The notes under the pieces were generated by a model. It ran no database searches. It saw only the letters and a list, made by a program, of their open reading frames with translations, and was not told the origin of the DNA. Positions 1 to 64,000 of a stretch of 64,000 nt of DNA are shown here, in pieces. The position numbers and the translations under genes were made by a program. Every line of letters starts with the position of its first letter. Within the stretch, counting starts at the first letter, position 1. Source of the DNA: Gemmatimonadaceae bacterium (GTDB lineage: Bacteria > Gemmatimonadota > Gemmatimonadetes > Gemmatimonadales > Gemmatimonadaceae); assembly GCA_019637445.1 (NCBI GenBank), contig JAHBVS010000002.1, positions 248,001-312,000 on the forward strand, given 5' to 3'.

Positions 1-1
1 A

Positions 2-826
2 AGCGTGCCAACTATCCACGGCGAAAGCGTGGTTCTTCGGTTTCTGGACGCCGGCGGACGCCCGGTGGACCTGGCAGCGCTCGGGATGCCGAACTCGGTG
101 AGGACGTCGATGGCCCAGAGTGCCATGAGGCCCCACGGCTTGGTACTCGTGACGGGCCCCACCGGAAGCGGCAAGACGACGACGCTGTACGCCGCGATGC
201 AACTCCGTTCCGCGGGCGCCGAGAAGCTCATCACCGTCGAAGACCCCGTCGAGTACGACCTGCCACGTGTTACGCAGGTACCGGTGCACCGCCAGACAGG
301 AATGACCTTCGCGGCAGTCCTCCGGACGATCCTTCGCCAGGATCCAGACGTTGTGATGATCGGTGAGATGCGCGATCGCGAGACGGCGGAGGTTGCCGTG
401 CAGGCGGCGATGACGGGCCATCTAGTCCTTTCAACGCTACACACGAACGACGCGCTCGGGGCAATCGATCGGCTCGCGGATCTTGGAGTTCCGCGGTACC
501 TGATTGCGTCGACGCTTGAGCTCATCGTCGCGCAGCGACTTGTGCGGAGGGTGTGCTCGACCTGTGCGGGCAGAACCCGATCGCAGAAGGCGGAAGAACC
601 GTGTTCGTCGTGCCGTGGTTCGGGCTTCAAGGGGCGCACGGGTGTCTTCGAGGCGATTTCGGTGAACTCTGGCCTTCGCGAGGCGATGGCGCTCGGCGCC
701 GACACTGCGACCATCGAGCGTCTCGCAGTCGCGAACGGCTATCTCCGAATGCGCGACCACGGCGCCGAGCTCTGTTCGCTCGGTCAAACGACAACAGCGG
801 AGTTGGACCGTGTCATCGGATCGTAG
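2..826 (+). CDS. gspE: Type II secretion ATPase GspE, C-terminal part (5' end outside window)
   Basis: Cytoplasmic hexameric ATPase that powers pseudopilus assembly in type II secretion. The reading frame is open to the left edge, so the N-terminal domain and true start are missing. Visible: the tail of the N2 domain (PTIHGE, VVLR), Walker A GPTGSGKTT near local residues 51-59, an Asp box and Walker B region (ILRQDPDVVMIGEMRD), a His box (LSTLHTND), and two CxxC pairs (CSTC, CSSC) of the zinc finger typical of GspE/PilB. It heads an eleven-gene run encoding pseudopilins and a secretin, which favours GspE over a type IV pilus PilB. It overlaps gspG by 17 bp. Confidence 0.95.
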   Translation, partial: SVPTIHGESVVLRFLDAGGRPVDLAALGMPNSVRTSMAQSAMRPHGLVLVTGPTGSGKTTTLYAAMQLRSAGAEKLITVEDPVEYDLPRVTQVPVHRQTGMTFAAVLRTILRQDPDVVMIGEMRDRETAEVAVQAAMTGHLVLSTLHTNDALGAIDRLADLGVPRYLIASTLELIVAQRLVRRVCSTCAGRTRSQKAEEPCSSCRGSGFKGRTGVFEAISVNSGLREAMALGADTATIERLAVANGYLRMRDHGAELCSLGQTTTAELDRVIGS

Positions 827-1265
827 GCGGTCGCGCCGCGGGTTCACGCTGATCGAGCTGCTCGTGGTCATCGCGATTATCGCCACGCTAGCGGGCGTTG
901 TGGCGCCGGCGCTGTTCAGCAACGTCGGACGGGCGAAGTCCACGGCCGCGCGCGCCCAGCTGGAGATCTTCGCGCTGGCGCTGGATGCGTACAGAATTGA
1001 CGTCGGCAAATACCCGACGACGGACGAGGGACTCGCAGTCCTTCGCGTCGCCCCAATCGATGCGCGTGCGGCCGCGCTCTGGCGGGGTCCATACCTGCGA
1101 CAGGCGGTGCCCGCGGACCCTTGGGGTGCTGCGTGGGTGTACCGCAGTCCGTCGCAAAGCGGGCCGGACGGCTACGAGTTGTACTCATTGGGTCGAGACC
1201 AGCGCCCCGATGGCGCCGGCGAGGACGCGGACGTGACCTCGTGGGGTGGGCGGGTCAACCCGTGA
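810..1265 (+). CDS. gspG: Major pseudopilin GspG
   Basis: Major subunit of the periplasmic type II secretion pseudopilus. It starts at GTG inside the end of gspE. The class III prepilin leader ends RRG before FTLIELL, giving Phe+1 and Glu+5 after prepilin peptidase cleavage, followed by a hydrophobic helix. The rest has the GspG hallmarks: KYPTTDEGL, GPYL, a DPWG motif and the C-terminal calcium-binding-type loop (GYELYSLGRD, then acidic residues and SW). The length of 151 aa is normal for the family. The prepilin peptidase itself is not encoded in this window. Confidence 0.96.
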   Translation: MSSDRRRSRRGFTLIELLVVIAIIATLAGVVAPALFSNVGRAKSTAARAQLEIFALALDAYRIDVGKYPTTDEGLAVLRVAPIDARAAALWRGPYLRQAVPADPWGAAWVYRSPSQSGPDGYELYSLGRDQRPDGAGEDADVTSWGGRVNP

Positions 1266-2320
1266 CGATCTCGCAGCTGGACGTTGATCAGACGGTGAAG
1301 CCGAGCGACGAGGATCTGGCGATTGGACTACGCATCATTGCCGACTTGGTCGAGAGCGGTCTCCCGCTCGGGTCGGCGCTCCGCACGTTCGGGAGTGTCG
1401 CACCTCGCGTGTGGCGTCCAGCGGTGCCGCGGATTGAGGCCGGCATCCGCGAAGGGAAAGGCTTGGCCGGTGCGCTACGGGACTGCGGTCTGGTGCTGCC
1501 GGGAATCGTGATTGGATTGCTGCAGACCGGCGATGCGGGGAGCGGGCTGAGCGCCGCGCTCCGCCGGGCAGCGGAGTTTTCGGAAGCGGCTGCTGAGACG
1601 CGTGCGTCGATTCGGGCAGCGCTGGCGTACCCGGCGGTCGTCGTCACGGTAGGGCTTGCCGCGCTCGGGATGATGACGGGCATCGTGATGCCTCGGTTTG
1701 CCGCGACGCTGGAAGGAGTCGGGGGGACGCTCCCGCCTCTGACGGCTGCGGTACTGAGTGCGGCCGCGGTGCTCCGTGTAGGGGCGCTTCCAGCGAGCCT
1801 CGTACTGGTTGGCGTCGCTCTGCTGCTTCAGCGGGCCATGTCGGACTCCTCGACGCGACGCACCATCGAACGGAATCTGCTTGCTGTTCCTCTCCTGGGC
1901 CGCGTGCGAGAGGCGTCCGCGACTGCGCGCTTCGCCTCTGCGCTCGGCGCGCTCCTCGAGAGTGGGGCGACGCTTCGTTCCGCGCTTCGGGATGCGCAAA
2001 GCACGCTCGGCGACAGCGAGCTGCAAGCGAGAGTCGAGGAGAGTCGTCGGCGAATGGACGCCGGCGACAAGCTCGCCGTCGCGCTGGAGCAGACTGGAGC
2101 GCTGAGCGAGGTTGCGGTGCGCCTGGTGGCTGCAGGGGAGGAGAGTGGTCGATTGCCGCGCATGCTGGAGTTCGCAGCCAAGCTCGAGCGCGCGCGCGCG
2201 GAGCGATTGACTCGCACCACCGTCCGGCTGATCGAGCCACTGTTGATCGTCGGCCTGGCGCTTGTGGTTGCGGTGGTCGCCGCCGCGATGCTTCAGGCCG
2301 TGTATGCGGTGCGGCCGTGA
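1262..2320 (+). CDS. gspF: Type II secretion inner-membrane platform protein GspF
   Basis: Polytopic inner-membrane protein that links the GspE ATPase to pseudopilus assembly. The chosen GTG start at 1262 overlaps the gspG stop as GTGA and gives 352 aa, slightly shorter than the usual ~400. It contains the two T2SSF repeats (roughly residues 20-145 and 225-345) with paired motifs such as VESGLPLGSAL and LLESGATLRSAL, and GLLQTGDAGSGL and RLVAAGEESGRL. Hydrophobic helices follow each repeat, the last near residues 325-350. A longer frame upstream lies inside gspG and is ignored. Confidence 0.94.
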   Translation: MTISQLDVDQTVKPSDEDLAIGLRIIADLVESGLPLGSALRTFGSVAPRVWRPAVPRIEAGIREGKGLAGALRDCGLVLPGIVIGLLQTGDAGSGLSAALRRAAEFSEAAAETRASIRAALAYPAVVVTVGLAALGMMTGIVMPRFAATLEGVGGTLPPLTAAVLSAAAVLRVGALPASLVLVGVALLLQRAMSDSSTRRTIERNLLAVPLLGRVREASATARFASALGALLESGATLRSALRDAQSTLGDSELQARVEESRRRMDAGDKLAVALEQTGALSEVAVRLVAAGEESGRLPRMLEFAAKLERARAERLTRTTVRLIEPLLIVGLALVVAVVAAAMLQAVYAVRP

Positions 2321-2595
2321 GGACCGCTCGCAGGCGCAGGGGGAGTACGCTCGTAGAGCTACTCGTCGTGCTGGTCGTGCTCGGGGTGCTACTGACGGTA
2401 GTCAATCTGACGGCCTTGGACCCGGGAGACGCCACGACGCTGATGGACAGGCAACGGGAGCGTTCCGTTGGGGATCGCACTGCGGTGACAGCGTTAGACA
2501 GCACGCGCGGCGCACCAACACTCAGGCTGGTGGAGCCGACGGGTCTCAGCTTGAGGGACTCCGGCGGTGTGTCCGTCATAGGAGGGCGACGTTGA
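2317..2595 (+). CDS. gspH: Short minor pseudopilin, GspH-like
   Basis: Probable minor pseudopilin at the pseudopilus tip. The GTG start overlaps the gspF stop as GTGA. The N-terminus has the prepilin signature RRRG then STLVELLVVLVVLG (Gly-1, Glu+5). At 92 aa it is well below the usual 150-190 aa of GspH, leaving only a small globular part. Assignment to GspH rests on position between gspF and gspI and on the N-terminal motif. There is no visible frameshift, because the stop overlaps cleanly with the next start. Confidence 0.8.
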   Translation: MRTARRRRGSTLVELLVVLVVLGVLLTVVNLTALDPGDATTLMDRQRERSVGDRTAVTALDSTRGAPTLRLVEPTGLSLRDSGGVSVIGGRR

Positions 2596-2957
2596 GCTCG
2601 CGGACCCCTTCGCGACGGTCAGGGATCGCCCTGCTGGAAGTCATCGTTGCCGTGGCGGTACTCGGCATCGCAGCGACGTCCGTTCTAACGATGACTGTCG
2701 ACGTTGCCGCGTCCGCTCGCCGGGCCTTTGAGGCCGAGGCGCGGTGGCGCAGTCGTGAGCGCCTGATTGAGGCGATGGCGCGCACGACCGCGCAGGAACT
2801 GCAGGCGCAGGTCGGGCGGCGCCGTGTGGCTGGCGAGCTGGTTGCCGTGTCGCAACTGGGCGGAGGTCTGTATCGCATCGAGATCGTCGCAGTCGATGGT
2901 ACTGCATTGCTCGAGACTGTCGTGCTCAGGCGCGAAGGTGGCGCTAGTGCGCGCTGA
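2592..2957 (+). CDS. gspI: Minor pseudopilin GspI
   Basis: Minor pseudopilin of the GspI-J-K tip complex. It starts at TTG (2592), overlapping the gspH stop as TTGA, and gives 121 aa, the normal size for GspI. The leader RRSG precedes IALLEVIVAVAVLGIAA, with Glu+5 and the hydrophobic stem helix. The short C-terminal domain includes WRSRERLIEAMART and a compact beta-strand part. TTG is unusual, but the frame has no better start that preserves the leader. Confidence 0.9.
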   Translation: MSSRTPSRRSGIALLEVIVAVAVLGIAATSVLTMTVDVAASARRAFEAEARWRSRERLIEAMARTTAQELQAQVGRRRVAGELVAVSQLGGGLYRIEIVAVDGTALLETVVLRREGGASAR

Positions 2958-3465
2958 TCGCAAAGGCGTCACCCTAGTCGAACTGCTGGTCGCACTAGCA
3001 GTCTCTGGCCTGGTGCTCAGCGCTGCCGGTGCCGCTGCGCGAAGTGTGGTTGACGCGTCGGTGCGCGTGGAGAGTGAGATGTTGGCGACTGAGGACGGGC
3101 GGCTGGCCGACGACCTGCTTCGCGAGCTGCTGTGGATGCACGTCGGGCCCAATGTCGCGCGTCCGCTCACAGGAAGTGCGCGTGAGCTCCAGTTCGAGTC
3201 GCGCTGCCCGGTACTAGGCAGCGGTACCTGGCGGTGCTCTGTCTCGCTGCGGGTCTCGGCGTTGGGTGAAGTCACGCTTGGATGGACGGATGCGGCTCCC
3301 GTAAGGCTTCGCGGTCGCGGCGGGGCGCAGCGATTGCTCTTTCTTGATCGGGTAGACGGCGCCTACGATTGGCAGTCGCAGTGGGAGGTGCCCACTCGAT
3401 TGCCGCTTGCTATCGGTATTGCCGCTGAGCGGGATACGGCAGTCTTCTGGGTCGGTGCCAGGTGA
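2947..3465 (+). CDS. gspJ: Minor pseudopilin GspJ
   Basis: Minor pseudopilin, partner of GspI and GspK. GTG at 2947 is chosen because the purine stretch GAAGGTGG lies just upstream at Shine-Dalgarno distance; GTG at 2938 is an in-frame alternative. The leader RKG precedes VTLVELLVALAVSGLVLS (Glu+5). The protein is 172 aa with a beta-rich C-terminal part, as in GspJ. It overlaps gspI by 11 bp and gspK by 4 bp, so the genes are probably translationally coupled. Confidence 0.9.
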   Translation: MRADRKGVTLVELLVALAVSGLVLSAAGAAARSVVDASVRVESEMLATEDGRLADDLLRELLWMHVGPNVARPLTGSARELQFESRCPVLGSGTWRCSVSLRVSALGEVTLGWTDAAPVRLRGRGGAQRLLFLDRVDGAYDWQSQWEVPTRLPLAIGIAAERDTAVFWVGAR

Positions 3466-4385
3466 GGGGCGCTCGTGCCATCCGTCGCGGCTTCGTGCTG
3501 CCGACGGTGCTGTTCAGCGTCGCGGTGCTCTCAATCGCCGCCTTCGCGCTTTCGGCTGAGGCGAAGACCAGCACAACGGCCGCGGCCAACCGTGTATCGA
3601 AGCTGCGTGCGCAGTGGCAGGCGCGCGGTTGCCTGGCTGTTGTACGCGCGGAAGCGCAGCGGATCCTCGAGCGCGCCCCGGATGGTTTCGAGCGAGACCT
3701 GCTGTGGCGCGGGGTTGGCCGCGCGCTTGGTGAGGTATCAACACCACCACATCCGTGCCTGGTTTCGGTTGAGCCGTCTGGGATGCGCGTCAACATCAAC
3801 TCTCTGGACTCGCTTGAGCTCCGGCGACTGCTCGGTGTCGTGGGCGGTGAGGGGCTGGCCGAGGCTCGCGCCGCCGCCCTGCTGGACTGGCGAGACGTGG
3901 AGGACGTCCAGCGCGCTGGTGGTGCCGAGCGCGCCTGGTATCGCGAGCACGGCCGGCTGGAGCCGAGGAATAGGGCGCTGCGTTCGTGGCCGGAGCTCGA
4001 GCAGGTGCGAGGGTTCGAACGGTTCGAGGAACTCCGACCTCTGGTGGCCTTTGAGGACGAGGCTGTCTCGATGCTGGAGGCGCCCGTTGAAGTCATCAGC
4101 GCGATCGCGGGAGAGGATCCGGTCGTACTCGCGCACCTTCTCCGGGTGCGCGGCAGGGCAGGTGAGGCTCGCGCCATCAACGATCTCTTCTGGTCGCCGG
4201 ACAGCGCGCTGGCGAACCGCTTGCTGGCGGCACTTCCAGCGCTGTCCACTCGCCTGACATTGACGCCGGCCTTTTGGCGTGTGATTGCTCAGGTCCGCGC
4301 TGAGGACGGACTGCTGGTGCGCGTGGAGCATCATTGGGTGCGCACGAGGGATGAGGTTGTCTTGCGCGCGGAGCGTCTGCGATGA
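3462..4385 (+). CDS. gspK: Minor pseudopilin GspK
   Basis: Large minor pseudopilin that caps the GspI-J-K tip complex. The 307 aa length matches GspK rather than other pseudopilins. The leader RRG precedes FVLPTVLFSVAVLS; position +5 is not Glu, and GspK is known as the pseudopilin lacking that residue. A K-family alpha-domain is visible at about residues 110-220 (VNINSLDSLELRRLLG, EARAAALLDWRD, and later RVRGRAGEARAINDLF), resembling helix-hairpin-helix repeats. It starts at GTG overlapping the gspJ stop. Confidence 0.92.
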   Translation: MRGARAIRRGFVLPTVLFSVAVLSIAAFALSAEAKTSTTAAANRVSKLRAQWQARGCLAVVRAEAQRILERAPDGFERDLLWRGVGRALGEVSTPPHPCLVSVEPSGMRVNINSLDSLELRRLLGVVGGEGLAEARAAALLDWRDVEDVQRAGGAERAWYREHGRLEPRNRALRSWPELEQVRGFERFEELRPLVAFEDEAVSMLEAPVEVISAIAGEDPVVLAHLLRVRGRAGEARAINDLFWSPDSALANRLLAALPALSTRLTLTPAFWRVIAQVRAEDGLLVRVEHHWVRTRDEVVLRAERLR

Positions 4386-5416
4386 GTCCGGTTCGGGTGG
4401 GCATCGCCCTGGAGGGCGAGGAGATCGTGGCGGTGCGGCTTCGAAAGCGTGCCGAGCCGCTTGTGGTGTCGGAGCGACTGCAGGAAGGAGAGCCGCTGTC
4501 AGGTCCTGTGGGGCGCTTGCTTGACCTGCTCGGCGCAAAGTCGAAGCGAGTGATGCTCGGAGCCGTCGCAGGGAACGATCTGGTTCGGTTCGGGGAGCTG
4601 TTCGGAGTGTCGCCGAACGCGACCGAGCGCGAGGTGGTTGGGGAGTTTGCCTCCGAGCCGACCTCGTTCTTCATCGGCCAGCGTGGCAGCCTGGTGCCCG
4701 GGTCCGTCTGGAAGGACGGAGAGTCGTGGTACGGCGTCGTGGCGGATCGCGAGCTCGCCGCCGTGTTTGAAGAGGCAGCGGCCGCGAGGCGCTGCGACTT
4801 CGCGGGCATCGCGCCATTCGTTGGCTTCGATACGCTCGCGCTGGCCGCGGAGCACGCGGCCCGTCTCGGGCCCGGCTCGCAGCGTCTTGTGGACGTCTTG
4901 GGTGCGGAGCGGGCCGCCCGCGCGCGCAAGGCGACGCGGGCGCGGGCGATGCTTGGGGCCGGGCTGGTGGCTGCGGTGATTGCGTTTGCCCCGTTGCTAA
5001 GTGCGACTCGCGCTGAGCGAGAGGCTGCGGCGATGGTGTCGCGGGCGCGCGAGGCACGCGCCACCGCCGTGTCTCGGGTGTCTGCGCTGGCTGCTGAGGC
5101 ACCGATGCTTACGACCCTGGCTGAGGCCGGCGCGGCGCGAGGGCAGGTGCTGGACGTGCTGGCTGCCCTGTCGCGATCGATGCCCGACTCGAGCGCCGTG
5201 GTGTGGTTCGAATGGCGCGGTGGAAGCGGCCGCGCGGAGGTCGTGGGCGTTGACGGCGCCGATGTGGTCGGCGCGCTCGCTGCAGATCCGGCGCTTGCTG
5301 GCTTGACGCTCGACGGCAGCATCTCGCGAGAGACGGCGAACGGCCAGCAGCGCGACAGGGTCCGTGTGGCGTGGGGCACGGCCAGGCTCACCTCAATCGA
5401 CCGAGTCGCACGATGA
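4382..5416 (+). CDS. gspL: GspL-like inner-membrane assembly protein
   Basis: Probable bitopic protein connecting GspE to the periplasmic parts of the secretion platform. The first ~170 residues resemble the actin-like cytoplasmic domain of GspL/PilM. A basic stretch and a transmembrane segment follow (about residues 187-205, MLGAGLVAAVIAFAPLL), then a coiled and ferredoxin-like periplasmic part as in GspL/PilN. It starts with ATGA overlap and is followed by a GspM-like gene. Sequence conservation is weak; the call depends mainly on architecture and operon position. Confidence 0.8.
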   Translation: MSPVRVGIALEGEEIVAVRLRKRAEPLVVSERLQEGEPLSGPVGRLLDLLGAKSKRVMLGAVAGNDLVRFGELFGVSPNATEREVVGEFASEPTSFFIGQRGSLVPGSVWKDGESWYGVVADRELAAVFEEAAAARRCDFAGIAPFVGFDTLALAAEHAARLGPGSQRLVDVLGAERAARARKATRARAMLGAGLVAAVIAFAPLLSATRAEREAAAMVSRAREARATAVSRVSALAAEAPMLTTLAEAGAARGQVLDVLAALSRSMPDSSAVVWFEWRGGSGRAEVVGVDGADVVGALAADPALAGLTLDGSISRETANGQQRDRVRVAWGTARLTSIDRVAR

Positions 5417-6000
5417 GGGTGACGGCTCGCGACTGGCGCGCGCTTCGCTTTGGCTTTGCTGCGATCGGGACGCTTGTGGTCCTGGCCAAGGGCCTGCCTG
5501 CGCTGCGTCGCGCCGAGGCAGCGTCGCGCGAGCGGGAGTCACTGCTGTTGTCCCAGGCGAGCGCGATCGGGCGTGAGGCGGTTGCTACGCTGGAAGCCGC
5601 GCAAATGGTGTCCGCATTGAGTGAGGAAGCGCGCGGAGAGCTTGCCGCCGCCGCGTTCGAGGCGAGCACATCAACAGAGCTGTTGGCGGCGGCTGCGCGA
5701 TACGTGGCAGGCGTCGCTGCGGCAGTGGGCGTCACGGTGCACAGCGTCGATCCGTCGGTGGACTCCACCTGGGCCGGTGCGGGCACGCGCGTCGAGATAG
5801 AATTGAATGTCAGCAGCGCCGGTGCGGAGTTGTTGCGGCTTGTCGATGAGCTTGCTGCTGGGCCGCGGTTGAGCGTCGTGGAGCGGATGGAGATTCGCGT
5901 TCGCACTACCGACGTGGGGCCGACGGAACGGGAGAGTCTGACGGCTGCGCTGCGAGTGGTCGTGTTTGGGGCGATTCACGATGCGGAGATGCGCTCGTGA
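5413..6000 (+). CDS. gspM: GspM/PilO-like assembly protein
   Basis: Probable inner-membrane partner of the GspL-like protein. The ATG at 5413 overlaps the previous stop (ATGA) and gives 195 aa. It has a short cytoplasmic N-terminus, one transmembrane helix (about residues 10-25, FGFAAIGTLVVLAKGLP), an Ala/Glu-rich coiled segment, and a ferredoxin-like domain at about 95-190 (VEIELNVSSAGAELLRLVDEL). Topology and position between the L-like and C-like genes support GspM. The sequence alone is not diagnostic. Confidence 0.72.
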   Translation: MRVTARDWRALRFGFAAIGTLVVLAKGLPALRRAEAASRERESLLLSQASAIGREAVATLEAAQMVSALSEEARGELAAAAFEASTSTELLAAAARYVAGVAAAVGVTVHSVDPSVDSTWAGAGTRVEIELNVSSAGAELLRLVDELAAGPRLSVVERMEIRVRTTDVGPTERESLTAALRVVVFGAIHDAEMRS

Positions 6001-6473
6001 GGGTTGGCTCGGCGCTGCCGCTTTTGGCCTTGTTCGTGGCGTTGCCCGCCGCTGCTGCGGCATTCTGGCGCGACTCGTCTGCGGCGTCGGCTGCGCGGCC
6101 CCCGCGAGCTGTCGACTCCACGGGCGTGGAAGGTGCCGCCGTCGAGGTGGCACCGCGCGCGCGCACGGTGCTCGGGCGCAATCCTTTCCGAGTGGATGGT
6201 CGCATGGCACCTCGTTCAGAGCCGATGCCTGAGACTGTGCTCGCGGATGCAATCCCGCGTCCGACCTATGAGTTGCGTCTCAAGGGCCTTGTCGGCGGTC
6301 CGCCGTGGCTCGCAATCGTTGCTGGGCTGCCTGGCGTGTCCGGAGATCGCTCTGTGCGTTCAGGCGAGCGGTTCGGCGAGTTGCGAATTCTGGCAATCAG
6401 CGCCGTCGGAGTTCGAGTCGAGGCTGGTGACTCGGCCTGGACCTTGGTCATTGAACAAGAGCGTCCGAGATGA
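5997..6473 (+). CDS. gspC: GspC/PilP-like periplasmic connector
   Basis: Probable connector between the inner-membrane platform and the secretin. It starts at GTG overlapping the previous stop and encodes 158 aa. An N-terminal hydrophobic anchor (LPLLALFVALPAAAAAF) is followed by a Pro/Arg-rich linker and a homology-region-like beta domain with RTVLGRNPFR, YELRLKGLVGGPPWLAIVAG and the motif RSGERFGELRILAI. These resemble the HR domain of GspC/PilP that docks to secretin N0. It lies directly before gspD, as expected. No PDZ domain is present. Confidence 0.75.
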   Translation: MRVGSALPLLALFVALPAAAAAFWRDSSAASAARPPRAVDSTGVEGAAVEVAPRARTVLGRNPFRVDGRMAPRSEPMPETVLADAIPRPTYELRLKGLVGGPPWLAIVAGLPGVSGDRSVRSGERFGELRILAISAVGVRVEAGDSAWTLVIEQERPR

Positions 6474-7942
6474 GTCGAAGTGTGAATCTGCTGGTCTCCG
6501 CGCTTCTGATCGTTCTCGGCAGCCGCGCAACGCTTGCGCAGCAAGTCGACCCAGTCGGGTCGGACAGCCTGAGCATCCGCCTTCGAGATGTTTCGTTGCG
6601 GAATGTGGTGGAGGTGCTCAGCCCGTACTTGGATCGGCCCGTGGTGATTGCTGGCCCTGCTGGCCCAACCATCACGCTTGAAACGCCGCGGCCCATTCCC
6701 AAGGCGGATGTGGAACGGCTGCTGCGCGGCGTGTTGCAGTCCAATGGGTTCTCGCTTGAAGTCGATACGGTCGCTCAGCTCTATCGAGTGTCGTCGCAGG
6801 CGCCGGCAACACTTCCGCCGGCTGCTGCCAGAAGCTCTGCCGCGCAGGGTTCATCTGAGCAGCAGCTGTACGTCATCTCACTGCAGCACGCGCGCGCTGG
6901 TGATGTCGCCTCGACAATCAACGCCCTCTATGGACGGGGCGGAGGCCCGACGGCGGACCTGGCCCGCACGGCGACCCTTTCGGAAGAACTCAGGGGGAAC
7001 CTCGTGCCTCCTGCTGGCGCGGCAGCCGCCGCAACAAGCGCCACGGGACCGCCGAGGTCCGGGCAGTTGTCTGGCGAGCTCGTGATTGTCGCGGATCCTC
7101 GGGCCAACAGCCTCTTGGTGCGTGCGACGCCGGCGGACCGAGAGCTCATTCAAGGCGTGGTTACTGCCTTGGACGTGCGGCCACTGCAGGTGATGATCGA
7201 GGTGCTGATCGCCGAGGTGCGTCGTGATCGCTCCGTGGGTGTGAATGTGGAGGCGGAGTTGTCGCCGACGGACATTGGGAAGTCGGGCGCCCAAATCGAG
7301 GGTGCGCTTGGCGAGGCGGGCCTCGGCGACTTCGCGCTGCGCGTGATGGGGGTCGGCGGGTTGGATCTCGCGGCCACGCTTCGGTTGGCCTCGGGGCGAG
7401 GGAACGTGCGCATCCTCACGCGGCCCGTGGTGCTCGCCACAAACAATCAGAGCGCAGAGATTGTGGTGGGCAGTCAGCGGCCGTTCGTGCAGGTCAGCCG
7501 AGCGCTGCCAACGGACGGCGCCACACGCGATCAGGTGGTGCAGTACAAGGATGTCGGGACCAAGCTCATCGTCACGCCGACGATCAGTCAGGACGGATCG
7601 GTGCAGCTTGAGGTGACGCAGGAGGTGTCGACGGCGACGTCCGAGCTTGCCTTTAATGCTCCCGTGATTGCTACGCGATCCGTGCGCACGCAGCTGTTGG
7701 TGCGCGACGGGCAGACGGTGGCGCTGGGCGGGCTGACTGACAGGCAGCGAGAGGCGCGGCAGGGTGGGTTGCCGATACTCTCGTCCATTCCGTTGCTTGG
7801 TGGGTTGTTCGGGCGGGCGTCACGGCAAAGCATTGAGACGGAGCTGTTCCTCTTTCTCACTCCGCGCGTCATTCGCACTGACGAAGATGCGGCAGCCTAC
7901 ACCGCGCCGATGTCCGAGCAGGTTGTGCCGCCGGCGAGCTAG
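6470..7942 (+). CDS. gspD: Type II secretion outer-membrane secretin GspD
   Basis: Outer-membrane channel of the secretion system. It has a signal peptide ending near ATLA-Q (residue 23), an N0 domain (about 33-110, LRDVSLRNVVEVL), an N1-type repeat (about 128-215, VISLQHARAGDVASTINAL), and the secretin core (about 240-465). Diagnostic stretches are VRILTRPVVLATNNQSAEI, VGTKLIVTPTI and GGLPILSSIPLLGGLFG. At 490 aa it is shorter than classical GspD (~650), with fewer N domains. It is the last gene of the overlapping operon; the next gene begins after a 99-bp gap. Confidence 0.95.
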   Translation: MSRSVNLLVSALLIVLGSRATLAQQVDPVGSDSLSIRLRDVSLRNVVEVLSPYLDRPVVIAGPAGPTITLETPRPIPKADVERLLRGVLQSNGFSLEVDTVAQLYRVSSQAPATLPPAAARSSAAQGSSEQQLYVISLQHARAGDVASTINALYGRGGGPTADLARTATLSEELRGNLVPPAGAAAAATSATGPPRSGQLSGELVIVADPRANSLLVRATPADRELIQGVVTALDVRPLQVMIEVLIAEVRRDRSVGVNVEAELSPTDIGKSGAQIEGALGEAGLGDFALRVMGVGGLDLAATLRLASGRGNVRILTRPVVLATNNQSAEIVVGSQRPFVQVSRALPTDGATRDQVVQYKDVGTKLIVTPTISQDGSVQLEVTQEVSTATSELAFNAPVIATRSVRTQLLVRDGQTVALGGLTDRQREARQGGLPILSSIPLLGGLFGRASRQSIETELFLFLTPRVIRTDEDAAAYTAPMSEQVVPPAS

Positions 7943-8029
7943 CTGAGCGGTCCGCCTGCGATGAACCGAGACGGGTGAGACGTGCGATGCGGGGCTCAGC
8001 ACACCGCTACCCTCCCGTTCAGCGAGCGC

Positions 8030-8035
8030 TATGAT
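8030..8035 (+). promoter_or_regulatory. Candidate -10 element for leaderless transcript
   Basis: TATGAT lies exactly six bases before the ATG at 8042. No Shine-Dalgarno-like sequence is visible in the gap, so transcription could start at the start codon itself. No convincing -35 is seen. The same TAnnnT-N6-ATG geometry occurs before paaA. Confidence 0.4.
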
Positions 8036-8041
8036 TCAAGC

Positions 8042-8293
8042 ATGGCGTCACCCCTTTCTCCGGACACCACGCAGGCGGCTGCCGCGTTGCAGTACGCGGC
8101 GTGGCGAGCAATGACTCCGGCGCAGAAGCTGGAGCAGGTTGCCGCGTCGACGTCTGCGGTGCTGGATCTCGAGCGTGCGGGATTGCGCCGGCAGCACCCG
8201 GAGTATGGAGCGGCCGACGTGCACTGGGCATCAGTGCTGCGACGGTTAGGGCACGAGCTCGCTGCGCGTGTCGCTGCTGATTCCGCCGCGTGA
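8042..8293 (+). CDS. Small conserved protein paired with a nucleotidyltransferase
   Basis: Uncharacterised 83-aa soluble protein. Visible features are a helical core with WRAMTPAQKLEQV and GLRRQHPEYGAADV. I recognise this pattern (Met-Thr/Ser-Pro, Lys-Leu, then a Gly-Ile/Leu-Arg-x-x-His-Pro segment) in small proteins that often sit beside nucleotidyltransferase genes. The stop overlaps the start of the next gene as GTGA, so the two are probably made together. The ATG at 8042 is preferred over an earlier in-frame start because a -10-like TATGAT precedes it. An antitoxin or partner role is inference only. Confidence 0.7.
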   Translation: MASPLSPDTTQAAAALQYAAWRAMTPAQKLEQVAASTSAVLDLERAGLRRQHPEYGAADVHWASVLRRLGHELAARVAADSAA

Positions 8294-8871
8294 CAGGTGA
8301 GAAGCTGCCGGGCGTCGTCGACATCGCCCTTGATGTCAGCGCGCGGCTAGAACAACTGGGCGTTTCTAGCCTCCTGGCGGGTTCGCTCGCGAGCGCGGTG
8401 TACGGCGAGCCAAGGACGACGATGGACGTCGACTTGGTTGTCGGCTTGCGTCCGGCGGACGTCGACGCGCTGGTCCACGCACTGCAGGACGACTACTACG
8501 TCGATCCTGACGTGGCGCGCGACGCAGCGACGGCGGGAGGCACATTCAACGCCGTACATCGCCGTGCTGGCATCAAGGTCGACTTCTTCGTTGCCGGAAC
8601 GGACGCGTTCGACCTCGCTCGGCTCCAGGATCGCCAACCGATCCAAGTCGGCGAGCCGCCGAGGACCGTGTGGGTCGATACGGCCGAACACACGTTGGTG
8701 CGAAAGCTTGAGTGGTATCGGCGTGGAGGTGAGGTATCGGAACGCCAGTGGCGCGACGTGCTCGCCATCGTGCGCACACAGGGTGACCGGTTGAGACGAC
8801 CGACGATGGAGCACTGGGCGGCGCAGGTTGGCGTCGGCGACCTGCTGCGTCGTTGCCTCGACGGGATGTAG
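8290..8871 (+). CDS. Nucleotidyltransferase-fold protein (AbiEii/MNT-like)
   Basis: Predicted DNA-polymerase-beta-type nucleotidyltransferase of 193 aa. The active-site pattern is visible: Gly31-Ser32 (LLAGSLASAVYG), Asp46-x-Asp48 (MDVDLVV) and a third carboxylate Asp98 (IKVDFFV). A conserved helical C-terminus follows (VRKLEWYRRGG, WRDVLAIV). These residues would bind two metals and a nucleotide. Similar proteins include AbiE toxins and antibiotic or tRNA-modifying transferases. It is tightly coupled to the small upstream gene, suggesting a two-gene cassette. The substrate is unknown. Confidence 0.8.
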   Translation: MTGEKLPGVVDIALDVSARLEQLGVSSLLAGSLASAVYGEPRTTMDVDLVVGLRPADVDALVHALQDDYYVDPDVARDAATAGGTFNAVHRRAGIKVDFFVAGTDAFDLARLQDRQPIQVGEPPRTVWVDTAEHTLVRKLEWYRRGGEVSERQWRDVLAIVRTQGDRLRRPTMEHWAAQVGVGDLLRRCLDGM

Positions 8872-8914
8872 GCACCGGCAGGCCTCGCAGCAGGGTCACG
8901 GAACTGTTGCGACT

Positions 8915-9487
8915 CTATTGCTGACAGTTGATGCGCCTCATCGGGAAGTCGATGCCGCGCATCTGTCCGCCGCGCGGGCCCTCGATGCGCGCCACCAGAG
9001 AGTCGCTGCCGACGCGCCGGTAGATGATGCGTTGCGGGAAGTCGTGGGCCGGGTTCGCGAACGCCACGCTGGTGTCGCTTACCGACTCAGAGGTGAAGCT
9101 GGTCTCGGCTTGGCGCGAGGGCTTGGCGGTGTAAACGAGCTTCCCGTCGCGCTCGGTGATTGAGAGGAACTCCCACTCGCGGATCGTGTCGCGGACGACG
9201 GTGCGGTTGACGGCGAGCATCGCGCCGCCGAGGGGTGGCATCCAGTGCTCGTGGACGACGCGCGCGCCGGCGCGCAGTTCCCAGCAGCCGGCGATCCAGC
9301 CGAGGGAGGCGATGCGGGCCTGCGAGGCCATCGGGGCGACGCTGGGGGGCGATTGCGCGGCGGATGCGGTCGGCGAGGCCTGCGCGGCGGGTGCCGTGGG
9401 CGAGGCCTGTGCGTTGGTGGTCTGGGGACTCGCGACAAGCGCGAGAGCGACGAGCGGGGCGGCAATACCTGCGCGGCAGCGCGACAT
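8915..9487 (-). CDS. Secreted DUF6265 family protein
   Basis: Periplasmic or secreted protein of 190 aa with a signal peptide ending near NAQA (residues 1-27). A low-complexity Ala/Pro/Ser/Thr linker (about 28-55) follows, with two near-identical units around QASPTA. The folded part begins with the DUF6265 signature LGWIAGCWELR and continues through HEHWMPPLGGAM, ITERDGKLVYTAKPS and FANPAHDFPQRIIYRR, which suggests a lipocalin-like beta-barrel. Function is unknown. It is transcribed away from the AraC-type regulator across a 97-bp gap. Confidence 0.85.
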   Translation of the reverse strand: MSRCRAGIAAPLVALALVASPQTTNAQASPTAPAAQASPTASAAQSPPSVAPMASQARIASLGWIAGCWELRAGARVVHEHWMPPLGGAMLAVNRTVVRDTIREWEFLSITERDGKLVYTAKPSRQAETSFTSESVSDTSVAFANPAHDFPQRIIYRRVGSDSLVARIEGPRGGQMRGIDFPMRRINCQQ

Positions 9488-9584
9488 ACGGGTGGCCTCG
9501 AATGGGTGGATTCCAGCGCCCGAATCTGCGCGCCGTTGTCACGGGCACCTTGGACGATTGCGACGGGCTTGGCAAGATTCCCTG

Positions 9585-10385
9585 ATGGACTACGCGGAGC
9601 TCGCGCCGGCCCCGGCGCTGCGGGAGGTCGTGCGCTGCTACTGGTTCCTGGCCGGCCCGGAGGGACCGACGGAGCCCGACCCGGCGCTGCCGGACGGGTC
9701 GCCGGAGCTGATCTTCAGTCTGGCGGCGCCCTTCGTGGCGGTGGGTGCTGACGGCGCGGAACGGGAGCAGCCTTCACGGTTTCTCGTGGGGCAGATCACC
9801 GGGCCGTTCGCGGTGCGTGGGACCGGCCGGGCGGACTTGGTCGGCGTGCGCCTCGAGGCGCACGGAGCCACGTGGCTGGCGCCCGACCTGAGTGCGCTGA
9901 CGGACAGCTGGATCGACCTCGCGGGCGCCTCGAACGGAGCGCTGGATGTCGTGGCGGGCGAACTCACGCACGCGAAATCGCCGGCGCAGCGAAAGGCCGT
10001 GCTGGACGCAGCGCTTGTGCCGCTCGTGGCCGCCGGTCGCGCCGCCGACTGGCGTGTCCGCGACGCCGTGCGCGCCATTCGCACAAGCCACGGCTTGGCC
10101 GACATCGCAGGCTTGGCGAAATCGCTCGGTACCACACCGCGCTCTATGCAGCGACTCTTCGCGCGAGACGTGGGCATCTCGCCGAAGCGATTGGCCCGCA
10201 TGGTCCGATTCCAGCGTGTCTTCGCAGCCTGGCGCGCCGATCCCGCTTCGCTCGCACGGGTGGCGGCAGAATGCGGGTACTTCGATCACGCCCATCTCGT
10301 GCGCGACTTCCGCGAACTGGCCGGCTTGCCGCCGGCCAGCTTCCTGGAGAATCAGCCTGAGTTCACGCGGTTCTTCGTGAGCTAG
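9585..10385 (+). CDS. AraC-family transcriptional regulator with DUF6597-type N-terminus
   Basis: DNA-binding regulator of 266 aa. The N-terminal ~150 residues match the DUF6597 sensor type (RCYWFLAGPEG, LPDGSPELIFSL, FLVGQITGP, VGVRLEAHG). The C-terminal AraC domain (about 160-262) has two helix-turn-helix units: LADIAGLAKSLGTTPRSMQRLFARD and VAAECGYFDHAHLVRDFREL. The ATG at 9585 is chosen because it matches the start of the conserved N-terminal domain; a longer frame upstream is antisense to the DUF6265 gene. Its stop overlaps that of the convergent RidA gene in a CTAG. Confidence 0.9.
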   Translation: MDYAELAPAPALREVVRCYWFLAGPEGPTEPDPALPDGSPELIFSLAAPFVAVGADGAEREQPSRFLVGQITGPFAVRGTGRADLVGVRLEAHGATWLAPDLSALTDSWIDLAGASNGALDVVAGELTHAKSPAQRKAVLDAALVPLVAAGRAADWRVRDAVRAIRTSHGLADIAGLAKSLGTTPRSMQRLFARDVGISPKRLARMVRFQRVFAAWRADPASLARVAAECGYFDHAHLVRDFRELAGLPPASFLENQPEFTRFFVS

Positions 10386-10816
10386 CGCTGCGGCATCACC
10401 GCCTGGCACTCGATCTCGACGTTCGCGCCAGGCACGACCAAGGCCTTGATCACCACCGTGCTGCGCGCTGGCGGGGAGTTCGGGAAGAACTCGGCGTAGA
10501 CCTCGTTCATGCCCTGGAAGTCCGAGGCCTCGACGAGGAACACCGTGCACTTCACGACGTTGGTCATGTCCGTGCCGGCCTGCTCCAGGATCCGCTTGAT
10601 GTTATCGAGCGCCGCGCGGGTCTGCGCCTGGATGCTCTGGTCCTCGGCGCCGCGGCGCATGCCGAGCTGGCCGGACGTGTAGACCATGTTGCCGACGCGG
10701 ATGGCTGGCGTGAGCGTGCGCGACGGGTTGCCGATGGGCTCCCGCGCCTGTGACTCGACGACGGCGGGAAGCGCGGCGAGCGCGAGAAGGGCGAGCAAAC
10801 GGTTGCGCATGGTCAT
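10382..10816 (-). CDS. Exported RidA (YjgF/UK114) family protein
   Basis: RidA proteins hydrolyse reactive enamine/imine intermediates released by amine- and amino-acid-oxidising enzymes. This 144-aa protein carries an N-terminal signal peptide (residues 1-24, RNRLLALLALAALPAVVESQA), unusual for a family that is mostly cytosolic. The RidA core follows: VYTSGQLG, QTRAALDNIKRILEQAG, KCTVFLVEASDF, and the substrate-binding Arg118 in PPARSTV. ATG at 10816 overlaps the stop of the cytochrome c gene (ATGA), so the two are coupled. It sits opposite a Tat-exported FAD oxidoreductase that could produce imines. Confidence 0.88.
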   Translation of the reverse strand: MTMRNRLLALLALAALPAVVESQAREPIGNPSRTLTPAIRVGNMVYTSGQLGMRRGAEDQSIQAQTRAALDNIKRILEQAGTDMTNVVKCTVFLVEASDFQGMNEVYAEFFPNSPPARSTVVIKALVVPGANVEIECQAVMPQR

Positions 10817-11205
10817 CTCGGGGCGGAGGAGGTGGGACTGAAGCCGAGTCGCGCGGCGGCGAGCACGGTGGTGTCGGCGGTGAGCGGCTGGACGCCGGCC
10901 ACGATGCCGTTGATCTGCATCAAATACGCGACGATGTCGGTGTAGGCCCTGGTGCTGAGGCTGCCGGGGCTGTCCTGCGGCATCGTGCTGCTGATGCGCA
11001 GGTAGAGGTCCAGCGCCGTGCGGCCGCCCCAGCGGACCTTGAAGTCCGGCGAGGCCATGTCCTTCGTGGCGTGGCAGTGCATGCAGGTGCCCTCGTACCA
11101 ACGCTGGCCGCGCACGGCCTGCGAGTCGGTGAAGGACTGTGTCGAGGGCTGCTGCGCACCCAGGGGCGCAGCCACTGCGAAGGCGAGGGCGAGAAGGAGG
11201 CGCAT
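10813..11205 (-). CDS. Small periplasmic cytochrome c
   Basis: Monoheme c-type cytochrome, 130 aa, with a signal peptide ending near PLGAQ (residue 18). The heme site is CMHCH (Cys41, Cys44, His45), and Met75 in TMPQDSPG is the likely sixth ligand. The body (WGGRTALDLYLRI, YTDIVAYLMQIN) is similar to the cytochrome at 19381-19842, which accompanies a PQQ dehydrogenase. It probably accepts electrons from a neighbouring periplasmic dehydrogenase, here the FAD protein encoded divergently. Stop and start overlap with the RidA gene. Confidence 0.9.
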   Translation of the reverse strand: MRLLLALAFAVAAPLGAQQPSTQSFTDSQAVRGQRWYEGTCMHCHATKDMASPDFKVRWGGRTALDLYLRISSTMPQDSPGSLSTRAYTDIVAYLMQINGIVAGVQPLTADTTVLAAARLGFSPTSSAPR

Positions 11206-11310
11206 CGATGGACAGGAAACTCGCCGCCGCGCGGGGCGGAAGCAACGGGACGAGGTTTGCGTGCGTAGCGGAGAGAGCGCAGATTCGCGCGGTCCACACC
11301 CTACGCATCG

Positions 11311-12723
11311 ATGACCCCACCTGCTGACGACTCCACCTCCGCGGGCCTGCCGCGCCGGGACTTCCTTCGCATCGCCGGGCTGGGCGCGGGAGCCGTGCTG
11401 GCCGCGCCACACGCGGCTGCGGGGCAGGCACCTGCCGCCGTGCGCAGCCGTGCCTCGTCCAACATCATCGTGGTCGGCGCCGGGATCTGGGGCGCCACGA
11501 CGGCCCTCAACCTCGCCCGAGGCGGTGCCAAGGTCACGCTGATCGACGCCTACGGGCCCGGGAACTCCCGCGCCACCTCGGGCGATGAGACCCGCGGGAT
11601 CCGCTCCACCTACGGTGACCGCTCGACGTCCGCGGAGTTGTGGGTGCGCTGGGCGCGTGAGAGCATCACGCGCTGGGCCGCGTTTGACGCCGAGCACGGC
11701 AAGCGCTTTGGCACGCGGTTCTTCATGACGACTGGTGACGTGTTGATGCGCGAGCGCGAAGAGCCCTTCGTGACGCGCTCGGCGGCGCTCTGGGACGGAC
11801 TCAAGGTCAAGTACGAGCGCGTGAGTCCCGAGGAAGCGCGCAAGCGCTGGCCGCAGATCAACACGGAGCCGTATCCGGTGATCCTCTATGAGCCGGACGC
11901 AGGCGTGGCGCGCTCACGCGCGGCCACGCAGGCCACGGCGGCGCTAGCGCGGGATGCCGGTGTGGAGTTGCGCATCGCCCGCGTGACACCGGGCGCGCTG
12001 AACTCGGAGCGGATGGATGGCGTCCGGCTTGACGATGGCACGGTGCTACAGGCCGATGCCTACGTGTTCGCCTGCGGGCCCTGGCTGCCCAAGGTCTTCC
12101 CGCAGGAACTTGGTGACCGCGCGCGCACGCCGCTGGGACACGTGTGCTACTTCGGCACGCCAGTGGCGGATGAGCGCTTCACGGTGCCGAACATTCCGAG
12201 CTGGAACGTGCCCGGTGTGACCGGTTGGGGCGCGCTGCCTGTGGACAGCCGCGGCTTCCGCGTACGTGGCGCCTTTGCGCCGCCGCGTCCGCCGCGCGCG
12301 GACGATGAGGACGAGCCGCCTCCGCCTCCGCGGCAGAGTGCGCCTGACCCGCGGCTGCAGGACCCGGACCTAAGCATCCGCTGGTCCTCGCAGGACCGCA
12401 TCGATGGCTCGCGTCGCGTGCTGGAGAAGGTGTTTCCGACACTTGCCGAGGCGCCGATCCTCGAGACGCGTTCGTGTCACTACGAAAGCAGCATCAATCG
12501 CAACTTCATCGTGGACCGGCTGCCGGGAGCTTCGAACGCCTGGGTGGTCGGGCTGGGGCAGGCCGAGGGCTTCAAGTTCGCGCCCTTGGTCGCGGAGTTC
12601 GCGGCCAAGCGGCTGTTAGGGCAGCAGGTGGATGCGGAGCTGGTGGAGGCGTTCAAGTTCCCGACGGAGCGGTATGACGCGAACAACACCGGGCGGCGAG
12701 GGGATGACGATGATGATGCATAA
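11311..12723 (+). CDS. Tat-exported FAD-dependent oxidoreductase (DAO family)
   Basis: Flavoprotein of the D-amino-acid oxidase/sarcosine oxidase superfamily, 470 aa. A twin-arginine signal is visible (PRRDFLRIAGLGAG, residues 14-27), so it is probably exported folded with FAD. The FAD-binding Rossmann motif is IVVGAGIWGATTALNLARGG (about 53-72). Family stretches include SRATSGDETRGIRSTYGD and, near the C-terminus, NFIVDRLPGASNAWVVGLG. A Pro/Asp-rich insert (about 328-352, around DDEDEPPPPPR) and a terminal run of Asp are unusual. Oxidation of an amine or amino acid is likely; the substrate is unknown. It overlaps the next gene by 14 bp. Confidence 0.85.
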   Translation: MTPPADDSTSAGLPRRDFLRIAGLGAGAVLAAPHAAAGQAPAAVRSRASSNIIVVGAGIWGATTALNLARGGAKVTLIDAYGPGNSRATSGDETRGIRSTYGDRSTSAELWVRWARESITRWAAFDAEHGKRFGTRFFMTTGDVLMREREEPFVTRSAALWDGLKVKYERVSPEEARKRWPQINTEPYPVILYEPDAGVARSRAATQATAALARDAGVELRIARVTPGALNSERMDGVRLDDGTVLQADAYVFACGPWLPKVFPQELGDRARTPLGHVCYFGTPVADERFTVPNIPSWNVPGVTGWGALPVDSRGFRVRGAFAPPRPPRADDEDEPPPPPRQSAPDPRLQDPDLSIRWSSQDRIDGSRRVLEKVFPTLAEAPILETRSCHYESSINRNFIVDRLPGASNAWVVGLGQAEGFKFAPLVAEFAAKRLLGQQVDAELVEAFKFPTERYDANNTGRRGDDDDDA

Positions 12724-13804
12724 GTCCGTACGTGGCACCGCACTTGGCATCGTGCTGTTGCTGCCGACGATTGCCGGCGCGCAGATGACGCCGAACGCGC
12801 CCGACAGACCCGTCAACGATCGCCCAAACGCGTATCGCACGATTGAAGGATGGGCCAAGCTGCCCGACGGCCGCACCTGGGGCTCCACGAGCGCCGTCGC
12901 GATCGATCCCGACGGCGAGAGCGTGTGGGTGGCCGAGCGTTGTGCCGCGAACTTCTGCGTGGGCTCGGACCTGGATCCGATTCTCAAGTTCGACGCGAAC
13001 GGCAACCTCGTACGTTCGTTTGGCCGTGGATTGATTGCCTGGCCGCACGGCATGACGATCGACCGCGAGGGCAACATCTGGGTCGCCGATGCGCGCGACA
13101 ATCGTGCGGCGCTGCGGCAGGCCGCCGAGGCAGGGCAGGCCGTCGACTCCGCGCGGATCTACGGACACCAAATCCTCAAGTTCTCGCCCACGGGCGAGCT
13201 GCTGATGACGCTCGGCTCCAAGGGCGGTGGTCGCGAGCCCGGCTTCTTCTGGGAGCCCAACGCGGTGATGATCGCGCCCAACGGCGACATCTGGGTGGCC
13301 GAGGGGCACAGCTCGCGCGGGGAGGCGAACGCACGGGTGCTCAAGTTCGACCGCACAGGCAAGCTGCTGCTCACGATGGGCTCAACGCGCGGTGGCGAGC
13401 TGGGCAAGTTCGATCAACCACACGCGCTGGCGATGGATTCGCAGGGGCGCGTGTTCATCGCGGACCGTTCCAACAATCGCCTGCTGATCTATGACCAGCA
13501 GGGGAAGCACCTCGACACTTGGTATCAGTTTTCGCGCATCAGCGGGTTGTTCATCGATGCGAACGACGTGCTCTATGCGGCGGATTCGGAGTCTGGGTCC
13601 ATTGATCCTTCGCGACCCGAGTGGAAGCGCGGGATTCGGATTGGGAATGCGCGGACGGGTGAGGTGACGGGGTTCATTCCGGACCCGGTGGAGCAGACGC
13701 GTGGGACGTCGGCCGCGGAAGGTGTGGCGGTGGACCGGAATGGTGTGATCTATGGGGCCGAGGTTGGGCCTAGGGCGTTGAAGCGGTACGTGCGGCAGAG
13801 ATGA
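12710..13804 (+). CDS. Secreted NHL-repeat beta-propeller (peptidyl-hydroxyglycine lyase-like)
   Basis: Exported 364-aa beta-propeller with a signal peptide ending near IAGAQ. At least five NHL-type blades are visible, such as AVAIDPDGESVWVAE, GMTIDREGNIWVADARDN, AVMIAPNGDIWVAEGH, ALAMDSQGRVFIADRSNNRL and GVAVDRNGVIYGAE. This resembles the lyase domain of peptidylglycine alpha-amidating enzymes, though catalysis is not shown. ATG at 12710 has GAGGGG at a suitable distance; ATGs at 12704, 12713 and 12716 are alternatives in frame. The run of ATG codons is the out-of-frame reading of the upstream poly-Asp codons. Confidence 0.82.
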   Translation: MMMHKSVRGTALGIVLLLPTIAGAQMTPNAPDRPVNDRPNAYRTIEGWAKLPDGRTWGSTSAVAIDPDGESVWVAERCAANFCVGSDLDPILKFDANGNLVRSFGRGLIAWPHGMTIDREGNIWVADARDNRAALRQAAEAGQAVDSARIYGHQILKFSPTGELLMTLGSKGGGREPGFFWEPNAVMIAPNGDIWVAEGHSSRGEANARVLKFDRTGKLLLTMGSTRGGELGKFDQPHALAMDSQGRVFIADRSNNRLLIYDQQGKHLDTWYQFSRISGLFIDANDVLYAADSESGSIDPSRPEWKRGIRIGNARTGEVTGFIPDPVEQTRGTSAAEGVAVDRNGVIYGAEVGPRALKRYVRQR

Positions 13805-13883
13805 AGGAATGGTGAAGGCCGAATGAGGAATTGAGATTCGGTCTTGTGCGGGTGCGGCTTCGGTCAGACCGTAGCGCGCACCT

Positions 13884-15047
13884 ATGCATATCTCAACACG
13901 TCTCTTCGTTTCGGCGGCGTTGCAGGTCGTTCTTGCCGCCGCCTGCTCCAGCGAGCCCGTCAGCGATGCTGGTGCTGGTGAGTTGGAGCGTCCTTCCGCT
14001 TACGAATCGCTGCCGCGCGTGCAGCCGGTCTACGAGTCGCCGCTCTGCCATGACCAAGCGCGTTGCGCGCTGCCGCCAGAGCCTCACGGTGCGGTCAACT
14101 CCAATGGCGACGCGATCGTCGGTGTGAGTTCTCCCGACCTCCCGCCGGTGGTGCTCGTGCCGGCCGCGACGCGCGAGCTGATTCCCATTGGGCGCCGGGG
14201 GACGGGGCCGGGCGAGTACCGCAGCCCGTTCGCGCAGGCGTTCGACGCGAATGGCGACCTGCTGCTGGTCGACCCCTTCGCGCGGCGGATGCTCCGCTAC
14301 TCGTCCACCGGTGCGAGCCTGCAGACGGCGCGCATCTCATTGCCTCCGGCGATGGCGCAGGTGGGCTCGATCGGCAACATCGCGGACGGCCGCATGCACC
14401 TGCTTGGGGCGACCGCTCCGGAAGCAAAAGGCACTGCCGCTGACAGCGCACGGATCCAGCTGTTCTGGCTCGCGCCAGACGGCGACGCCGAAGTCCGGCA
14501 TTCGCTGGAGCTTCGGCTGCCGGTATTCGGTCTCGGCGCGATGATCGAGGCGCCTCCGATCTTTGCAGCGCACGCGCTCTTTTGGGTGGCGACGGGCGGT
14601 GTGGTCTACCTCGCGCGGGCGCAGACGCTGTCCGTGGAGCGATTCGACTCGACGGGTCGACGCGATCGGGTGGCCGGGTTCGCGGTTGCTGGGCGAAAGG
14701 TGGAAGAGGCGGACGTGCGTCGGTTCCGCGAGCGGATGATGCCGTCTGGTGCTCCGTCCGCCATGCGCGAGGCAATCGAGCGGCAGCTCGCTCGGCGCCC
14801 CGACCGGCATCCCGCGGTGATGCGGATGCAGCGCACGGCCGACGGCGAGCTTTGGCTGGGCCAGACGCCTAGAGTTCAAGGCGACAGCGTCGAGTGGTTG
14901 GTGTTCGACGCGGAGCTCAAGCCTCGCGTGCGCGTCTGGCTCGCGGCCAGCGACGCGATCATCGGCGGTACGCGGGGCAGGGTGCTCATCGCACGGGAAG
15001 GCGATGCCGGCGAGCAGGACGGCTACTGGTGGGCACGGCTGCCCTGA
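13884..15047 (+). CDS. Lipoprotein with predicted six-bladed beta-propeller
   Basis: Predicted outer-membrane or periplasmic lipoprotein, 387 aa, with a lipobox LAAAC (Cys21). The body contains propeller-like repeats: AFDANGDLLLVDPFARRMLRYSSTGA, IADGRMHLLGA, LSVERFDSTGR and RTADGELWLG. The RRGTGPGEYRSP element resembles the 6-bladed propeller lipoproteins common in Gemmatimonadota and Bacteroidota. A region with SPLCHDQARCALPP carries a cysteine pair that could form a disulfide. No catalytic residues are recognisable and the function is unknown. Confidence 0.75.
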   Translation: MHISTRLFVSAALQVVLAAACSSEPVSDAGAGELERPSAYESLPRVQPVYESPLCHDQARCALPPEPHGAVNSNGDAIVGVSSPDLPPVVLVPAATRELIPIGRRGTGPGEYRSPFAQAFDANGDLLLVDPFARRMLRYSSTGASLQTARISLPPAMAQVGSIGNIADGRMHLLGATAPEAKGTAADSARIQLFWLAPDGDAEVRHSLELRLPVFGLGAMIEAPPIFAAHALFWVATGGVVYLARAQTLSVERFDSTGRRDRVAGFAVAGRKVEEADVRRFRERMMPSGAPSAMREAIERQLARRPDRHPAVMRMQRTADGELWLGQTPRVQGDSVEWLVFDAELKPRVRVWLAASDAIIGGTRGRVLIAREGDAGEQDGYWWARLP

Positions 15048-15093
15048 GCGAACTTCGGGGCCGTCAGTCCCCTCGCTCAGGAGTTTCGGTCCA

Positions 15094-16896
15094 GTGTCTC
15101 GCCGTCATCTGCCAATCACGCAGCTGTTTTCGTCGCTCGGCTTCGCGGCCGCGATCGTGCTTCTGCTTCCCTCAAGTGGCGCGGCCCAGCGCCGCGCCGC
15201 CCAAGCCGCGCCTGCGCGGGTCTCCGGACCCAGCGCCACCGCCCAGAGCGAACTGCGCGACAGCGTCGCCATCATGATGTCCGACCGCGCCGCGCTCCAG
15301 CGCCGCTGGACGGTGGACTACTCCCCGGACCGCGCCGCCCGCCTGCGGGCGTTCTACGCGGACTGGCGCGCCCGACTGGCCAAGGTGGACTTCGACCGCC
15401 TGAGCCAGGAAGGCAAGATCGACTACGTCCTGCTCGACAATCGCATTCGGCAGGAACTGGACCAGCTTGACCGCGACACGCGCCTCGCCGGTGAGATGCG
15501 ACAGTACACGCCGTTTGCCGCGACCATCACGGGATTCGAGGAGGCGCGCCGCCGCTTCGAGCGCCCGGACGGCCAGAGCACCGCTCGCGCGCTGGCCGAC
15601 ATGGCCAAGCAGATCGACAGCCTCACCAAGGCCGTGCGCGCGCGGCAGCCGCAGTCCGCACAGATCACGCGTCCCGAGCGCATCGTCGGTCTGCGCACGA
15701 TTGCCTACCTCGGCGAGCTCTCTGGCACGCTGCGCAACTGGCACCGCTTCACCTCGGGCTACGACCCGGAGTTCTCGTGGTGGACGGCGGACCCGTATCG
15801 TCGTGTCACTGACGGGATGACGGCCTACACGCGCGCCATCCGCGAGGTGATTGTCGGGCAGAAGCAGGGCGAGGAGGAGCCGATCATCGGTGACCCGATC
15901 GGTCGGCCTGGCATCATCGCCGACCTTGGCTTCGAGATGATTGCCTACACGCCCGAGGAGATCATCAAGATCGCCGAGCAGGAGTTTGCGTGGATTGAGG
16001 CGGAGCAGAAGAAGGCCTCGCGCGCGATGGGCTTCGGCGACGACTGGCGCGCGGCGCTGGAGAAGGTGAAGCAGGCCTACGTGCCGCCGGGTGACCAGCC
16101 GGAGATGGTGCGCGACCTGGCGCGCTACTCAGTGAAGTTCGTCACGGACCGCGACCTGGTCACGGTGCCGCCGCTGGCCGACGAAGTCTGGCGCATGGAG
16201 ATGATGCCGCCGCGCCAGCAGTTGGTGTCGCCGTTCTTCCTCGGTGGCGAGATCATTCAGGTCGCGTATCCGACTGACAGCATGCAGCACGACGACAAGC
16301 TGATGGCGATGCGCGGCAACAACCCGCACTTCTCCCTCGCGACGGTGCACCACGAGCTGATCCCAGGCCATCACCTGCAGGGCTTCATGACGCAGCGCTA
16401 CAACTCGCACCGTGGCGCGTTCAGCACGCCGTTCTGGGGCGAGGGTTGGGCGCTGTGGTGGGAGATGCTGCTCTGGGACCTGGACTTCCCGCGCACGCCG
16501 GAAGACAAGATGGGGATGCTCTTTTGGCGCTCGCACCGCGCGGCGCGGATCATCTTTTCGCTCAAGGTGCATCTTGGCGAGATGACGCCGCAGGAGGCGG
16601 TGGACTTCCTGGTGGACCGCGTGGGGCACGAGCGTGCGAACGCCGAGGCGGAGGTGCGGCGCTCGTTCAACGGCTCGTACTCGCCGATGTATCAGGCGGC
16701 GTACATGCTTGGCGGGCTCCAGTTCCGTGCGCTGCACCGGGAGTTGGTGCAGTCTGGGCGCATGACGAATCGCGAGTTCCACGATGCGATTCTGCACGGG
16801 GGGCGGATGCCTGTTGAGATGGTTCGGGCTCGGCTCCTTGGCACGCCGTTGACGCGGACATATCGGGCTTCGTGGAAGTTCTATGATCTGAACTGA
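15094..16896 (+). CDS. Secreted DUF885 metallohydrolase
   Basis: Predicted zinc-dependent peptidase-like enzyme of the DUF885 family, 600 aa, with a signal peptide ending near GAAQ. The GTG at 15094 has CAGGAG about 10 bp upstream and begins just before the signal peptide. The zinc motif HHELIPGHHLQ lies near residue 420 (His420, Glu421), followed by WGEGWALWWE about 30 residues later, which supplies a further Glu. The C-terminal ALHRELVQSGRMTNREFHDAILHGG is also typical. The substrate is unknown. The gene ends just before an inverted-repeat element. Confidence 0.9.
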   Translation: MSRRHLPITQLFSSLGFAAAIVLLLPSSGAAQRRAAQAAPARVSGPSATAQSELRDSVAIMMSDRAALQRRWTVDYSPDRAARLRAFYADWRARLAKVDFDRLSQEGKIDYVLLDNRIRQELDQLDRDTRLAGEMRQYTPFAATITGFEEARRRFERPDGQSTARALADMAKQIDSLTKAVRARQPQSAQITRPERIVGLRTIAYLGELSGTLRNWHRFTSGYDPEFSWWTADPYRRVTDGMTAYTRAIREVIVGQKQGEEEPIIGDPIGRPGIIADLGFEMIAYTPEEIIKIAEQEFAWIEAEQKKASRAMGFGDDWRAALEKVKQAYVPPGDQPEMVRDLARYSVKFVTDRDLVTVPPLADEVWRMEMMPPRQQLVSPFFLGGEIIQVAYPTDSMQHDDKLMAMRGNNPHFSLATVHHELIPGHHLQGFMTQRYNSHRGAFSTPFWGEGWALWWEMLLWDLDFPRTPEDKMGMLFWRSHRAARIIFSLKVHLGEMTPQEAVDFLVDRVGHERANAEAEVRRSFNGSYSPMYQAAYMLGGLQFRALHRELVQSGRMTNREFHDAILHGGRMPVEMVRARLLGTPLTRTYRASWKFYDLN

Positions 16897-16898
16897 TG

Positions 16899-17086
16899 GC
16901 CACAGAGGCACAGAGACGCAGAGGGTCTCGCGGGGCGACCTAACCTCTGTGCGTAGACTCTCCCAAAATTCTTAGGGGGCTCGGCGGACAGATCTGTCCG
17001 CCGAGCCCCCTAAGAAGTTGCAGGTGGGATTAGACGCAGAGGCCAACGCGCGCGCTCAACCCTCTGTGTCTCTGTGCCTCTGTGGC
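16899..17086. repeat. Inverted-repeat element A with tandem 8-nt arm units
   Basis: Two 27-nt arms, 16899-16925 and 17060-17086, are inverted copies with a single mismatch. Each arm is about three tandem 8-nt units of the type CACAGAGG/CACAGAGA. The 134-nt interior has a second, weaker inverted pair (CCTCTGTGCG and ACGCAGAGG) around a perfect 48-bp palindrome. It fills the gap between convergent genes. The same arm sequence recurs at 36639-36756. No gene is supported inside. Confidence 0.85.
16969..17016. terminator. Perfect 48-bp palindrome, probable bidirectional terminator
   Basis: Every base from 16969 to 17016 is matched by its reverse complement (24 + 24, no loop), centred on the GA|TC at 16992/16993. 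The stem is G/C-rich with AA/TT at its ends. As RNA it would form a very stable hairpin between the convergent DUF885 and PQQ dehydrogenase genes. It sits within element A. Long perfect palindromes are rarely kept, so a transposition or recombination role is also possible. Confidence 0.7.
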
Positions 17087-17108
17087 AACCCGCGCAGATC
17101 CATCCAAA

Positions 17109-19337
17109 TCACGGCAGCCTGAGCGCCACCAATGAAGTCGAAGAGCCAGCCCCAGTCGCAAACACGATGTACTGCTTCCCACGATGCATGAACGTCATCG
17201 GCATCGCCGTGGTGCGCGAAGGAATCTCCACGGCACCGACCTGACGGCCCGTAGCCTTGTCGACCGCGTAGAGCATCGGCGTGGCGCCAGGGACGCCGCC
17301 CGAACGGCCCGTGCCGTAGATCAACAGCGACTTGGTGACGATGAGTTGCGCCTGGCCGCTGGCGGGACGCGGCGGGATTGTCACGCCGGCGAAGAGCGGG
17401 TCGTTGCTGCGCTGCGGGACCATGCCGCCGTTCGGGATCCACCAACGCTTGTCGCCCGACTTCATGTCGTAGGCCGTGATGCCGCCGAGCTCGGCCGGCT
17501 TCAGGATCGACACCCCGTGGAGGTTGGAGGCCGCCGCGCGGCCACCGAAGCCGCCGCCGCGGGATTCCGGCGCCACGTAGCCCTCAGGTGGCTCCAGCGC
17601 GCCGATTAGGCCGCAGTTGTCGCGCGGCGAGCTGTAGCGGAACTCGGAGCAGGGGTCCTTCTGCAGCGTGATCGTCGAGAGTCCGCTCAGGGCGGCGACG
17701 TACATCATCCCCGTCTCGAGGTCCACGCCGGCGCCGCCGTCGATGTTCACGCCGCCCGAGGCGCCGGGCGCGTACCAAGAGCAGCGCGTGCCCGTCGGGC
17801 TGCTGCCATCGGAGAGCACCGCCGGGATGAAGTACGGGCCCATGCGGCACTTCCGCGCCATTGCGAGCGCCGAGTCGCGAATGGCGGGCGTCCAGTCAAT
17901 CACGTCTTCTTCTTCTAGCCCTTGCTGCGCGTAGGGTGCCGGCTTGGTCGGAATCGGCTGCGTGGGCGATGCGCGCTCGCCGGGCACGTCGCTGGCCATC
18001 ACCGGCGTCTCGACAATCGGCCAGATCGGCTCGCCCGTCGCACGATCGAACGTGTACAGCCAGCCCTGCTTGGTGCTCTGCGAGATCACCTTGCGCTGAC
18101 GGCCGTCCACCACGGCATCGAAGAGGTTCGGCGCCATCGGCGTGTCATAGTCCCAGATGTCGTGGTGCACCATCTGGAAGTGCCAGCGGCGACGGCCCGT
18201 CTTGGCGTCGATTGCGACCAGCGAGTTGCCGTAGAGATTGTTGCCCGGCCGATGGCCGCCGTACTCGTCCATCAGCGGCATGCCGACGGGGATGTAGACC
18301 AGCCCGAGTTCTGGGTCCGCCGAGTAGGTGGCCCACGCGTCGTTCTTGCCCACGCCTTCCGTGCCGATCTTCGAGCCATTCTCCCAGGTCTCGGCGCCGA
18401 ACTCTCCCGGTTGCGGGACGAGATTGAACTTCCAGAGCTGTCGCCCCGTGCGCACGTCGAAGCCGCGGATGAAGCCCGGCAGGTTGCGCACGCGGATCGG
18501 GTAATAGCCGTGGATGCTGGAGTTGCCGAGCACGATGACGTCGTTGACCATGATGGCCGGCGACGAGATGGCGATCTGGCCGTTCACCGGGTCGATGCCG
18601 ACGGAGCCGTCGGCCCCGGTGCGCGTGACGGGGTCCCATCCTTCGCCGGGCTTCGCGCGGCGCAGCGGTGCGGCGTCGGAGATGATGAGTGGCCCGCTGT
18701 CATCAACCGCGAGCGGCACCAGCGGGAAGCCAAGGCCGTTCTGCAGGTCCACGACGCCGTTCACGCCGAAGCGCGGGTCGGGAATGCCGGTGCGCGCGTC
18801 GAGCGACACCAGATGGTATCCGGGCGTCGTGACGATGATGCGCTCGATGGTGCCGTCGGTCCAATACGTGAGGCCGCGGCCGGCGAACTGGCGCGGGGCC
18901 TTCTGCCAGCGGATGCCTTCCTCGAGGCGATAGCTCCAGAGAGTCTCGCCGGTCTCGGGATCGATTGCCATCGCCACGCGACGCGTGGTGGCGACGGTGA
19001 AGAGCCGGCCGTTGGCGTAGAGCGGAGTCGTGCGATAGTACTCGTCCGCACCGAAGGCGCCGGCGTCCCACTGCCAGGCCATCTGCAGGCTGCCGAAGTT
19101 CGACGCGTTGATCTGGTCCAGCGGCGAGTAGCGCGAACTCCAGGCGTCGGCGCCCCAGACGCGCCATTCGCCGTCCACGTTCCCGCGGGCGTTCGGCAGC
19201 GTGACGCGGCCGTTGCCGCCTGGCGCGGTGCTCGGGCGCACGTGCTGCGCGTGGAGCGGATTGGTGAGCGGCGCGCTCGCGGCGGCGAGGGCGAGGGCCG
19301 CGACAGCGGCCAGTGGCGTGCAGCGACGGAACATCAC
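17109..19337 (-). CDS. PQQ-dependent dehydrogenase (membrane glucose dehydrogenase-like)
   Basis: Periplasmic quinoprotein of 742 aa that oxidises a sugar or alcohol using pyrroloquinoline quinone. A signal peptide (residues 1-30, ending LHAQ) precedes an eight-bladed propeller with PQQ motifs: WRVWGADAWSSRYSPLDQI, AIDPETGETLWSYRLEEG, FDVRTGRQLWKFN, AIDAKTGRRRWHFQMVHHDIWDYD, and FDRATGEPIWPIVETPVMASDVPGE. The WP-(x)-E-x-PV-PGE stretch and the DIWDYD region are typical of glucose-dehydrogenase-like members without the N-terminal membrane domain. It is cotranscribed downstream of a cytochrome c, the likely acceptor. The substrate is not determined by sequence. Confidence 0.9.
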   Translation of the reverse strand: MMFRRCTPLAAVAALALAAASAPLTNPLHAQHVRPSTAPGGNGRVTLPNARGNVDGEWRVWGADAWSSRYSPLDQINASNFGSLQMAWQWDAGAFGADEYYRTTPLYANGRLFTVATTRRVAMAIDPETGETLWSYRLEEGIRWQKAPRQFAGRGLTYWTDGTIERIIVTTPGYHLVSLDARTGIPDPRFGVNGVVDLQNGLGFPLVPLAVDDSGPLIISDAAPLRRAKPGEGWDPVTRTGADGSVGIDPVNGQIAISSPAIMVNDVIVLGNSSIHGYYPIRVRNLPGFIRGFDVRTGRQLWKFNLVPQPGEFGAETWENGSKIGTEGVGKNDAWATYSADPELGLVYIPVGMPLMDEYGGHRPGNNLYGNSLVAIDAKTGRRRWHFQMVHHDIWDYDTPMAPNLFDAVVDGRQRKVISQSTKQGWLYTFDRATGEPIWPIVETPVMASDVPGERASPTQPIPTKPAPYAQQGLEEEDVIDWTPAIRDSALAMARKCRMGPYFIPAVLSDGSSPTGTRCSWYAPGASGGVNIDGGAGVDLETGMMYVAALSGLSTITLQKDPCSEFRYSSPRDNCGLIGALEPPEGYVAPESRGGGFGGRAAASNLHGVSILKPAELGGITAYDMKSGDKRWWIPNGGMVPQRSNDPLFAGVTIPPRPASGQAQLIVTKSLLIYGTGRSGGVPGATPMLYAVDKATGRQVGAVEIPSRTTAMPMTFMHRGKQYIVFATGAGSSTSLVALRLP

Positions 19338-19380
19338 GCGACTCCGAGTGGTGGGGTGGAGCGTCGGCGAGTGAAGCGAC

Positions 19381-19842
19381 CTACGGCAGTGTGTCGATGC
19401 GGATACGATGCAGCGTCAACGAATCTGTGGATAGAGGGACGTTCCCCGGCGGCATTGCGTTGATGCGCAGGATGTACGCGGTGAGGTTGGCGTACTCGTC
19501 GTTGGTCATCGTGCCGGGATCGGTCTGCGGCATCTCGCGGCGGAGATACGTGAACAGGTCGGCGACGCTGCGGCCGCGCCACTTGCCCATGAAGGGCGGG
19601 CCGGAGTGCTGGAGTGGGGCGTGGCAGGACTGGCAAGCGAGCGCGAACAGGTCGCGGCCCGCATCGGCCTGCTGGCGCGTGTAGACGCCGTTGGCGGTGC
19701 TGCGGGTGGTGTCGAAGGCGAACGCGGTGAGGGCGCCAACGCCTCGAGTCGCGTGGCGCGTCGTTGGCGCAGGCCTCTCAGGGGCAGCGGCAAACGCAAA
19801 CACCGCGACGAATGAAGCGAGGGCAGAGATCCAGGCAGTCAT
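19381..19842 (-). CDS. Periplasmic cytochrome c partner of the PQQ dehydrogenase
   Basis: Monoheme cytochrome c, 153 aa, with an N-terminal signal (residues 1-20). The heme motif is CQSCH (Cys70, Cys73, His74), with Met104 in REMPQTDPG as probable axial ligand. It shares the pattern W-x-GR-x3-DL-x2-L/YLR-x2-MPQ-x2-PG with the cytochrome at 10813-11205. It lies between the HupE-like gene, whose stop is 3 bp upstream, and the PQQ dehydrogenase, so the three form one minus-strand operon. An ATG start is chosen over a TTG one codon earlier. Confidence 0.9.
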   Translation of the reverse strand: MTAWISALASFVAVFAFAAAPERPAPTTRHATRGVGALTAFAFDTTRSTANGVYTRQQADAGRDLFALACQSCHAPLQHSGPPFMGKWRGRSVADLFTYLRREMPQTDPGTMTNDEYANLTAYILRINAMPPGNVPLSTDSLTLHRIRIDTLP

Positions 19843-19845
19843 CAA

Positions 19846-21264
19846 TCAGGATTCAGGTCGGAGCAGTCGCGTCGAGACCTCGCGCACGGCGAGCGCCGCG
19901 ATGGCAGTGACGGACAATAGCAGGGCGAGGCGCACCAAGCCGAGCGCCAGCGATGTGTCGGCGGCGGGAAGACTGACGCGGAGGTCGTACGCTGCGAAGG
20001 CGGAGAATCGTGCGGTCATCCAGTGCCAGGCCTCGTGCGCCACCAGGGCGGACCCCACCCAGACTGCAAGGTGCCGCCGCTCTGCCGGCAGTGCCTCCAT
20101 CAGGCGTGCGAGCAGCGGGACCAGCAGCGCCACGACCAGCAGTTGCCCCGCCTCCACGCCGATGTTGAAGGCCGCGAGCGCCGTCATCAGGTTGGCCCCC
20201 GCGAACTGCAACTGCTCGCCGAGCGCGAACGAGAAACCGAAGCCGTGGATGAGCCCGAAGGCAAACGCCACGCGCCATCGCCGCTCCAGGCGCTCCGGAG
20301 GAAGCAGCACGTTCTCCACCGCGAGCCACACAATCGACGCAGCGATGAGCAGCTCGACAAGCGGCGGGAACCACGCGGCGCGCGGGACCACGCCGAGCGC
20401 CGCGGCGCCGAGGGTGACCGAGTGCGCCACGGTGAAACTCGTCACCAGCGCCAGCAGCGGTCGCCAACGACGAATGGGCAGCACCAGGCAGAACACGAAC
20501 AGCAGGTGATCGAATCCGCCGAGGATGTGGCGAAAGCCGTCCACCAGGAACTGCGCGCCGCTCTGCCACCACGCCGGGTCCAGCGCGATCACGCCGGGGT
20601 CACCGACGTACGAGAGGCTGCGCGTTTCGCCTGTAGGAAGGACGAGATGCACGACGCTGGTCGTACGGATTCCGAGCCTTGCCAAGGCAGGGTTGAGCGC
20701 GAGGTCCGCGTCAGCAGCGGGTATCGGCGCCTCGAGCCAGACGTCCAGGAGCGGTTGCTGCCAAGGAATGGCGATCGCGTTGTCGAGCAGCGGGGCGTCG
20801 AACGATGCCAGCGCGGCTTCGTACGAGTCGAACGAGCGGTCGCTGGGCAACGCGAGACGTGCCCGCAGCACGCGGGGCGAGCCAATCGCCTCGCCGTTGG
20901 CTCGCAGACCAATGGCGTCGGCAATCCAGGTCTTGGCCAGCCCCGGCAGCAGCTCGCGTACAGCGACGAGGTCCAGCGATCCGTCCGGCCGCGTGGGCTC
21001 GATGACGTCGCGCATCGCCTCCAACGGCACGCGCACGAGCACCGTAAGCACGGTGTCGCGCGGGACCACGAACGCGCGGACGGCGACGCGGGCGGGGATT
21101 TCGTGCGCCGCCGCGTGACGCGGCAGACCGGCGAAGAGCAGCAGCAAGATGCCCAACGTCACGGCACGGAACGCCGACGCATCGATTCGCGCGAACGGGA
21201 ACGGGAACGCGGACGCGGGGCGCGGCGTCAGCGGTCGACTTGGCTGGGCAGGCGGCTGGTGCAT
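19846..21264 (-). CDS. HupE/UreJ-like membrane protein with exported N-terminal domain
   Basis: 472-aa protein with a signal peptide-like segment (about 27-55, ending AAAHEIP) and a ~210-residue extracytoplasmic domain (RVAVRAFVVPRDTVLTVLVRVPLEAM). The membrane part has about seven helices and carries the HupE/UreJ_2 signature GFRHILGGFDHLLFVFCLVLP, then TSFTVAHSVTL and IHGFGFSFALGEQ. His residues in HILGG-DH and AHS resemble metal-binding positions of the HupE family (nickel or other transition metals). The start at 21264 avoids a long upstream extension without signal features. It heads the PQQ operon. Confidence 0.85.
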   Translation of the reverse strand: MHQPPAQPSRPLTPRPASAFPFPFARIDASAFRAVTLGILLLLFAGLPRHAAAHEIPARVAVRAFVVPRDTVLTVLVRVPLEAMRDVIEPTRPDGSLDLVAVRELLPGLAKTWIADAIGLRANGEAIGSPRVLRARLALPSDRSFDSYEAALASFDAPLLDNAIAIPWQQPLLDVWLEAPIPAADADLALNPALARLGIRTTSVVHLVLPTGETRSLSYVGDPGVIALDPAWWQSGAQFLVDGFRHILGGFDHLLFVFCLVLPIRRWRPLLALVTSFTVAHSVTLGAAALGVVPRAAWFPPLVELLIAASIVWLAVENVLLPPERLERRWRVAFAFGLIHGFGFSFALGEQLQFAGANLMTALAAFNIGVEAGQLLVVALLVPLLARLMEALPAERRHLAVWVGSALVAHEAWHWMTARFSAFAAYDLRVSLPAADTSLALGLVRLALLLSVTAIAALAVREVSTRLLRPES

Positions 21265-21353
21265 CACGGCGGGGAGATATAGCATTTGCGGCGCCTCGGC
21301 ACACGGGGCGCCGTCGGACCACGACTCAGGACACGTCCAGGGGACTTCCTTCG

Positions 21354-22535
21354 ATGAACCGGAGAACAACGCTCATTGCCGCCGCTTCGCTGGGCGCGCT
21401 CATCGCTACGCTCACGGTTGCCGAGCGCCAGCTTTCGGCCGATGCGGCCGAGCAGCCCGTGCAGGCACCGCGGTTCGAGGTGGATCCCTACTGGCCCAAG
21501 CCCTTGCCCAACAACTGGGTGATCGGTTCGGTGATCGGCATCGGCGTGGACTCGCGCGACCACGTGTACATCGTGCATCGGCAACAGTCGCTGAATGCGC
21601 GCACGGAAATTGGGCTCGCCTCCGACCCGCCGACGGGCGACTGCTGCGCCCCGGCCCCGCCGGTGTTGGAGTTCGATCCCGAGGGCAATCTCGTGCGGGC
21701 CTGGGGTGGTGAGGGGCAAGGCTACACTTGGCCGAACTCGAATCACGGCGTGGCCGTGGACCATCTCGACAACGTCTGGATCGGGGGCAACGGTCAGGGC
21801 GACTCGCACATCTTGAAGTTCTCCCGCGATGGCCGGTTCATCGCGCAGTACGGCGAGCCGGGCAAGCCGGCGAACAGCAATAGCCGCGAGTACTTCGGGC
21901 GCGTGGCCAAGATCTCGTTCGACGCCGCCGTGAACGAGGCCTACGTGGCGGACGGCTACGGCAACAAGCGCGTCGCGGTGCTGGACATGGGGACGGGCGC
22001 CATCAAGCGCTTCTGGGGCGCCTACGGCAACGTGCCGTCGGATTCGAACCTCGGTCCCTACAACCCGGATGCGCCGCCAGCGCCGCAGTTCCGGAACCCG
22101 GTGCACTGCGCGGAGCCGTCGGCCGACGGCTTGCTCTACGTGTGTGATCGCCAGAACAACCGCATCCAGGTCTTCCGCCGCAACGGTGAGTACGTGAACG
22201 AGGTGCGCATCGCGCCGCGCACGCTCGGCGACGGGGCGGTGTGGGACATCGCGTTCTCGCGCGACCGCGAGCAGCGCTTCCTGTACCTGGCCGACGGAAA
22301 GAACGAGAAGGTCTACGTGATGGACCGCAAGTCGCTCACCGTGCTGACGAGCTTCGGTGGTGGCGGTCGCCAACCGGGACAGTTCTTCGCGGTGCACTCG
22401 ATCGCCACGGACTCCAAGGGCAACATCTTCACGACCGAGACCTACGAGGGGAAGCGCGTACAGCGCTTCGTGAACAAGGGAATGGCGAGCGTGACGCGTC
22501 GCGACCAAGGGCCGCCGTGGCCCACGGGGCGGTAG
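21354..22535 (+). CDS. Second secreted NHL-repeat beta-propeller
   Basis: 393-aa exported NHL propeller with an N-terminal hydrophobic signal (residues 7-23). Blades include GIGVDSRDHVYIVHRQ, VLEFDPEGNLVRAWGGEG, GVAVDHLDNVWIGGNGQGDSHILKF, EAYVADGYGNKRVAVLD, LYVCDRQNNRIQVFRRNGEY and SIATDSKGNIFTTETYEGKRVQRF. The HVYIVHRQQS and CCAPAPPVLEFD elements are shared with peptidyl-alpha-hydroxyglycine lyase-like proteins. It is divergent from the HupE-cytochrome-PQQ dehydrogenase operon. The function is unproven. Confidence 0.82.
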   Translation: MNRRTTLIAAASLGALIATLTVAERQLSADAAEQPVQAPRFEVDPYWPKPLPNNWVIGSVIGIGVDSRDHVYIVHRQQSLNARTEIGLASDPPTGDCCAPAPPVLEFDPEGNLVRAWGGEGQGYTWPNSNHGVAVDHLDNVWIGGNGQGDSHILKFSRDGRFIAQYGEPGKPANSNSREYFGRVAKISFDAAVNEAYVADGYGNKRVAVLDMGTGAIKRFWGAYGNVPSDSNLGPYNPDAPPAPQFRNPVHCAEPSADGLLYVCDRQNNRIQVFRRNGEYVNEVRIAPRTLGDGAVWDIAFSRDREQRFLYLADGKNEKVYVMDRKSLTVLTSFGGGGRQPGQFFAVHSIATDSKGNIFTTETYEGKRVQRFVNKGMASVTRRDQGPPWPTGR

Positions 22536-22562
22536 CCACCGAGGGGTTCGGAGCGCGTCAAT

Positions 22563-22594
22563 GAGCGGGGCGCCCCAGACGGGGCGCCCCGCTC
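22563..22594 (+). terminator. Strong hairpin terminator after NHL gene
   Basis: A perfect 14-bp G/C-rich stem (22563-22576 with 22581-22594) and an AGAC tetraloop lie 27 bp after the stop. There is no clear T tract downstream, so it may act by stalling or with Rho, or simply protect the 3' end. It separates the NHL gene from the giant lipoprotein. Confidence 0.7.
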
Positions 22595-22654
22595 TGTAAC
22601 TGGGGTCACGAACAGCCCTAGCGCACGGCACGCTTCGTGCACACGTTCTGCCGT

Positions 22655-25600
22655 ATGCGTAGCCGTCTGGTCCGCGGCGCACTGCTGGGTCTCGCAGTGC
22701 TGGGTGTCGCCAGCTGTGGGGATGGTCCGGGCGGATTGCCGGGCCGGAGCGGGGCCCTCTCTGTGGCCCCGCGTTTCGCGAACGCGGTCTCGGCCGGTAT
22801 CGTCGAGGTGGTGGCCGTGCGCGTGCGTCTCGCGCGGCCCGGCGGCGGTGCGATCGTCCTCGACACGACGGTCGTCTTTCCCGTCAACTCCGACGAGATC
22901 TCGCTCACCCTGCGCGCGCCCATCAGCGGCGACGCCGAGATCCTGCAGGCCAGCTTCGCGATGATCAACGCGGTCGGCGATACCGTGTTTCGCGCGGGGC
23001 CGACGGATGTGACGCTGCGGACGGCGGGTGCGCCCGCCGTGGCCACGCCGACCTTCCAGTACAGCGGCACGGGCGCCAACGCGGTCGGCGTGCGATTCCT
23101 CGCGCCGCCGACGATCGCCTACTTCGGCGACACGATCGACTTCGACGTCGAAGCTTTCGATGGACAGTCGGCGGGCATTGCCGGCACGCCGATCGGTTTC
23201 GCGTTGGCGGATTCCGCGGACACGGTGCGCGCGCGGATTCCCAACCGCGCAGAGGGACGCGTGGTGATCGGCGGACAGCGCGGCAGCGTGGGCATTCGCG
23301 CGTTCACGCCGGCGGACCTTGGGGCGACGCACACGTTGCTCATCCAGCCACTGGCCTCCGCCATCCAGGCATTCGCCGGCAATGCGCAGACCGGCGAGGC
23401 CGGGGCAGCGTTGGCGGCTCCGTTCACGGCGAGGGTCATCGCCGAGGATGGGCTCGGCGTGGAAGGGAAGGAGGTCGTGTTCAGCGTCACGGCGGGCGGC
23501 GGGAGCCTGAGTGTCTTGGTCGATACGACCGACGCCAATGGCGATGCCCAGACCGTGCTCACGTTGGGCGCCGTACCCGGGGCGCAGCAGGTGACGGCGA
23601 CGGCCACCGGTGTCTCGGGTGCGACGACGACATTCACCGCGACAGCCACGGCAGGCGCGCCCGCGCAGCTGGCCATCACCGCCGAGCCGACGGATGGGAT
23701 CGCGGGCGCGGCGTTGACGCCGCTCGTGGTCGAGATCCGCGATGCGAACGGCTTTGTGGTCACCACGGCGAACAACCCGGTGACGGTGGCGCTGGAAACC
23801 GATCCCAGCGGCGTGAATCCGCTCGGCGGCACCTTGATGGTGGCGGCCGTGAATGGCATCGCAACGTTCAGCGATCTGACGCTTGATGTGGCCGCGCAGG
23901 GTTACGTGCTGAATGTGACGTCCGCAGGCCTCACGTCGGCGATCGGCACGGCGTTCGATGTGGTGCCGGGCGCGGCGACTGTGCTTGAGTTCCAGGTCCA
24001 GCCGCCTCTCACGGCCGGATCCGGCGCGCCCTTCGCGGTGTCCGTGCGCGCGATGGATGCACTCGGTAACCTCGCAACGCCGTTCACGGGCAACGTGTCG
24101 ATGGCGATTGGCGCCAATCCCTCGGCAGGCACCTTGGGCGGCACGCTCAGCATCGCGGCCGTGGCGGGCGTCGCGACGTTCAGCGATCTCGAGATCGACA
24201 ACCTCGGTGATGGCTACACGCTGGTGGCCACGGCGAGCGGACTTGGCGATGCGACGAGCAATGCATTCAACATCGAGCCGCCCGGTGATGTGAACGCCTG
24301 GATCAACCCAGCGGGCGGCGCGTGGGAAACGGCGTCCAACTGGAGCCGTGGCACGGTGCCGCTTGGCACGGACACCGTGTGGATTCGGCAGTCCGGCACG
24401 TACACGGTGACCGTGTCCACGTCACGGACGATTGGCAAGACGTTGGTCGGCGGCTCGAGCGGTGTGCAGACGCTGGCCCTCACCGGCGGGACGCTGACGA
24501 TTGCCGATACCGTGCAGCTCGGCGGCACGACGGAGTTGGCGATCAGCGGCGGAACCGTGAACGGCCCCGGCCTCCTGGAGTCGGACGGCGCCGTAGTCTG
24601 GAGCGGCGGCACGTTCGGGGCGGGCCTGGTCCTGCGCTCGACGCCGATCGGGAGCTTCACGCTCAGCGGGACGGCGGGTCGCATCATCAACAACATTCGG
24701 ATCGAGATTCTTGGTGCCGGGCTGTGGACGGACACGCAGATGGTCGGCAGCGGTGGCGGCGCGGTGGTCCACGTCGGCGCCACGGGGATCCTCGACATCC
24801 AAGGCGATGGGTCGCTGCTCTACAACCAGGGGGGCGCGCTCTCCGTCCTTGAGAACCTCGGGACGGTGCTGCGCAGCACGAGCCCGGGCATCGCGACCGT
24901 GACGGCGAACTGGGTGAACAACGGCAGCGCCGACATCGAGACAGGTACGCTGCGGCTCGGCGGAGGCGGCGTCTCGACGACGGGCATCGTGAACGTTGGG
25001 GCCGGCAGCACATTGGATTTCTCGGGCGGCACGAAGACACTGGACGCTGGCACGACAATCACCGGCGACGGCATCGTGCTGGTCAGCGGTGGTACGCTGA
25101 ACGTGGAGGGGCCCTGGACGCTCCTCGGTCAGGTGCAGCTGACCGGCGGCACCTTCCGCTACTCGGCCACCGGCGGCACGGTGTCTTCCTTGATTGCATC
25201 CGGCGGCACATTGACCGGCAATGCGACGGGCTTTCTCACGGTCGCCGACTCGATGGCGTGGAGTGCCGGTACGTTCGGCACCGGTGGCGGCACGACGCAC
25301 GTTGCCGCAGGTGCAAGCTTCGACCTGCGCGGCACCGCCGCGCGTGTCTTCAACAACTACATCGTCGAGGTTGCCGGGACGGGTACCTGGCGCGACGTGC
25401 AGTCCGTCAACGCTGGAGGCGGCGCCGAGATCCGCGTGTTGGCCGGCGCGACGCTGGATGTGATCGGCGATGGGACCTTTGCCTTCAACCAGGGTGGTGC
25501 GCAGGCCCGCCTGGTCAATCAAGGCACGATCACGCGCCACACGAGTGCGGGCATCGTCACCGTGTCGGCGTCCTGGGATAACGACGGTGTCGTCGATGTG

Positions 25601-28600
25601 CAGAGTGGCACGCTGCGGCTCTCGGGCGCCGGCACGTCCACGACGGGTTCCCTCGATGTCGCGCCGGGCGCCGTCGTGGACTTCTCCGGGGGCACCAAGT
25701 CGCTTGGTGGTGCCAGCAGCGTTACCGGCGCGGGGCGCGTGCTGCTGAGCGGCGGGAACGTCACGGCAAACGGGCCTTGGGGCGTGACGGGAGTGGTGGA
25801 AGTCTCGGCCGGCTCGCTGAACTACGCGGCTGCGACCGGCAGCGTCTCTGGCCTGATTGTCTCCGGCGGCGCACTCAACTCTGCCGCCACCGGCCTGCTC
25901 AGCGTCGTCGACTCGATGGCCTGGTCGGCTGGCAACCTCGGCGTGGGCGGCGGCATGACACGCGTCCTGGCCGGAGGCACCTTCGACCTGCGCGGCACGG
26001 CAGGCCGCATTATGAACAGCCACACAGTGGAGGTCGCGGGCGCCGCGACCTGGCGTGATGTCCAGAGCATCAACGCGGGCGGTGGCGCGACGATCCGCAT
26101 CCTTCCCGGTGGGACGATGGATGCGATCGGCGATGGATCGTTCCTCTACAACCAGGGCGGTGCGCAGGCCCGTCTAGTCAATGAAGGGACGTTCACGCGC
26201 AGCGGCAGTGCCGGCATCGTCACGGTTTCTGCGGCTTGGGACAACGACGGTGTCGCCGACGTGTTGACGGGCACGCTGCGGCTTTCGGGAGCAGGCGCCT
26301 CCACGAGCGGATCGCTCGACGTGCTGGCCGGCGCGACGCTGGATTTCTCCGGCGGCACCAAGACTTTCGGTGCAACCAGTTCGATTACCGGCGCGGGCAC
26401 GGTATCCGTCACCGGTTCGACCCTAACGGTGAACGGTCCGTGGGCCGTGACTGGCCTCGTGCAGGTTTCGAGCGGCGTCCTCGACTACTCGGCGGCAACC
26501 GGCAGCGTGTCGGGGCTTGTCGTTACGGGTGGCACGCTGCGCGGAGGTCCGACCGGACTGCTGACGGTGGTCGATTCGATGGCCTGGGTCGGCGGCACCT
26601 TCGGTGTCGGTGGCGGTACGGCACGCGTGCAGGCCGGCGGTACGTTCGACCTGCGCGGCACGGCGGGTCGCGTCTTCAACAGCTACACCGTCGAGATCGG
26701 CGGCGCCGGCACCTGGCGTGATGTCCAGGCCATCAACTCCGGCGGTGGCGCCACCATCCACGTCTTGGCCGGCGGTACGCTGGACATCCTCGACGACGGA
26801 AACTTCGCGTACAACCAAGGCGGCGCTGTGGCGCGGCTGGTGAACGAGGGGACGATCGTGAAGCAGGCCGGCGCCGGCATCACTTCGGTCGGGGCCGCGT
26901 TCGACAATGATGGCCTGCTGAGTATTGAGAGCGGCACGATGTCCTTCACCGGCGGTGGCACCGCGGTCGGTGGCAGCTATGAGGCGCTGGTCGGCACGGA
27001 GCTGCGCTTCGCCGGCGGCACGCACACACTCGATGCCGCGACGACGCTCACGGTGCCGGGCACGGTGGGCGTCACCTCCGGGACCGTCACGACCACGGGC
27101 GTCTGGGCGCTCACGGGAGCGCTGACCGTCAGCGGCGGCACGCTGAACTATTCGGCGGCCGGAGGTGGGGTGGGCACTCTGTTCCTGACCGGCGGCACAT
27201 TGGGCGGCGCGGTGGGCGGTGTGCTCACGGTGTCCGACTCAATGGTCTGGACGGGCGGAAACCTGACCGGCGCTGGCGGCAGTGTACTGGTGGCCGACGG
27301 CGCGCTCTTCGAGGCGCGCGGCACCGCCGGCCGCACGATGAACAACATGACGCTTGAGATTGCCGGCACGGGCGTCTGGCGTGACACGCAGGTGCTGGGC
27401 TCGGGCGGCAACGCCGTGCTGCGCGTGGCGCCGACGGGCAGCCTGGACGTCCAAGGCGACGGGAGCTGGGCCTACAACCAGGGTGGTGGTGTCTCCGTCC
27501 TTGATGTGCAGGGACCGCTTACGCGATCCACATCGGCGGGTACTGCCGTTGTCTCGATGAGTGTAGCCGTGGCGGCACCCATCGACGTGCAATCAGGCAC
27601 CCTGCAGTTTGCGAATGGCGGCACGCTGGCAGGGTCGGTAGACATCGCGGCAGGCGCGACGCTTCGTCTGCCGAGCGGCACGTACACGATGCAACCCGGC
27701 TTCGCCACCAGCGGCTTGGGCGATCTCGCCTTGGCCGGCGCCACGCTCAGTGGACTCGCCGCCGCGGACACCGTGCCGATCGAGCGCGCCACGCTCAACG
27801 CCGGGGCACTGAATCCTTCGGCAGGCGGCACGGTGCGCGTGGATAGCCTGCTGCTCTGGACCGGCGGCGCGCTGAATGGTGCCGGCACCGTGCACCTGCC
27901 GCTCGACGGCATCCTGATGATGTCCGGCACCGGTGGCCGCAATCTCAACGCCGGGACGCTTTTCATCGAGGGCACTGCCGTCATCGCGGACGCCTTCACG
28001 ATGAGCAGCGGCGGTGGCGCGGCCATCCACGTGGCGCCGAGCGGCGTGTTGAGCTTCGCGCAGCCGGCAGCTTCCACGGCCAATCTGTCCTATAACCTCG
28101 GCGGGGGCATCACGACGCTCCTGATCGAGGGCGACCTCGTCCTCTCCACCGACGCCTCCGCGGTGACGAACATGTCGTTCCAGATGCCGGGACAGACGAC
28201 CGTCGCCGCCGGCACGTTGAACCTGACGGGCAGCGGCACGATCAGCGGCGTGATCGACAATGCCGCCAATGTCCTGTTCAACGGCGCGACCTACACGTTC
28301 ACGGACGCCGCGAACTTGACGGGCCTGGGCGACTTCGTCATCGCAGGAGGGACGCTGAACACATCAGCCGCCTCGGACACCGTGGACTTCAGTAACCTCA
28401 CGATCACGGGCGGCAACCTCGCGCAGACCGGCGGTTTCCTGATCGGGGATGTCGTCTGGGAGGGCGGCAACCTCATCGGCACGGGGCTTACGGCCGTGCT
28501 GGGCGACCTGCAGATGAACGGGACGGCCGGGCGCAACTTCCAGAATGGTGTGCTCGAGCCGCGCGGCACCGCGACATATGGCGGCACCTTCGTGATGAGC

Positions 28601-30352
28601 ACCGGCAGCGGCGCGCGCCTCCGCAACCTCGGCAGCTTCGACTGGGCCGGCGACGGCACGATGGCCTACAACCTCGGTGGCGGCAACTCCGTCTTCGAGA
28701 ATCTCGGCAGCTTCGTGCGCAACGCGGCGACGCCGGCGAACGTCGCGACGATCGGGGCCGACTTCGTCGACACGCTCGGGAGCGGGTTCAATGTTGATGG
28801 CGGCACCCTGCGGTTGTCTGGTAGCTCGAGCCGCATCGGCGGGTCGCCGGGACTGCTGGGCATCCTCGAGACCACCGCCGGGACCTTCTCGCTGCAGGCG
28901 GGCACGACGATTGGGTCGGACGGCGGGCTGCTGAGGATGACCGGCGGCACGATGACGGCCGACGCCGGTGCCACGCTGAACATCCCGACCTTCGAGATGA
29001 CGGGCGGCACGCTGTCGCACGCGGCGACGCTTGTGTTTGCGGACGGTTTTGCCTGGGGCGGAGGAAACATCACCGGGGCCGGCGGCACGACGCGGATCGA
29101 CGGCGGGACGATGGTGGTGACGGGCGCAGGGCGCACGCTCGACGCTGGGCACCTGCTGGACGTGACGGCGTTCGGCGCGGTGGACTTCGGGATGACAGGC
29201 ACCTTGAGCACGGGCGGAGCGGCCATCATTCGCAATGCGGGTCTGTTTGATCTCACTGGCCCCGCGACGATCTCCTACAACCTCGGCGGCGGCGCTTCGC
29301 GCTTCGAGAACCTCTCCGGCGGGACGCTGCGCAGTAGCGGTGCCACGACGGGTGCGCTCAATCTCGCGGTGTGGAACGCGGGTGGCGCGCTCGAGGTCGC
29401 CGGTGACTCGCTGCGGCTAACCGCGGGAAGCGTGACGGCGTTCAATGGGACGGCCACCGTGGACGGCAGCGCGCTGGTTCTCGCGGGCGGGACGTTTACG
29501 CTTGACGGCGGGCTTGCCGTGGGCGGCGACGGCGGCGACCTCGTGGTGCGCGCGGGCGTCTTGGCCGTGGGCGCCAACACGCTCACCGTCGGCGGCGATC
29601 TCACGACGGCTGGCACGGGACTGCTCAGCATGACGGACGCCGCGAGTCTCGTCGAGGTGGATGGCAGCGCGACCTTCGGCGGCGCGAGCACGGCCGGGCA
29701 GATGACCGACGGCCTGCTCCGCCTCCGCGGGGACTTCGCGCAGACGGGTGTGTCGAACAGCTTCCGGGCGACCGGGGCGCACACGACTCGCTTCGAGGGA
29801 TCGCTGGCGCAGAACATCTTGATGAGCGGCGCTGGCAGCGGGGGCGCGTCCTCGCGCTTCGCTCGTGTGCAGCTGTTCAACAACAACCTCCCGGTGACGC
29901 TGGAACTGCAGTCCGACGTGTTCGCGGGCTGGGTCGAGGACTCCACGGCGAGCGCGCAGGATGTGATCGGCTCCGCTGCGGGTGCGCTGTTCAGCGTCGA
30001 CACCGCGTTCACGCTGAGCAACACGCTGTTCGACAACGTGCGGCTGGCCGTAACGGGCGGCGGCTTCGCCACGCTGCAGACGCTGACGTTCCAGAACATG
30101 GACCCGACGGTCACGCAGCTCACGGTCAGCCTCAACGCCGGCCAGCCCGTCTCCCTCACGAGTGGAACGACGTTCTCGACCGTTCCGACGAGCGGCCGCT
30201 ACGTGGAGGCCATCCAGCGTACCGTGGGAGCACCTGGAATCCTGACCGTTCTCGCGCCGGTCACACCGACGACACCCGGAGCGTTCTATCTGCTCACACC
30301 AAACGGCGCCTCGTTCCCGTCCATCGTCTGGAATGGGGTGACGCTGCCGTAG
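22655..30352 (+). CDS. Giant repetitive surface lipoprotein, adhesin-like
   Basis: 2565-aa predicted lipoprotein. ATG at 22655 gives a signal with lipobox VASC (Cys21). Residues ~100-545 look like Ig-like domains: a Big_1-type unit (GKEVVFSVTAGGGSL) and two related units sharing GGTL, VAAVNGIATFSDLTLD and GVATFSDLEID. At ~548 a WxNPAGGAWETASNWS segment opens a long region of parallel-beta repeats. Eight modules of ~200-220 residues recur, each with WSGGTFG, a GTAGR-x-NN stretch, a GDGS/T-x-x-YNQGG motif, then an S/TAGI segment and WDNDG. The last ~235 residues differ. No autotransporter barrel, LPXTG or catalytic motif is seen. Adhesion or matrix formation is inference. Confidence 0.85.
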   Translation: MRSRLVRGALLGLAVLGVASCGDGPGGLPGRSGALSVAPRFANAVSAGIVEVVAVRVRLARPGGGAIVLDTTVVFPVNSDEISLTLRAPISGDAEILQASFAMINAVGDTVFRAGPTDVTLRTAGAPAVATPTFQYSGTGANAVGVRFLAPPTIAYFGDTIDFDVEAFDGQSAGIAGTPIGFALADSADTVRARIPNRAEGRVVIGGQRGSVGIRAFTPADLGATHTLLIQPLASAIQAFAGNAQTGEAGAALAAPFTARVIAEDGLGVEGKEVVFSVTAGGGSLSVLVDTTDANGDAQTVLTLGAVPGAQQVTATATGVSGATTTFTATATAGAPAQLAITAEPTDGIAGAALTPLVVEIRDANGFVVTTANNPVTVALETDPSGVNPLGGTLMVAAVNGIATFSDLTLDVAAQGYVLNVTSAGLTSAIGTAFDVVPGAATVLEFQVQPPLTAGSGAPFAVSVRAMDALGNLATPFTGNVSMAIGANPSAGTLGGTLSIAAVAGVATFSDLEIDNLGDGYTLVATASGLGDATSNAFNIEPPGDVNAWINPAGGAWETASNWSRGTVPLGTDTVWIRQSGTYTVTVSTSRTIGKTLVGGSSGVQTLALTGGTLTIADTVQLGGTTELAISGGTVNGPGLLESDGAVVWSGGTFGAGLVLRSTPIGSFTLSGTAGRIINNIRIEILGAGLWTDTQMVGSGGGAVVHVGATGILDIQGDGSLLYNQGGALSVLENLGTVLRSTSPGIATVTANWVNNGSADIETGTLRLGGGGVSTTGIVNVGAGSTLDFSGGTKTLDAGTTITGDGIVLVSGGTLNVEGPWTLLGQVQLTGGTFRYSATGGTVSSLIASGGTLTGNATGFLTVADSMAWSAGTFGTGGGTTHVAAGASFDLRGTAARVFNNYIVEVAGTGTWRDVQSVNAGGGAEIRVLAGATLDVIGDGTFAFNQGGAQARLVNQGTITRHTSAGIVTVSASWDNDGVVDVQSGTLRLSGAGTSTTGSLDVAPGAVVDFSGGTKSLGGASSVTGAGRVLLSGGNVTANGPWGVTGVVEVSAGSLNYAAATGSVSGLIVSGGALNSAATGLLSVVDSMAWSAGNLGVGGGMTRVLAGGTFDLRGTAGRIMNSHTVEVAGAATWRDVQSINAGGGATIRILPGGTMDAIGDGSFLYNQGGAQARLVNEGTFTRSGSAGIVTVSAAWDNDGVADVLTGTLRLSGAGASTSGSLDVLAGATLDFSGGTKTFGATSSITGAGTVSVTGSTLTVNGPWAVTGLVQVSSGVLDYSAATGSVSGLVVTGGTLRGGPTGLLTVVDSMAWVGGTFGVGGGTARVQAGGTFDLRGTAGRVFNSYTVEIGGAGTWRDVQAINSGGGATIHVLAGGTLDILDDGNFAYNQGGAVARLVNEGTIVKQAGAGITSVGAAFDNDGLLSIESGTMSFTGGGTAVGGSYEALVGTELRFAGGTHTLDAATTLTVPGTVGVTSGTVTTTGVWALTGALTVSGGTLNYSAAGGGVGTLFLTGGTLGGAVGGVLTVSDSMVWTGGNLTGAGGSVLVADGALFEARGTAGRTMNNMTLEIAGTGVWRDTQVLGSGGNAVLRVAPTGSLDVQGDGSWAYNQGGGVSVLDVQGPLTRSTSAGTAVVSMSVAVAAPIDVQSGTLQFANGGTLAGSVDIAAGATLRLPSGTYTMQPGFATSGLGDLALAGATLSGLAAADTVPIERATLNAGALNPSAGGTVRVDSLLLWTGGALNGAGTVHLPLDGILMMSGTGGRNLNAGTLFIEGTAVIADAFTMSSGGGAAIHVAPSGVLSFAQPAASTANLSYNLGGGITTLLIEGDLVLSTDASAVTNMSFQMPGQTTVAAGTLNLTGSGTISGVIDNAANVLFNGATYTFTDAANLTGLGDFVIAGGTLNTSAASDTVDFSNLTITGGNLAQTGGFLIGDVVWEGGNLIGTGLTAVLGDLQMNGTAGRNFQNGVLEPRGTATYGGTFVMSTGSGARLRNLGSFDWAGDGTMAYNLGGGNSVFENLGSFVRNAATPANVATIGADFVDTLGSGFNVDGGTLRLSGSSSRIGGSPGLLGILETTAGTFSLQAGTTIGSDGGLLRMTGGTMTADAGATLNIPTFEMTGGTLSHAATLVFADGFAWGGGNITGAGGTTRIDGGTMVVTGAGRTLDAGHLLDVTAFGAVDFGMTGTLSTGGAAIIRNAGLFDLTGPATISYNLGGGASRFENLSGGTLRSSGATTGALNLAVWNAGGALEVAGDSLRLTAGSVTAFNGTATVDGSALVLAGGTFTLDGGLAVGGDGGDLVVRAGVLAVGANTLTVGGDLTTAGTGLLSMTDAASLVEVDGSATFGGASTAGQMTDGLLRLRGDFAQTGVSNSFRATGAHTTRFEGSLAQNILMSGAGSGGASSRFARVQLFNNNLPVTLELQSDVFAGWVEDSTASAQDVIGSAAGALFSVDTAFTLSNTLFDNVRLAVTGGGFATLQTLTFQNMDPTVTQLTVSLNAGQPVSLTSGTTFSTVPTSGRYVEAIQRTVGAPGILTVLAPVTPTTPGAFYLLTPNGASFPSIVWNGVTLP
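24593..29640 (+). repeat. Eight tandem coding modules within the giant lipoprotein
   Basis: Repeat anchors encoding the W-[ST/E]-GG-[TNA]-[FL] segment start near 24593, 25254, 25914, 26577, 27241, 27849, 28455 and 29050. The first four spacings are about 660-664 nt and the last three about 595-608 nt. Modules 2 to 4 are the most alike, even at DNA level around the YNQGGAQARLVN coding segment, indicating recent duplication; later modules have diverged and lost about 18 codons. Confidence 0.85.
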
Positions 30353-30367
30353 AACCACAGCGGCACG

Positions 30368-31330
30368 CTACCGCATTCCCGGCAAGTCGGCTCGCGCCAG
30401 CACCGCCTCAACCAATTGCTGCAGCACCTCCGGCCGGTTGCCCTGCATATGCCGGCCCGGCAACCACACCAGTTCCTTCGGCTCCCCCGCCGCCTCGTAC
30501 AGGATTTCCACCGACGCGCGCGGAATCTTCTCATCCTCGGTCGCATTCAGCATCACGACCGGTCGCGGCGACACATCGGCGATCCACTTCTCGGGCGTGA
30601 ACCGCGGGCCGGACGCCAGCACGTTGGCGAGCACCGAAATGGGATACCGGGCGGCGGCCAGGGGTACGTCGCGCTCGAGCCCGCGTGCGATCATCCGCCG
30701 CGTATCGCCACCACCGTGCGCCAGCCAGAGTCGCGTGACGCGCGTATCGCGCGCGGCGGCGATGGTCGCAAAGGGCGCGCCGAAGCTCGCGCCCACCAAC
30801 TCCACACGCGTCGGGTCCACGTCGGGCCGCGTAAGCAGGTAGTCCAGCGCCAGCTGCACGGCCGGCGGCGTGTCGTAGATGGCGCGCCGGATTGCTGGGA
30901 CCTGCGCCAGCACCTCAAGCGCGCCCCGGGCACGGTGGTTTCCATCAAACGGATACTCCAGCGACGCGAACACCGCTCCACGCGTGTCGCCGATCAACGC
31001 CGCCGCGCCCTTGCCGCGCTCGTGGCCGCCGAGGACAAGAAACAGCGGCCGGCGCACGGTGCTGGACTCCACCGTGGCCGGCCGCCGGATCGCGAGCTCG
31101 ATGCCGAGCCCGCTTGCACTCTCCACCCGCACTTCCTGCTCTGCCGTGCCGCCATCACGCGTTGGCGGACGTTCCTCAACCCGGACTATCGGTGCATGCC
31201 GACGGTTGAAGTGCGGCACCGGGTCGCGCAGCAGCCAGAGGGCCGCTGCCGTGAGCACAAGAAGCTTCGCGGTGCCCACAAACACGACGAGGCGACCGAG
31301 CTTCGCGGCGAGCGGTCGCCTCGTCGTCAT
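30368..31330 (-). CDS. Membrane-anchored alpha/beta hydrolase
   Basis: 320-aa alpha/beta-hydrolase-fold protein with one N-terminal transmembrane segment (about 10-34), so it is probably anchored with the enzyme outside the cytoplasm. The nucleophile elbow is GASFG (Ser182), the acid is probably Asp266 in LNATEDEKIP, and the His is His294 in LPGRHMQ. LFLVLGGHERGKG supplies the oxyanion region. The architecture is that of dienelactone hydrolase/esterase-type enzymes; the substrate is unknown. The start lies 5 bp from the stop of the LolA-like gene, implying cotranscription. Confidence 0.82.
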   Translation of the reverse strand: MTTRRPLAAKLGRLVVFVGTAKLLVLTAAALWLLRDPVPHFNRRHAPIVRVEERPPTRDGGTAEQEVRVESASGLGIELAIRRPATVESSTVRRPLFLVLGGHERGKGAAALIGDTRGAVFASLEYPFDGNHRARGALEVLAQVPAIRRAIYDTPPAVQLALDYLLTRPDVDPTRVELVGASFGAPFATIAAARDTRVTRLWLAHGGGDTRRMIARGLERDVPLAAARYPISVLANVLASGPRFTPEKWIADVSPRPVVMLNATEDEKIPRASVEILYEAAGEPKELVWLPGRHMQGNRPEVLQQLVEAVLARADLPGMR

Positions 31331-31335
31331 ACGAC

Positions 31336-32079
31336 CTACTCGGGCTTGAGCGCCTTCACTTCGGGAGGCAGCTCAAAGGCCTTGGGGTCCTGCGGGCCGA
31401 ATTCCACCGACGTGGTCGTCATCATCTGCTGCATGCCCATCGCACTCTGCGTCATCTTGTGTGGCACCAGGATGCCGTTCACGTCGCGGTAGTCGGAGAG
31501 TCGCGTCACGGCCTCGACCTCGCCCATCTGTGACTGCTGCGTCTGCCGCGACTCCACGAGCAGGCCGCTGGCGGAGGAGAAGCACTCCGTCGTCACGCGA
31601 CCGGACTTCCAGGTGAGCTTGAGGCAGTTGGCCTTGACGCCGTCCACATCCACTTCGCCGGCGGCCTCGATGTGGGTGAACTGCTCCGGCTTCCGGGCCA
31701 TCGAGTTCATGTCGGAACCGTCCACCAGCGCGGCAGCCTCTTGGCCGGTGATCAGCCGCGGGCCTTGCATCGGGTCACTGGACCACGCCGTCGTGCCGTC
31801 GTAGCCCTGCTTCATCTGGCCCATGCCCGGGATGTCGATGACCATCGCCATCAGGTTCGGGCGGCTCTGCATCGCGACGATGCTCGCCGTCATCCCGGCC
31901 GCAGGGATGTCCATCGTGATCGTGGACTTCATGCCCTGAATGCTGGCGATCTTGCCCTGCGGATCGATGGTCCTGGTGTAGCGCGCCAGGATCTCATTGG
32001 GCGACTGCGCGGCGACCGTGGCGCCGCCAACGGCGAGCAGCGCGAGCACGGCGAACGAGTGACGAAGGGAACGCATCAT
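31336..32079 (-). CDS. LolA-like periplasmic outer-membrane lipoprotein-sorting family protein
   Basis: 247-aa exported protein (signal residues 1-24, ending VAAQ). The pattern NEILARYTRTID, IQGMKSTITMDIPAAGM, YDGTTAWSSDPMQGPRLITGQEAA and LVESRQTQQS matches the LolA-type half-barrel seen in many secreted proteins annotated as outer-membrane lipoprotein-sorting proteins. It is unlikely to be the main LolA chaperone because no lolCDE genes are near. Two consecutive ATGs (32079, 32076) follow an AGAGG ribosome site; either could be used. It is in a row with the S41 peptidase and hydrolase genes. Confidence 0.78.
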   Translation of the reverse strand: MMRSLRHSFAVLALLAVGGATVAAQSPNEILARYTRTIDPQGKIASIQGMKSTITMDIPAAGMTASIVAMQSRPNLMAMVIDIPGMGQMKQGYDGTTAWSSDPMQGPRLITGQEAAALVDGSDMNSMARKPEQFTHIEAAGEVDVDGVKANCLKLTWKSGRVTTECFSSASGLLVESRQTQQSQMGEVEAVTRLSDYRDVNGILVPHKMTQSAMGMQQMMTTTSVEFGPQDPKAFELPPEVKALKPE

Positions 32080-32121
32080 CGGACCTCTGAAGGAAAGGAG
32101 ACTGTCAAGGAAATGTAGGGC

Positions 32122-33453
32122 CTAGCGCATCTCGCGGGCGAGCCAACGGCGCGCGGCCTCGAGTGCGGGGTCACGACCCTGCAACAAGGCACGCCGCGTG
32201 AGCGGCGCCGGCGTGTCGGGCAGCACTCCTACCCCCTCCACGCGACGCCCGTTCGCGTCTTCGTGGTTGGCGATCGGATGCATCAGCACATCGCCGCTCG
32301 GCAGCCGCAGCATCAGCGAGGGCAGGGCCATCCCCGCCGAGGTCTCGCCAAACACGCGGGCCCGCCCCAACGCCTGCAGCCCGGCGGCGAAGAACTCCGA
32401 GGAGCTCGCCGTGAAGCCATCCACAATGATGGCGATGGGCGCGTCGATGATGCCGCGCCTTGCGCCCGTCATATCCACCACGCGTGGATTGGCGCGCAAG
32501 TACAGCGTCGACCCGCGCCCATACATCGTACCGAGACTCCAGGCCGAGTCGGAGAAATGTCCGGCCACGCCGCTGATCATCCCCACCACCCCGCCGGGAT
32601 TCCCGCGCAGGTCGATGATGACGCCAGGCGCACCGCGTGCGGCGAACAGCATCTCGTCAATCTTGGGCGAGATCACCGGAAACCACGCCGACCAGTGAAT
32701 GACCGGCACCTGACGACGTCGCCACCAGGGACCGACGCTGACCATCTCGCTGCTGGTGTGCAGCACCTGCGGCGGAAGGTTGCCGAATCGGGTGATGGTG
32801 CCCGTGGCCGCGCCGTGCACGAGCTTCACACGGCGCGCGTTGCCACGAGCATCCACAATGCCGTACTCCGCCGTGTCGCCAAGCGCGCGCCGACCGATGG
32901 AAGTGGCCGCCTGCGTCAGCAGCATCTGGCCCATCGCCGCGTCCTCCGGGAACGCGCGCGCCAGTCGTTCGGCCAGCACCGCAACCGGCAGGGTGTCTAC
33001 GTGAGTAACGATGTCGCCGGGCTTGAGGCCGGCCGCCGCTGCCGCGCTGCCCGCCGCGACATGCCAGATCACCAGCGTGTCGCCGATGGGGCGGAACTCG
33101 AGGCCCACCGTGCCCAGCGAGGCGCTGCTCGGCGCCGCCGTGGTTGGCGGCACCGCATCGCGCGGGATGAGCGCGAAGTGTGACTGGCCCGGGACGGCCG
33201 ACAGGGCACGAATTGCCGAGCGGACGCGGTCGATGTCGGGTGAGGCACCGAGTGAGGAGCGGATGGAGTCGTGCGCCTGCTGCCAGCGACCGTGGATCAG
33301 CGCGGTGTCGTAGTAGATGCGGCTGATCGACGCCCAGGCCGTGTCGAAGCTGGCGAGGGGCGGCGGCGAGCCGTTGGCGCTCCCTTGGGCGGTGGCGGCC
33401 GCAGGTAGCAGTGCAAGAGCCGCCACGAGGCGGCGAGTCCAGTGCAGGTGCAT
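32122..33453 (-). CDS. Secreted S41-family peptidase with PDZ domain
   Basis: 443-aa exported protease-like protein; the ATG at 33453 has GAGGAG upstream and opens a signal peptide ending ATAQ. A PDZ domain spans roughly 115-190 (VGLEFRPIGDTLVIWHVAAGSAAAAAGLKPGDIVTHVDTL). The S41 core has GVIIDLRGNPGGVVG and a nucleophile region GFTASSSEFFAAGL. The lysine of the CtpA Ser-Lys dyad is not at its usual place: the segment reads GETSAGMALPS instead of a T-x-GKG motif. This suggests a tricorn-like S41 variant or altered catalysis. It opens the minus-strand group ending at 30368. Confidence 0.88.
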   Translation of the reverse strand: MHLHWTRRLVAALALLPAAATAQGSANGSPPPLASFDTAWASISRIYYDTALIHGRWQQAHDSIRSSLGASPDIDRVRSAIRALSAVPGQSHFALIPRDAVPPTTAAPSSASLGTVGLEFRPIGDTLVIWHVAAGSAAAAAGLKPGDIVTHVDTLPVAVLAERLARAFPEDAAMGQMLLTQAATSIGRRALGDTAEYGIVDARGNARRVKLVHGAATGTITRFGNLPPQVLHTSSEMVSVGPWWRRRQVPVIHWSAWFPVISPKIDEMLFAARGAPGVIIDLRGNPGGVVGMISGVAGHFSDSAWSLGTMYGRGSTLYLRANPRVVDMTGARRGIIDAPIAIIVDGFTASSSEFFAAGLQALGRARVFGETSAGMALPSLMLRLPSGDVLMHPIANHEDANGRRVEGVGVLPDTPAPLTRRALLQGRDPALEAARRWLAREMR

Positions 33454-33523
33454 CGGCGAGCGTCTCCTCGTTGCCTCGCGTCGGGTAGCCGCCGGCGACA
33501 GCGCGGCGGGGGACCTATCCAAT

Positions 33524-34768
33524 ATGGACGATGGTGCAGGCCAAGTGGTGACCACCGCCTCCCGGAGCACGCCCCCACGCGTATGTTTCGGCGTGCATCG
33601 GACCACACTCAGCCCCGACGACTGCGCCGCACTCGTCGATGAGCTTCGCGAAACGCGAAACCCGAACGTCTGGGTGTATCGCTACCGGCACCCCACGGAA
33701 CCCTGGGTGTTGGCCATCGCGACGCACGCCGAACCGCAGTCCGGCAAGCTCTCCCTCGGCGGCTTCCGTATCGCACCGCTGGGCCGCGTGATCACGCCGG
33801 GGTTCTCGGCCGAACGTGAGGCCATCGCGCTCGCCATCGGGATGGAGGAGAAGGTCCACTGGTCGCGCGTGATCGGCGTGGGTGGACCGCTGGCCATTCG
33901 CGACCTCACGCGTGTGGTGGGTGGCAAGTGTGTACTGGTGCCGACGGACGACGCCCGCGTCGGCAATCCGCGCGATATCGGGTTGTTGACCTGGGCCGCG
34001 GAGTGCCTGAACGACTGCGAGACCCACGCGGGCGTGCACATCACGACGGGTCAGGACTTGGGTCACGGGGTGTTGTCGGATGGCCAAGGCTCGCTCGAGT
34101 TCCTGAACGCGAGATTCGCCGGCAGTGTGGTGGCCGATACGTCCGTGCCGACGGGCGAGGGCAACTACCAGATCCTCAAGGGGATGCTGCGCGCCTGCGC
34201 CGTGCCGCTTGAGCGCGCGACCATCGGCTTGATTGGCTGCGGCAACATCGGGATGCACATCATCGAGCGCCTGCGGGAGCATCGCGGTGTGCGCATCCTG
34301 GCCTGCGAGGCGCGCGAGCAGCGGCGTGCGGAGCTTGAGGCGATGGGGATCCCGACCTGGGGGCCCGAGGACAAGGCCGACTTCCTCGCCCTCGGGATGG
34401 ACGCCTTGGTGGTGAATGCGAACGGCGGCACGTTGGATGCGGCGGCCATCGCAGCCTGCCGCGCGAACTCGGCGCTGCGCGTGATCTGCGGCAGCGAGAA
34501 CCTGGTGATGGCGGACCACGTCGCCGGCACGGCGGCCCTGCGCGACGCCCACAAGGTCTATGCCCCGACGGAACTCGGCGGGATGATGGGCTATCTCACC
34601 GCGGTCGAGGAGTATCTGGCGACGCTCGAAGGGCAGCGCTTCGACGTGCAGACCGTGCTGGATGCGGCCGACCGCCTTGAGACTGCAGGCTACGAGGCCA
34701 CGGGGCGCATCATCGCCGGCGGGCACCGCGAGACCTTCGAAGAGGCCATCACGGCGCTGTACGCCTAG
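33524..34768 (+). CDS. Divergent Glu/Leu/Phe/Val dehydrogenase-like protein
   Basis: 414-aa NAD(P)-dependent amino-acid dehydrogenase-like protein. Family landmarks: LSLGGFRI, a GMEEK lysine (Lys110), a GGK lysine (Lys135), TTGQDLG, the Rossmann motif GLIGCGNIGMHI (about 235-246), VVNANGGTLD, and VICGSENLVMAD-x-VYAPTELGG in place of the usual AGAANNQ and NAGG segments. The two lysines are further apart than in leucine dehydrogenase, so an insertion is present. Oxidative deamination of an amino acid such as phenylalanine would fit the phenylacetate genes downstream, but this is inference. Its stop overlaps that of the convergent hydratase. Confidence 0.72.
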   Translation: MDDGAGQVVTTASRSTPPRVCFGVHRTTLSPDDCAALVDELRETRNPNVWVYRYRHPTEPWVLAIATHAEPQSGKLSLGGFRIAPLGRVITPGFSAEREAIALAIGMEEKVHWSRVIGVGGPLAIRDLTRVVGGKCVLVPTDDARVGNPRDIGLLTWAAECLNDCETHAGVHITTGQDLGHGVLSDGQGSLEFLNARFAGSVVADTSVPTGEGNYQILKGMLRACAVPLERATIGLIGCGNIGMHIIERLREHRGVRILACEAREQRRAELEAMGIPTWGPEDKADFLALGMDALVVNANGGTLDAAAIAACRANSALRVICGSENLVMADHVAGTAALRDAHKVYAPTELGGMMGYLTAVEEYLATLEGQRFDVQTVLDAADRLETAGYEATGRIIAGGHRETFEEAITALYA

Positions 34769-35550
34769 CGCGCGCGAAAGCGCTGCAGGGCTTCCTTGGT
34801 GAAGTCCGAGAGGACCATCCGCCCGCTCATCTGGGCGCGCGTGTCCATCAGGGACTCCCAGTTCTCCGTGTCCTTCCAATAGATGCGCTTCATCTCGGCC
34901 ATCGCCTCGGGGTTCGCCGCGGCGAGGCGCGTGGCGTGCGCGTGGACCGCCGCATCCAAGGCGGCGATGTCGGGGACCACCTGCGCATAGAGTCCGTGGC
35001 GCTCGCACCAGGCGGCGTCGTGCCAGTCCGCGTGGACGCCAAGGAACTGGAAGGGAGCAAGCCCGAGCTTCCGCTCGAGCACCACACCGACCACGAAGGG
35101 GCCGATGCCCACGGCGAGCTCGCTGAGCTTGGCGTCGGCGCCCTGCACGGCGACTGAGTAGTCACTGGCGGCGATGACGCCGAGCGCGCCACCGGCCGCG
35201 CGGCCTTGGATACGCGTGACGACGAACTTCGGCGCGCGGATCATCGCGAGGATCACACGCGAGAAGCCGAGGAAGAACTCGCGCCCCTCCTCAGGCGTGG
35301 CGACGGCCGTGAACTCGTCAAAGGAGGCGCCGGCGCAGAAGGTCTTGTGGCCGGCACTGCGCAACACGATCACGCGCGCGGCGGGGTCGGCGCCGAGCGT
35401 GCCGATGCCGTCGGCCAGCCGGCGGAGCAGGGCGCTGGGCAGCGAGTTCCCCTTCGGGTGCGAGAACTCGACGGTCCCGATGCCGTCGGCGACGCTGAGT
35501 TGGACGTCGCCGTCCGTGAGGGCGGAGGCGGAAGGGGCGCGGTCGGTCAT
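34765..35550 (-). CDS. Enoyl-CoA hydratase/isomerase family protein
   Basis: 261-aa crotonase-fold protein. It shows VEFSHPKGNSLPSALLRRL, the oxyanion-hole motif KTFCAGASFDEF, and RIQGRAAGGALGVIAASDYSVA. The second catalytic region has ELAVGIGPFVVGVVLERKLG, where the canonical acidic residue pair of hydratases is not obvious. It might act on a ring-opened phenylacetate intermediate as PaaF/PaaG-type enzymes do. It is transcribed away from paaA across 118 bp and converges on the dehydrogenase-like gene. Confidence 0.82.
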   Translation of the reverse strand: MTDRAPSASALTDGDVQLSVADGIGTVEFSHPKGNSLPSALLRRLADGIGTLGADPAARVIVLRSAGHKTFCAGASFDEFTAVATPEEGREFFLGFSRVILAMIRAPKFVVTRIQGRAAGGALGVIAASDYSVAVQGADAKLSELAVGIGPFVVGVVLERKLGLAPFQFLGVHADWHDAAWCERHGLYAQVVPDIAALDAAVHAHATRLAAANPEAMAEMKRIYWKDTENWESLMDTRAQMSGRMVLSDFTKEALQRFRAR

Positions 35551-35557
35551 GAGAGCA

Positions 35558-35563
35558 AAGATA
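35558..35563 (-). promoter_or_regulatory. Candidate -10 element for the enoyl-CoA hydratase gene
   Basis: On the minus strand TATCTT lies seven bases before the ATG at 35550, with no ribosome-binding-like purine run between. This suggests a leaderless or near-leaderless transcript. No clear -35 is seen. Confidence 0.3.
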
Positions 35564-35656
35564 TCGGTGTTTCGGGCAGCCGCAGGTATCCGCGAGGGCT
35601 CGCCCGTGTCCGTGGGCGTCCGTCCGCCACTGGACCCAGCACGTCGCGGACTTCGT

Positions 35657-35662
35657 TAAATT
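35657..35662 (+). promoter_or_regulatory. Candidate -10 element for paaA
   Basis: TAAATT lies exactly six bases before the paaA ATG at 35669, in otherwise GC-rich DNA and without a Shine-Dalgarno sequence. The geometry matches that upstream of 8042 and fits a leaderless mRNA. The -35 region is not recognisable, so an activator may be needed. Confidence 0.4.
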
Positions 35663-35668
35663 GCCCGT

Positions 35669-36631
35669 ATGCCGAAGACGACCGCCCCTGTCGAGGATCC
35701 GGCGCTCCTCGAGGCCTTCGAGGCACGCATTGCCGCCGGCGAGAGCATCGAGCCCAAGGACTGGATGCCCGAGCGCTACCGCAAGCAGCTGACGCGCATG
35801 ATGGCCCAGCACGCGCATTCCGAGATCGTGGGGATGCTTCCCGAGGGCAACTGGATCACCCGCGCGCCATCGCTGCGGCGGAAGATGTCGCTGATCGCCA
35901 AGGTGCAGGACGAGGCGGGCCACGGGCTCTACATCTACTGCGGTACCGAGACGCTCGGCGTGGACCGGCACGACCTGTTCAACCAACTGCTCGATGGCAC
36001 GGCCAAGTATTCCAGCATCTTCAACTACCCGACGCTCAGTTGGGCGGATATGGGCGTGATCGGTTGGTTCGTGGATGGTGCGGCGATCGTGAACCAGACG
36101 GTACTGGCCAAGGCCTCCTACGGCCCCTACGCCCGCGCGATGGTGCGTATCTGCAAGGAAGAGAACTTCCACAAGCGCCAGGGCTACGAGATCTGCGCCA
36201 CGCTGGCCAAGGGCACGCCGGCCCAGCGCGAGATGCTGCAGGACGCGGTGAACCGCTTCTGGTGGCCCTCCCTGATGATGTTCGGGCCCAGCGACAAGGA
36301 CAGTCCGAACTCGGCCGAGCTGCTCAAGTGGCGCGTGAAGCGGAAGACGAACGACGAGCTGCGCCAGCGCTTCGTGAACCTGACGGTGCCGCAGGCCCAG
36401 GCCATTGGCGTGACGCTGCCGGATCCAGACCTGACCTACAATGCCGAGACCAAGAACTGGGAGTTCGGCGAGATCGACTGGGCGGAGTTCTGGCAGGTGG
36501 TCGGCGGCAACGGTCCTTGCAACGCCGAGCGCCTCGCGGCGCGCAATGCGGCGCAGGACGACGGGCAGTGGGTGCGGGAGGCTGCGTTGGCGCACGCGTC
36601 CAAGCATTCGCGTTCTGTTTCGGTGGCTTGA
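35669..36631 (+). CDS. paaA: Phenylacetyl-CoA epoxidase catalytic subunit PaaA
   Basis: Di-iron oxygenase subunit that epoxidises the ring of phenylacetyl-CoA. 320 aa, typical of PaaA. The iron-ligand helices are visible: [11 protein letters not shown] (Glu), [17 protein letters not shown] (Glu-x-x-His), and [14 protein letters not shown] (Glu-x-x-His). The stretches [24 protein letters not shown] and [15 protein letters not shown] are diagnostic. PaaC is its structural partner and is encoded downstream. An inverted-repeat element separates it from paaB. Confidence 0.97.
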
Positions 36632-36638
36632 ACTGCAT

Positions 36639-36756
36639 GCCACAGAGGCACAGAGACACAGAGAACTGCGAGGTCAATGTTGAACTGCGCCCGCAATCTG
36701 GCGTGCAGCGCGTAGTTCACCCTTGGCTTTCCTCTGTGTCTCTGTGCCTCTGTGGC
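36639..36756. repeat. Inverted-repeat element B between paaA and paaB
   Basis: Arms 36639-36663 and 36732-36756 are perfect 25-nt inverted copies built of three 8-nt units (CACAGAGG, CACAGAGA, CACAGAG). The 68-nt interior shows no other clear feature. The arm sequence is the same as in element A. It lies inside the paa operon, so the transcript would form a long hairpin between paaA and paaB. Confidence 0.85.
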
Positions 36757-36785
36757 AAAGCTGTTTCCCTCATTGGGCAGAAAGC

Positions 36786-37076
36786 ATGAGCAACGAACAA
36801 TCCTGGCCCTTGTGGGAAGTGTTCACTCAGGGCAACAAGGGCGAGCCGTTCGAGCACGCAGGGTCGCTGCACGCGACGGACGCCGAGCACGCGTTGCAGA
36901 ATGCCCGCGACGTGTACACGCGGCGGGGCGAGGCCGTGAATCTTTGGGTGGTGCCGTCGACCGCGATCACCGCGTCGGCGCCGTCGGATGCGGGACCGTT
37001 CTTTGAGCCCGGCAACGACAAGGCGTATCGGCATCCCCAGTTCTACAAGGTCCCGCAGGGGATCCGCGTCTTCTGA
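36786..37076 (+). CDS. paaB: Phenylacetyl-CoA epoxidase subunit PaaB
   Basis: Small 96-aa subunit of the PaaABCE complex. Recognisable stretches are WPLWEVFTQGNKGEPFEHAGSLHA, DAEHALQNARDVYTRRGEAVNLWVVPS and DKAYRHPQFYKVP. The ATG at 36786 matches the usual PaaB N-terminus. It overlaps the paaC start by one base (TGATG), implying coupled translation. Confidence 0.95.
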   Translation: MSNEQSWPLWEVFTQGNKGEPFEHAGSLHATDAEHALQNARDVYTRRGEAVNLWVVPSTAITASAPSDAGPFFEPGNDKAYRHPQFYKVPQGIRVF

Positions 37077-37924
37077 TGGCCAAGCCGCGCGAGCAGGAAG
37101 AGGAAGGCGGCATCGCCGCCGGTGAGGCGGAGAAGGGGACCGTCAACGTCGCCGGGCCGCGGCAGCTGCCGCTTGGCGAGCCCATTGTCGAGTATCTGCT
37201 GCGGCTGGGCGATGACCGGCTGCTGCTTGGGCATCGGATGTCCGAGTGGACCGGGCATGGGCCCATCCTTGAGGAGGACATCGCGACGGCCAACATCGCG
37301 CTCGACTTGATCGGGCAGGCCGCGCAGTTCCTGCGCCTCGCGGGCGAGTTGGAGGGCCAGGGTCGCGACGAGGACGCGCTCGCGTACTGGCGCGATGGCA
37401 CCAAGTTCCGCAACTGTCTGCTGGTCGAGCTGCCCAAGGGCGACTTTGGCGACACGATGGTCCGGCAGTTCCTGTTCGATGCCTACAGCGTGTTGCTGCT
37501 CGAGGCGTTGGCGACCAGCGGCCACGAGGGCCTCGCCGCGATCGCCGCGAAGGCGCTGAAGGAAGACAAGTACCACCTGCGCCACTCCAGCGAGTGGGTC
37601 GTGCGCCTCGGCGACGGCACCGACGAGTCGCACGCGCGGGTACAGGCCTCGCTCGACCGCCTCTGGAGGTATACCGGCGAGCTCTTCCTGCGCGATGAGG
37701 TTGACGAGGCCGTGGCGGCGCTTGGCGTCGCGGTCGATCACGGCGCGCTGAAGTCGCGCTGGGACGCGCTCGTGGACGACGTGCTCAAGCGCGCGACACT
37801 CACGCGGCCGGCGGATCTGCCTTGGCAGCAGGGTGGCCGCCGCGGGCGGCACACCGAGCACATCGGGCACCTGCTGGCGACGATGCAGAGCGTGGCCCGT
37901 GCACATCCCGGGGCGACCTGGTAG
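37076..37924 (+). CDS. paaC: Phenylacetyl-CoA epoxidase structural subunit PaaC
   Basis: Ferritin-like structural subunit that pairs with PaaA; it is thought to lack a functional di-iron site. 282 aa with a family core: YLLRLGDDRLLLGHRMSEWTGHGPILEEDIA, NIALDLIGQA, DEDALAYWRD, FLFDAYSVLLLEAL and EDKYHLRHSSEWVVRLGDGT. An N-terminal extension of ~30 charged residues (REQEEEGG) is not usual. Confidence 0.96.
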   Translation: MAKPREQEEEGGIAAGEAEKGTVNVAGPRQLPLGEPIVEYLLRLGDDRLLLGHRMSEWTGHGPILEEDIATANIALDLIGQAAQFLRLAGELEGQGRDEDALAYWRDGTKFRNCLLVELPKGDFGDTMVRQFLFDAYSVLLLEALATSGHEGLAAIAAKALKEDKYHLRHSSEWVVRLGDGTDESHARVQASLDRLWRYTGELFLRDEVDEAVAALGVAVDHGALKSRWDALVDDVLKRATLTRPADLPWQQGGRRGRHTEHIGHLLATMQSVARAHPGATW

Positions 37925-37993
37925 CGCCGGCGAATGACTGATGCGTGACCGCGGCGGACCTTTGGACCGCGACCGTGCGTTTGTAGCAATGCG

Positions 37994-38500
37994 ATGACCA
38001 CCGACACGACCTTCTCCCGCGAACGGATCTTCGAGATCCTCTCCGAGGTGCCGGACCCCGAGGTCCCGGTCATCTCCGTCGTGGAACTGGGCATCGTGCG
38101 CGACGCGTCGCAGCGCGCGGATGGCACGGTGGAGATCACCATCACGCCGACCTACAGCGGCTGCCCGGCGATGTTCGAGATCGAGCGCGACATCCGCACT
38201 GCGCTGGAGCAAGCGGGCGCACCGGCGATTGAAGTGAAGACCAAACTTTCGCCAGCGTGGACCACGGATTGGATCCCGGAGGAAGCGCGCGAGAAGCTGC
38301 GCCGTTACGGCATTGCGCCGCCCGGGAAAGCCGACACCGGCGGCTTGGTCACGCTCGTGCGCGCCAAACCGCCGGTGCAATGCCCCTGGTGCGGGTCCAC
38401 CAACACCACGCTCAAGAGCGAGTTCGGGTCAACGGCCTGCAAGGCGATTCACGTGTGCAATACGTGTCGGCAGCCGTTTGATGAGTTCAAAGCCTTCTAG
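37994..38500 (+). CDS. paaD: Phenylacetate pathway iron-sulfur maturation protein PaaD
   Basis: 168-aa protein with a MIP18/DUF59 domain (about 10-95: EVPDPEVPVISVVELGIVRD, TPTYSGCPAMFEIERDI) and a C-terminal zinc-ribbon (CPWCGSTNT, CKAIHVCNTC). PaaD is required for epoxidase activity, probably in Fe-S or di-iron assembly. It follows paaC after 69 bp and is normally followed by paaE, which is missing here: the next gene is a convergent MATE transporter. Confidence 0.95.
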   Translation: MTTDTTFSRERIFEILSEVPDPEVPVISVVELGIVRDASQRADGTVEITITPTYSGCPAMFEIERDIRTALEQAGAPAIEVKTKLSPAWTTDWIPEEAREKLRRYGIAPPGKADTGGLVTLVRAKPPVQCPWCGSTNTTLKSEFGSTACKAIHVCNTCRQPFDEFKAF

Positions 38501-38562
38501 GACGAAGGACGGAAGACGGAAGAGGCGAGGCCGTACGGCCTCGCCTCCTTCGTCCTTCGTCC
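38501..38562. repeat. Inverted-repeat element D, probable bidirectional terminator
   Basis: The gap between the convergent paaD and MATE stops is wholly an inverted repeat. The core 38522-38547 is a perfect 26-bp palindrome. Outside it are tandem 7-nt purine units (ACGAAGG, ACGGAAG, ACGGAAG) on the left and two matching inverted units on the right, so the left arm has one extra unit. The design resembles elements A-C but the arm sequence differs. Confidence 0.75.
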
Positions 38563-40005
38563 TTACACCTGCGCGCCCTTCCAGCGGCCTCTCCTGAAGA
38601 GCAGAAAGCTCACCAGCGCCAACATCGAGTACGCCACGCTGACCGAGATGAACACGCCGCCTTCATCCAGCGTCGTGCGGTACGCGAGGAACCAGGCCAG
38701 CGGGATCTGCAGCATCCAGAACACGCCGAAGTTGATCCAGCTCGGCGTGCGCGTGTCGCCGGCGCCATTGAAGGACTGCTCCAGCACCATGCCCACGGCG
38801 TAGGCGGGGAAGCCAAAGGACATCATCCGCAGGCCGAACACGCCGACCTCCTTCACGGCGGGGTCCGCCGTGAACAGCCCGATGAGTTGTGGCGTGAAGA
38901 TGATGAACAGGATGCCGGTGAGTGTGAGCACGGCCACGTTCAGCTTGGCCGCGGTCCACACGCTCTGCTCCGCGCGGTCCGGTTGCTTGGAGCCCAGCGA
39001 CTGGCCCACCATCGTTGCCGCCGCCGCACCGATGCCGAACGCCGGCATCAGGGCGAACAGCAGCACGCGAATCGCGATGGTGTAGCCGGCCATCGCCGGC
39101 GCACCGAAGCCTGACACCACGCGCACCAGTCCCATCCAGCTCATCGAGCTGATGGCCACCTGCAACGTGCCCCAGCCGCTGAGCTGGGCGATCTTCACCA
39201 TCGTCGTCGGTTCGATGGCGAGGTGCTGGCGCGAGACCTCGAGATGTCCGGTGCCACGCGACATCAGCCACAGCGCATACATGAGGCCGGCGCCTCGCCC
39301 GATTGTCGTCGCCCAAGCAGCACCGACGAGTCCGAGCTCCGGTAGCGGACCCCAACCGAAGATCAGCGCAGGGTCGAGGATGCAGTTGAGGCCGTTGCCG
39401 AGGATCAGCACGCGCATCGCCACGGCCGGGTCGCCGGCGCCACGAAACACGGCGTTCACAAGGAAGATGAGGAACGCCGTCGCCGACGCACCGAGCGTCA
39501 CGCGGGCGAAGGGCGTGCCGACCGCCACCACCTCGGCGTCGGCGCCCATCAAGGCCAGCAGCTCGGGCGCAAAGATTGCGCCCAGCAGGCCAAGCCCGCC
39601 GGCCAGTGCCGCGCCAAGCAGGATGACCTGCACGGCCGCACGTGCCGCGCCATCGGCGTCCTTCTCTCCGATGCGCCGCGCCACCGTCGCCGTCGCGCCG
39701 ATGCTCAGGCCGAAGGCGATCGTGTACAGTACGATCATCAGCGACTCGGTGAGGCCCACGGTGGCCACAGCTGCGGGCCCCAGCTTGCCGACAAAGAACA
39801 CGTCGACAACTGCGAAGATGCTCTCCATCATCATCTCGATCACCATCGGGACGGCGAGGAGGAGGATGGCGCGGCCGATCGTGCCCTGCGTGTAGTCGTG
39901 CTCTGTCCCGCGGATGGCGTCGCGCACGTCGCGCCAGAAGCTGTGCTGCTCGGCTGGCGCGGTCACGGCTGTCGCCTCGGGGAGAGTCTGTTCAGTCGAA
40001 TGCAT
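38563..40005 (-). CDS. MATE-family multidrug efflux transporter
   Basis: 480-aa inner-membrane cation-coupled antiporter with about 12 transmembrane helices in two similar halves. Landmarks are AVPMVIEMMMESIFAVVDVFFVGKLGPAAVATVGLTES in half one and GFGAPAMAGYTIAIRVLLFALMPAFGIGAAAATMVGQSLG in half two, with SFGFPAYAVGMVLEQSFNGAGDTRTP near the C-terminus. A soluble N-terminal extension of ~45 residues precedes helix 1. It interrupts the paa genes and is convergent with paaD. A structured leader lies just upstream of the ATG. Confidence 0.92.
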   Translation of the reverse strand: MHSTEQTLPEATAVTAPAEQHSFWRDVRDAIRGTEHDYTQGTIGRAILLLAVPMVIEMMMESIFAVVDVFFVGKLGPAAVATVGLTESLMIVLYTIAFGLSIGATATVARRIGEKDADGAARAAVQVILLGAALAGGLGLLGAIFAPELLALMGADAEVVAVGTPFARVTLGASATAFLIFLVNAVFRGAGDPAVAMRVLILGNGLNCILDPALIFGWGPLPELGLVGAAWATTIGRGAGLMYALWLMSRGTGHLEVSRQHLAIEPTTMVKIAQLSGWGTLQVAISSMSWMGLVRVVSGFGAPAMAGYTIAIRVLLFALMPAFGIGAAAATMVGQSLGSKQPDRAEQSVWTAAKLNVAVLTLTGILFIIFTPQLIGLFTADPAVKEVGVFGLRMMSFGFPAYAVGMVLEQSFNGAGDTRTPSWINFGVFWMLQIPLAWFLAYRTTLDEGGVFISVSVAYSMLALVSFLLFRRGRWKGAQV

Positions 40006-40339
40006 ATGGTGCTCGTCGGATCCACAAGAAAGTCAAACGCCCCACCTGCCGAGTGTTGCGAAGCAGGGAGGGGCGTGGATCCGCGAGGAGCGACCTTTGT
40101 CGCTGCTACCGGCGGTGCCCTGCTTCGTGCGTCGCGCGCATCCGGACGGCGACCGGCGTCCGGTCGCGCCCAATGGCGGCGATGTCGAGACGAAGCGTTG
40201 AATCCATCAATGCACCACGGTAGAGGTTCTGCCGAGAACGTACGGTAGCTGCGTGTCCCGGGATTCGCAAATCGGGATGGGGCGGGCCGACCCCGCGCAC
40301 GCGCGCGGCCGGACGCTGGCGAACCGAACTGTTCCTACG
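40006..40339. other. 334-bp non-coding gap between MATE and E1 genes
   Basis: No supported gene. It holds the MATE leader hairpin at 40018-40082. The rest contains GC-rich sequence with short inverted stretches (for example around 40160-40180, CCGGACG and CGTCCGG) but no clear promoter or terminator that I can defend. Both flanking genes are on the minus strand, so the gap carries the MATE promoter and the E1 3' end. Confidence 0.6.
40018..40082 (-). promoter_or_regulatory. Structured RNA leader candidate upstream of MATE gene
   Basis: On the minus strand a perfect 8-bp outer stem (GGATCCAC with GTGGATCC) encloses a GCCCC/GGGGC stem and a CCTGC/GCAGG stem closed by a 13-nt loop. A 13-nt unpaired stretch (GTTTGACTTTCTT) lies on the 3' side only. 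The structure ends 12 nt before the MATE ATG, so it could control translation. No known riboswitch class is recognised. Confidence 0.4.
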
Positions 40340-42439
40340 TCAGATGCGCAGCAGGCGCTCGATTCCCGACACGATGGCCGGCACGTCCGGCAGCACCGCC
40401 GCCAGCAGGTCAGGGTGGTACGGCATCGGGATGTCCTCGGGCGCGAGGCGTTCGATAGGCGCGTCCAGGTACCAGAACGCTTCCTGCGTCACTGTGGCCG
40501 CGACCTCGGCGCCGAAACCAGCCGTGTGGTTGTCCTCGTGGACGATCAAGCAGCGGCCCGTCTTGGTCACCGAGGCCAGCACGGCGTCGGCGTCCCAGGG
40601 AGCGATCGTGCGGAGATCGAGCAGTTCCACCTCGCCCTCGAACTGCTTCGCGGCCTCTGCGCAGCGATGCACCATCGCGCCCCAGCTCACGAGCGTGAGC
40701 GCCTTGCCCTCCTGCACCACGCGCGCACGGCCGAACGGCAGCACGTAGTCGTCGCCGGGATATCGAGAGCTGCCGTCGCCCGTCATCAGCAGGGAGCGGT
40801 GCTCGAAGAACACGGTGGGGTTCGGCGAGCGCATCGCCGTGCGCAGCAGGCCGACGGCGTCCGCGGCATTGGATGGAATCGCCACCTGCCAGCCGTAGGC
40901 GTGGGCGAAGCGCACCTCGTCGGAGAGCGAATGCCAGGGGTCGCCGACATCCTTGCCGTAGCCACCGGGCATGCGTACGACCATCGGCGATGCGAAGCGA
41001 TTGGCCGTACGCCAGCGCAGCGTGCCGGCGTTGTTGAGCTGCTCGGTGGCCGGGTCGGCGTACTTCCGGAACTGGATCTCCGCGACGGGCATCAGGCCGC
41101 TGATCGCCAGGCCAGCCGCACGGCCGATGATGCCCTCCTCGGACAGCGACGTGTCAAACACACGGTCGCGGCCGAACAGCTTCTGCAACCCCTCAGTGAC
41201 GAGATGCACGCCACCCTTCTTGCCCACGTCCTCGCCGAACACCACGACCTTCGGATTCACCTGCAGCTCGTGGCGCAGTGTGCGCCGCACGGCCTCCGCG
41301 AATCGCAGCAACTCGCCGTCCTCCGAGGCTTGTTCGTTGCCACCCAGCTTGCGGCGTTCGGCGCGGCGCAGGCCGCCGAACGCCTCTGTGGCGTCGTCAC
41401 GATCGTCCGCATACACGTGCTCGGCGATGTTGGCGGGATTCGGCGTCGGACGCGCACGCGCGGCCGCCAGCGCGCGTTCCACATCGCGCGCGACCTCGGT
41501 CTCCAGTGCGCTCCACTGCGAAGCGCTCATGTGCTGCGGGACAAGGAACTTGCGCAGGCGCGGCAGCGGGTCGCGCGCCTGGTCCGCCGCGATCTCGGCG
41601 TCCGTGCGATAGCCCTTCTGATTGTCGGGGCCCGAATGGCTCGAGAGCCGCGGCACGGTGAGCCGCACCAACGCGGGCCCCTCACCGCGGCGCACGTGCT
41701 GCACGCAGTCGCTGAGCAACGCGGCGCACTCGGCGGGGTCGGTGCCGTCGCCGTTGCGGATGAACAGGTTGCCGAAGCTCGAGAGGTTCTTGCTGATGTC
41801 GCTACCGGGCGTTTGGAACTCGCCGCCGACGGAGATGCCGAGCCCGTTGTCCTCGATGTAGAACAGCATCGGGAGCTTGAGCGTGGTCGCCATCGTCAGC
41901 GCGGCCCAGAAGCCGTTGGTCGCCACGGACGCGTCGCCGCCGAGCGCGACGGCAATGCAGCCGGCGTAGGAGGCGTTCTTCAGGATGTCGCGATGGTACG
42001 TGATGGCCTGCGCCCAGCCGGCGGCGGGCGTGTACTGCGAACCCACGTCGCCAGCCATCGGCAGCACGATGCAGCCGGACTCGCGCGGGAAGTTGCAGAC
42101 CACGCCGATATCGCGACCGTCGGAGAATCCACCCGCGCGCCCGAGCGGTGAGCCGAGCGCGTCTTCCATCGAGAGGCCAAGCGACAGCAGCAGGGGCCGG
42201 CTGCGATAGTAGGCCCCCGCGGCATCGCGCGTCCCAGTGAGGAACTGCCCGAGGATGACCTGCGCCATGTCGTGCCCACGCGCCGAGAACTGGTAGAGCA
42301 CGACGTGGTCCTTGGGGACGGTCGCGCGGTTCCGGTTGGTCTGCTCCTCGGCGTCATCCAGCGCACGTGAGCAGAGCACGTGGTAGGCGACCTTGCGCCA
42401 ATCAATGGACGCCGGGGGCGGGGTCTTCTTCGCAGGCAT
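40340..42439 (-). CDS. Fused alpha-beta E1 component of a 2-oxoacid dehydrogenase
   Basis: 699-aa thiamine-diphosphate enzyme that decarboxylates a 2-oxoacid and passes the acyl group to a lipoyl E2. Residues ~1-340 are the alpha half, with the ThDP motif GGDASVATNGFWAALTMATTLKLPMLFYIEDNGLGIS and the SSHSGPDNQKGYR loop. Residues ~365-699 are the beta half (VVVFGEDVGKKGGVHLVTEGLQ, FDTSLSEEGIIGRAAG, EIQFRKYADPA, SWGAMVHRC). This is the branched-chain type, fused as in some bacteria. E2 and E3 are not in the window. Set among paa genes, it might act on phenylpyruvate to give phenylacetyl-CoA (inference). Confidence 0.9.
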   Translation of the reverse strand: MPAKKTPPPASIDWRKVAYHVLCSRALDDAEEQTNRNRATVPKDHVVLYQFSARGHDMAQVILGQFLTGTRDAAGAYYRSRPLLLSLGLSMEDALGSPLGRAGGFSDGRDIGVVCNFPRESGCIVLPMAGDVGSQYTPAAGWAQAITYHRDILKNASYAGCIAVALGGDASVATNGFWAALTMATTLKLPMLFYIEDNGLGISVGGEFQTPGSDISKNLSSFGNLFIRNGDGTDPAECAALLSDCVQHVRRGEGPALVRLTVPRLSSHSGPDNQKGYRTDAEIAADQARDPLPRLRKFLVPQHMSASQWSALETEVARDVERALAAARARPTPNPANIAEHVYADDRDDATEAFGGLRRAERRKLGGNEQASEDGELLRFAEAVRRTLRHELQVNPKVVVFGEDVGKKGGVHLVTEGLQKLFGRDRVFDTSLSEEGIIGRAAGLAISGLMPVAEIQFRKYADPATEQLNNAGTLRWRTANRFASPMVVRMPGGYGKDVGDPWHSLSDEVRFAHAYGWQVAIPSNAADAVGLLRTAMRSPNPTVFFEHRSLLMTGDGSSRYPGDDYVLPFGRARVVQEGKALTLVSWGAMVHRCAEAAKQFEGEVELLDLRTIAPWDADAVLASVTKTGRCLIVHEDNHTAGFGAEVAATVTQEAFWYLDAPIERLAPEDIPMPYHPDLLAAVLPDVPAIVSGIERLLRI

Positions 42440-42511
42440 TGGGGTGGAATCTGGCTTGGTGGCCCTTGTTGCGGTACTCGTCCGTTCGCTGCTTGGCTGG
42501 ATCGATGTGAA

Positions 42512-42644
42512 TTACCACGGAGACACGGAGACACGGAGAACTACAACTGCTCTCTTGGGGGTCCGCCGCGCCGGAATCTGTCCGAGGACCCCTTCAAGTG
42601 CCGTTGCCGTTGCAGTTCTCCGCGTCTCCGTGTCTCCGTGGTAA
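42512..42644. repeat. Inverted-repeat element C between E1 and paaG
   Basis: Arms 42512-42547 and 42609-42644 are 36-nt inverted copies with two mismatches. They contain three 8-nt CACGGAGA-type units followed by CTGCAAC-like sequence. The 61-nt interior has no clear feature. The arm unit differs by one base from that of elements A and B. It lies in the divergent promoter gap of 257 bp between the two genes. Confidence 0.85.
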
Positions 42645-42696
42645 AGTGCAGTTCCCGCATCCCCACACCCCAGAGGATAGATTTGGGGAAATGCCA

Positions 42697-43476
42697 ATGA
42701 TCCTGAGCGAGACACGAGACGGCGTCCTCGAGCTCACGCTGAACCGGCCCGAGGTCCTCAACAGCTTCAATCGCGAGATGGCCCAGGAGCTCCAACGCGA
42801 GCTCGGCCGCGCGGCCAGCGATCCGGAGATTCGCGCCGTGCTGCTCACTGGCGCGGGGCGCGGCTTCTGTGCGGGGCAGGACCTTCAGGAGGCGCTGCCG
42901 CAGGATGGCGACGAGATGCCCGACATCTCGGAGATCGTGCGCGCCTCGTACAACCCGATCATCACTGCCATTCGGACACTTGAGAAGCCCGTGCTCTGCG
43001 CCGTGAACGGCGTGGCGGCGGGCGCGGGCGCGAACCTCGCATTCGCCTGCGACCTCACCATCGCCGCCGCCGAGGCCAGCTTCGTTGAGAGCTTTGCCAA
43101 GCTGGGGCTGATTCCCGACACCTCGGGCACGTTCTTCGTGCCGCGGCTCGTGGGATCGCAGCGCGCGACTGGGATGTTCTTCCTTGGTGGCAAGGTCCCC
43201 GCGGCGCAGGCCAAGGAGTGGGGCTTGATCTGGGATGTCGTCCCCGCGGCTGACTTGATGGCAACGACCCGCGCACTCGCCGCGCAGCTCGCGCAGCAGG
43301 CCACGCGCGGCTTCGGGCTTACCAAGCGTGCGATGAACGCGTCGTGGCGCAATGGACTCGAGGCGCAGCTTGAGGTCGAGGCGCAGTGCATGCAGGAGGC
43401 CGGGCGCACGGCGGACTACGCCGAGGGCGTGCGCGCCTTCCTCGAGAAGCGCGCCCCCACCTACCAGGGCAAGTGA
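42697..43476 (+). CDS. paaG: Ring-1,2-epoxyphenylacetyl-CoA isomerase PaaG
   Basis: Crotonase-fold isomerase that converts the ring-epoxide to oxepin-CoA. Family stretches are [20 protein letters not shown], the oxyanion loop [30 protein letters not shown] and [26 protein letters not shown] with the conserved Asp in IPD. 259 aa from the ATG at 42697, which has GGGGAA six bases upstream; ATG at 42691 is possible. The stop overlaps the paaH start. Confidence 0.93.
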
Positions 43477-44669
43477 CCGTGCCGCTCGACGCCGGGATGA
43501 GCGTGGGCGTTGTTGGTGCCGGCGCGATGGGCGCCGGCATCGCGCAGGTCGCCGCGCAGCGCGGACACCAGGTGGTGCTGGCGGATTCCGCCGCGTCGGC
43601 AGTCGAGAAGGCAAAGGCCGGCCACGCGAAGGCGATGGCGCGCGAGGTGGAGAAGGGGCGCGCCACACAGGCCGAGGCGGACGCGACGCTCAAGCGCATC
43701 AGCTACGTGGCTGGCGTGGGCGCCGAGGAGCTGAAGCGCTTCGCCACCTGTGGCCTCGTCATTGAGGCCATCGTCGAGAACCTCGGCGTGAAGCAGGAGT
43801 TGTTCCGCGCGCTTGAAGGCGTCGTTGCAGCGGATGCCGTGCTGGCGTCGAACACCTCGTCGCTGTCCGTTGCCGCCATCGCCGGCGCCTGCGCGAATCC
43901 GGAACGCGTGTTGGGCATCCACTTCTTCAATCCCGCGCCGGTGATGCCGCTGGTGGAGATCATCCCGGCGATGGCGACCGATGTGGTGCTGGTGCAGGCA
44001 GCGCGTGAGCGCATCGCGGCCTGGGGCAAGTTGCCCGTCGTCGCCTCCGACACGCCGGGCTTCATCGTCAATCGCATCGCCCGGCCGTACTATGGCGAGG
44101 CCCTGCGCATCCTGGAAGAAGGCATCGCCGACTGCGCGACCATCGACTGGGCCCTCAAGTCGCAGGGCGGATTCAAGATGGGTCCCTTCGAGTTGATGGA
44201 CTTCATCGGCAACGACGTGAACTATGCCGTCACCTGCTCGGTGTTCGAGGCGATGTACTACGACCCGCGCTATCGGCCGGCGCTGACGCAGCGGCGGCTC
44301 GTCGAGTCAGGCTGGCTCGGCCGCAAGACTGGTCGCGGCTACTACGACTACCGTGATGGCGCCGTGTCGCCGGCGGCCACCGAGGACGCCGCGCTGGGCC
44401 GCGCCATCCTTGACCGCGTGCTCGCGATGCTCGTGAATGAAGCGGCAGACGCCGTCCAGATGCGCGTGGCCAGCCCCGAGGACATCGAGCTGGCCATGAC
44501 CAAGGGCGTGAACTATCCCAAGGGCCTGCTGGCCTGGGGCGATGAGATCGGTGCCTCGGCGGTGCTGGCGACGCTGGAGTCGCTGCAGCAAGAGTATGGC
44601 GAGGATCGGTATCGGCCGAGCCCGCTGCTGCGCCGCGTGGCACGGTCCAACGGGAGACTGCTGCCGTGA
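43473..44669 (+). CDS. paaH: 3-hydroxyadipyl-CoA dehydrogenase PaaH
   Basis: NAD-dependent 3-hydroxyacyl-CoA dehydrogenase that oxidises 3-hydroxyadipyl-CoA. The Rossmann motif [17 protein letters not shown] is at about residues 11-27, with the catalytic His in [17 protein letters not shown] and Asn in [10 protein letters not shown] second C-terminal HCDH domain brings it to 398 aa, the PaaH type rather than the short FadB-like form. GTG at 43473 overlaps the paaG stop as GTGA; ATG at 43497 is an alternative that removes 8 residues. Confidence 0.93.
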
Positions 44670-44697
44670 GCACCGACGTTCAACGGGGAGTTTCGCG

Positions 44698-45186
44698 ATG
44701 AGCGAGAAGGATGCGCCGCGCCCGCATCGCGGCACCGTGTTCACGCCGGTGATCGGCGGCGACGCGCAGTCGCACAAGCTGCCGCCGGACGAGGTCGTGG
44801 CGCGGATGTTCGCGCAGGACAACTTCTCCAAGTGGCTGGGGGTCGAGGTGCTCGAGGCCTCCGAAGGACGCTGCATCCTGCGCATGACTGTGCGCGAGGA
44901 GATGACCAACGGCTTTGGCACCGCGCACGGCGGCATCGTGTTCGCCTTCGCCGACACGGCGCTGGCGTTCTGCACCAACGCCAGCGGACTCACCAGCGTG
45001 GCGCTCGACTGCACGATCAGCTATCCCGCCGCGACGCGGCCGGGGGATGTGCTCACGGCGGTGGGCGTGCAGGAAACCACAACGCGGCGCACCGGATTCG
45101 CTTCCGTGACGATCACCAATCAGGACGGACAGACTGTCGGGCACTTCCGTGGCACCGTGTACCGCACCGACAAGCCGCATCGCTAG
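44698..45186 (+). CDS. paaI: Hydroxyphenylacetyl-CoA thioesterase PaaI
   Basis: Hotdog-fold thioesterase that releases stalled ring-hydroxylated phenylacetyl-CoA derivatives and saves CoA. Core motif TNGFGTAHGGIVFAFADTALAF has the Gly-Gly and catalytic Asp expected for PaaI, followed by CTISYPAATRPGDVLTAVG. The 162-aa product has an N-terminal extension of ~35 residues. ATG at 44698 has GGGGAG at seven bases. The next gene starts 3 bp after its stop. Confidence 0.92.
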   Translation: MSEKDAPRPHRGTVFTPVIGGDAQSHKLPPDEVVARMFAQDNFSKWLGVEVLEASEGRCILRMTVREEMTNGFGTAHGGIVFAFADTALAFCTNASGLTSVALDCTISYPAATRPGDVLTAVGVQETTTRRTGFASVTITNQDGQTVGHFRGTVYRTDKPHR

Positions 45187-45189
45187 CCC

Positions 45190-46401
45190 ATGACTGACGC
45201 ATTCATCGTAGACGGTATTCGCACGCCGGTAGGGAATCTCGGGGGCGCCCTCGCGCCCGTGCGCGCCGACGACTTGGCGGCGCACGCCATCAGCGCACTG
45301 CTCGCGCGGCAGCAAGCGCTGGAACCGGCTCTGATCGCCGACGTGATCCTCGGTTGCGCCAACCAGGCGGGCGAGGACAATCGCAACGTGGCGCGGATGG
45401 CGCTGTTGCTGGCCGGGGTGCCGCAGAGCGTTCCCGGCGAGACAGTGAACCGTTTGTGCGCGTCTGGCCTCAGCGCGATCGCGAACGCCGCCCGCGCCAT
45501 CAAGGTGGGCGAGGGCGACATCTACGTGGCGGGCGGCGTGGAGTCGATGACCCGCGCACCCTACGTGATGAGCAAGAGCGCCCAGCCCTTCGGCCGCGAC
45601 ATGCAGCTGTTCGACACGGCGCTTGGCTGGCGTTTCGTGAATCCCGCGATGAAGTCGGCGCACGGCACGGACTCGATGGGCGAGACCGCCGAGAACGTGG
45701 CAGAGCGCTACAGGGTCAGCCGTGAGGACCAGGATGCGTTCGCTCTGCGCTCACAGCAGAAGGCGGCCGCTGCGCAGAAGTCAGGTCGGCTCGCCGAGGA
45801 GATTGTTGGCGTGAGCATCCCGCAGCGGAAGGGTGAGGCTGTCACGGTCGCGGCGGACGAGTTTCTGCGGCCTGACTCCACGATGGAGAAGCTCGCCAAG
45901 CTCAGGCCGGCGTTCCGACACGACGGCAAGGGCTCGGTCACGGCGGGCAACAGCTCAGGCCTCAACGACGGGGCGGCGGCGCTGCTTGTGGCGTCGGCAA
46001 AGGCCGTCAAGGATCACAAGCTCATGCCGCTGGTGCGCGTGGTGGCCAGCGCCGCAGCCGGCGTCGAGCCGCGCGTGATGGGGATGGGTCCGGTGCCGGC
46101 GACGCGGCTCGTGCTCCAGCGCGCCGGGCTCAGGCTGGAACAGATGGACGTCATCGAACTCAACGAGGCCTTTGCCGCGCAGGGCCTGGCCTGCCTCCGC
46201 GAGCTCGGCGTGGCCGACGACGATCCGCGCGTGAACCCCAACGGCGGTGCCATCGCGATCGGCCATCCGCTGGGGATGAGCGGCGCGCGGCTCGCCTTGA
46301 CCGCTGCGCGCGAGTTGCAGCATCGCCAGGCGAAGTACGCGCTCTGCACGATGTGCATCGGCGTGGGGCAGGGCTACGCGATGATCCTCGAGCGCGCCTA
46401 G
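45190..46401 (+). CDS. paaJ: Thiolase PaaJ (3-oxoadipyl-CoA / dehydrosuberyl-CoA)
   Basis: Acetyl-CoA C-acyltransferase that splits 3-oxo-5,6-dehydrosuberyl-CoA and 3-oxoadipyl-CoA. 403 aa. The nucleophile is Cys90 in [11 protein letters not shown]. The other active-site elements are [13 protein letters not shown] (NEAF), the His in [12 protein letters not shown] and the Cys in [24 protein letters not shown] confirms the degradative thiolase family, and position with paaGHI confirms the pathway. Confidence 0.95.
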
Positions 46402-46412
46402 GCGTTCGCCCG

Positions 46413-47015
46413 ATGAGCATCTACGCCTTCGACGACTTCATCCCGGTGGTGCACGAGTCGGCCTTCGTGCACCCCAAGGCTTCCGTCACGGGCAACGTCA
46501 TCATCGGCCGCGACGTCTACATCGGCCCTGGTGCCGCGATCCGCGGCGACTGGGGCGGCATCGTCATCGAGGACGGCTGCAACGTCCAGGAGAACTGCAC
46601 CATCCACATGTTCCCGGGCGTGACGGTGGTGCTCGAGGCAGGCGCGCACATCGGGCACGGCGCCGTGGTGCACGGCGCGCGCATCGGCGCCAACGCCTTG
46701 ATCGGCATGAACGCCGTGGTGATGGACAACGCCGTGGTCGGCGGCGGCAGCATCGTCGGCGCACTGTGTTTCGTGCCGACGGAGATGCAGATCCCGCCGC
46801 GCAGCGTGGTGGTCGGCAACCCGGCCAAGATCGTGAAGGAGGTGAGCGACGAGATGCTCGCCTGGAAGTCGGACGGCACGGCGCTGTACCAGCAGCTGCC
46901 GGGCCAGATGCGCGCGAGTTGGCGCGAGGTGGAGCCGCTGCGGGAAGTCCCCGCCGACCGGCCCACGCAATCCAACGTGCTCAAGACCTGGAAACAGACG
47001 CGCGGCAATCAATAG
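46413..47015 (+). CDS. paaY: PaaY-type left-handed beta-helix protein
   Basis: 200-aa hexapeptide-repeat protein of the gamma-carbonic-anhydrase family. Repeats run from ASVTGNVIIGRDVYIGPGAAIRGDWGG to GAHIGHGAVVHGARIGANALIGMNAVVMDNAVVGGGSIVGA. Three His residues (IHMFPG, HIGHGAVVH) are placed to bind zinc between trimer subunits. PaaY acts as a thioesterase and detoxifier in the phenylacetate pathway. The ATG at 46413 follows the paaJ stop by 11 bp. Confidence 0.93.
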   Translation: MSIYAFDDFIPVVHESAFVHPKASVTGNVIIGRDVYIGPGAAIRGDWGGIVIEDGCNVQENCTIHMFPGVTVVLEAGAHIGHGAVVHGARIGANALIGMNAVVMDNAVVGGGSIVGALCFVPTEMQIPPRSVVVGNPAKIVKEVSDEMLAWKSDGTALYQQLPGQMRASWREVEPLREVPADRPTQSNVLKTWKQTRGNQ

Positions 47016-47048
47016 CGCGCCGCATTCGCCCATACGGGGATTCACGCG

Positions 47049-49088
47049 ATGAAGCTCAAGAACTACGCACTCGGCCAGTGGGTCGAGGGAACGGGCAAGA
47101 CCACCACGCTTTACCACGCGGTCACGGGCGAGCCAGTGGCCGAGGCGTCGAGCGGCGGTCTCGACTTCAAGGCGATGACGGAGTATGCGCGGACCGTGGG
47201 CGGCCCGAAGCTGCGGGCGATGACCTTCCACGAGCGCGCCGCGATGCTCAAGGCCGTGGCCAAGCATCTGATGGAGCGCAAGGACGCCTTCTACGCCATC
47301 AGTGCGCAGACCGGTGCGACCAAGACCGACAGCTGGATCGACATCGACGGTGGCTTCGGCACCTTCTTCGCCTACTCGAGCCGCGGGCGCCGCGAATTCC
47401 CGAACGAGACTTTCCACGTCGAAGGTCCCACTGAGCCGCTGTCCAAGGGCGGCAGCTTCGTGGGGCGTCACATCTGTGTGCCCTTGGAAGGCGTCGCGAT
47501 TCACATCAATGCCTTCAACTTCCCGGTCTGGGGCATGATGGAGAAGCTCGCGCCATCGCTGCTTGCCGGCGTCCCCGGCATCGTGAAGCCCGCCACCGCG
47601 ACGAGCTATCTCACCGAGGCCGTCTTCAAGGAGATGATCGCCAGCGGCATCCTGCCCGAGGGCGCGGTGCAGCTCATCTGCGGAAGCGCCGGCGATCTGC
47701 TCGACCACGTGCTGGAGCAGGACGCGGTCGCCTTCACGGGTTCGGCCGCAACCGGTCGCATGCTCAAGGAGTCGAAGGCCGTCGTCGAGCACGCGGTGCG
47801 CTTCAACATGGAAGCGGACTCGCTCAACTGCGCCATCCTCGGGCCGGACGCCGCGCCCGGCACGGCGGAGTTCGACCTCTTCATCAAGGAAGTCGTGCGG
47901 GAGATGACGGTGAAGGCGGGGCAGAAGTGCACGGCCATCCGCCGCACGATCGTCCCCGCAGGGATGGAAGAGGATGTGATCACGGCCATCCGTGCGCGAT
48001 TGGCCAAGACCGTGGTGGGCGACCCAAACGTCGAAGGCGTGCGCATGGGTCCCCTCGCCAGCAAGGGCCAGGTGCGCGACGTGGGTCTCGCCGCGGAACG
48101 CATTCGGAGTGCCGCAGAGCGTGTGGTCGGTGGCGGTGACTTTCAAGTCGTTGGTGCCGACCGCGAGAATGGCGCGTTCTACGAGCCCGAGCTGATGTAC
48201 TGCGCAGACCCGCTGGCCAAGACGGAGCCACACGACGTGGAGGCCTTCGGGCCGGTGAACACCGTGATGCCGTATCGCAATCTTGATGAAGCGATTGAGT
48301 TGGCGCGGCGCGGTCGCGGTTCGCTCTGTGGCTCGCTGGTCACCGCCGACGCCAAGACCGCGCAGAAGGTCGTGCTCGGCGTCGCGCCGTACCACGGGCG
48401 CCTGTTGGTGCTCGACCAATCAAGCGCAAAGGAGAGCACGGGCCACGGATCGCCGTTGCCGAACCTCGTGCACGGCGGCCCGGGTCGCGCCGGCGGCGGC
48501 GAGGAGATGGGTGGCGCGCGCGGCGTGCTGCACTACATGCAGCGCACGGCGGTGCAGGGCAGTCCCAGCGTGCTCACGGCCATCACCCGCGAGTGGACCA
48601 AGGGCGCGGCCGAGACCACCGACGCGCTGCATCCCTTCCGCAAGACCTTCGACGAACTGCACATCGGTGACACGCTGCTGACCGGCACGCGCACAATCAC
48701 GCTGGACGACATCGTGAAGTTCGCCGAGCTCTCGGGTGACAAGTTCTACGCGCACATGAACGACGAGGAGGCGCGCAGCAACGGCATCTTCGAAGGCCGC
48801 GTGGCGCACGGATACTTCATCGTTTCCGCGGCGGCGGGGCTCTTCGTGGAGCCCTCCCTCGGGCCCGTGCTGGCGAACTACGGCTTGGAGAACCTGCGCT
48901 TCACCAAGCCTGTGTATCCTGGCGACACGATCCAGGTGCGACTCACCGTGAAGCAGAAGACCGCCAAGGCCACGGTGGACGACGGCATTCCGCAGGGCGT
49001 CGTGGAATGGGATGTCGAGGTGATGAACCAGGACAAGGAGCCAGTCGCGCTCTACAGCATCCTGACGCTGGTGCGGCGCGCGGCGTGA
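47049..49088 (+). CDS. paaZ: Bifunctional oxepin-CoA hydrolase / semialdehyde dehydrogenase PaaZ
   Basis: 679-aa ring-cleavage enzyme. The N-terminal aldehyde dehydrogenase (about 1-510) shows [31 protein letters not shown], the FTGSAATG nucleotide loop, the Glu in NMEADSLN and the nucleophile Cys in [12 protein letters not shown]. The C-terminal MaoC-type hydratase (about 535-675) has [12 protein letters not shown] and [17 protein letters not shown] with the Asp/His pair. With the epoxidase and PaaG this completes ring opening to 3-oxo-5,6-dehydrosuberyl-CoA. It ends the paa run. Confidence 0.96.
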
Positions 49089-49152
49089 CCGTGGTGGCAG
49101 CCGCGGGCCGCGCTGCACCGCGCGGCGCGGGCTCGCCGGTGGATGCGGCGCG

Positions 49153-49557
49153 TCAGCCCTGCAACCAGCGCGCCGCGTAGAAGCCGGCCGCGCTCACGCT
49201 GCCCGTGAGCACCACGCCCCAGGCCAGGTCCACCGGCACCACTCCCGCGGGGAATCCGCGGAGCAAGGCGAGGCTCGTGAGGTCGAACGCTGCATAGGCC
49301 GCGAGCCCGAACACCGCGCCCAGCGCCAAGGCGCGCGTCAGCGACTGCTTCTCGACCGCAGGCAGGACGCACAGAATGACGATGGCGGCCACGTAGATCA
49401 GGTAGAACGCCAGCGCCGCGCCCCAGTTGGTGTCCTCTCGCAGCAGCTCGCCCATTTGGTTGCGATAGAACCCGCGCGCGACGAAACCCAGCCAGGCGAT
49501 GTCCAGCGCGAAGAACGCCGCGGTGCAGAGCGCGTAGAGCTTCAGGTAGAAGGCCAT
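49153..49557 (-). CDS. DUF2177 family membrane protein
   Basis: 134-aa integral membrane protein with four predicted helices (about 5-24, 45-66, 75-98 and 108-130). It has the DUF2177 pattern: [17 protein letters not shown] near the N-terminus, [42 protein letters not shown] and [21 protein letters not shown]. Function is unknown. The ATG follows a run of ten C on this strand, and no ordinary Shine-Dalgarno sequence is visible. Confidence 0.9.
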
Positions 49558-49567
49558 GGGGGGGGGG
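49558..49567. repeat. Homopolymer G10 tract abutting the DUF2177 start codon
   Basis: Ten consecutive G on the + strand (C10 on the coding strand) lie immediately before the ATG at 49557. Such tracts change length by slippage; here that would alter spacing between any upstream ribosome or promoter signal and the start codon. It may also be a sequencing or assembly weak point. Confidence 0.8.
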
Positions 49568-49614
49568 AGCTGTCAGCGCGTGAATGAAACGCGGCGGGCG
49601 ACGAGCGGCCGCGC

Positions 49615-50043
49615 TCAGCGCACCGTGATACGGATTGGCTTGGAGGCCAAGGCCGGCCCAATCACCTTGTGCTCGTGGTCGGCGACCACCAGCCGCAGCG
49701 TGTACGTGCCCGGCGCCAGCGTCAGCGTGGTCTCGATCTGTCCGGCGCCGAAGTGCCGGTGCAGCGAGTCCGCAGGGATCACCACGCCGGTTGCCGGCGG
49801 TTCCACGTTGATCAGAATGTGGAAGTGCCCCGTGTTGGGAAACTGCGCACCGGCTGGTGCCACGCCGAAGTTGCGCAGGCCGAAGGCCACCTCGAATGTG
49901 CGGGGCAGCACGGCACCGTCGGCAGGCGCGCGAAAGTACACCTCAGGCGCCGGAGGGGCGGGCGTCTGCGCCTCGGCGCAGCCGGCGCTGACAATGCTGC
50001 CGGCCAGAAGCGAAACGGCGAACAGAGATCTGGGAAGTCGCAT
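49615..50043 (-). CDS. DUF4399-type lipoprotein
   Basis: 142-aa predicted lipoprotein with lipobox SAGC (Cys22). The body is a single beta-sandwich domain of the DUF4399 family: YFRAPADGAVLPRTFEVAFGLRNFGVAPAG, then GHFHILINVE, DSLHRHFGAGQIETTLTLAPGTYTLRLVVADHEHKVIGP. The His residues in GHFH and HRHFG are conserved in the family and could bind metal. Function is unknown. The start at 50043 is the ATG closest to the signal peptide. Confidence 0.88.
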   Translation of the reverse strand: MRLPRSLFAVSLLAGSIVSAGCAEAQTPAPPAPEVYFRAPADGAVLPRTFEVAFGLRNFGVAPAGAQFPNTGHFHILINVEPPATGVVIPADSLHRHFGAGQIETTLTLAPGTYTLRLVVADHEHKVIGPALASKPIRITVR

Positions 50044-50083
50044 GCGCAGAAGTCCGTGACGTGGCGTCGGGAGTGTTGGTAGG

Positions 50084-50090
50084 TAGTATA
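50084..50090. promoter_or_regulatory. Overlapping divergent -10 candidates (TAGTAT / TATACT)
   Basis: Between two divergent starts (50043 minus, 50151 plus) an AT-rich patch reads TAGTAT on the + strand and TATACT on the minus strand. Neither has a good -35. The minus version would give a leader of about 35 nt for the DUF4399 gene. Confidence 0.3.
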
Positions 50091-50150
50091 CGCTTGTCAT
50101 CGCGACATCGCTCCGCGAGCCGAATACTCTCCGCTGGCCAAGGATTGCAC

Positions 50151-50732
50151 GTGGATGCCCTGACCATCAGTTGGATCGCCGCCCAGGCGGCCGCCATCAT
50201 CGTCAGTTCACCGGTTGCCGCCGCGACGCAGGATGCGAACGGACCACGCGTTCCGCCGCCTGCCGTGGTGGCTGCCGGCGTCACCCAGGCGGCGCAGGGC
50301 GGTGTCTACGATGCCGCGTACTACCGTCGCCTCGACATCCATCGCTACAGCTCGTACGCGATGTTGCCGCTGTTCGCCCTGCAGGTGACAGCTGGCACGC
50401 AGCTGTTCAATCGCGGCAGCGAGGCGCCAGAGTGGGCCAAGGTCGGGCATCGGGTCGGCGCCACGGGCGTGGCCGCGATGTTTGCCACAAACCTCGTCAC
50501 GGGCATTCCGAACCTCGCCGTCAGTCTCCGAGATCCGCGCGATCGGGGCAAGAAGATCCTGCACGCGAGCCTGATGATCGCGGCGGCCGCTGGGTTCACC
50601 GCGACGGCCGTTCTCGCGGAGCGCGCCGAGGGCGATCCGGATGCGCGCTATCGGCACCGGCGGATGGCGTTCACCTCGATGGGCGTCGCGTTCGCCGGCT
50701 GGCTCACGATGCTGGACTGGACCGACGAGTAG
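50151..50732 (+). CDS. Predicted four-helix membrane protein
   Basis: 193-aa protein of unknown function. It starts at GTG 50151 with an N-terminal hydrophobic segment or signal (ISWIAAQAAAIIVSS). Later hydrophobic segments are at about 66-80 (YAMLPLFALQVTAG), 100-120 (VGATGVAAMFATNLVTGIPNL), 138-157 (ASLMIAAAAGFTATAVLAE) and 172-188. The His residues in DIHRYSSYAM, KVGHRVGATG, ILHASLMIA and RHRRMAF recall b-type-cytochrome-like helices, but heme binding is speculative. It is divergent from the DUF4399 gene. Confidence 0.7.
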   Translation: MDALTISWIAAQAAAIIVSSPVAAATQDANGPRVPPPAVVAAGVTQAAQGGVYDAAYYRRLDIHRYSSYAMLPLFALQVTAGTQLFNRGSEAPEWAKVGHRVGATGVAAMFATNLVTGIPNLAVSLRDPRDRGKKILHASLMIAAAAGFTATAVLAERAEGDPDARYRHRRMAFTSMGVAFAGWLTMLDWTDE

Positions 50733-50845
50733 CTTGCGGGACGGCGGGGTGTGTGCGAGCGTGAGCCGGGCGACCGGCGAAACCTCCTGGTCGGGAACCT
50801 CGTAAGGATTTGGTCAGGTTCATCCCCCACACCTGGACGGCGTCC

Positions 50846-51520
50846 ATGATCGTGCAATCTCAGGCAGCGCTCGCCCCAAACGCGCCGGTCGCTCCGGCCG
50901 GAGCCGCCACGGCCGTCCAGGGCCAGGGCGTCGGAACTCCGGTCGCGGCCCCGTCGGGCCCACACACGGCGCGCGAGATGTATCAGGCGATGCGCGCCCA
51001 GCGTCGCATCATCCACGACCAGTTGGACCACGCCGAGTCGGAGCGCAGCAACATCGCGGAGCAGCTACGCCGTGAGGGAGTCACCGGCGCGGACCGCGAA
51101 GGGCTGGAGTCCCAGATCCGCGACATCGATGCGCGCATCAAGGACCTGCGCGAGCAGCACGCGGCCGCCGAGCGCTCGGAGGCGACGGCTGCCGGCGTTC
51201 CTGGGGCCACCGCGCCAGCGCCACGGAACCCCGCAGAAGCCGAGGCGGAGCTGGTCATGGCCGTCTCGATGACGTTCATCTTCGTCTGCCTGCTGCCGCT
51301 GACCATCGCCTACGCGCGCCGGATCTGGAAGAAGAACGCGGTGACGATCCAGCTGCCGCCCGAACTCGACACGCGACTGCACGGGCTGGAGCAGGCAGTG
51401 GAGGCCACGGCCGTGGAAGTCGAGCGCATCGGCGAGGGCCAGCGCTTCGTGACGCAGTTGATGGCGAAGCGCGCCGAGCCGGTGCACGCCGCGCTGGAAG
51501 CGCCCGGGGGCAACCGCTAG
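50846..51520 (+). CDS. Coiled-coil protein with one transmembrane helix
   Basis: 224-aa protein with an Ala/Pro-rich N-terminal ~40 residues and a charged coiled coil at about 44-115 (REMYQAMRAQRRIIHDQLDHAESERSNIAEQL, DREGLESQIRDIDARIKDLREQ). One transmembrane helix (about 140-160, MAVSMTFIFVCLLPLTIAYA) is followed by a cytoplasmic-type tail with another short coil (LHGLEQAVEATAVEVERI). The topology suggests a scaffold or sensor subunit. No family is recognised. ATG at 50846 is used; an earlier TTG at 50810 lacks a usable ribosome-site spacing. Confidence 0.7.
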   Translation: MIVQSQAALAPNAPVAPAGAATAVQGQGVGTPVAAPSGPHTAREMYQAMRAQRRIIHDQLDHAESERSNIAEQLRREGVTGADREGLESQIRDIDARIKDLREQHAAAERSEATAAGVPGATAPAPRNPAEAEAELVMAVSMTFIFVCLLPLTIAYARRIWKKNAVTIQLPPELDTRLHGLEQAVEATAVEVERIGEGQRFVTQLMAKRAEPVHAALEAPGGNR

Positions 51521-51524
51521 CGGG

Positions 51525-51553
51525 TTGGCGGACCCGTGCCGAAGGGATAGCAT
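51525..51553 (+). promoter_or_regulatory. Sigma-70-like promoter for the metalloprotease gene
   Basis: TTGGCG (51525-51530) and TAGCAT (51548-51553) are separated by 17 bp, directly after the preceding stop and 34 bp before the ATG at 51588. Each hexamer matches four of six consensus bases with ideal spacing. Confidence 0.5.
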
Positions 51554-51587
51554 TGGGCAACCAATCCTCTCCCTCGGACCCGGGACC

Positions 51588-53990
51588 ATGCCCTTTCTCG
51601 CTTCCGCGCGTCGCGCGCTCCTCGCGCTGGTCGCCGCTGCCTCGCTCCTCGGAGCCCAGCAAGCGGCCCCGCTGATCGGCCTGCGCGTCGACGCCGACCG
51701 CAACAAGCTGTTCCTCGAGATCCCCACCGCGCAGCTGGATCAGGACCTGCTGCACCAGATGACGCTGGCCACCGGTATCGGGGTGTCGCAACTGGGCTTG
51801 GATCGCGGACAGCTCGGTGGCGCCGATGTCATTCGCTTCGAGCGCCGCGGCCGTCGCATCCTCTTGGTGAAGGACAACTGGAGCGCCCGCGCGCCGGCCG
51901 GCGATGCGGCCGCGCAGCGCGCCGTGGCCGAGGCCTTCCCGCGCGGCATCGCCGCATCGTTCGCCATTGAGAGCGAGGCCGACGGCCGTATCGTGGTGGA
52001 CGCGACGAGCTACTTCCTCAGCGATCTCTACGGCATCGCCGACGGCGTGCGTCGCGCCCAGCAGGGCTCGGCGCGCGTGGACGCCAACCGCAGCTGGTTC
52101 GACGAGACCCGCACACGCGCCTTCCCGCGCAACGCAGAGATCCACGCGGTGCTGACCTTCAACGTCGACAACCCGGGTTTCGCGCTGCGCCGTGCCGCCG
52201 CCGAGGCCTCGGCGCCGGTGTTCGAAATCCATCACTCGCTCGTGGCGCTGCCCGCGCGCGAGGGCTTCCGGCCGCGCGAGGCGGACCCGCGCTCCGGGTT
52301 CTTCGGCACGGGCTTCCTCGACTTCAGCCAGGGCTACGACGGCACGTATCGCGCCGGCTTCGCCGACCGCTGGCGCCTGGTGCCGAAGGACCCGGCCGCG
52401 TACCAGCGCGGCCAGCTCGTTGAGCCCGAGAACCCCATCATCTACTATCTCGACCCGGCCATTCCCGAGCCGTACCGCTCCGCCTTCCGCGAGGGCGGGA
52501 ACTGGTGGGGCAAGGTCTTCGAGGCTGCCGGCTTCCGGAACGCGTTCCAGGTCCTCGACCTACCCGCGGGCGCCGACCCAATGGACGCGCGATACAACCT
52601 CATCTACTGGGTGCATCGCAACGCACCCGGACCGTCCGTCGGACCGTCGTTCTCCGACCCGCGCACCGGTGAGATCCTGCGCACGGTGGTGCGGATGGAT
52701 TCGTACCGCTCGTTGATCGACTACAACATCTGGGCCGGCCTCGTGCCGGCGGCGGGTCCGCGCGGCCTGAACATGAACGCGGAGCAGTTGGCGATGGCGC
52801 GGCGTCGGCAGCACACGGCGCACGAGATCGGCCACACCCTCGGCCTCTCTCACAACTTCATCGCCGCCACCAACGACCGTTCGTCGGTGATGGACTATCC
52901 CGTGCCGATGGTGACGGTGGACGCGCAGGGCCAGCTCGATCTCTCGAAGGCCTACGCGCCCTTCGCCGGGGCCTGGGACTCTCTGGCGATTCGCTGGGGC
53001 TACACCTGGTATCCGAACGAACGCGCCGAGCGCGAGGGTCTGGCCCGCATCGTAGCCGAGGGCCAGCGGCGCAACCTTCGCTTCGTGGCCGACCAGCACG
53101 CCGGTGCCGACGGCTCGATCCCCGGTGCCACGCGCTGGGTCGAGGGCCGGACGATGTTCGACGCCGTGGACCGCACGGTGGCCGTGCGCCGCGTGGCGAT
53201 GGAGAAGTTCGACGAGCGCGCGATTCAGCCTGGCGAGCCGATGTATCTGCTCTCGATGCGTTTCACGCACGTGTACCTGCACCATCGGTACTCGCTCGAG
53301 GGACTGGTGAAGTACCTCGGCGGTATGGACTTCCGCTATGCGATGCGCGGGGATGGGCAGGTGCCGACGACCGTGATTCCCGGTGCCGAGCAGCGGCGTG
53401 CGCTGACGATGGCGTTGGACGCGCTGGAGCCCTCGCAGTTGGCCATCCCCGAGCGCGTACTGGCGTTGATCCCGCCGGTGCCGCCGGGCGGCGACGGCCA
53501 GATGGACTGGATCGAGCGCGCCGGCACCACGGTGGACCAGCAGGCGATGGCCGGTGGTCTGGCCACCGAGGTGATCGAAGGCCTGATGGAACGCAACCGT
53601 CTGCAGCGCGTGGTCATTCAGCACGCGCGGAATCCGCAGGACATGCCAACACTGATGGAAGTGTTGCAGACGATCGTTGATAGGACGTGGTTTGCCTCCG
53701 CCGCGCGGACGCCAAACGACCAGGCCCTGCGTCGCGCGGTGCAACGTGTCGTGCTGAATACGATGCTGGACCGCGCTGGCGACCAACGGGCCGCGCCCGA
53801 TGTGCGCCAGGTGACGGCGATGCAACTCAAGCAGCTGGCGGAACGCTTGGCCGCGGTCGCGCCGGGTGGCCCGCCAGCCGACCAGGCCCTGCGCGAGTCG
53901 GCGGTCCGCGAGATTGCCGCCTTCTTTGACGGGGACGACGACCCGGCCAAGCGCTCGCGCTTCACGGTGATTCCGCTTCCTTGGCCGTAG
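51588..53990 (+). CDS. Secreted zinc metalloprotease (DUF5117/DUF4953 type)
   Basis: 800-aa exported metallopeptidase with a signal peptide ending LLGAQQ. The N-terminal DUF5117-like part (about 40-230) has LDQDLLHQMTLATGIGVSQLGLDRG and RFERRGRRILLV. The catalytic domain has the extended zinc motif HEIGHTLGLSH (His412, Glu413, His416, His422), preceded by IIYYLDPAIPEPYRSAFREGGNWW and followed by the Met-turn-like SSVMDYP, the metzincin pattern. The C-terminal third is helical and typical of the family. The substrate is unknown. A hairpin terminator follows. Confidence 0.92.
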   Translation: MPFLASARRALLALVAAASLLGAQQAAPLIGLRVDADRNKLFLEIPTAQLDQDLLHQMTLATGIGVSQLGLDRGQLGGADVIRFERRGRRILLVKDNWSARAPAGDAAAQRAVAEAFPRGIAASFAIESEADGRIVVDATSYFLSDLYGIADGVRRAQQGSARVDANRSWFDETRTRAFPRNAEIHAVLTFNVDNPGFALRRAAAEASAPVFEIHHSLVALPAREGFRPREADPRSGFFGTGFLDFSQGYDGTYRAGFADRWRLVPKDPAAYQRGQLVEPENPIIYYLDPAIPEPYRSAFREGGNWWGKVFEAAGFRNAFQVLDLPAGADPMDARYNLIYWVHRNAPGPSVGPSFSDPRTGEILRTVVRMDSYRSLIDYNIWAGLVPAAGPRGLNMNAEQLAMARRRQHTAHEIGHTLGLSHNFIAATNDRSSVMDYPVPMVTVDAQGQLDLSKAYAPFAGAWDSLAIRWGYTWYPNERAEREGLARIVAEGQRRNLRFVADQHAGADGSIPGATRWVEGRTMFDAVDRTVAVRRVAMEKFDERAIQPGEPMYLLSMRFTHVYLHHRYSLEGLVKYLGGMDFRYAMRGDGQVPTTVIPGAEQRRALTMALDALEPSQLAIPERVLALIPPVPPGGDGQMDWIERAGTTVDQQAMAGGLATEVIEGLMERNRLQRVVIQHARNPQDMPTLMEVLQTIVDRTWFASAARTPNDQALRRAVQRVVLNTMLDRAGDQRAAPDVRQVTAMQLKQLAERLAAVAPGGPPADQALRESAVREIAAFFDGDDDPAKRSRFTVIPLPWP

Positions 53991-54053
53991 CACCGCCCTA
54001 GGCCTTCCGTGATGAACGGCTGGCCGTTGGATTAAATGTTGATGAAGCAGGAT

Positions 54054-54101
54054 GCGCCGCGCCGTACGGGTCCACACCGTATGGCGCGGCGCAACCTTTT
54101 T
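54054..54101 (+). terminator. Rho-independent terminator after the metalloprotease gene
   Basis: A 16-bp G/C-rich stem (54054-54069 with 54077-54092, one G-T pair) with a 7-nt loop is followed after four bases by five T (54097-54101). It lies 63 bp after the stop at 53990 and separates it from the efflux operon. Confidence 0.85.
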
Positions 54102-54180
54102 GGGGACCTCGGTGTCCTACCATGGTCGCGTACCGTGGCGCCGCGTGGCGTCGTCACTCCCCACCCGAGGTCGAAGGCCG

Positions 54181-55530
54181 ATGTCCCTGCTTCGCTCCCG
54201 CCGTGTAGTCGCCATCGTCGTGCTGCTCGTCTTCGTGAGCGCGGCCTTCGTGCTGGCCCGGCCCTCGACCGATACCGATGCCGCCCTGACGGCCATCGTG
54301 AAGGAAGGCGAGTTCGTCGTCACCGTGACCACCGCCGGTGAGCTGCGGGCGCGGTCCTTTGTCCAGATCCAGGCCCCGCCGGGCATGCAGCAGGCGAACG
54401 CCTTCAACGTGAAGATCCAGACGCTGGTGCCCGAGGGCACCTTGGTGAAGTCGGGTGACTTCGTGGCCGAGCTGGACCGCTCCACCTTGGCCCAGCGGAT
54501 GTCGGACGTGTCCCTGGCGCTACAGAAGGCGCAGGCACAGTACGACCAGGCCGTGCTGGACTCCGCGCTCAACCTCTCGCGCGCCCGCGAGGACATGCGC
54601 GGGATGGAACTCGCGCTCGAGGAGAAACGTCTGGCCAAGGAGCAGGCGGTTTACGAGGCGCCCACGGTGCGGCGCCAGGCCGAGATCGACCTCGAGCGCG
54701 CCGAGCGCGCCCTCGCGCAGGCCAAACTCGACTACGTCACGCGCACCGAGCAGGCCAAGGCCAAGATGAGCGAGGTCGGCGCGGACGTCCAACGTCAGCG
54801 CAACATCCTCAGCATCGTGCAGAGCGTGATGCAGGGGTTCACCATCACCGCGCCGTCGGACGGGATGGTCATCTACGTGAAGGAATGGAACGGCAAGAAG
54901 AAGACCGCCGGCAGCCAGGTCAATCCCTGGGAGCCCACGGTCGCGACGCTGCCGGATCTCACGAAGATGGAGTCGATCACCTACGTGAACGAGATCGACG
55001 TGCGAAAGGTCGCCGTCGGCCAGTCGGTTGCGATTGCGCTGGACTCCGATCCCGGCAAGCGACTCAGCGGCAAGGTGACGGCGGTGGCGAACGTGGGCGA
55101 GCAACGCCCGAACTCCGACGCCAAGGTCTTCGAGGTCACGGTGGTCGTGGCGGAGGCGGACACGACGCTGCGGCCCGGCATGACGACCAGCAACACGATT
55201 GAGACCTCGCGCCTCGCCGGCGCGCTGTCGGTGCCCCTGGAGGCGGTGACCTCCGACCAGGACGTGCCGGTCGTGTACAAGCGCAGCGGCGGTCGGGTGG
55301 TCAAGCAGGAAGTCGAGACCGGCGTGATGAACGAGAATGAGGTGGTCATCCTGCGCGGCGTCGCGGCGGGCGAGGAGGTCTTGCTGGTGCCGCCGAGCAA
55401 CGCCGATCGCCTCACGGTCCAGCGACTCGAGGGCTCCCCGACGTCGCTCGGCGGCGACAGCGGGACCGCCACGCGCAGCGTCCCCGCCGCACGTGACACG
55501 GCAGCCTCGAAGGCACCGCGTGCGCCCTGA
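54181..55530 (+). CDS. HlyD/MacA-type periplasmic adaptor
   Basis: 449-aa membrane-fusion protein of a tripartite efflux or export system. One N-terminal transmembrane helix (about 8-27) is followed by lipoyl-like and coiled-coil hairpin regions (about 95-215, LAQRMSDVSLALQKAQAQYDQAVLDSALNL, RRQAEIDLERAERALAQAKL) and beta-barrel parts (VAVGQSVAIALDSDPGKRLSGKVTAV, RPGMTTSNTIETSRLAGALSVPLEAV). The start at 54181 follows GAAGG. It is cotranscribed with a MacB-like permease and TolC. Confidence 0.9.
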   Translation: MSLLRSRRVVAIVVLLVFVSAAFVLARPSTDTDAALTAIVKEGEFVVTVTTAGELRARSFVQIQAPPGMQQANAFNVKIQTLVPEGTLVKSGDFVAELDRSTLAQRMSDVSLALQKAQAQYDQAVLDSALNLSRAREDMRGMELALEEKRLAKEQAVYEAPTVRRQAEIDLERAERALAQAKLDYVTRTEQAKAKMSEVGADVQRQRNILSIVQSVMQGFTITAPSDGMVIYVKEWNGKKKTAGSQVNPWEPTVATLPDLTKMESITYVNEIDVRKVAVGQSVAIALDSDPGKRLSGKVTAVANVGEQRPNSDAKVFEVTVVVAEADTTLRPGMTTSNTIETSRLAGALSVPLEAVTSDQDVPVVYKRSGGRVVKQEVETGVMNENEVVILRGVAAGEEVLLVPPSNADRLTVQRLEGSPTSLGGDSGTATRSVPAARDTAASKAPRAP

Positions 55531-56956
55531 GTCCGACGCCGTGGGCGAGGCCGAGCTCGCCTCGCCACGCGCGGTGCCGGGCTCGCGAATCCGTAGCTTC
55601 ATTGCCCACGCCACCTTCGCCGCGCGCACGGCCCTTGAGGCCGTGGCGCACAATCGGCTGCGCGCCGGCCTGACCTCGCTGGGTATCCTCTTCGGGGTGG
55701 CGTCCGTGATCGCGATGCTGGCCATCGGCCGCGGTGCCGAGGCCGAGATCCTCGAGCAGATGCGCCTGCTTGGTGCCAACAACGTGCTCGTGGCGCCCTA
55801 TGTGGAGCAGAAGGAAGGGTCGGCGGACGAGGAAGAGGACTCGAAACAGCCCAAGCGCTATACGCCGGGGCTTTCGTATCTCGACGCGCTCGCCATTCGC
55901 GAGCACATCCCGGGCGTGGAGACGGTGAGTGCCGAGGTGGTGATGAACACGGCGCTGACGCGCGAGGGGCGACGCCGTTCCGGGCGCGTCGTCGGCGTTG
56001 ATAGCTCGTACTTCCGCCTGCTCAACATGCCGGTCGCATCGGGCCGCGCCTTCAGCGAGCAGCAGATGGAGCTCGGGCAGCCGGTGGCGATCATCGGCCA
56101 CGGCGTGCGCACGCGCTTCTTCACCACGGAAGATCCCATCGGCAAGCCGATCAAGGTCGGCGAGATCTGGCTCACGGTTGTCGGCGTGCTGGCCGACCGC
56201 CAGGTGGCCGGCGAGAACACCGAACGCCTCGGCCTGCGCGACGTCGGGATGGACGTGTTCGTGCCGCTCAACACGATGCTGCTGCGCTTCCGGAACCGCG
56301 CGCAGGTCACGCAGCAGCAAATCGAGATCGCCACGCGCCGCGCCAACGTGACGATGCCCAACGAGGAGGAGCCGCCGCCGGACGTACAGGCCGAGCGGGC
56401 GAACTACCACCAGCTCGACCGCATCGTGGTGCGCGTGGCCGACTCGCGGCAGGTGCCACAGGTTGCGGATGTGGTGCGCCGCATGCTCACGCGCCGGCAC
56501 AACGGCGTGGTGGACTTCGAGGTGACGGTGCCGGAACTGCTCTTGCAGCAGGAGCAGCGGGCCAAGACGATCTTCAACGTCGTGCTCGGCGCCATCGCCA
56601 GCATCTCGCTGATCGTCGGTGGCATCGGGATCATGAACATCATGCTGGCGTCCATCCTTGAGCGCATCCGCGAGATTGGCGTGCGGCGCGCGATGGGCGC
56701 CACGCAGCGCGACATCCTCGCGCAGTTCCTCGCCGAGGCGGTGCTGATCAGCCTCGCCGGCGGCGTCGCCGGGATCCTCGTCGGCGGCGGGCTCAGCCTC
56801 GGCATCGAACGGCTGGCCGGCATCCGCACGATGGTGTCGGTGCCGTCGGTGGTGGTGGCCTTCGGTGTGTCCCTGACCGTTGGACTCGTGTTTGGCATCG
56901 TGCCCGCCTGGCGCGCCGCGCGCCAGGACCCTGTCGTCTGCCTTCGCTACGAATGA
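55520..56956 (+). CDS. MacB-like ABC transporter permease without ATPase domain
   Basis: 478-aa permease with a first transmembrane helix (about 40-64, RAGLTSLGILFGVASVIAMLAIG), a ~270-residue periplasmic MacB-PCD-type domain (LGANNVLVAP, VSAEVVMNTALTREG, FRLLNMPVASGRAF) and a C-terminal FtsX region with three helices (NVVLGAIASISLIVGGIGIMNIMLASILERIREIGVRRAMGA). The linker includes an acidic stretch (ADEEEDSKQ). It starts at GTG, overlapping the adaptor gene by 11 bp. Unlike E. coli MacB it has no ATP-binding domain, and no ATPase gene is adjacent. Confidence 0.9.
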   Translation: MRPESDAVGEAELASPRAVPGSRIRSFIAHATFAARTALEAVAHNRLRAGLTSLGILFGVASVIAMLAIGRGAEAEILEQMRLLGANNVLVAPYVEQKEGSADEEEDSKQPKRYTPGLSYLDALAIREHIPGVETVSAEVVMNTALTREGRRRSGRVVGVDSSYFRLLNMPVASGRAFSEQQMELGQPVAIIGHGVRTRFFTTEDPIGKPIKVGEIWLTVVGVLADRQVAGENTERLGLRDVGMDVFVPLNTMLLRFRNRAQVTQQQIEIATRRANVTMPNEEEPPPDVQAERANYHQLDRIVVRVADSRQVPQVADVVRRMLTRRHNGVVDFEVTVPELLLQQEQRAKTIFNVVLGAIASISLIVGGIGIMNIMLASILERIREIGVRRAMGATQRDILAQFLAEAVLISLAGGVAGILVGGGLSLGIERLAGIRTMVSVPSVVVAFGVSLTVGLVFGIVPAWRAARQDPVVCLRYE

Positions 56957-58422
56957 GCATGCTGATGCGCGTGTTGCGGATTCCGTTGTTGACCGCGGCT
57001 GTGGTGGTGTTGCCTGCGGCCGTCGCGGCGCAGGAGCCGCTACGCCTGACGCTCGCGGATGCGATCGCGCGGGCGCAGGCCCAGGGGCCCACGGCGCTGG
57101 CCGCCAAGGCCACGCGCGACGCGGCGCGCCATCGCGACTGGGCCTTCACGGCGAGTTGGCTGCCGCAGGCGGCGCTGAATGGCAACGTGCCGACGTTCAA
57201 TCGTTCGATCATCCCCGTGCTGCAGCCGGACGGCTCCACGCTGTACCGCGCGCAGGAGCAGAACGAAGGGTCGCTCAACGTCGCCATCACGCAACGGCTG
57301 CCGTTCACCGGTGGCGACCTCTTCCTGAACTCCGGCCTGTCGCGGCTCGACGTCGTCGGCAATACGAGCACACGGACCTGGTCGTCCACGCCGATGCTGG
57401 TCGGGATCCGCCAGGACATCTTCCGCCCCAATCGCGCGCGCTGGGACGCGCGCGAGCAGTCGCTGCGCGCGGATGTTGCCGAGCGTGCCTATGCCGAGGC
57501 CTTGGAGGACGTGGCCATCCAGATCGCGAACGCGTTCTTCGACGCGTACACGGCGCGCCTCGGCTATGAGAACGCGGTCTCCAACGCGGCGGTGAACGAC
57601 ACACTATACACGCTGAACCAGGGGCGCTTCGAGGTCGGACGCATCGGCGAGAATGATCTGCTGCAGAGCGAACTCGCCCTGCTGCGCTCGCAGGTGGCAC
57701 TCGATGGCGCGCGACTCGAACGGGACCGCACCCTCGCGTCACTGCGCCTCGCGCTGGCGTTGCCGGTTGGCGCCGAGTTGGAGATCATCGTCCCGACCGA
57801 GGTGCCAGTGGTCAATGCCGACACCACGGCGGCGGTGTCGATGGCGCTGCGGCATCGCGCACAGATGGTGGAACTGGAGCTGCAGGAGACACAGGCCGAC
57901 CGCCGCATCTCGGAGGCGCGCTACGGCACGGGTATCGGCGGCACCATCTCGGCGTCGATGGGACTGAACCAGACCGCCGGCGCACTCGATGGCGCGTACC
58001 GGGACCTGCGCGAGGCCCAGCGCTTCACGCTCGGCATCTCGATGCCCCTCGTCAATTGGGGCAGCCGTTCGGCCAACATCCAGGCGGCGCGTCTCGACAG
58101 CGACCGGGTGGACCACCTCGGCCGGCAGACGCGCGAGCAGACGTCGCAGGAGGCGCACTTCGCGGCGCTGGGCCTGGCGCAGGCGCGTCGGCAGTTGGCC
58201 ATCGCGGCGAAGGCGGACACCGTCGGCGCCAAGCGTTTCGAGGTCGCCAAGAACCGCTATGTGATTGGCCGCATCGGGATCGACAACCTGTATGTTGCGC
58301 AGTCGGAGAAGGACGGGGCGCTGAACCAGTACCTGAACTCGCTGCGCGGCTACTGGGTGGCGTACTATCGGCTGCGGCGCGTGACGATGTTCGATTTCGT
58401 GGCGGGCGCGCCGATCCGCTAG
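56953..58422 (+). CDS. TolC-family outer-membrane efflux protein
   Basis: 489-aa outer-membrane channel subunit with a signal peptide ending VAAQ. It shows the OEP repeats: LTLADAIARAQAQGPTALAAKATRDAARHRD, long alpha-helical coils (QGRFEVGRIGENDLLQSELALLRSQVALDGARLERDR), and a second repeat with FEVAKNRYVIGRIGIDNLYVAQSEKDGALNQYLNSLRGYW. ATG overlaps the permease stop (ATGA). It would complete the adaptor-permease-channel export machine. Confidence 0.92.
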   Translation: MSMLMRVLRIPLLTAAVVVLPAAVAAQEPLRLTLADAIARAQAQGPTALAAKATRDAARHRDWAFTASWLPQAALNGNVPTFNRSIIPVLQPDGSTLYRAQEQNEGSLNVAITQRLPFTGGDLFLNSGLSRLDVVGNTSTRTWSSTPMLVGIRQDIFRPNRARWDAREQSLRADVAERAYAEALEDVAIQIANAFFDAYTARLGYENAVSNAAVNDTLYTLNQGRFEVGRIGENDLLQSELALLRSQVALDGARLERDRTLASLRLALALPVGAELEIIVPTEVPVVNADTTAAVSMALRHRAQMVELELQETQADRRISEARYGTGIGGTISASMGLNQTAGALDGAYRDLREAQRFTLGISMPLVNWGSRSANIQAARLDSDRVDHLGRQTREQTSQEAHFAALGLAQARRQLAIAAKADTVGAKRFEVAKNRYVIGRIGIDNLYVAQSEKDGALNQYLNSLRGYWVAYYRLRRVTMFDFVAGAPIR

Positions 58423-58459
58423 GTTGCAGTAGACTCATCTCCCTCACCGAGGTTCCTCG

Positions 58460-58990
58460 ATGTCCCGAATGCTTCGCACGATGATTCTTGCCGCGGCCTT
58501 GGCCCCGGCACTGCCCGCCCAGAGCAACGATTGGCGACAGGAGTTCCTCGCCGTGATGCAGACGGCGGCGGACAAGTACATCCAGCTCGCCGAGGCGATT
58601 CCCGCCGACAAGTACACCTGGCGTCCGGCGGAGGGCGTGCGCAGCGTGGCCGAGACCTTCCTGCACGTGGCGACGGCGAACTACGGGTTGGCCAGCAACC
58701 TGGGCGCCCAGCTCCCGGCGGGAGTGCCGGTGCGTACCCTGGAGAAGAGCACCACCGACAAGGCGGTGATCGTGAAGCACCTGCGCGATGCCTTCGCGCA
58801 CTTCCGTGGCGCGGTGGAGGCCTTCCCGGCCGATCAGCCGACCAAGATGGTGCGCTTCTTTGGGCCGCCGGAGATCACGGCGCGGCACTTCCTGTACTTC
58901 AACGCCGACCACAACGGCGAGCACCTGGGGCAGTTGATTGCCTACGCGCGCTCGGTCGGTGTGACACCGCCCTGGTCCGCCGGGAACTAG
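58460..58990 (+). CDS. Secreted DinB-like protein
   Basis: 176-aa four-helix-bundle protein of the DinB/YfiT superfamily, exported by a signal peptide ending LPAQS. The possible metal site has His in ETFLHVATANYG and two His in FNADHNGEHLGQL, with TWRPAEGVRSVAE upstream, the usual layout of DinB proteins that bind zinc or nickel. The activity is unknown. It follows the tolC gene by 37 bp and may share its transcript. Confidence 0.85.
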   Translation: MSRMLRTMILAAALAPALPAQSNDWRQEFLAVMQTAADKYIQLAEAIPADKYTWRPAEGVRSVAETFLHVATANYGLASNLGAQLPAGVPVRTLEKSTTDKAVIVKHLRDAFAHFRGAVEAFPADQPTKMVRFFGPPEITARHFLYFNADHNGEHLGQLIAYARSVGVTPPWSAGN

Positions 58991-59040
58991 GCGCCGCGCG
59001 GCACTCGCGTCGGCCGCCGACTGGCCGGCGGGCAGACACA

Positions 59041-59077
59041 CTTCGGGCCCGACGCTCCATGCGCGTCGGGCCCGAAG
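59041..59077. terminator. Bidirectional hairpin between convergent DinB and DUF481 genes
   Basis: A perfect 15-bp stem (59041-59055 with 59063-59077), very G/C-rich, with a 7-nt loop, ends 6 bp before the DUF481 stop. No T tract is obvious. Its position suggests it stops transcription from both sides. Confidence 0.7.
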
Positions 59078-59082
59078 TCGTA

Positions 59083-59808
59083 TCAGTACGTGATCTGGAT
59101 CGAGGTCACGAAGAGCCGGTCGATCGTACCAAACGTCGGTTCCGGCTGGTTGTCGTAGCGGATCGCGTAGCCGACCTTGAGGCCGATGCGCGCCGAGATG
59201 GGCGCCACAACTGCGGTCTCGGTGTTCAGGCGCCAGTCCTTGGGCGTCTTGAAGTTCGGGATGTAGTCGGCACGTTGCTCGAAGTACGAGCTGCCGGTGA
59301 ATGCGTGGCGATAGTACATCGCGGCCCGACCGCTCGGGAAGTCGGATTCCACACCGGTTGTGGAGAGTTGCTGCGTCACCGAGGCGCCGACGTCGAGGCG
59401 CAGCGTGTCCGTGGCGCTGCCGATGGCGCGCCACGTGAGACCCGCCTGCTCCTCAAAGCGCCGCTTGATGCCGGCAAACGTGTTGCGGTCGAAGCTGCCC
59501 GCGACGTACGCGGAGAAGAGGCCAGCGAGCTTGTAGTCGGTGCGTAGACCGGCGCGCAGGTTGTTGGTGTTCTCGACGCCGTCCTGCTCACCCCGCACGA
59601 TGCCGAACGTCTGCTCGAGGCTCCAGCGAGCCTTGGACCAGGTGAACTTGTCGCCGATGCTCATGGTCGTCACGCTGGTGTTGCCGCTCACGCTCACGTA
59701 GCCAAAATCGGCCGTGAACTTCTTCACGGCGGCGTCCTGGCCGGCCGCGGTCGAGGCAAGGATGGCGAGGGCGGCCAAGGGGCGCGCCAGGGTCGGGGCA
59801 AGTCGCAT
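59083..59808 (-). CDS. DUF481 outer-membrane beta-barrel protein
   Basis: 241-aa protein with a signal peptide ending TAAGQ. DUF481 (YdiY-like) proteins form small outer-membrane barrels. The alternating pattern is visible: FGYVSVSGNTSVTTMSIGDKFTWSKARWSLEQTFGIVRG, LRTDYKLAGLFSAYVAGSFDRNTFAGIKRRFEEQAGL and a C-terminal KVGYAIRYDNQP strand ending in Tyr. Function is unknown. Its start lies only 23 bp from the divergent DUF1569 gene. Confidence 0.87.
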   Translation of the reverse strand: MRLAPTLARPLAALAILASTAAGQDAAVKKFTADFGYVSVSGNTSVTTMSIGDKFTWSKARWSLEQTFGIVRGEQDGVENTNNLRAGLRTDYKLAGLFSAYVAGSFDRNTFAGIKRRFEEQAGLTWRAIGSATDTLRLDVGASVTQQLSTTGVESDFPSGRAAMYYRHAFTGSSYFEQRADYIPNFKTPKDWRLNTETAVVAPISARIGLKVGYAIRYDNQPEPTFGTIDRLFVTSIQITY

Positions 59809-59831
59809 ACTTGTCGGGGTGAGAGGAATGG

Positions 59832-60290
59832 GTGAATCTAACCGCTATGCCGCGCTCGCTCTACGATGAAACGGTCCGCGCCGAGGTCGTGGCGCGCCTG
59901 GACCGCCTGCAGCCCAGCGCCGCCGCCCGATGGGGCCGGATGGACGCGCCGAAGATGGTCGCCCACGTCACGGAATGGTTCCGCATGTCGAATGGCGATC
60001 TGTCGGTCCGCGTGCGCAGGGTGCCGGGCCGAACGCTGCTCCGCTGGCTGATCATCTACGTGCTGCCAATGCCCAAGGGCTCACCCACCGCGCGTGAACT
60101 GATCGCGCGAGTGCCGGAATCGTGGCCGCAGGATGTGGCACGTCTGCGCGCCCTGCTCGAGGCGCAGCGGCGTCGGCAGCCGGCGCGGCCTGTGCCTGAC
60201 CATCCGCTGTTCGGGCCGATGCGTGAGGACGACTGGGGCGTGCTCGCGTGGAAGCACACCGACCATCACTTCCGGCAGTTCGGCATCTAG
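59832..60290 (+). CDS. DUF1569 (DinB-like) protein
   Basis: 152-aa cytosolic four-helix protein of the DUF1569 family: SLYDETVRAEVVARLDRLQPSAAARWGRMDAPKMVAHVTEWF at the start and HPLFGPMREDDWGVLAWKHTDHHFRQFGI at the end, with His residues in the DinB-type metal positions. GTG at 59832 has AGAGGA close upstream; ATG at 59847 is an in-frame alternative nearer the conserved start but with no ribosome site. Function is unknown. Confidence 0.8.
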   Translation: MNLTAMPRSLYDETVRAEVVARLDRLQPSAAARWGRMDAPKMVAHVTEWFRMSNGDLSVRVRRVPGRTLLRWLIIYVLPMPKGSPTARELIARVPESWPQDVARLRALLEAQRRRQPARPVPDHPLFGPMREDDWGVLAWKHTDHHFRQFGI

Positions 60291-60302
60291 CGGCGCGTTG
60301 TC

Positions 60303-63300
60303 CTACCAGCGCCAGTCGCGGTAGAGGTCGAAGCCCAGCTGGTAGATCTGCGCAAAACTGCCGATGCGATTGCAGGGCGCCGAGCCGGGGGTGAGCGAGA
60401 GTTCGGCCGACAGCCGCTCGCGCGGCCGGTACTCGGCGGCGATGCCGAACCACGCGGGCAGGGACTGGGCCGCGCGGTTCTCGCCACGGCAGACGCCGCC
60501 GGAGAGCCGGAGATACGAGTCGGTGCCGATCTGCGTGCCCGCCGTGAGCGCGAAGCTGTTGAGCAGGCCCTCGAACGAGTTCAATGTGAAGTCCTGCGGC
60601 GAGTCACCCGCCACCGTGACGACCTGCAACTCGCTGAGGAAGGGCAGGCGCGCACCGAGCGCACGTTCGGCCGCGCCACCGAGTGACGGTACCAGCGCAG
60701 CCGTCGCCAACCGCACCGCGGACGCGCTCTGCCCATCCAGTGCGAACGTCGGCGCGCCGAAGAGCAGGTAGGAGATGATCTCGGTCTCGCTGGCCGTGGT
60801 GCCGAGGTCGCTGGACGACAGTGCGAGTCGCGGTTGGTCCACCGTTCCGCTCAGCCGTGCGCCGATGTGTACGTCCTCACGATCCGCTTGACGCACCACA
60901 TACGAAGTGTGGATGTCGAGTGTCGGGGAGTTCGTCAGCGGCCCGTTCATCCGCACGCGGCCGCTGTCCACCTGGAACGTGCGCTGGAGCAAACCGAGAT
61001 CCAGTCGATACGTCCCACGCTCGGCCTGGATCTCGCCAATGACACTGGGTTCCGTGAGACGGCCGGTCACATTCACCTCGCCGGTCAGCTGCACGCTGGC
61101 CTCGGGGGACTTGAGCCGCACCTCGTTGCCAAGGCGAACGCGCAGACCCTCGAGGTACGGCGCGTACACGGAACTCGCCGCCTCGGCCTCCTGATCCTCG
61201 GCCAGCTGCAGCACCTGCCGCCGTTGGCGGCCAATCGACACGTTGGCGTTGGGAACAGTGACCACGCCGCCGATGGCCAGCGAGTCCAGCGGACCCGACA
61301 TCCGCAGCTGCCAGGACACGTCGGCCTCCGCGACGCGGGGGTCGTCGATCAGTCGGAGACTGCGGGCGACCGAGCGCAGGTCGGCGCGCCAACCGGCGGC
61401 GGTGCGCACGACGGCGCCCTCCACGCTGGCGGTGTCGTTGGTGGCGCGTTCGTCGGCAAGACGCGCGCGGTACACAAGGATCGAGTCGGGGGCAAAGCCG
61501 ACGTCCGCATCGAACTCGCGAAACCCGGTACCGAGTGCGGGAATGGCGAAGGCACCGTCGCGCACGAGCAGGATGCCTCGCGGCTCCAGGGCGCGCCAGG
61601 TGCCCGTCACCTGGATGTCGGCATCGTAGCCGCCTCGCAGGTCCCGCAGACCGGGCGCGAAGGCTTGGACGCCAGCGAGCGGCGAGCCGTCGGCGGTGAC
61701 GCGCACGTAGAGCGGTGCCTCGAGCAGCCGCTGGTCGATCGTGCGCGACTCGAGCCTGAGGTCCAGTGGTAGCTCGGCGGTGACGGCAAAGGCGTCGCGA
61801 TCCTGCAGCTCACCGCGCATCAGGACCTGCGCCACCTGGTCGGCAAACTGTGCCTGAAAACTGAATCGCGGCCCGACGGTACCGTCGACCACCGTGGAAT
61901 CCAGCGCGCCTGTCATCGTCAGGCGCGGGGCCGCAGTGGAGCCCGTGAGCGTGGCGTCGAGCGAGACGGCACCATCCACCCGCGGCGGCATCAGGCCGGT
62001 GAATCGCGCGTGGCGCAGCGGCACCCGCGTCACCACGCTGCGCAGGTATACCTCGCCCGCCGACCTCAGCTCCGCGTCGAGCGTGAGTTGCGCGCCATCA
62101 TCGCTGGACAGATCCAGTGAATCGACCACGGTGCGATCGGGGCCGGCGAACACGCGGGCCGGCCGCCGCAGGCGCCAGGCGGCGTTCTGCGTCCGCGCTT
62201 CCAGTGAGTCCAGCCGCAGCTCGAGGCTGTCGCCCATGTAGTGCACATCGGCGCGCGCCGAGGCGACGACGGTGTCGGCGGCGATCATCCGCAGCGACGC
62301 GTCGGCCCAGGCCGCCTCGCGTACCGTCGCTTCGGCCGAGAGCCGATGCACCGGCAGGCCGAGTCCATCGATCTGCACGGCGTCGAAGGTGACGAGGCCA
62401 CGCGTCGCCGTGGGCAATCCGCCGAGCAGGAGTTCGGCGTCGACCTGGCGCACGGCGTACGATCCCGCGTGCAGTCCCGTGGCCCGCAGCTGTGCCTGCA
62501 CGTCCAGTGTGTCCAGCGAGCCCAAGGCAATGCCTTCGAGTCGCGCCGATCCGCCGAGCGAATCGGCCCAGGCCTCGGCCAGCGAGTCGGAGAGGAAGCC
62601 GGCGAGCAGTGCCGCGGAGTCGAGCACGGCCACGAACCTCAGCGTGTCGCGCAGCGCGGGCTCGCGGCTCAGCCGGCCGCGCGCGGCGAACGAGCCAACC
62701 GGGCCGCGGATGGCGATGGTGTCCACGCGGATGCCGCCGGGTTCGAGCAGCAGGTCACCACGACCGTCGGCCAGCGAGAGTCCGGCGAGCTGGCTCGTGG
62801 AATCGATCGCGAAGCTGATGGGGCCACTCGGTTCCTCCCAAGGACCGTCGAGCCCGAGCGTGGCGCGTGCCGTGAGCGCGTGCGGGGGCAGCACCAAACC
62901 CGGCGCGAAGCGCCGCAGGTCGAGTGCCCACACGGCCGCCTCGCCCTTGAGCACCAGGCGCGCCGTGTCCATCGAGGTGGCGCCGCGAAATGCCACGTCC
63001 GCGTCCTCACCGGACAGCGCGAGGTCCAGCGCCACGGAATCACCGGTGGCGGAGACATCGAGCGTGCCGTGCAGTCGGCCGGCGAGTCGCTCGGGCGTGA
63101 ACGCGCGTCCCAGTGACGCGACGCCGACCGTGTCGAGCGACAGGCGCGCCTCGAGCCAGGTGGTGGACACGTCGCTGGCGAGGCGACCGCTGCCGCGGAC
63201 GTGCGAGCGCGGCAGCGCAGCGTCCACGTGCACGAGGTCGAGCTCGCGGAAGGCGATGTTGGAGACGGGGCCGTCAAGCAACACGCGGCCGCGCAGGAAG

Positions 63301-64000
63301 CCCTGCAGGCTGTCCGCGACGTCCGTCACGGCACCGGCCGTGCGGACGTCCATCGAGTCGATGCGTACCGTGAGCGGCTGCAGTCGCGTGTCGGTAGCGA
63401 GCAGGTCCAGACTTCCTGCGACCGTGAACTGCGACTCCGCGCCCGCGATGCGGCGATCCTCGTAGGTGAGCGTCGCCGAGTCGAGCAGCCAGCGGTCGAG
63501 CGGTCCGCCGCGCGCGCGCAGCCGGCCGCGCAGTCGGCCATCGAATGGCGGCGGGGGTGTCGAGTCGCCGAAGAGCTGACGCACGAGCACCAGGTCCAGG
63601 GGTGCCGCCACGACGTCCACGTCGCGGATCTCGAGGGCGCCCGTCGCGTCCGTCACGTCGGCCATCAATCGGCCGCGCAGGTCGGAGTCGCCCGCGCGCA
63701 GCACCAAGTCGGTGATGCGGTAGCGCGTCGTGCCCCGCCGCGTCCCGTTCTGGATGGCGATGCGGCCTGTGGCGCTGCCGGAGTCGGGCACCAGGTCGCT
63801 GGCCCAAGCGAGATCTGCGAGGTCAACCCGAACGGCGCGAAGGTCCAGGTCGAGTCGCGCGTCGTCGCCATCCTTGGGCAGGCCGATGGCGCCGTTGAGG
63901 GCGAGCTGCGAGCCGTCCACGCGCAGCGTCGGGAAGGCGAGGCCCACCGAGTCCGGCGTCACGACCACGCGTCCAATGGCCTCGCGCAACTGCAGTGGCG
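60303..64000 (-). CDS. tamB: TamB-type translocation/assembly protein, C-terminal part (5' end outside window)
   Basis: At least 1230 residues of a giant AsmA/TamB-family protein that bridges the envelope for outer-membrane protein or lipid transport. The reading frame is open to the right edge, so the N-terminal anchor is missing. The sequence is a long run of beta-rich repeats (for example VDSLDLSSDDGAQLTLDAELRS, VDGAVSLDATLTGSTAAPRLTMTGAL). The C-terminal TamB/DUF490 domain is clear: GEVNVTGRLTEPSVIGEIQAERGTYRL, LDIHTSYVVRQADREDVHIGARLSGTVDQPRLALSSS and TASETEIISYLLFGAPTF, ending in a barrel-like GFDLYRDWRW. A TamA/BamA partner may lie outside. Confidence 0.9.
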   Translation of the reverse strand, partial: PLQLREAIGRVVVTPDSVGLAFPTLRVDGSQLALNGAIGLPKDGDDARLDLDLRAVRVDLADLAWASDLVPDSGSATGRIAIQNGTRRGTTRYRITDLVLRAGDSDLRGRLMADVTDATGALEIRDVDVVAAPLDLVLVRQLFGDSTPPPPFDGRLRGRLRARGGPLDRWLLDSATLTYEDRRIAGAESQFTVAGSLDLLATDTRLQPLTVRIDSMDVRTAGAVTDVADSLQGFLRGRVLLDGPVSNIAFRELDLVHVDAALPRSHVRGSGRLASDVSTTWLEARLSLDTVGVASLGRAFTPERLAGRLHGTLDVSATGDSVALDLALSGEDADVAFRGATSMDTARLVLKGEAAVWALDLRRFAPGLVLPPHALTARATLGLDGPWEEPSGPISFAIDSTSQLAGLSLADGRGDLLLEPGGIRVDTIAIRGPVGSFAARGRLSREPALRDTLRFVAVLDSAALLAGFLSDSLAEAWADSLGGSARLEGIALGSLDTLDVQAQLRATGLHAGSYAVRQVDAELLLGGLPTATRGLVTFDAVQIDGLGLPVHRLSAEATVREAAWADASLRMIAADTVVASARADVHYMGDSLELRLDSLEARTQNAAWRLRRPARVFAGPDRTVVDSLDLSSDDGAQLTLDAELRSAGEVYLRSVVTRVPLRHARFTGLMPPRVDGAVSLDATLTGSTAAPRLTMTGALDSTVVDGTVGPRFSFQAQFADQVAQVLMRGELQDRDAFAVTAELPLDLRLESRTIDQRLLEAPLYVRVTADGSPLAGVQAFAPGLRDLRGGYDADIQVTGTWRALEPRGILLVRDGAFAIPALGTGFREFDADVGFAPDSILVYRARLADERATNDTASVEGAVVRTAAGWRADLRSVARSLRLIDDPRVAEADVSWQLRMSGPLDSLAIGGVVTVPNANVSIGRQRRQVLQLAEDQEAEAASSVYAPYLEGLRVRLGNEVRLKSPEASVQLTGEVNVTGRLTEPSVIGEIQAERGTYRLDLGLLQRTFQVDSGRVRMNGPLTNSPTLDIHTSYVVRQADREDVHIGARLSGTVDQPRLALSSSDLGTTASETEIISYLLFGAPTFALDGQSASAVRLATAALVPSLGGAAERALGARLPFLSELQVVTVAGDSPQDFTLNSFEGLLNSFALTAGTQIGTDSYLRLSGGVCRGENRAAQSLPAWFGIAAEYRPRERLSAELSLTPGSAPCNRIGSFAQIYQLGFDLYRDWRW

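Follow-up and report, generated by a model that had tools for sequence, protein, structure and literature searches.

The locus at positions 10382–13804 of the window (the whole stretch of 64,000 nucleotides analysed here) contains four genes, for a RidA protein, a one-haem cytochrome c, a Tat DAO-family flavoprotein, and an NHL propeller. The question is which reaction would bring these proteins together outside the cytoplasm. A preliminary description had read them as one extracytoplasmic amine-oxidation system. Our reading, which we consider rather probable, is that the module would be a Tat-exported, cytochrome-c-linked dehydrogenase for a carboxylate-bearing amine, and that RidA would hydrolyse the imino acid it releases. 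The analysis confirmed all four genes, and the features of the region are as follows.

10382..10816, minus strand: RidA, Rid family (PF01042), with a Sec-type signal peptide and the conserved PPARS arginine
10813..11205, minus strand: one-haem cytochrome c, predicted exported (PF13442; single CxxCH, which is CMHCH)
11206..11310, no strand: divergent intergenic region of 105 bp that separates the two gene pairs
11311..12723, plus strand: Tat-type flavoprotein, DAO/sarcosine-oxidase-like (PF01266, E = 2.8e-42)
12704 or 12710..13804, plus strand: six-bladed NHL propeller, predicted exported, peptidyl-hydroxyglycine-lyase-like (PF01436)
15094..16896, plus strand: DUF885 protein, near the module in several congeners, not co-inherited, used as a control
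17109..19337, minus strand: PQQ-type quinoprotein dehydrogenase, predicted exported (PF01011), co-inherited with the flavoprotein in the family
19381..19845, minus strand: second cytochrome c, in the quinoprotein block (PF13442)
19846..21285, minus strand: HupE/UreJ-like membrane protein, syntenic with the quinoprotein block
21354..22535, plus strand: second NHL propeller, predicted exported, syntenic

The layout agreed with the preliminary description. The RidA start codon (ATG, 10816–10814) overlaps the cytochrome stop codon (TGA, 10815–10813), and the resulting ATGA, which couples the signal-peptide RidA to the exported-type cytochrome c, was read directly from the sequence. An alternative in-frame RidA ATG at 10810 is possible. 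Across 11206–11310, this pair faces the divergent genes of the Tat flavoprotein and the exported-type NHL protein, which overlap by the 14 bp described before (ATG at 12710) or by 20 bp if the ATG at 12704 is used. No RNA elements of a known kind were found at 8000–24000. Elsewhere in the window, ORFs at 35669–49088 resemble a phenylacetate (paa) degradation cluster, by reading alone, and 22637–30352 is a single reading frame of 2571 residues with a repetitive, adhesin-like sequence. The source bacterium is of a soil and lake type.

The flavoprotein and its adjacent cytochrome

The flavoprotein begins with the twin-arginine segment PRRDFLRIAGLGAGAVLAA, with RRDFL at residues 15–19. RRxF precedes the FAD motif in 93 of the 94 distinct homologues, the exception being truncated by a contig end. 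The closest solved proteins were monomeric sarcosine oxidase (MSOX) and N-methyltryptophan oxidase, and the AlphaFold model (pLDDT 82) matched the MSOX group best; fructosyl amine oxidases were among the next closest structures. Pfam assigned the protein to PF01266 (DAO) and gave no match to PF01593 (FAO/MAO). The NCBIfam cut-offs were missed both for soxA_mon (89.6 vs 479.65 bits) and for N-methyltryptophan oxidase (137.9 vs 257 bits). Some members of the family carry a Pro-rich insertion of ~25 residues.

The MSOX and PAL sequences used for comparison were verified letter by letter against the PDB chains. Residues Arg95, Arg98, Tyr101, Cys389, Tyr391, and Lys422 of the flavoprotein are invariant in 24 homologues, and their MSOX equivalents are, in this order, Arg49, Arg52, Tyr55, Cys315, Tyr317, and Lys348. 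Cys389, the counterpart of MSOX Cys315, is the predicted site of covalent FAD attachment; the CHY motif with this cysteine occurs in 109 of 110 homologues. In MSOX, the carboxylate of the substrate is held by Arg52, Tyr55, and Lys348 (PMC12582975). Their retention suggests that the substrate bears a carboxylate and would be an amino acid or an N-alkyl amino acid, not a plain amine. The preliminary description had allowed for an amine or an amino acid; the conserved Arg/Tyr/Lys triad speaks for the amino-acid type, and the plain amine was given up.

MSOX Lys265 has a part in the half-reaction with oxygen, and replacing it with Met reduces oxidase activity (PMC7312611, PMC5459902). We found no lysine between PNxPS and FRVR, the segment corresponding to that of MSOX Lys265, in any of the 85 homologues parsed. 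MAFFT and HHalign placed S313/R314 opposite Lys265, whereas the by-eye alignment placed the invariant R317 there (GFRVR opposite GLKLG). Because of this disagreement, our claim is limited to the absence of lysine from the segment. Some DAO-family oxidases lack that lysine, and its loss alone need not abolish oxidase activity.

The class-wide search covered 295 genomes, of which 247 had a match to the flavoprotein. Many of these matches were distant paralogues; those of orthologue grade ranged from 71% down to ~40% identity. The first sample consisted of 40 flavoprotein neighbourhoods, for which genes were called; six-frame searches were run on such loci. Of the 40, 30 had a cytochrome c gene no more than ~1 kb from the flavoprotein, in divergent, co-directional, and downstream placements. 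RidA adjoined the flavoprotein in 13/40, every one from the window's own family, and an NHL gene stood within the same block in 15/40. Rearranged blocks with NHL but without RidA occurred at L053, L054, L056, and L063. The second sample comprised 80 loci on named contigs, part of which were shared with the first sample, and the 75 loci that had over 1 kb of upstream sequence (Gemmatimonadota and Acidobacteriota) were scored with family HMMs.

The search for co-occurrence that the preliminary description had proposed found conserved linkage. The pairing of flavoprotein and cytochrome runs across the class and reaches the Acidobacteriota (Vicinamibacterales and Thermoanaerobaculia MAGs), into which the flavoprotein family extends. 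Cytochrome c lay within 1 kb of the flavoprotein in 57/75 loci, both divergent and co-directional, RidA within about 1 kb (≤1.2 kb) in 20/75, and NHL within 1 kb in 17/75. As an internal control, the cytochrome density was 0.41 per kb within 1 kb vs 0.007 per kb at 1–3 kb. The RidA density was 0.14 per kb within 1 kb, and no RidA was found at 1–6 kb in 625 kb of flank (75 loci). The linkage of the module genes is far above chance. Neither the locus counts nor the genome counts are phylogenetically independent; since the loci are related by descent, we weighted changes of arrangement above counts.

The invariant core is the flavoprotein with its cytochrome, and RidA is optional and lineage-specific. 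RidA is missing from most flavoprotein–cytochrome pairs, so the chemistry does not require it. Some members of the family have it 10–15 kb from the flavoprotein or on another contig; genus g3 has its RidA and NHL genes 13–20 kb away, with the quinoprotein block nearby. The adjacent cytochrome is absent at some RidA-bearing loci (L037, L039, L040, and the cstA clade described below).

Within the MAO-type superfamily, a Tat signal with an adjacent cytochrome gene marks cytochrome-using dehydrogenases, experimentally so in the tested cases (PMC12224317, PMC9396064). By analogy, the cytochrome encoded at 10813–11205 is the probable electron acceptor of the flavoprotein. Alternatively, the flavoprotein could act in the periplasm as an oxidase, reducing O2 to H2O2, with the cytochrome serving the PQQ quinoprotein and the linkage being regulatory only. 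The co-inheritance of a second cytochrome/quinoprotein block would suit such an oxidase, as would the loci L061/L144, where two cytochromes and a quinoprotein directly precede the flavoprotein, and the fact that some Tat flavin amine enzymes without an adjacent cytochrome are oxidases (PMC12224317). Yet cytochrome c also adjoins the flavoprotein in lineages without a quinoprotein or NHL gene nearby, and the oxygen-activation segment has no lysine, so we regard the oxidase as unlikely.

RidA proteins with export signals

The N-terminus of RidA, MTMRNRLLALLALAALPAVVESQAR, combines a hydrophobic segment with an ESQ/AR boundary that resembles a cleavage site, as is typical of Sec signals. The protein matched PF01042 (E = 6.2e-32), keeps the active-site arginine (Arg105), and narrowly missed the NCBIfam TIGR00004 cut-off (99.7 vs 106.25 bits); it was assigned to the Rid family, with no subfamily. 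All full-length flavoprotein-linked RidA copies retain the arginine of PPAR[ST] and carry a signal peptide. Imines produced by FAD amino acid oxidases are hydrolysed by Rid proteins with this arginine, and genes for FAD amine oxidases and Rid proteins occur in clusters together (PMC4433059, PMC5619798). We found no description of a secreted or periplasmic RidA in the open-licence literature, an absence that is not proof; within that scope, the earlier remark that an exported RidA beside an exported flavoprotein seems undescribed held.

The arrangement ridA-dao-cstA is a second, differently arranged pairing of a RidA carrying an export signal with the flavoprotein. In five MAGs, ridA and dao lie on one strand, and the gene of a CstA transporter (PF02554, E about 1e-138) is located directly behind the flavoprotein gene (L136:7332-9327, L140, L148, L149, and L150). 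Both junctions have 4-bp overlaps in L136, and four of the five MAGs share the 4-bp overlap between dao and cstA. The RidAs of this clade bear lipoprotein-type signals, for example MRRFSGVLFLAVLIPLIMAGC, and in the RidA tree they form their own branch (100/96), separate from that of the window type (99/99). None of the five loci showed an adjacent cytochrome c. CstA homologues were also located near the flavoprotein in L159, L124/L173, and L161. In several of the five MAGs, a small protein of 84–93 aa follows cstA; it is perhaps YbdD-like, and the one tested gave no Pfam match. The CstA of E. coli is a pyruvate importer, also known as a peptide transporter (PMC5847655). If CstA means pyruvate here too, an alanine-type substrate would yield 2-iminopropanoate and then pyruvate, which would be taken up.

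The RidA proteins with predicted export form a whole clade in the phylum. The window genome encodes six Rid proteins, two of them with signal peptides. The second of these (G000:C1:1398929-1399270; loci L076 and L160) stands beside an M24 peptidase, without a DAO flavoprotein; hence RidA export is a clade trait and is not tied only to the module. In four relatives, a PALP (PLP-dependent) gene adjoins RidA (L033, at L033:4729-5724, and L035, L038, and L042), and none of these PALP proteins has a clear signal peptide. At L165:6446-8350 (G245), a window-type RidA adjoins an aminotransferase class V protein with a Tat signal, which might be a further exported source of imines.

RidA might then treat imines or enamines of PLP enzymes, or serve as a general envelope protectant, its adjacency to the flavoprotein being an accident of island structure. 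The PALP and aminotransferase neighbours and the signal-peptide RidA away from the flavoprotein are consistent with this idea. It is opposed by the PALP proteins lacking a clear signal peptide, by the RidA–flavoprotein pairing in two separate arrangements and lineages, and by the empty 625 kb of more distant flank, and we consider it very unlikely.

The NHL propeller and the co-inherited unit

The NHL model was a propeller (pLDDT 83) whose two closest folds were Thin NHL and PAL; PDB profile searches were dominated by TRIM and designed Pizza propellers. In PAL, His585, His690, and His786 are the metal ligands. Two of these three histidines are kept in the NHL protein, and the third reads Glu338. 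A blade-by-blade reading by eye matched PAL His585 to His114, His690 to His239, His786 to Glu338 (blade 6), and Arg533 to Arg78, all four of which are invariant in the NHL proteins, whereas, of the metal ligands, the automatic alignments reproduced just His114 and His239. Chemically, a lyase that acts on a hydrated imine would make sense here, as a weakly supported lead and not a result. Several families of the class have NHL propellers of the module type in multiple copies (3–6 close matches).

The propeller bears on another possible substrate, a sugar–amino acid (Amadori-type) or other N-substituted amino acid, with the NHL lyase breaking the hydrated imine and RidA playing a minor part. The fructosyl amine oxidases among the next closest flavoprotein structures agree with this proposal, as do the likeness of the NHL protein to PAL (His114/His239, Arg78, and, by eye, Glu338 in place of His786) and its co-occurrence with the flavoprotein in 35/35 genomes. 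However, PAL is not the sole close fold, the automatic alignments give only His114 and His239 and the third ligand differs, and NHL homologues are widespread in the rest of the class. We hold this alternative to be improbable.

Co-inheritance was assessed in the family set, the 75 family genomes of the class sample, with the flavoprotein present in 37 (cut-off E ≤ 1e-50). The window-type RidA (E ≤ 1e-30) occurred in 28 genomes, 28/28 with the flavoprotein (Fisher p = 4e-13), and the NHL protein (E ≤ 1e-60) in 35, 35/35 with the flavoprotein (Fisher p = 2e-19). Counted by genus, the same tests gave p = 5e-4 for RidA and p = 2e-7 for NHL. In the 53 genomes that this set shared with a further search, the PQQ quinoprotein (17109–19337) and the flavoprotein were both present in 23 and both absent in 30 (p = 2e-15). 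The window controls did not match the flavoprotein exactly in the 53 genomes (DUF885, p = 0.40; secretin, p = 0.025). Since the quinoprotein tracks the flavoprotein exactly and the controls do not, the unit inherited in the family is larger than four genes: it also holds the PQQ quinoprotein and its neighbours to about 22.5 kb. Of the view that the four proteins form one extracytoplasmic system, the linkage, the export signals, and the flavoprotein–cytochrome pairing stood; RidA turned out to be optional and the co-inherited unit larger. DUF885 was dropped as a module part, not being co-inherited.

The window genome (100% complete) gave no PqqE match over the cut-off despite its PQQ-type quinoprotein; PQQ may be scavenged, or the cofactor of the quinoprotein may differ. 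At L170:5944-7875 (G138), a HupE/UreJ-like membrane protein carries a fused cytochrome c domain and is encoded next to the quinoprotein and a second NHL gene. Tentatively, the larger unit could perform an amino-acid respiration of the envelope, in which the cytochrome-using sarcosine-oxidase-like dehydrogenase, the exported RidA, the PAL-like NHL metalloenzyme, and the PQQ quinoprotein would jointly return 2-oxo acids such as pyruvate; we regard this as doubtful.

Proposed mechanism and known systems

The dehydrogenase reading has its basis in gene identity, export signals, conserved linkage, and conserved residues, from which we infer the substrate class, the electron route, and the substrate of RidA. 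The flavoprotein would be exported by Tat already folded and FAD-loaded. Its Arg/Tyr/Lys triad would hold the substrate carboxylate, as in sarcosine oxidase, while the enzyme oxidises the C–N bond, the likeliest substrate being an alpha-amino acid or an N-alkyl amino acid. The electron acceptor would be the adjacent cytochrome c instead of oxygen. The exported RidA would hydrolyse the released imino acid to a 2-oxo acid and ammonium, which would then be taken up, in the sister clade probably via CstA. The NHL propeller might act as a metal-dependent lyase on the hydrated imine, a step that is weakly supported.

The nearest functional parallel is NicA2/Pnao with CycN, Tat flavin amine dehydrogenases that use an operon cytochrome c (PMC9396064, PMC12224317). 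The module likewise has a Tat flavin enzyme and an adjacent exported-type cytochrome c, and may be a variant of the NicA2–CycN principle in another flavoprotein family. NicA2 and Pnao have the FAO/MAO fold (PF01593), whereas the module flavoprotein has the DAO/sarcosine-oxidase fold (PF01266) with the covalent-FAD cysteine and the carboxylate triad, and the module adds an exported-type RidA and an NHL protein. With MSOX and N-methyltryptophan oxidase, the flavoprotein shares the fold, the FAD motif, and the equivalents of Cys315, Arg49, Arg52, Tyr55, Tyr317, and Lys348; it differs from them in its Tat signal, the adjacent cytochrome, the lack of a lysine in the Lys265 segment, and the Pro-rich insertion of some members. 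We found nothing on point in the open-licence literature on periplasmic sarcosine-oxidase-type dehydrogenases.

Cytosolic pairs of a Rid protein and an FAD amino acid dehydrogenase or deaminase are known in DadA/DadY (PMC9714295), DauA with Rid2/3 (PMC5619798), and OngC/OngD (PMC9537276). The module resembles these in pairing Rid with an imine-producing enzyme, but its RidA carries Sec or lipoprotein signals, whereas those systems are not exported. The NHL protein shares with PAL the six-bladed NHL propeller and the equivalents of His585 and His690 in a PHG/PHA context, and differs in having Glu338 for His786 and His201 for Tyr654. The parts are thus of known kinds; their combination and cell compartment appear to be new.

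With the module, the principle of cytochrome-c-linked amine dehydrogenases, recently recognised in the MAO-fold superfamily, would extend to the sarcosine oxidase (DAO) family, across a bacterial class that has few members in culture. The CstA operon directly predicts pyruvate as a product. RidA, known as a cytosolic metabolite-damage enzyme, would be placed in the cell envelope, which implies that imine stress would be handled there too.
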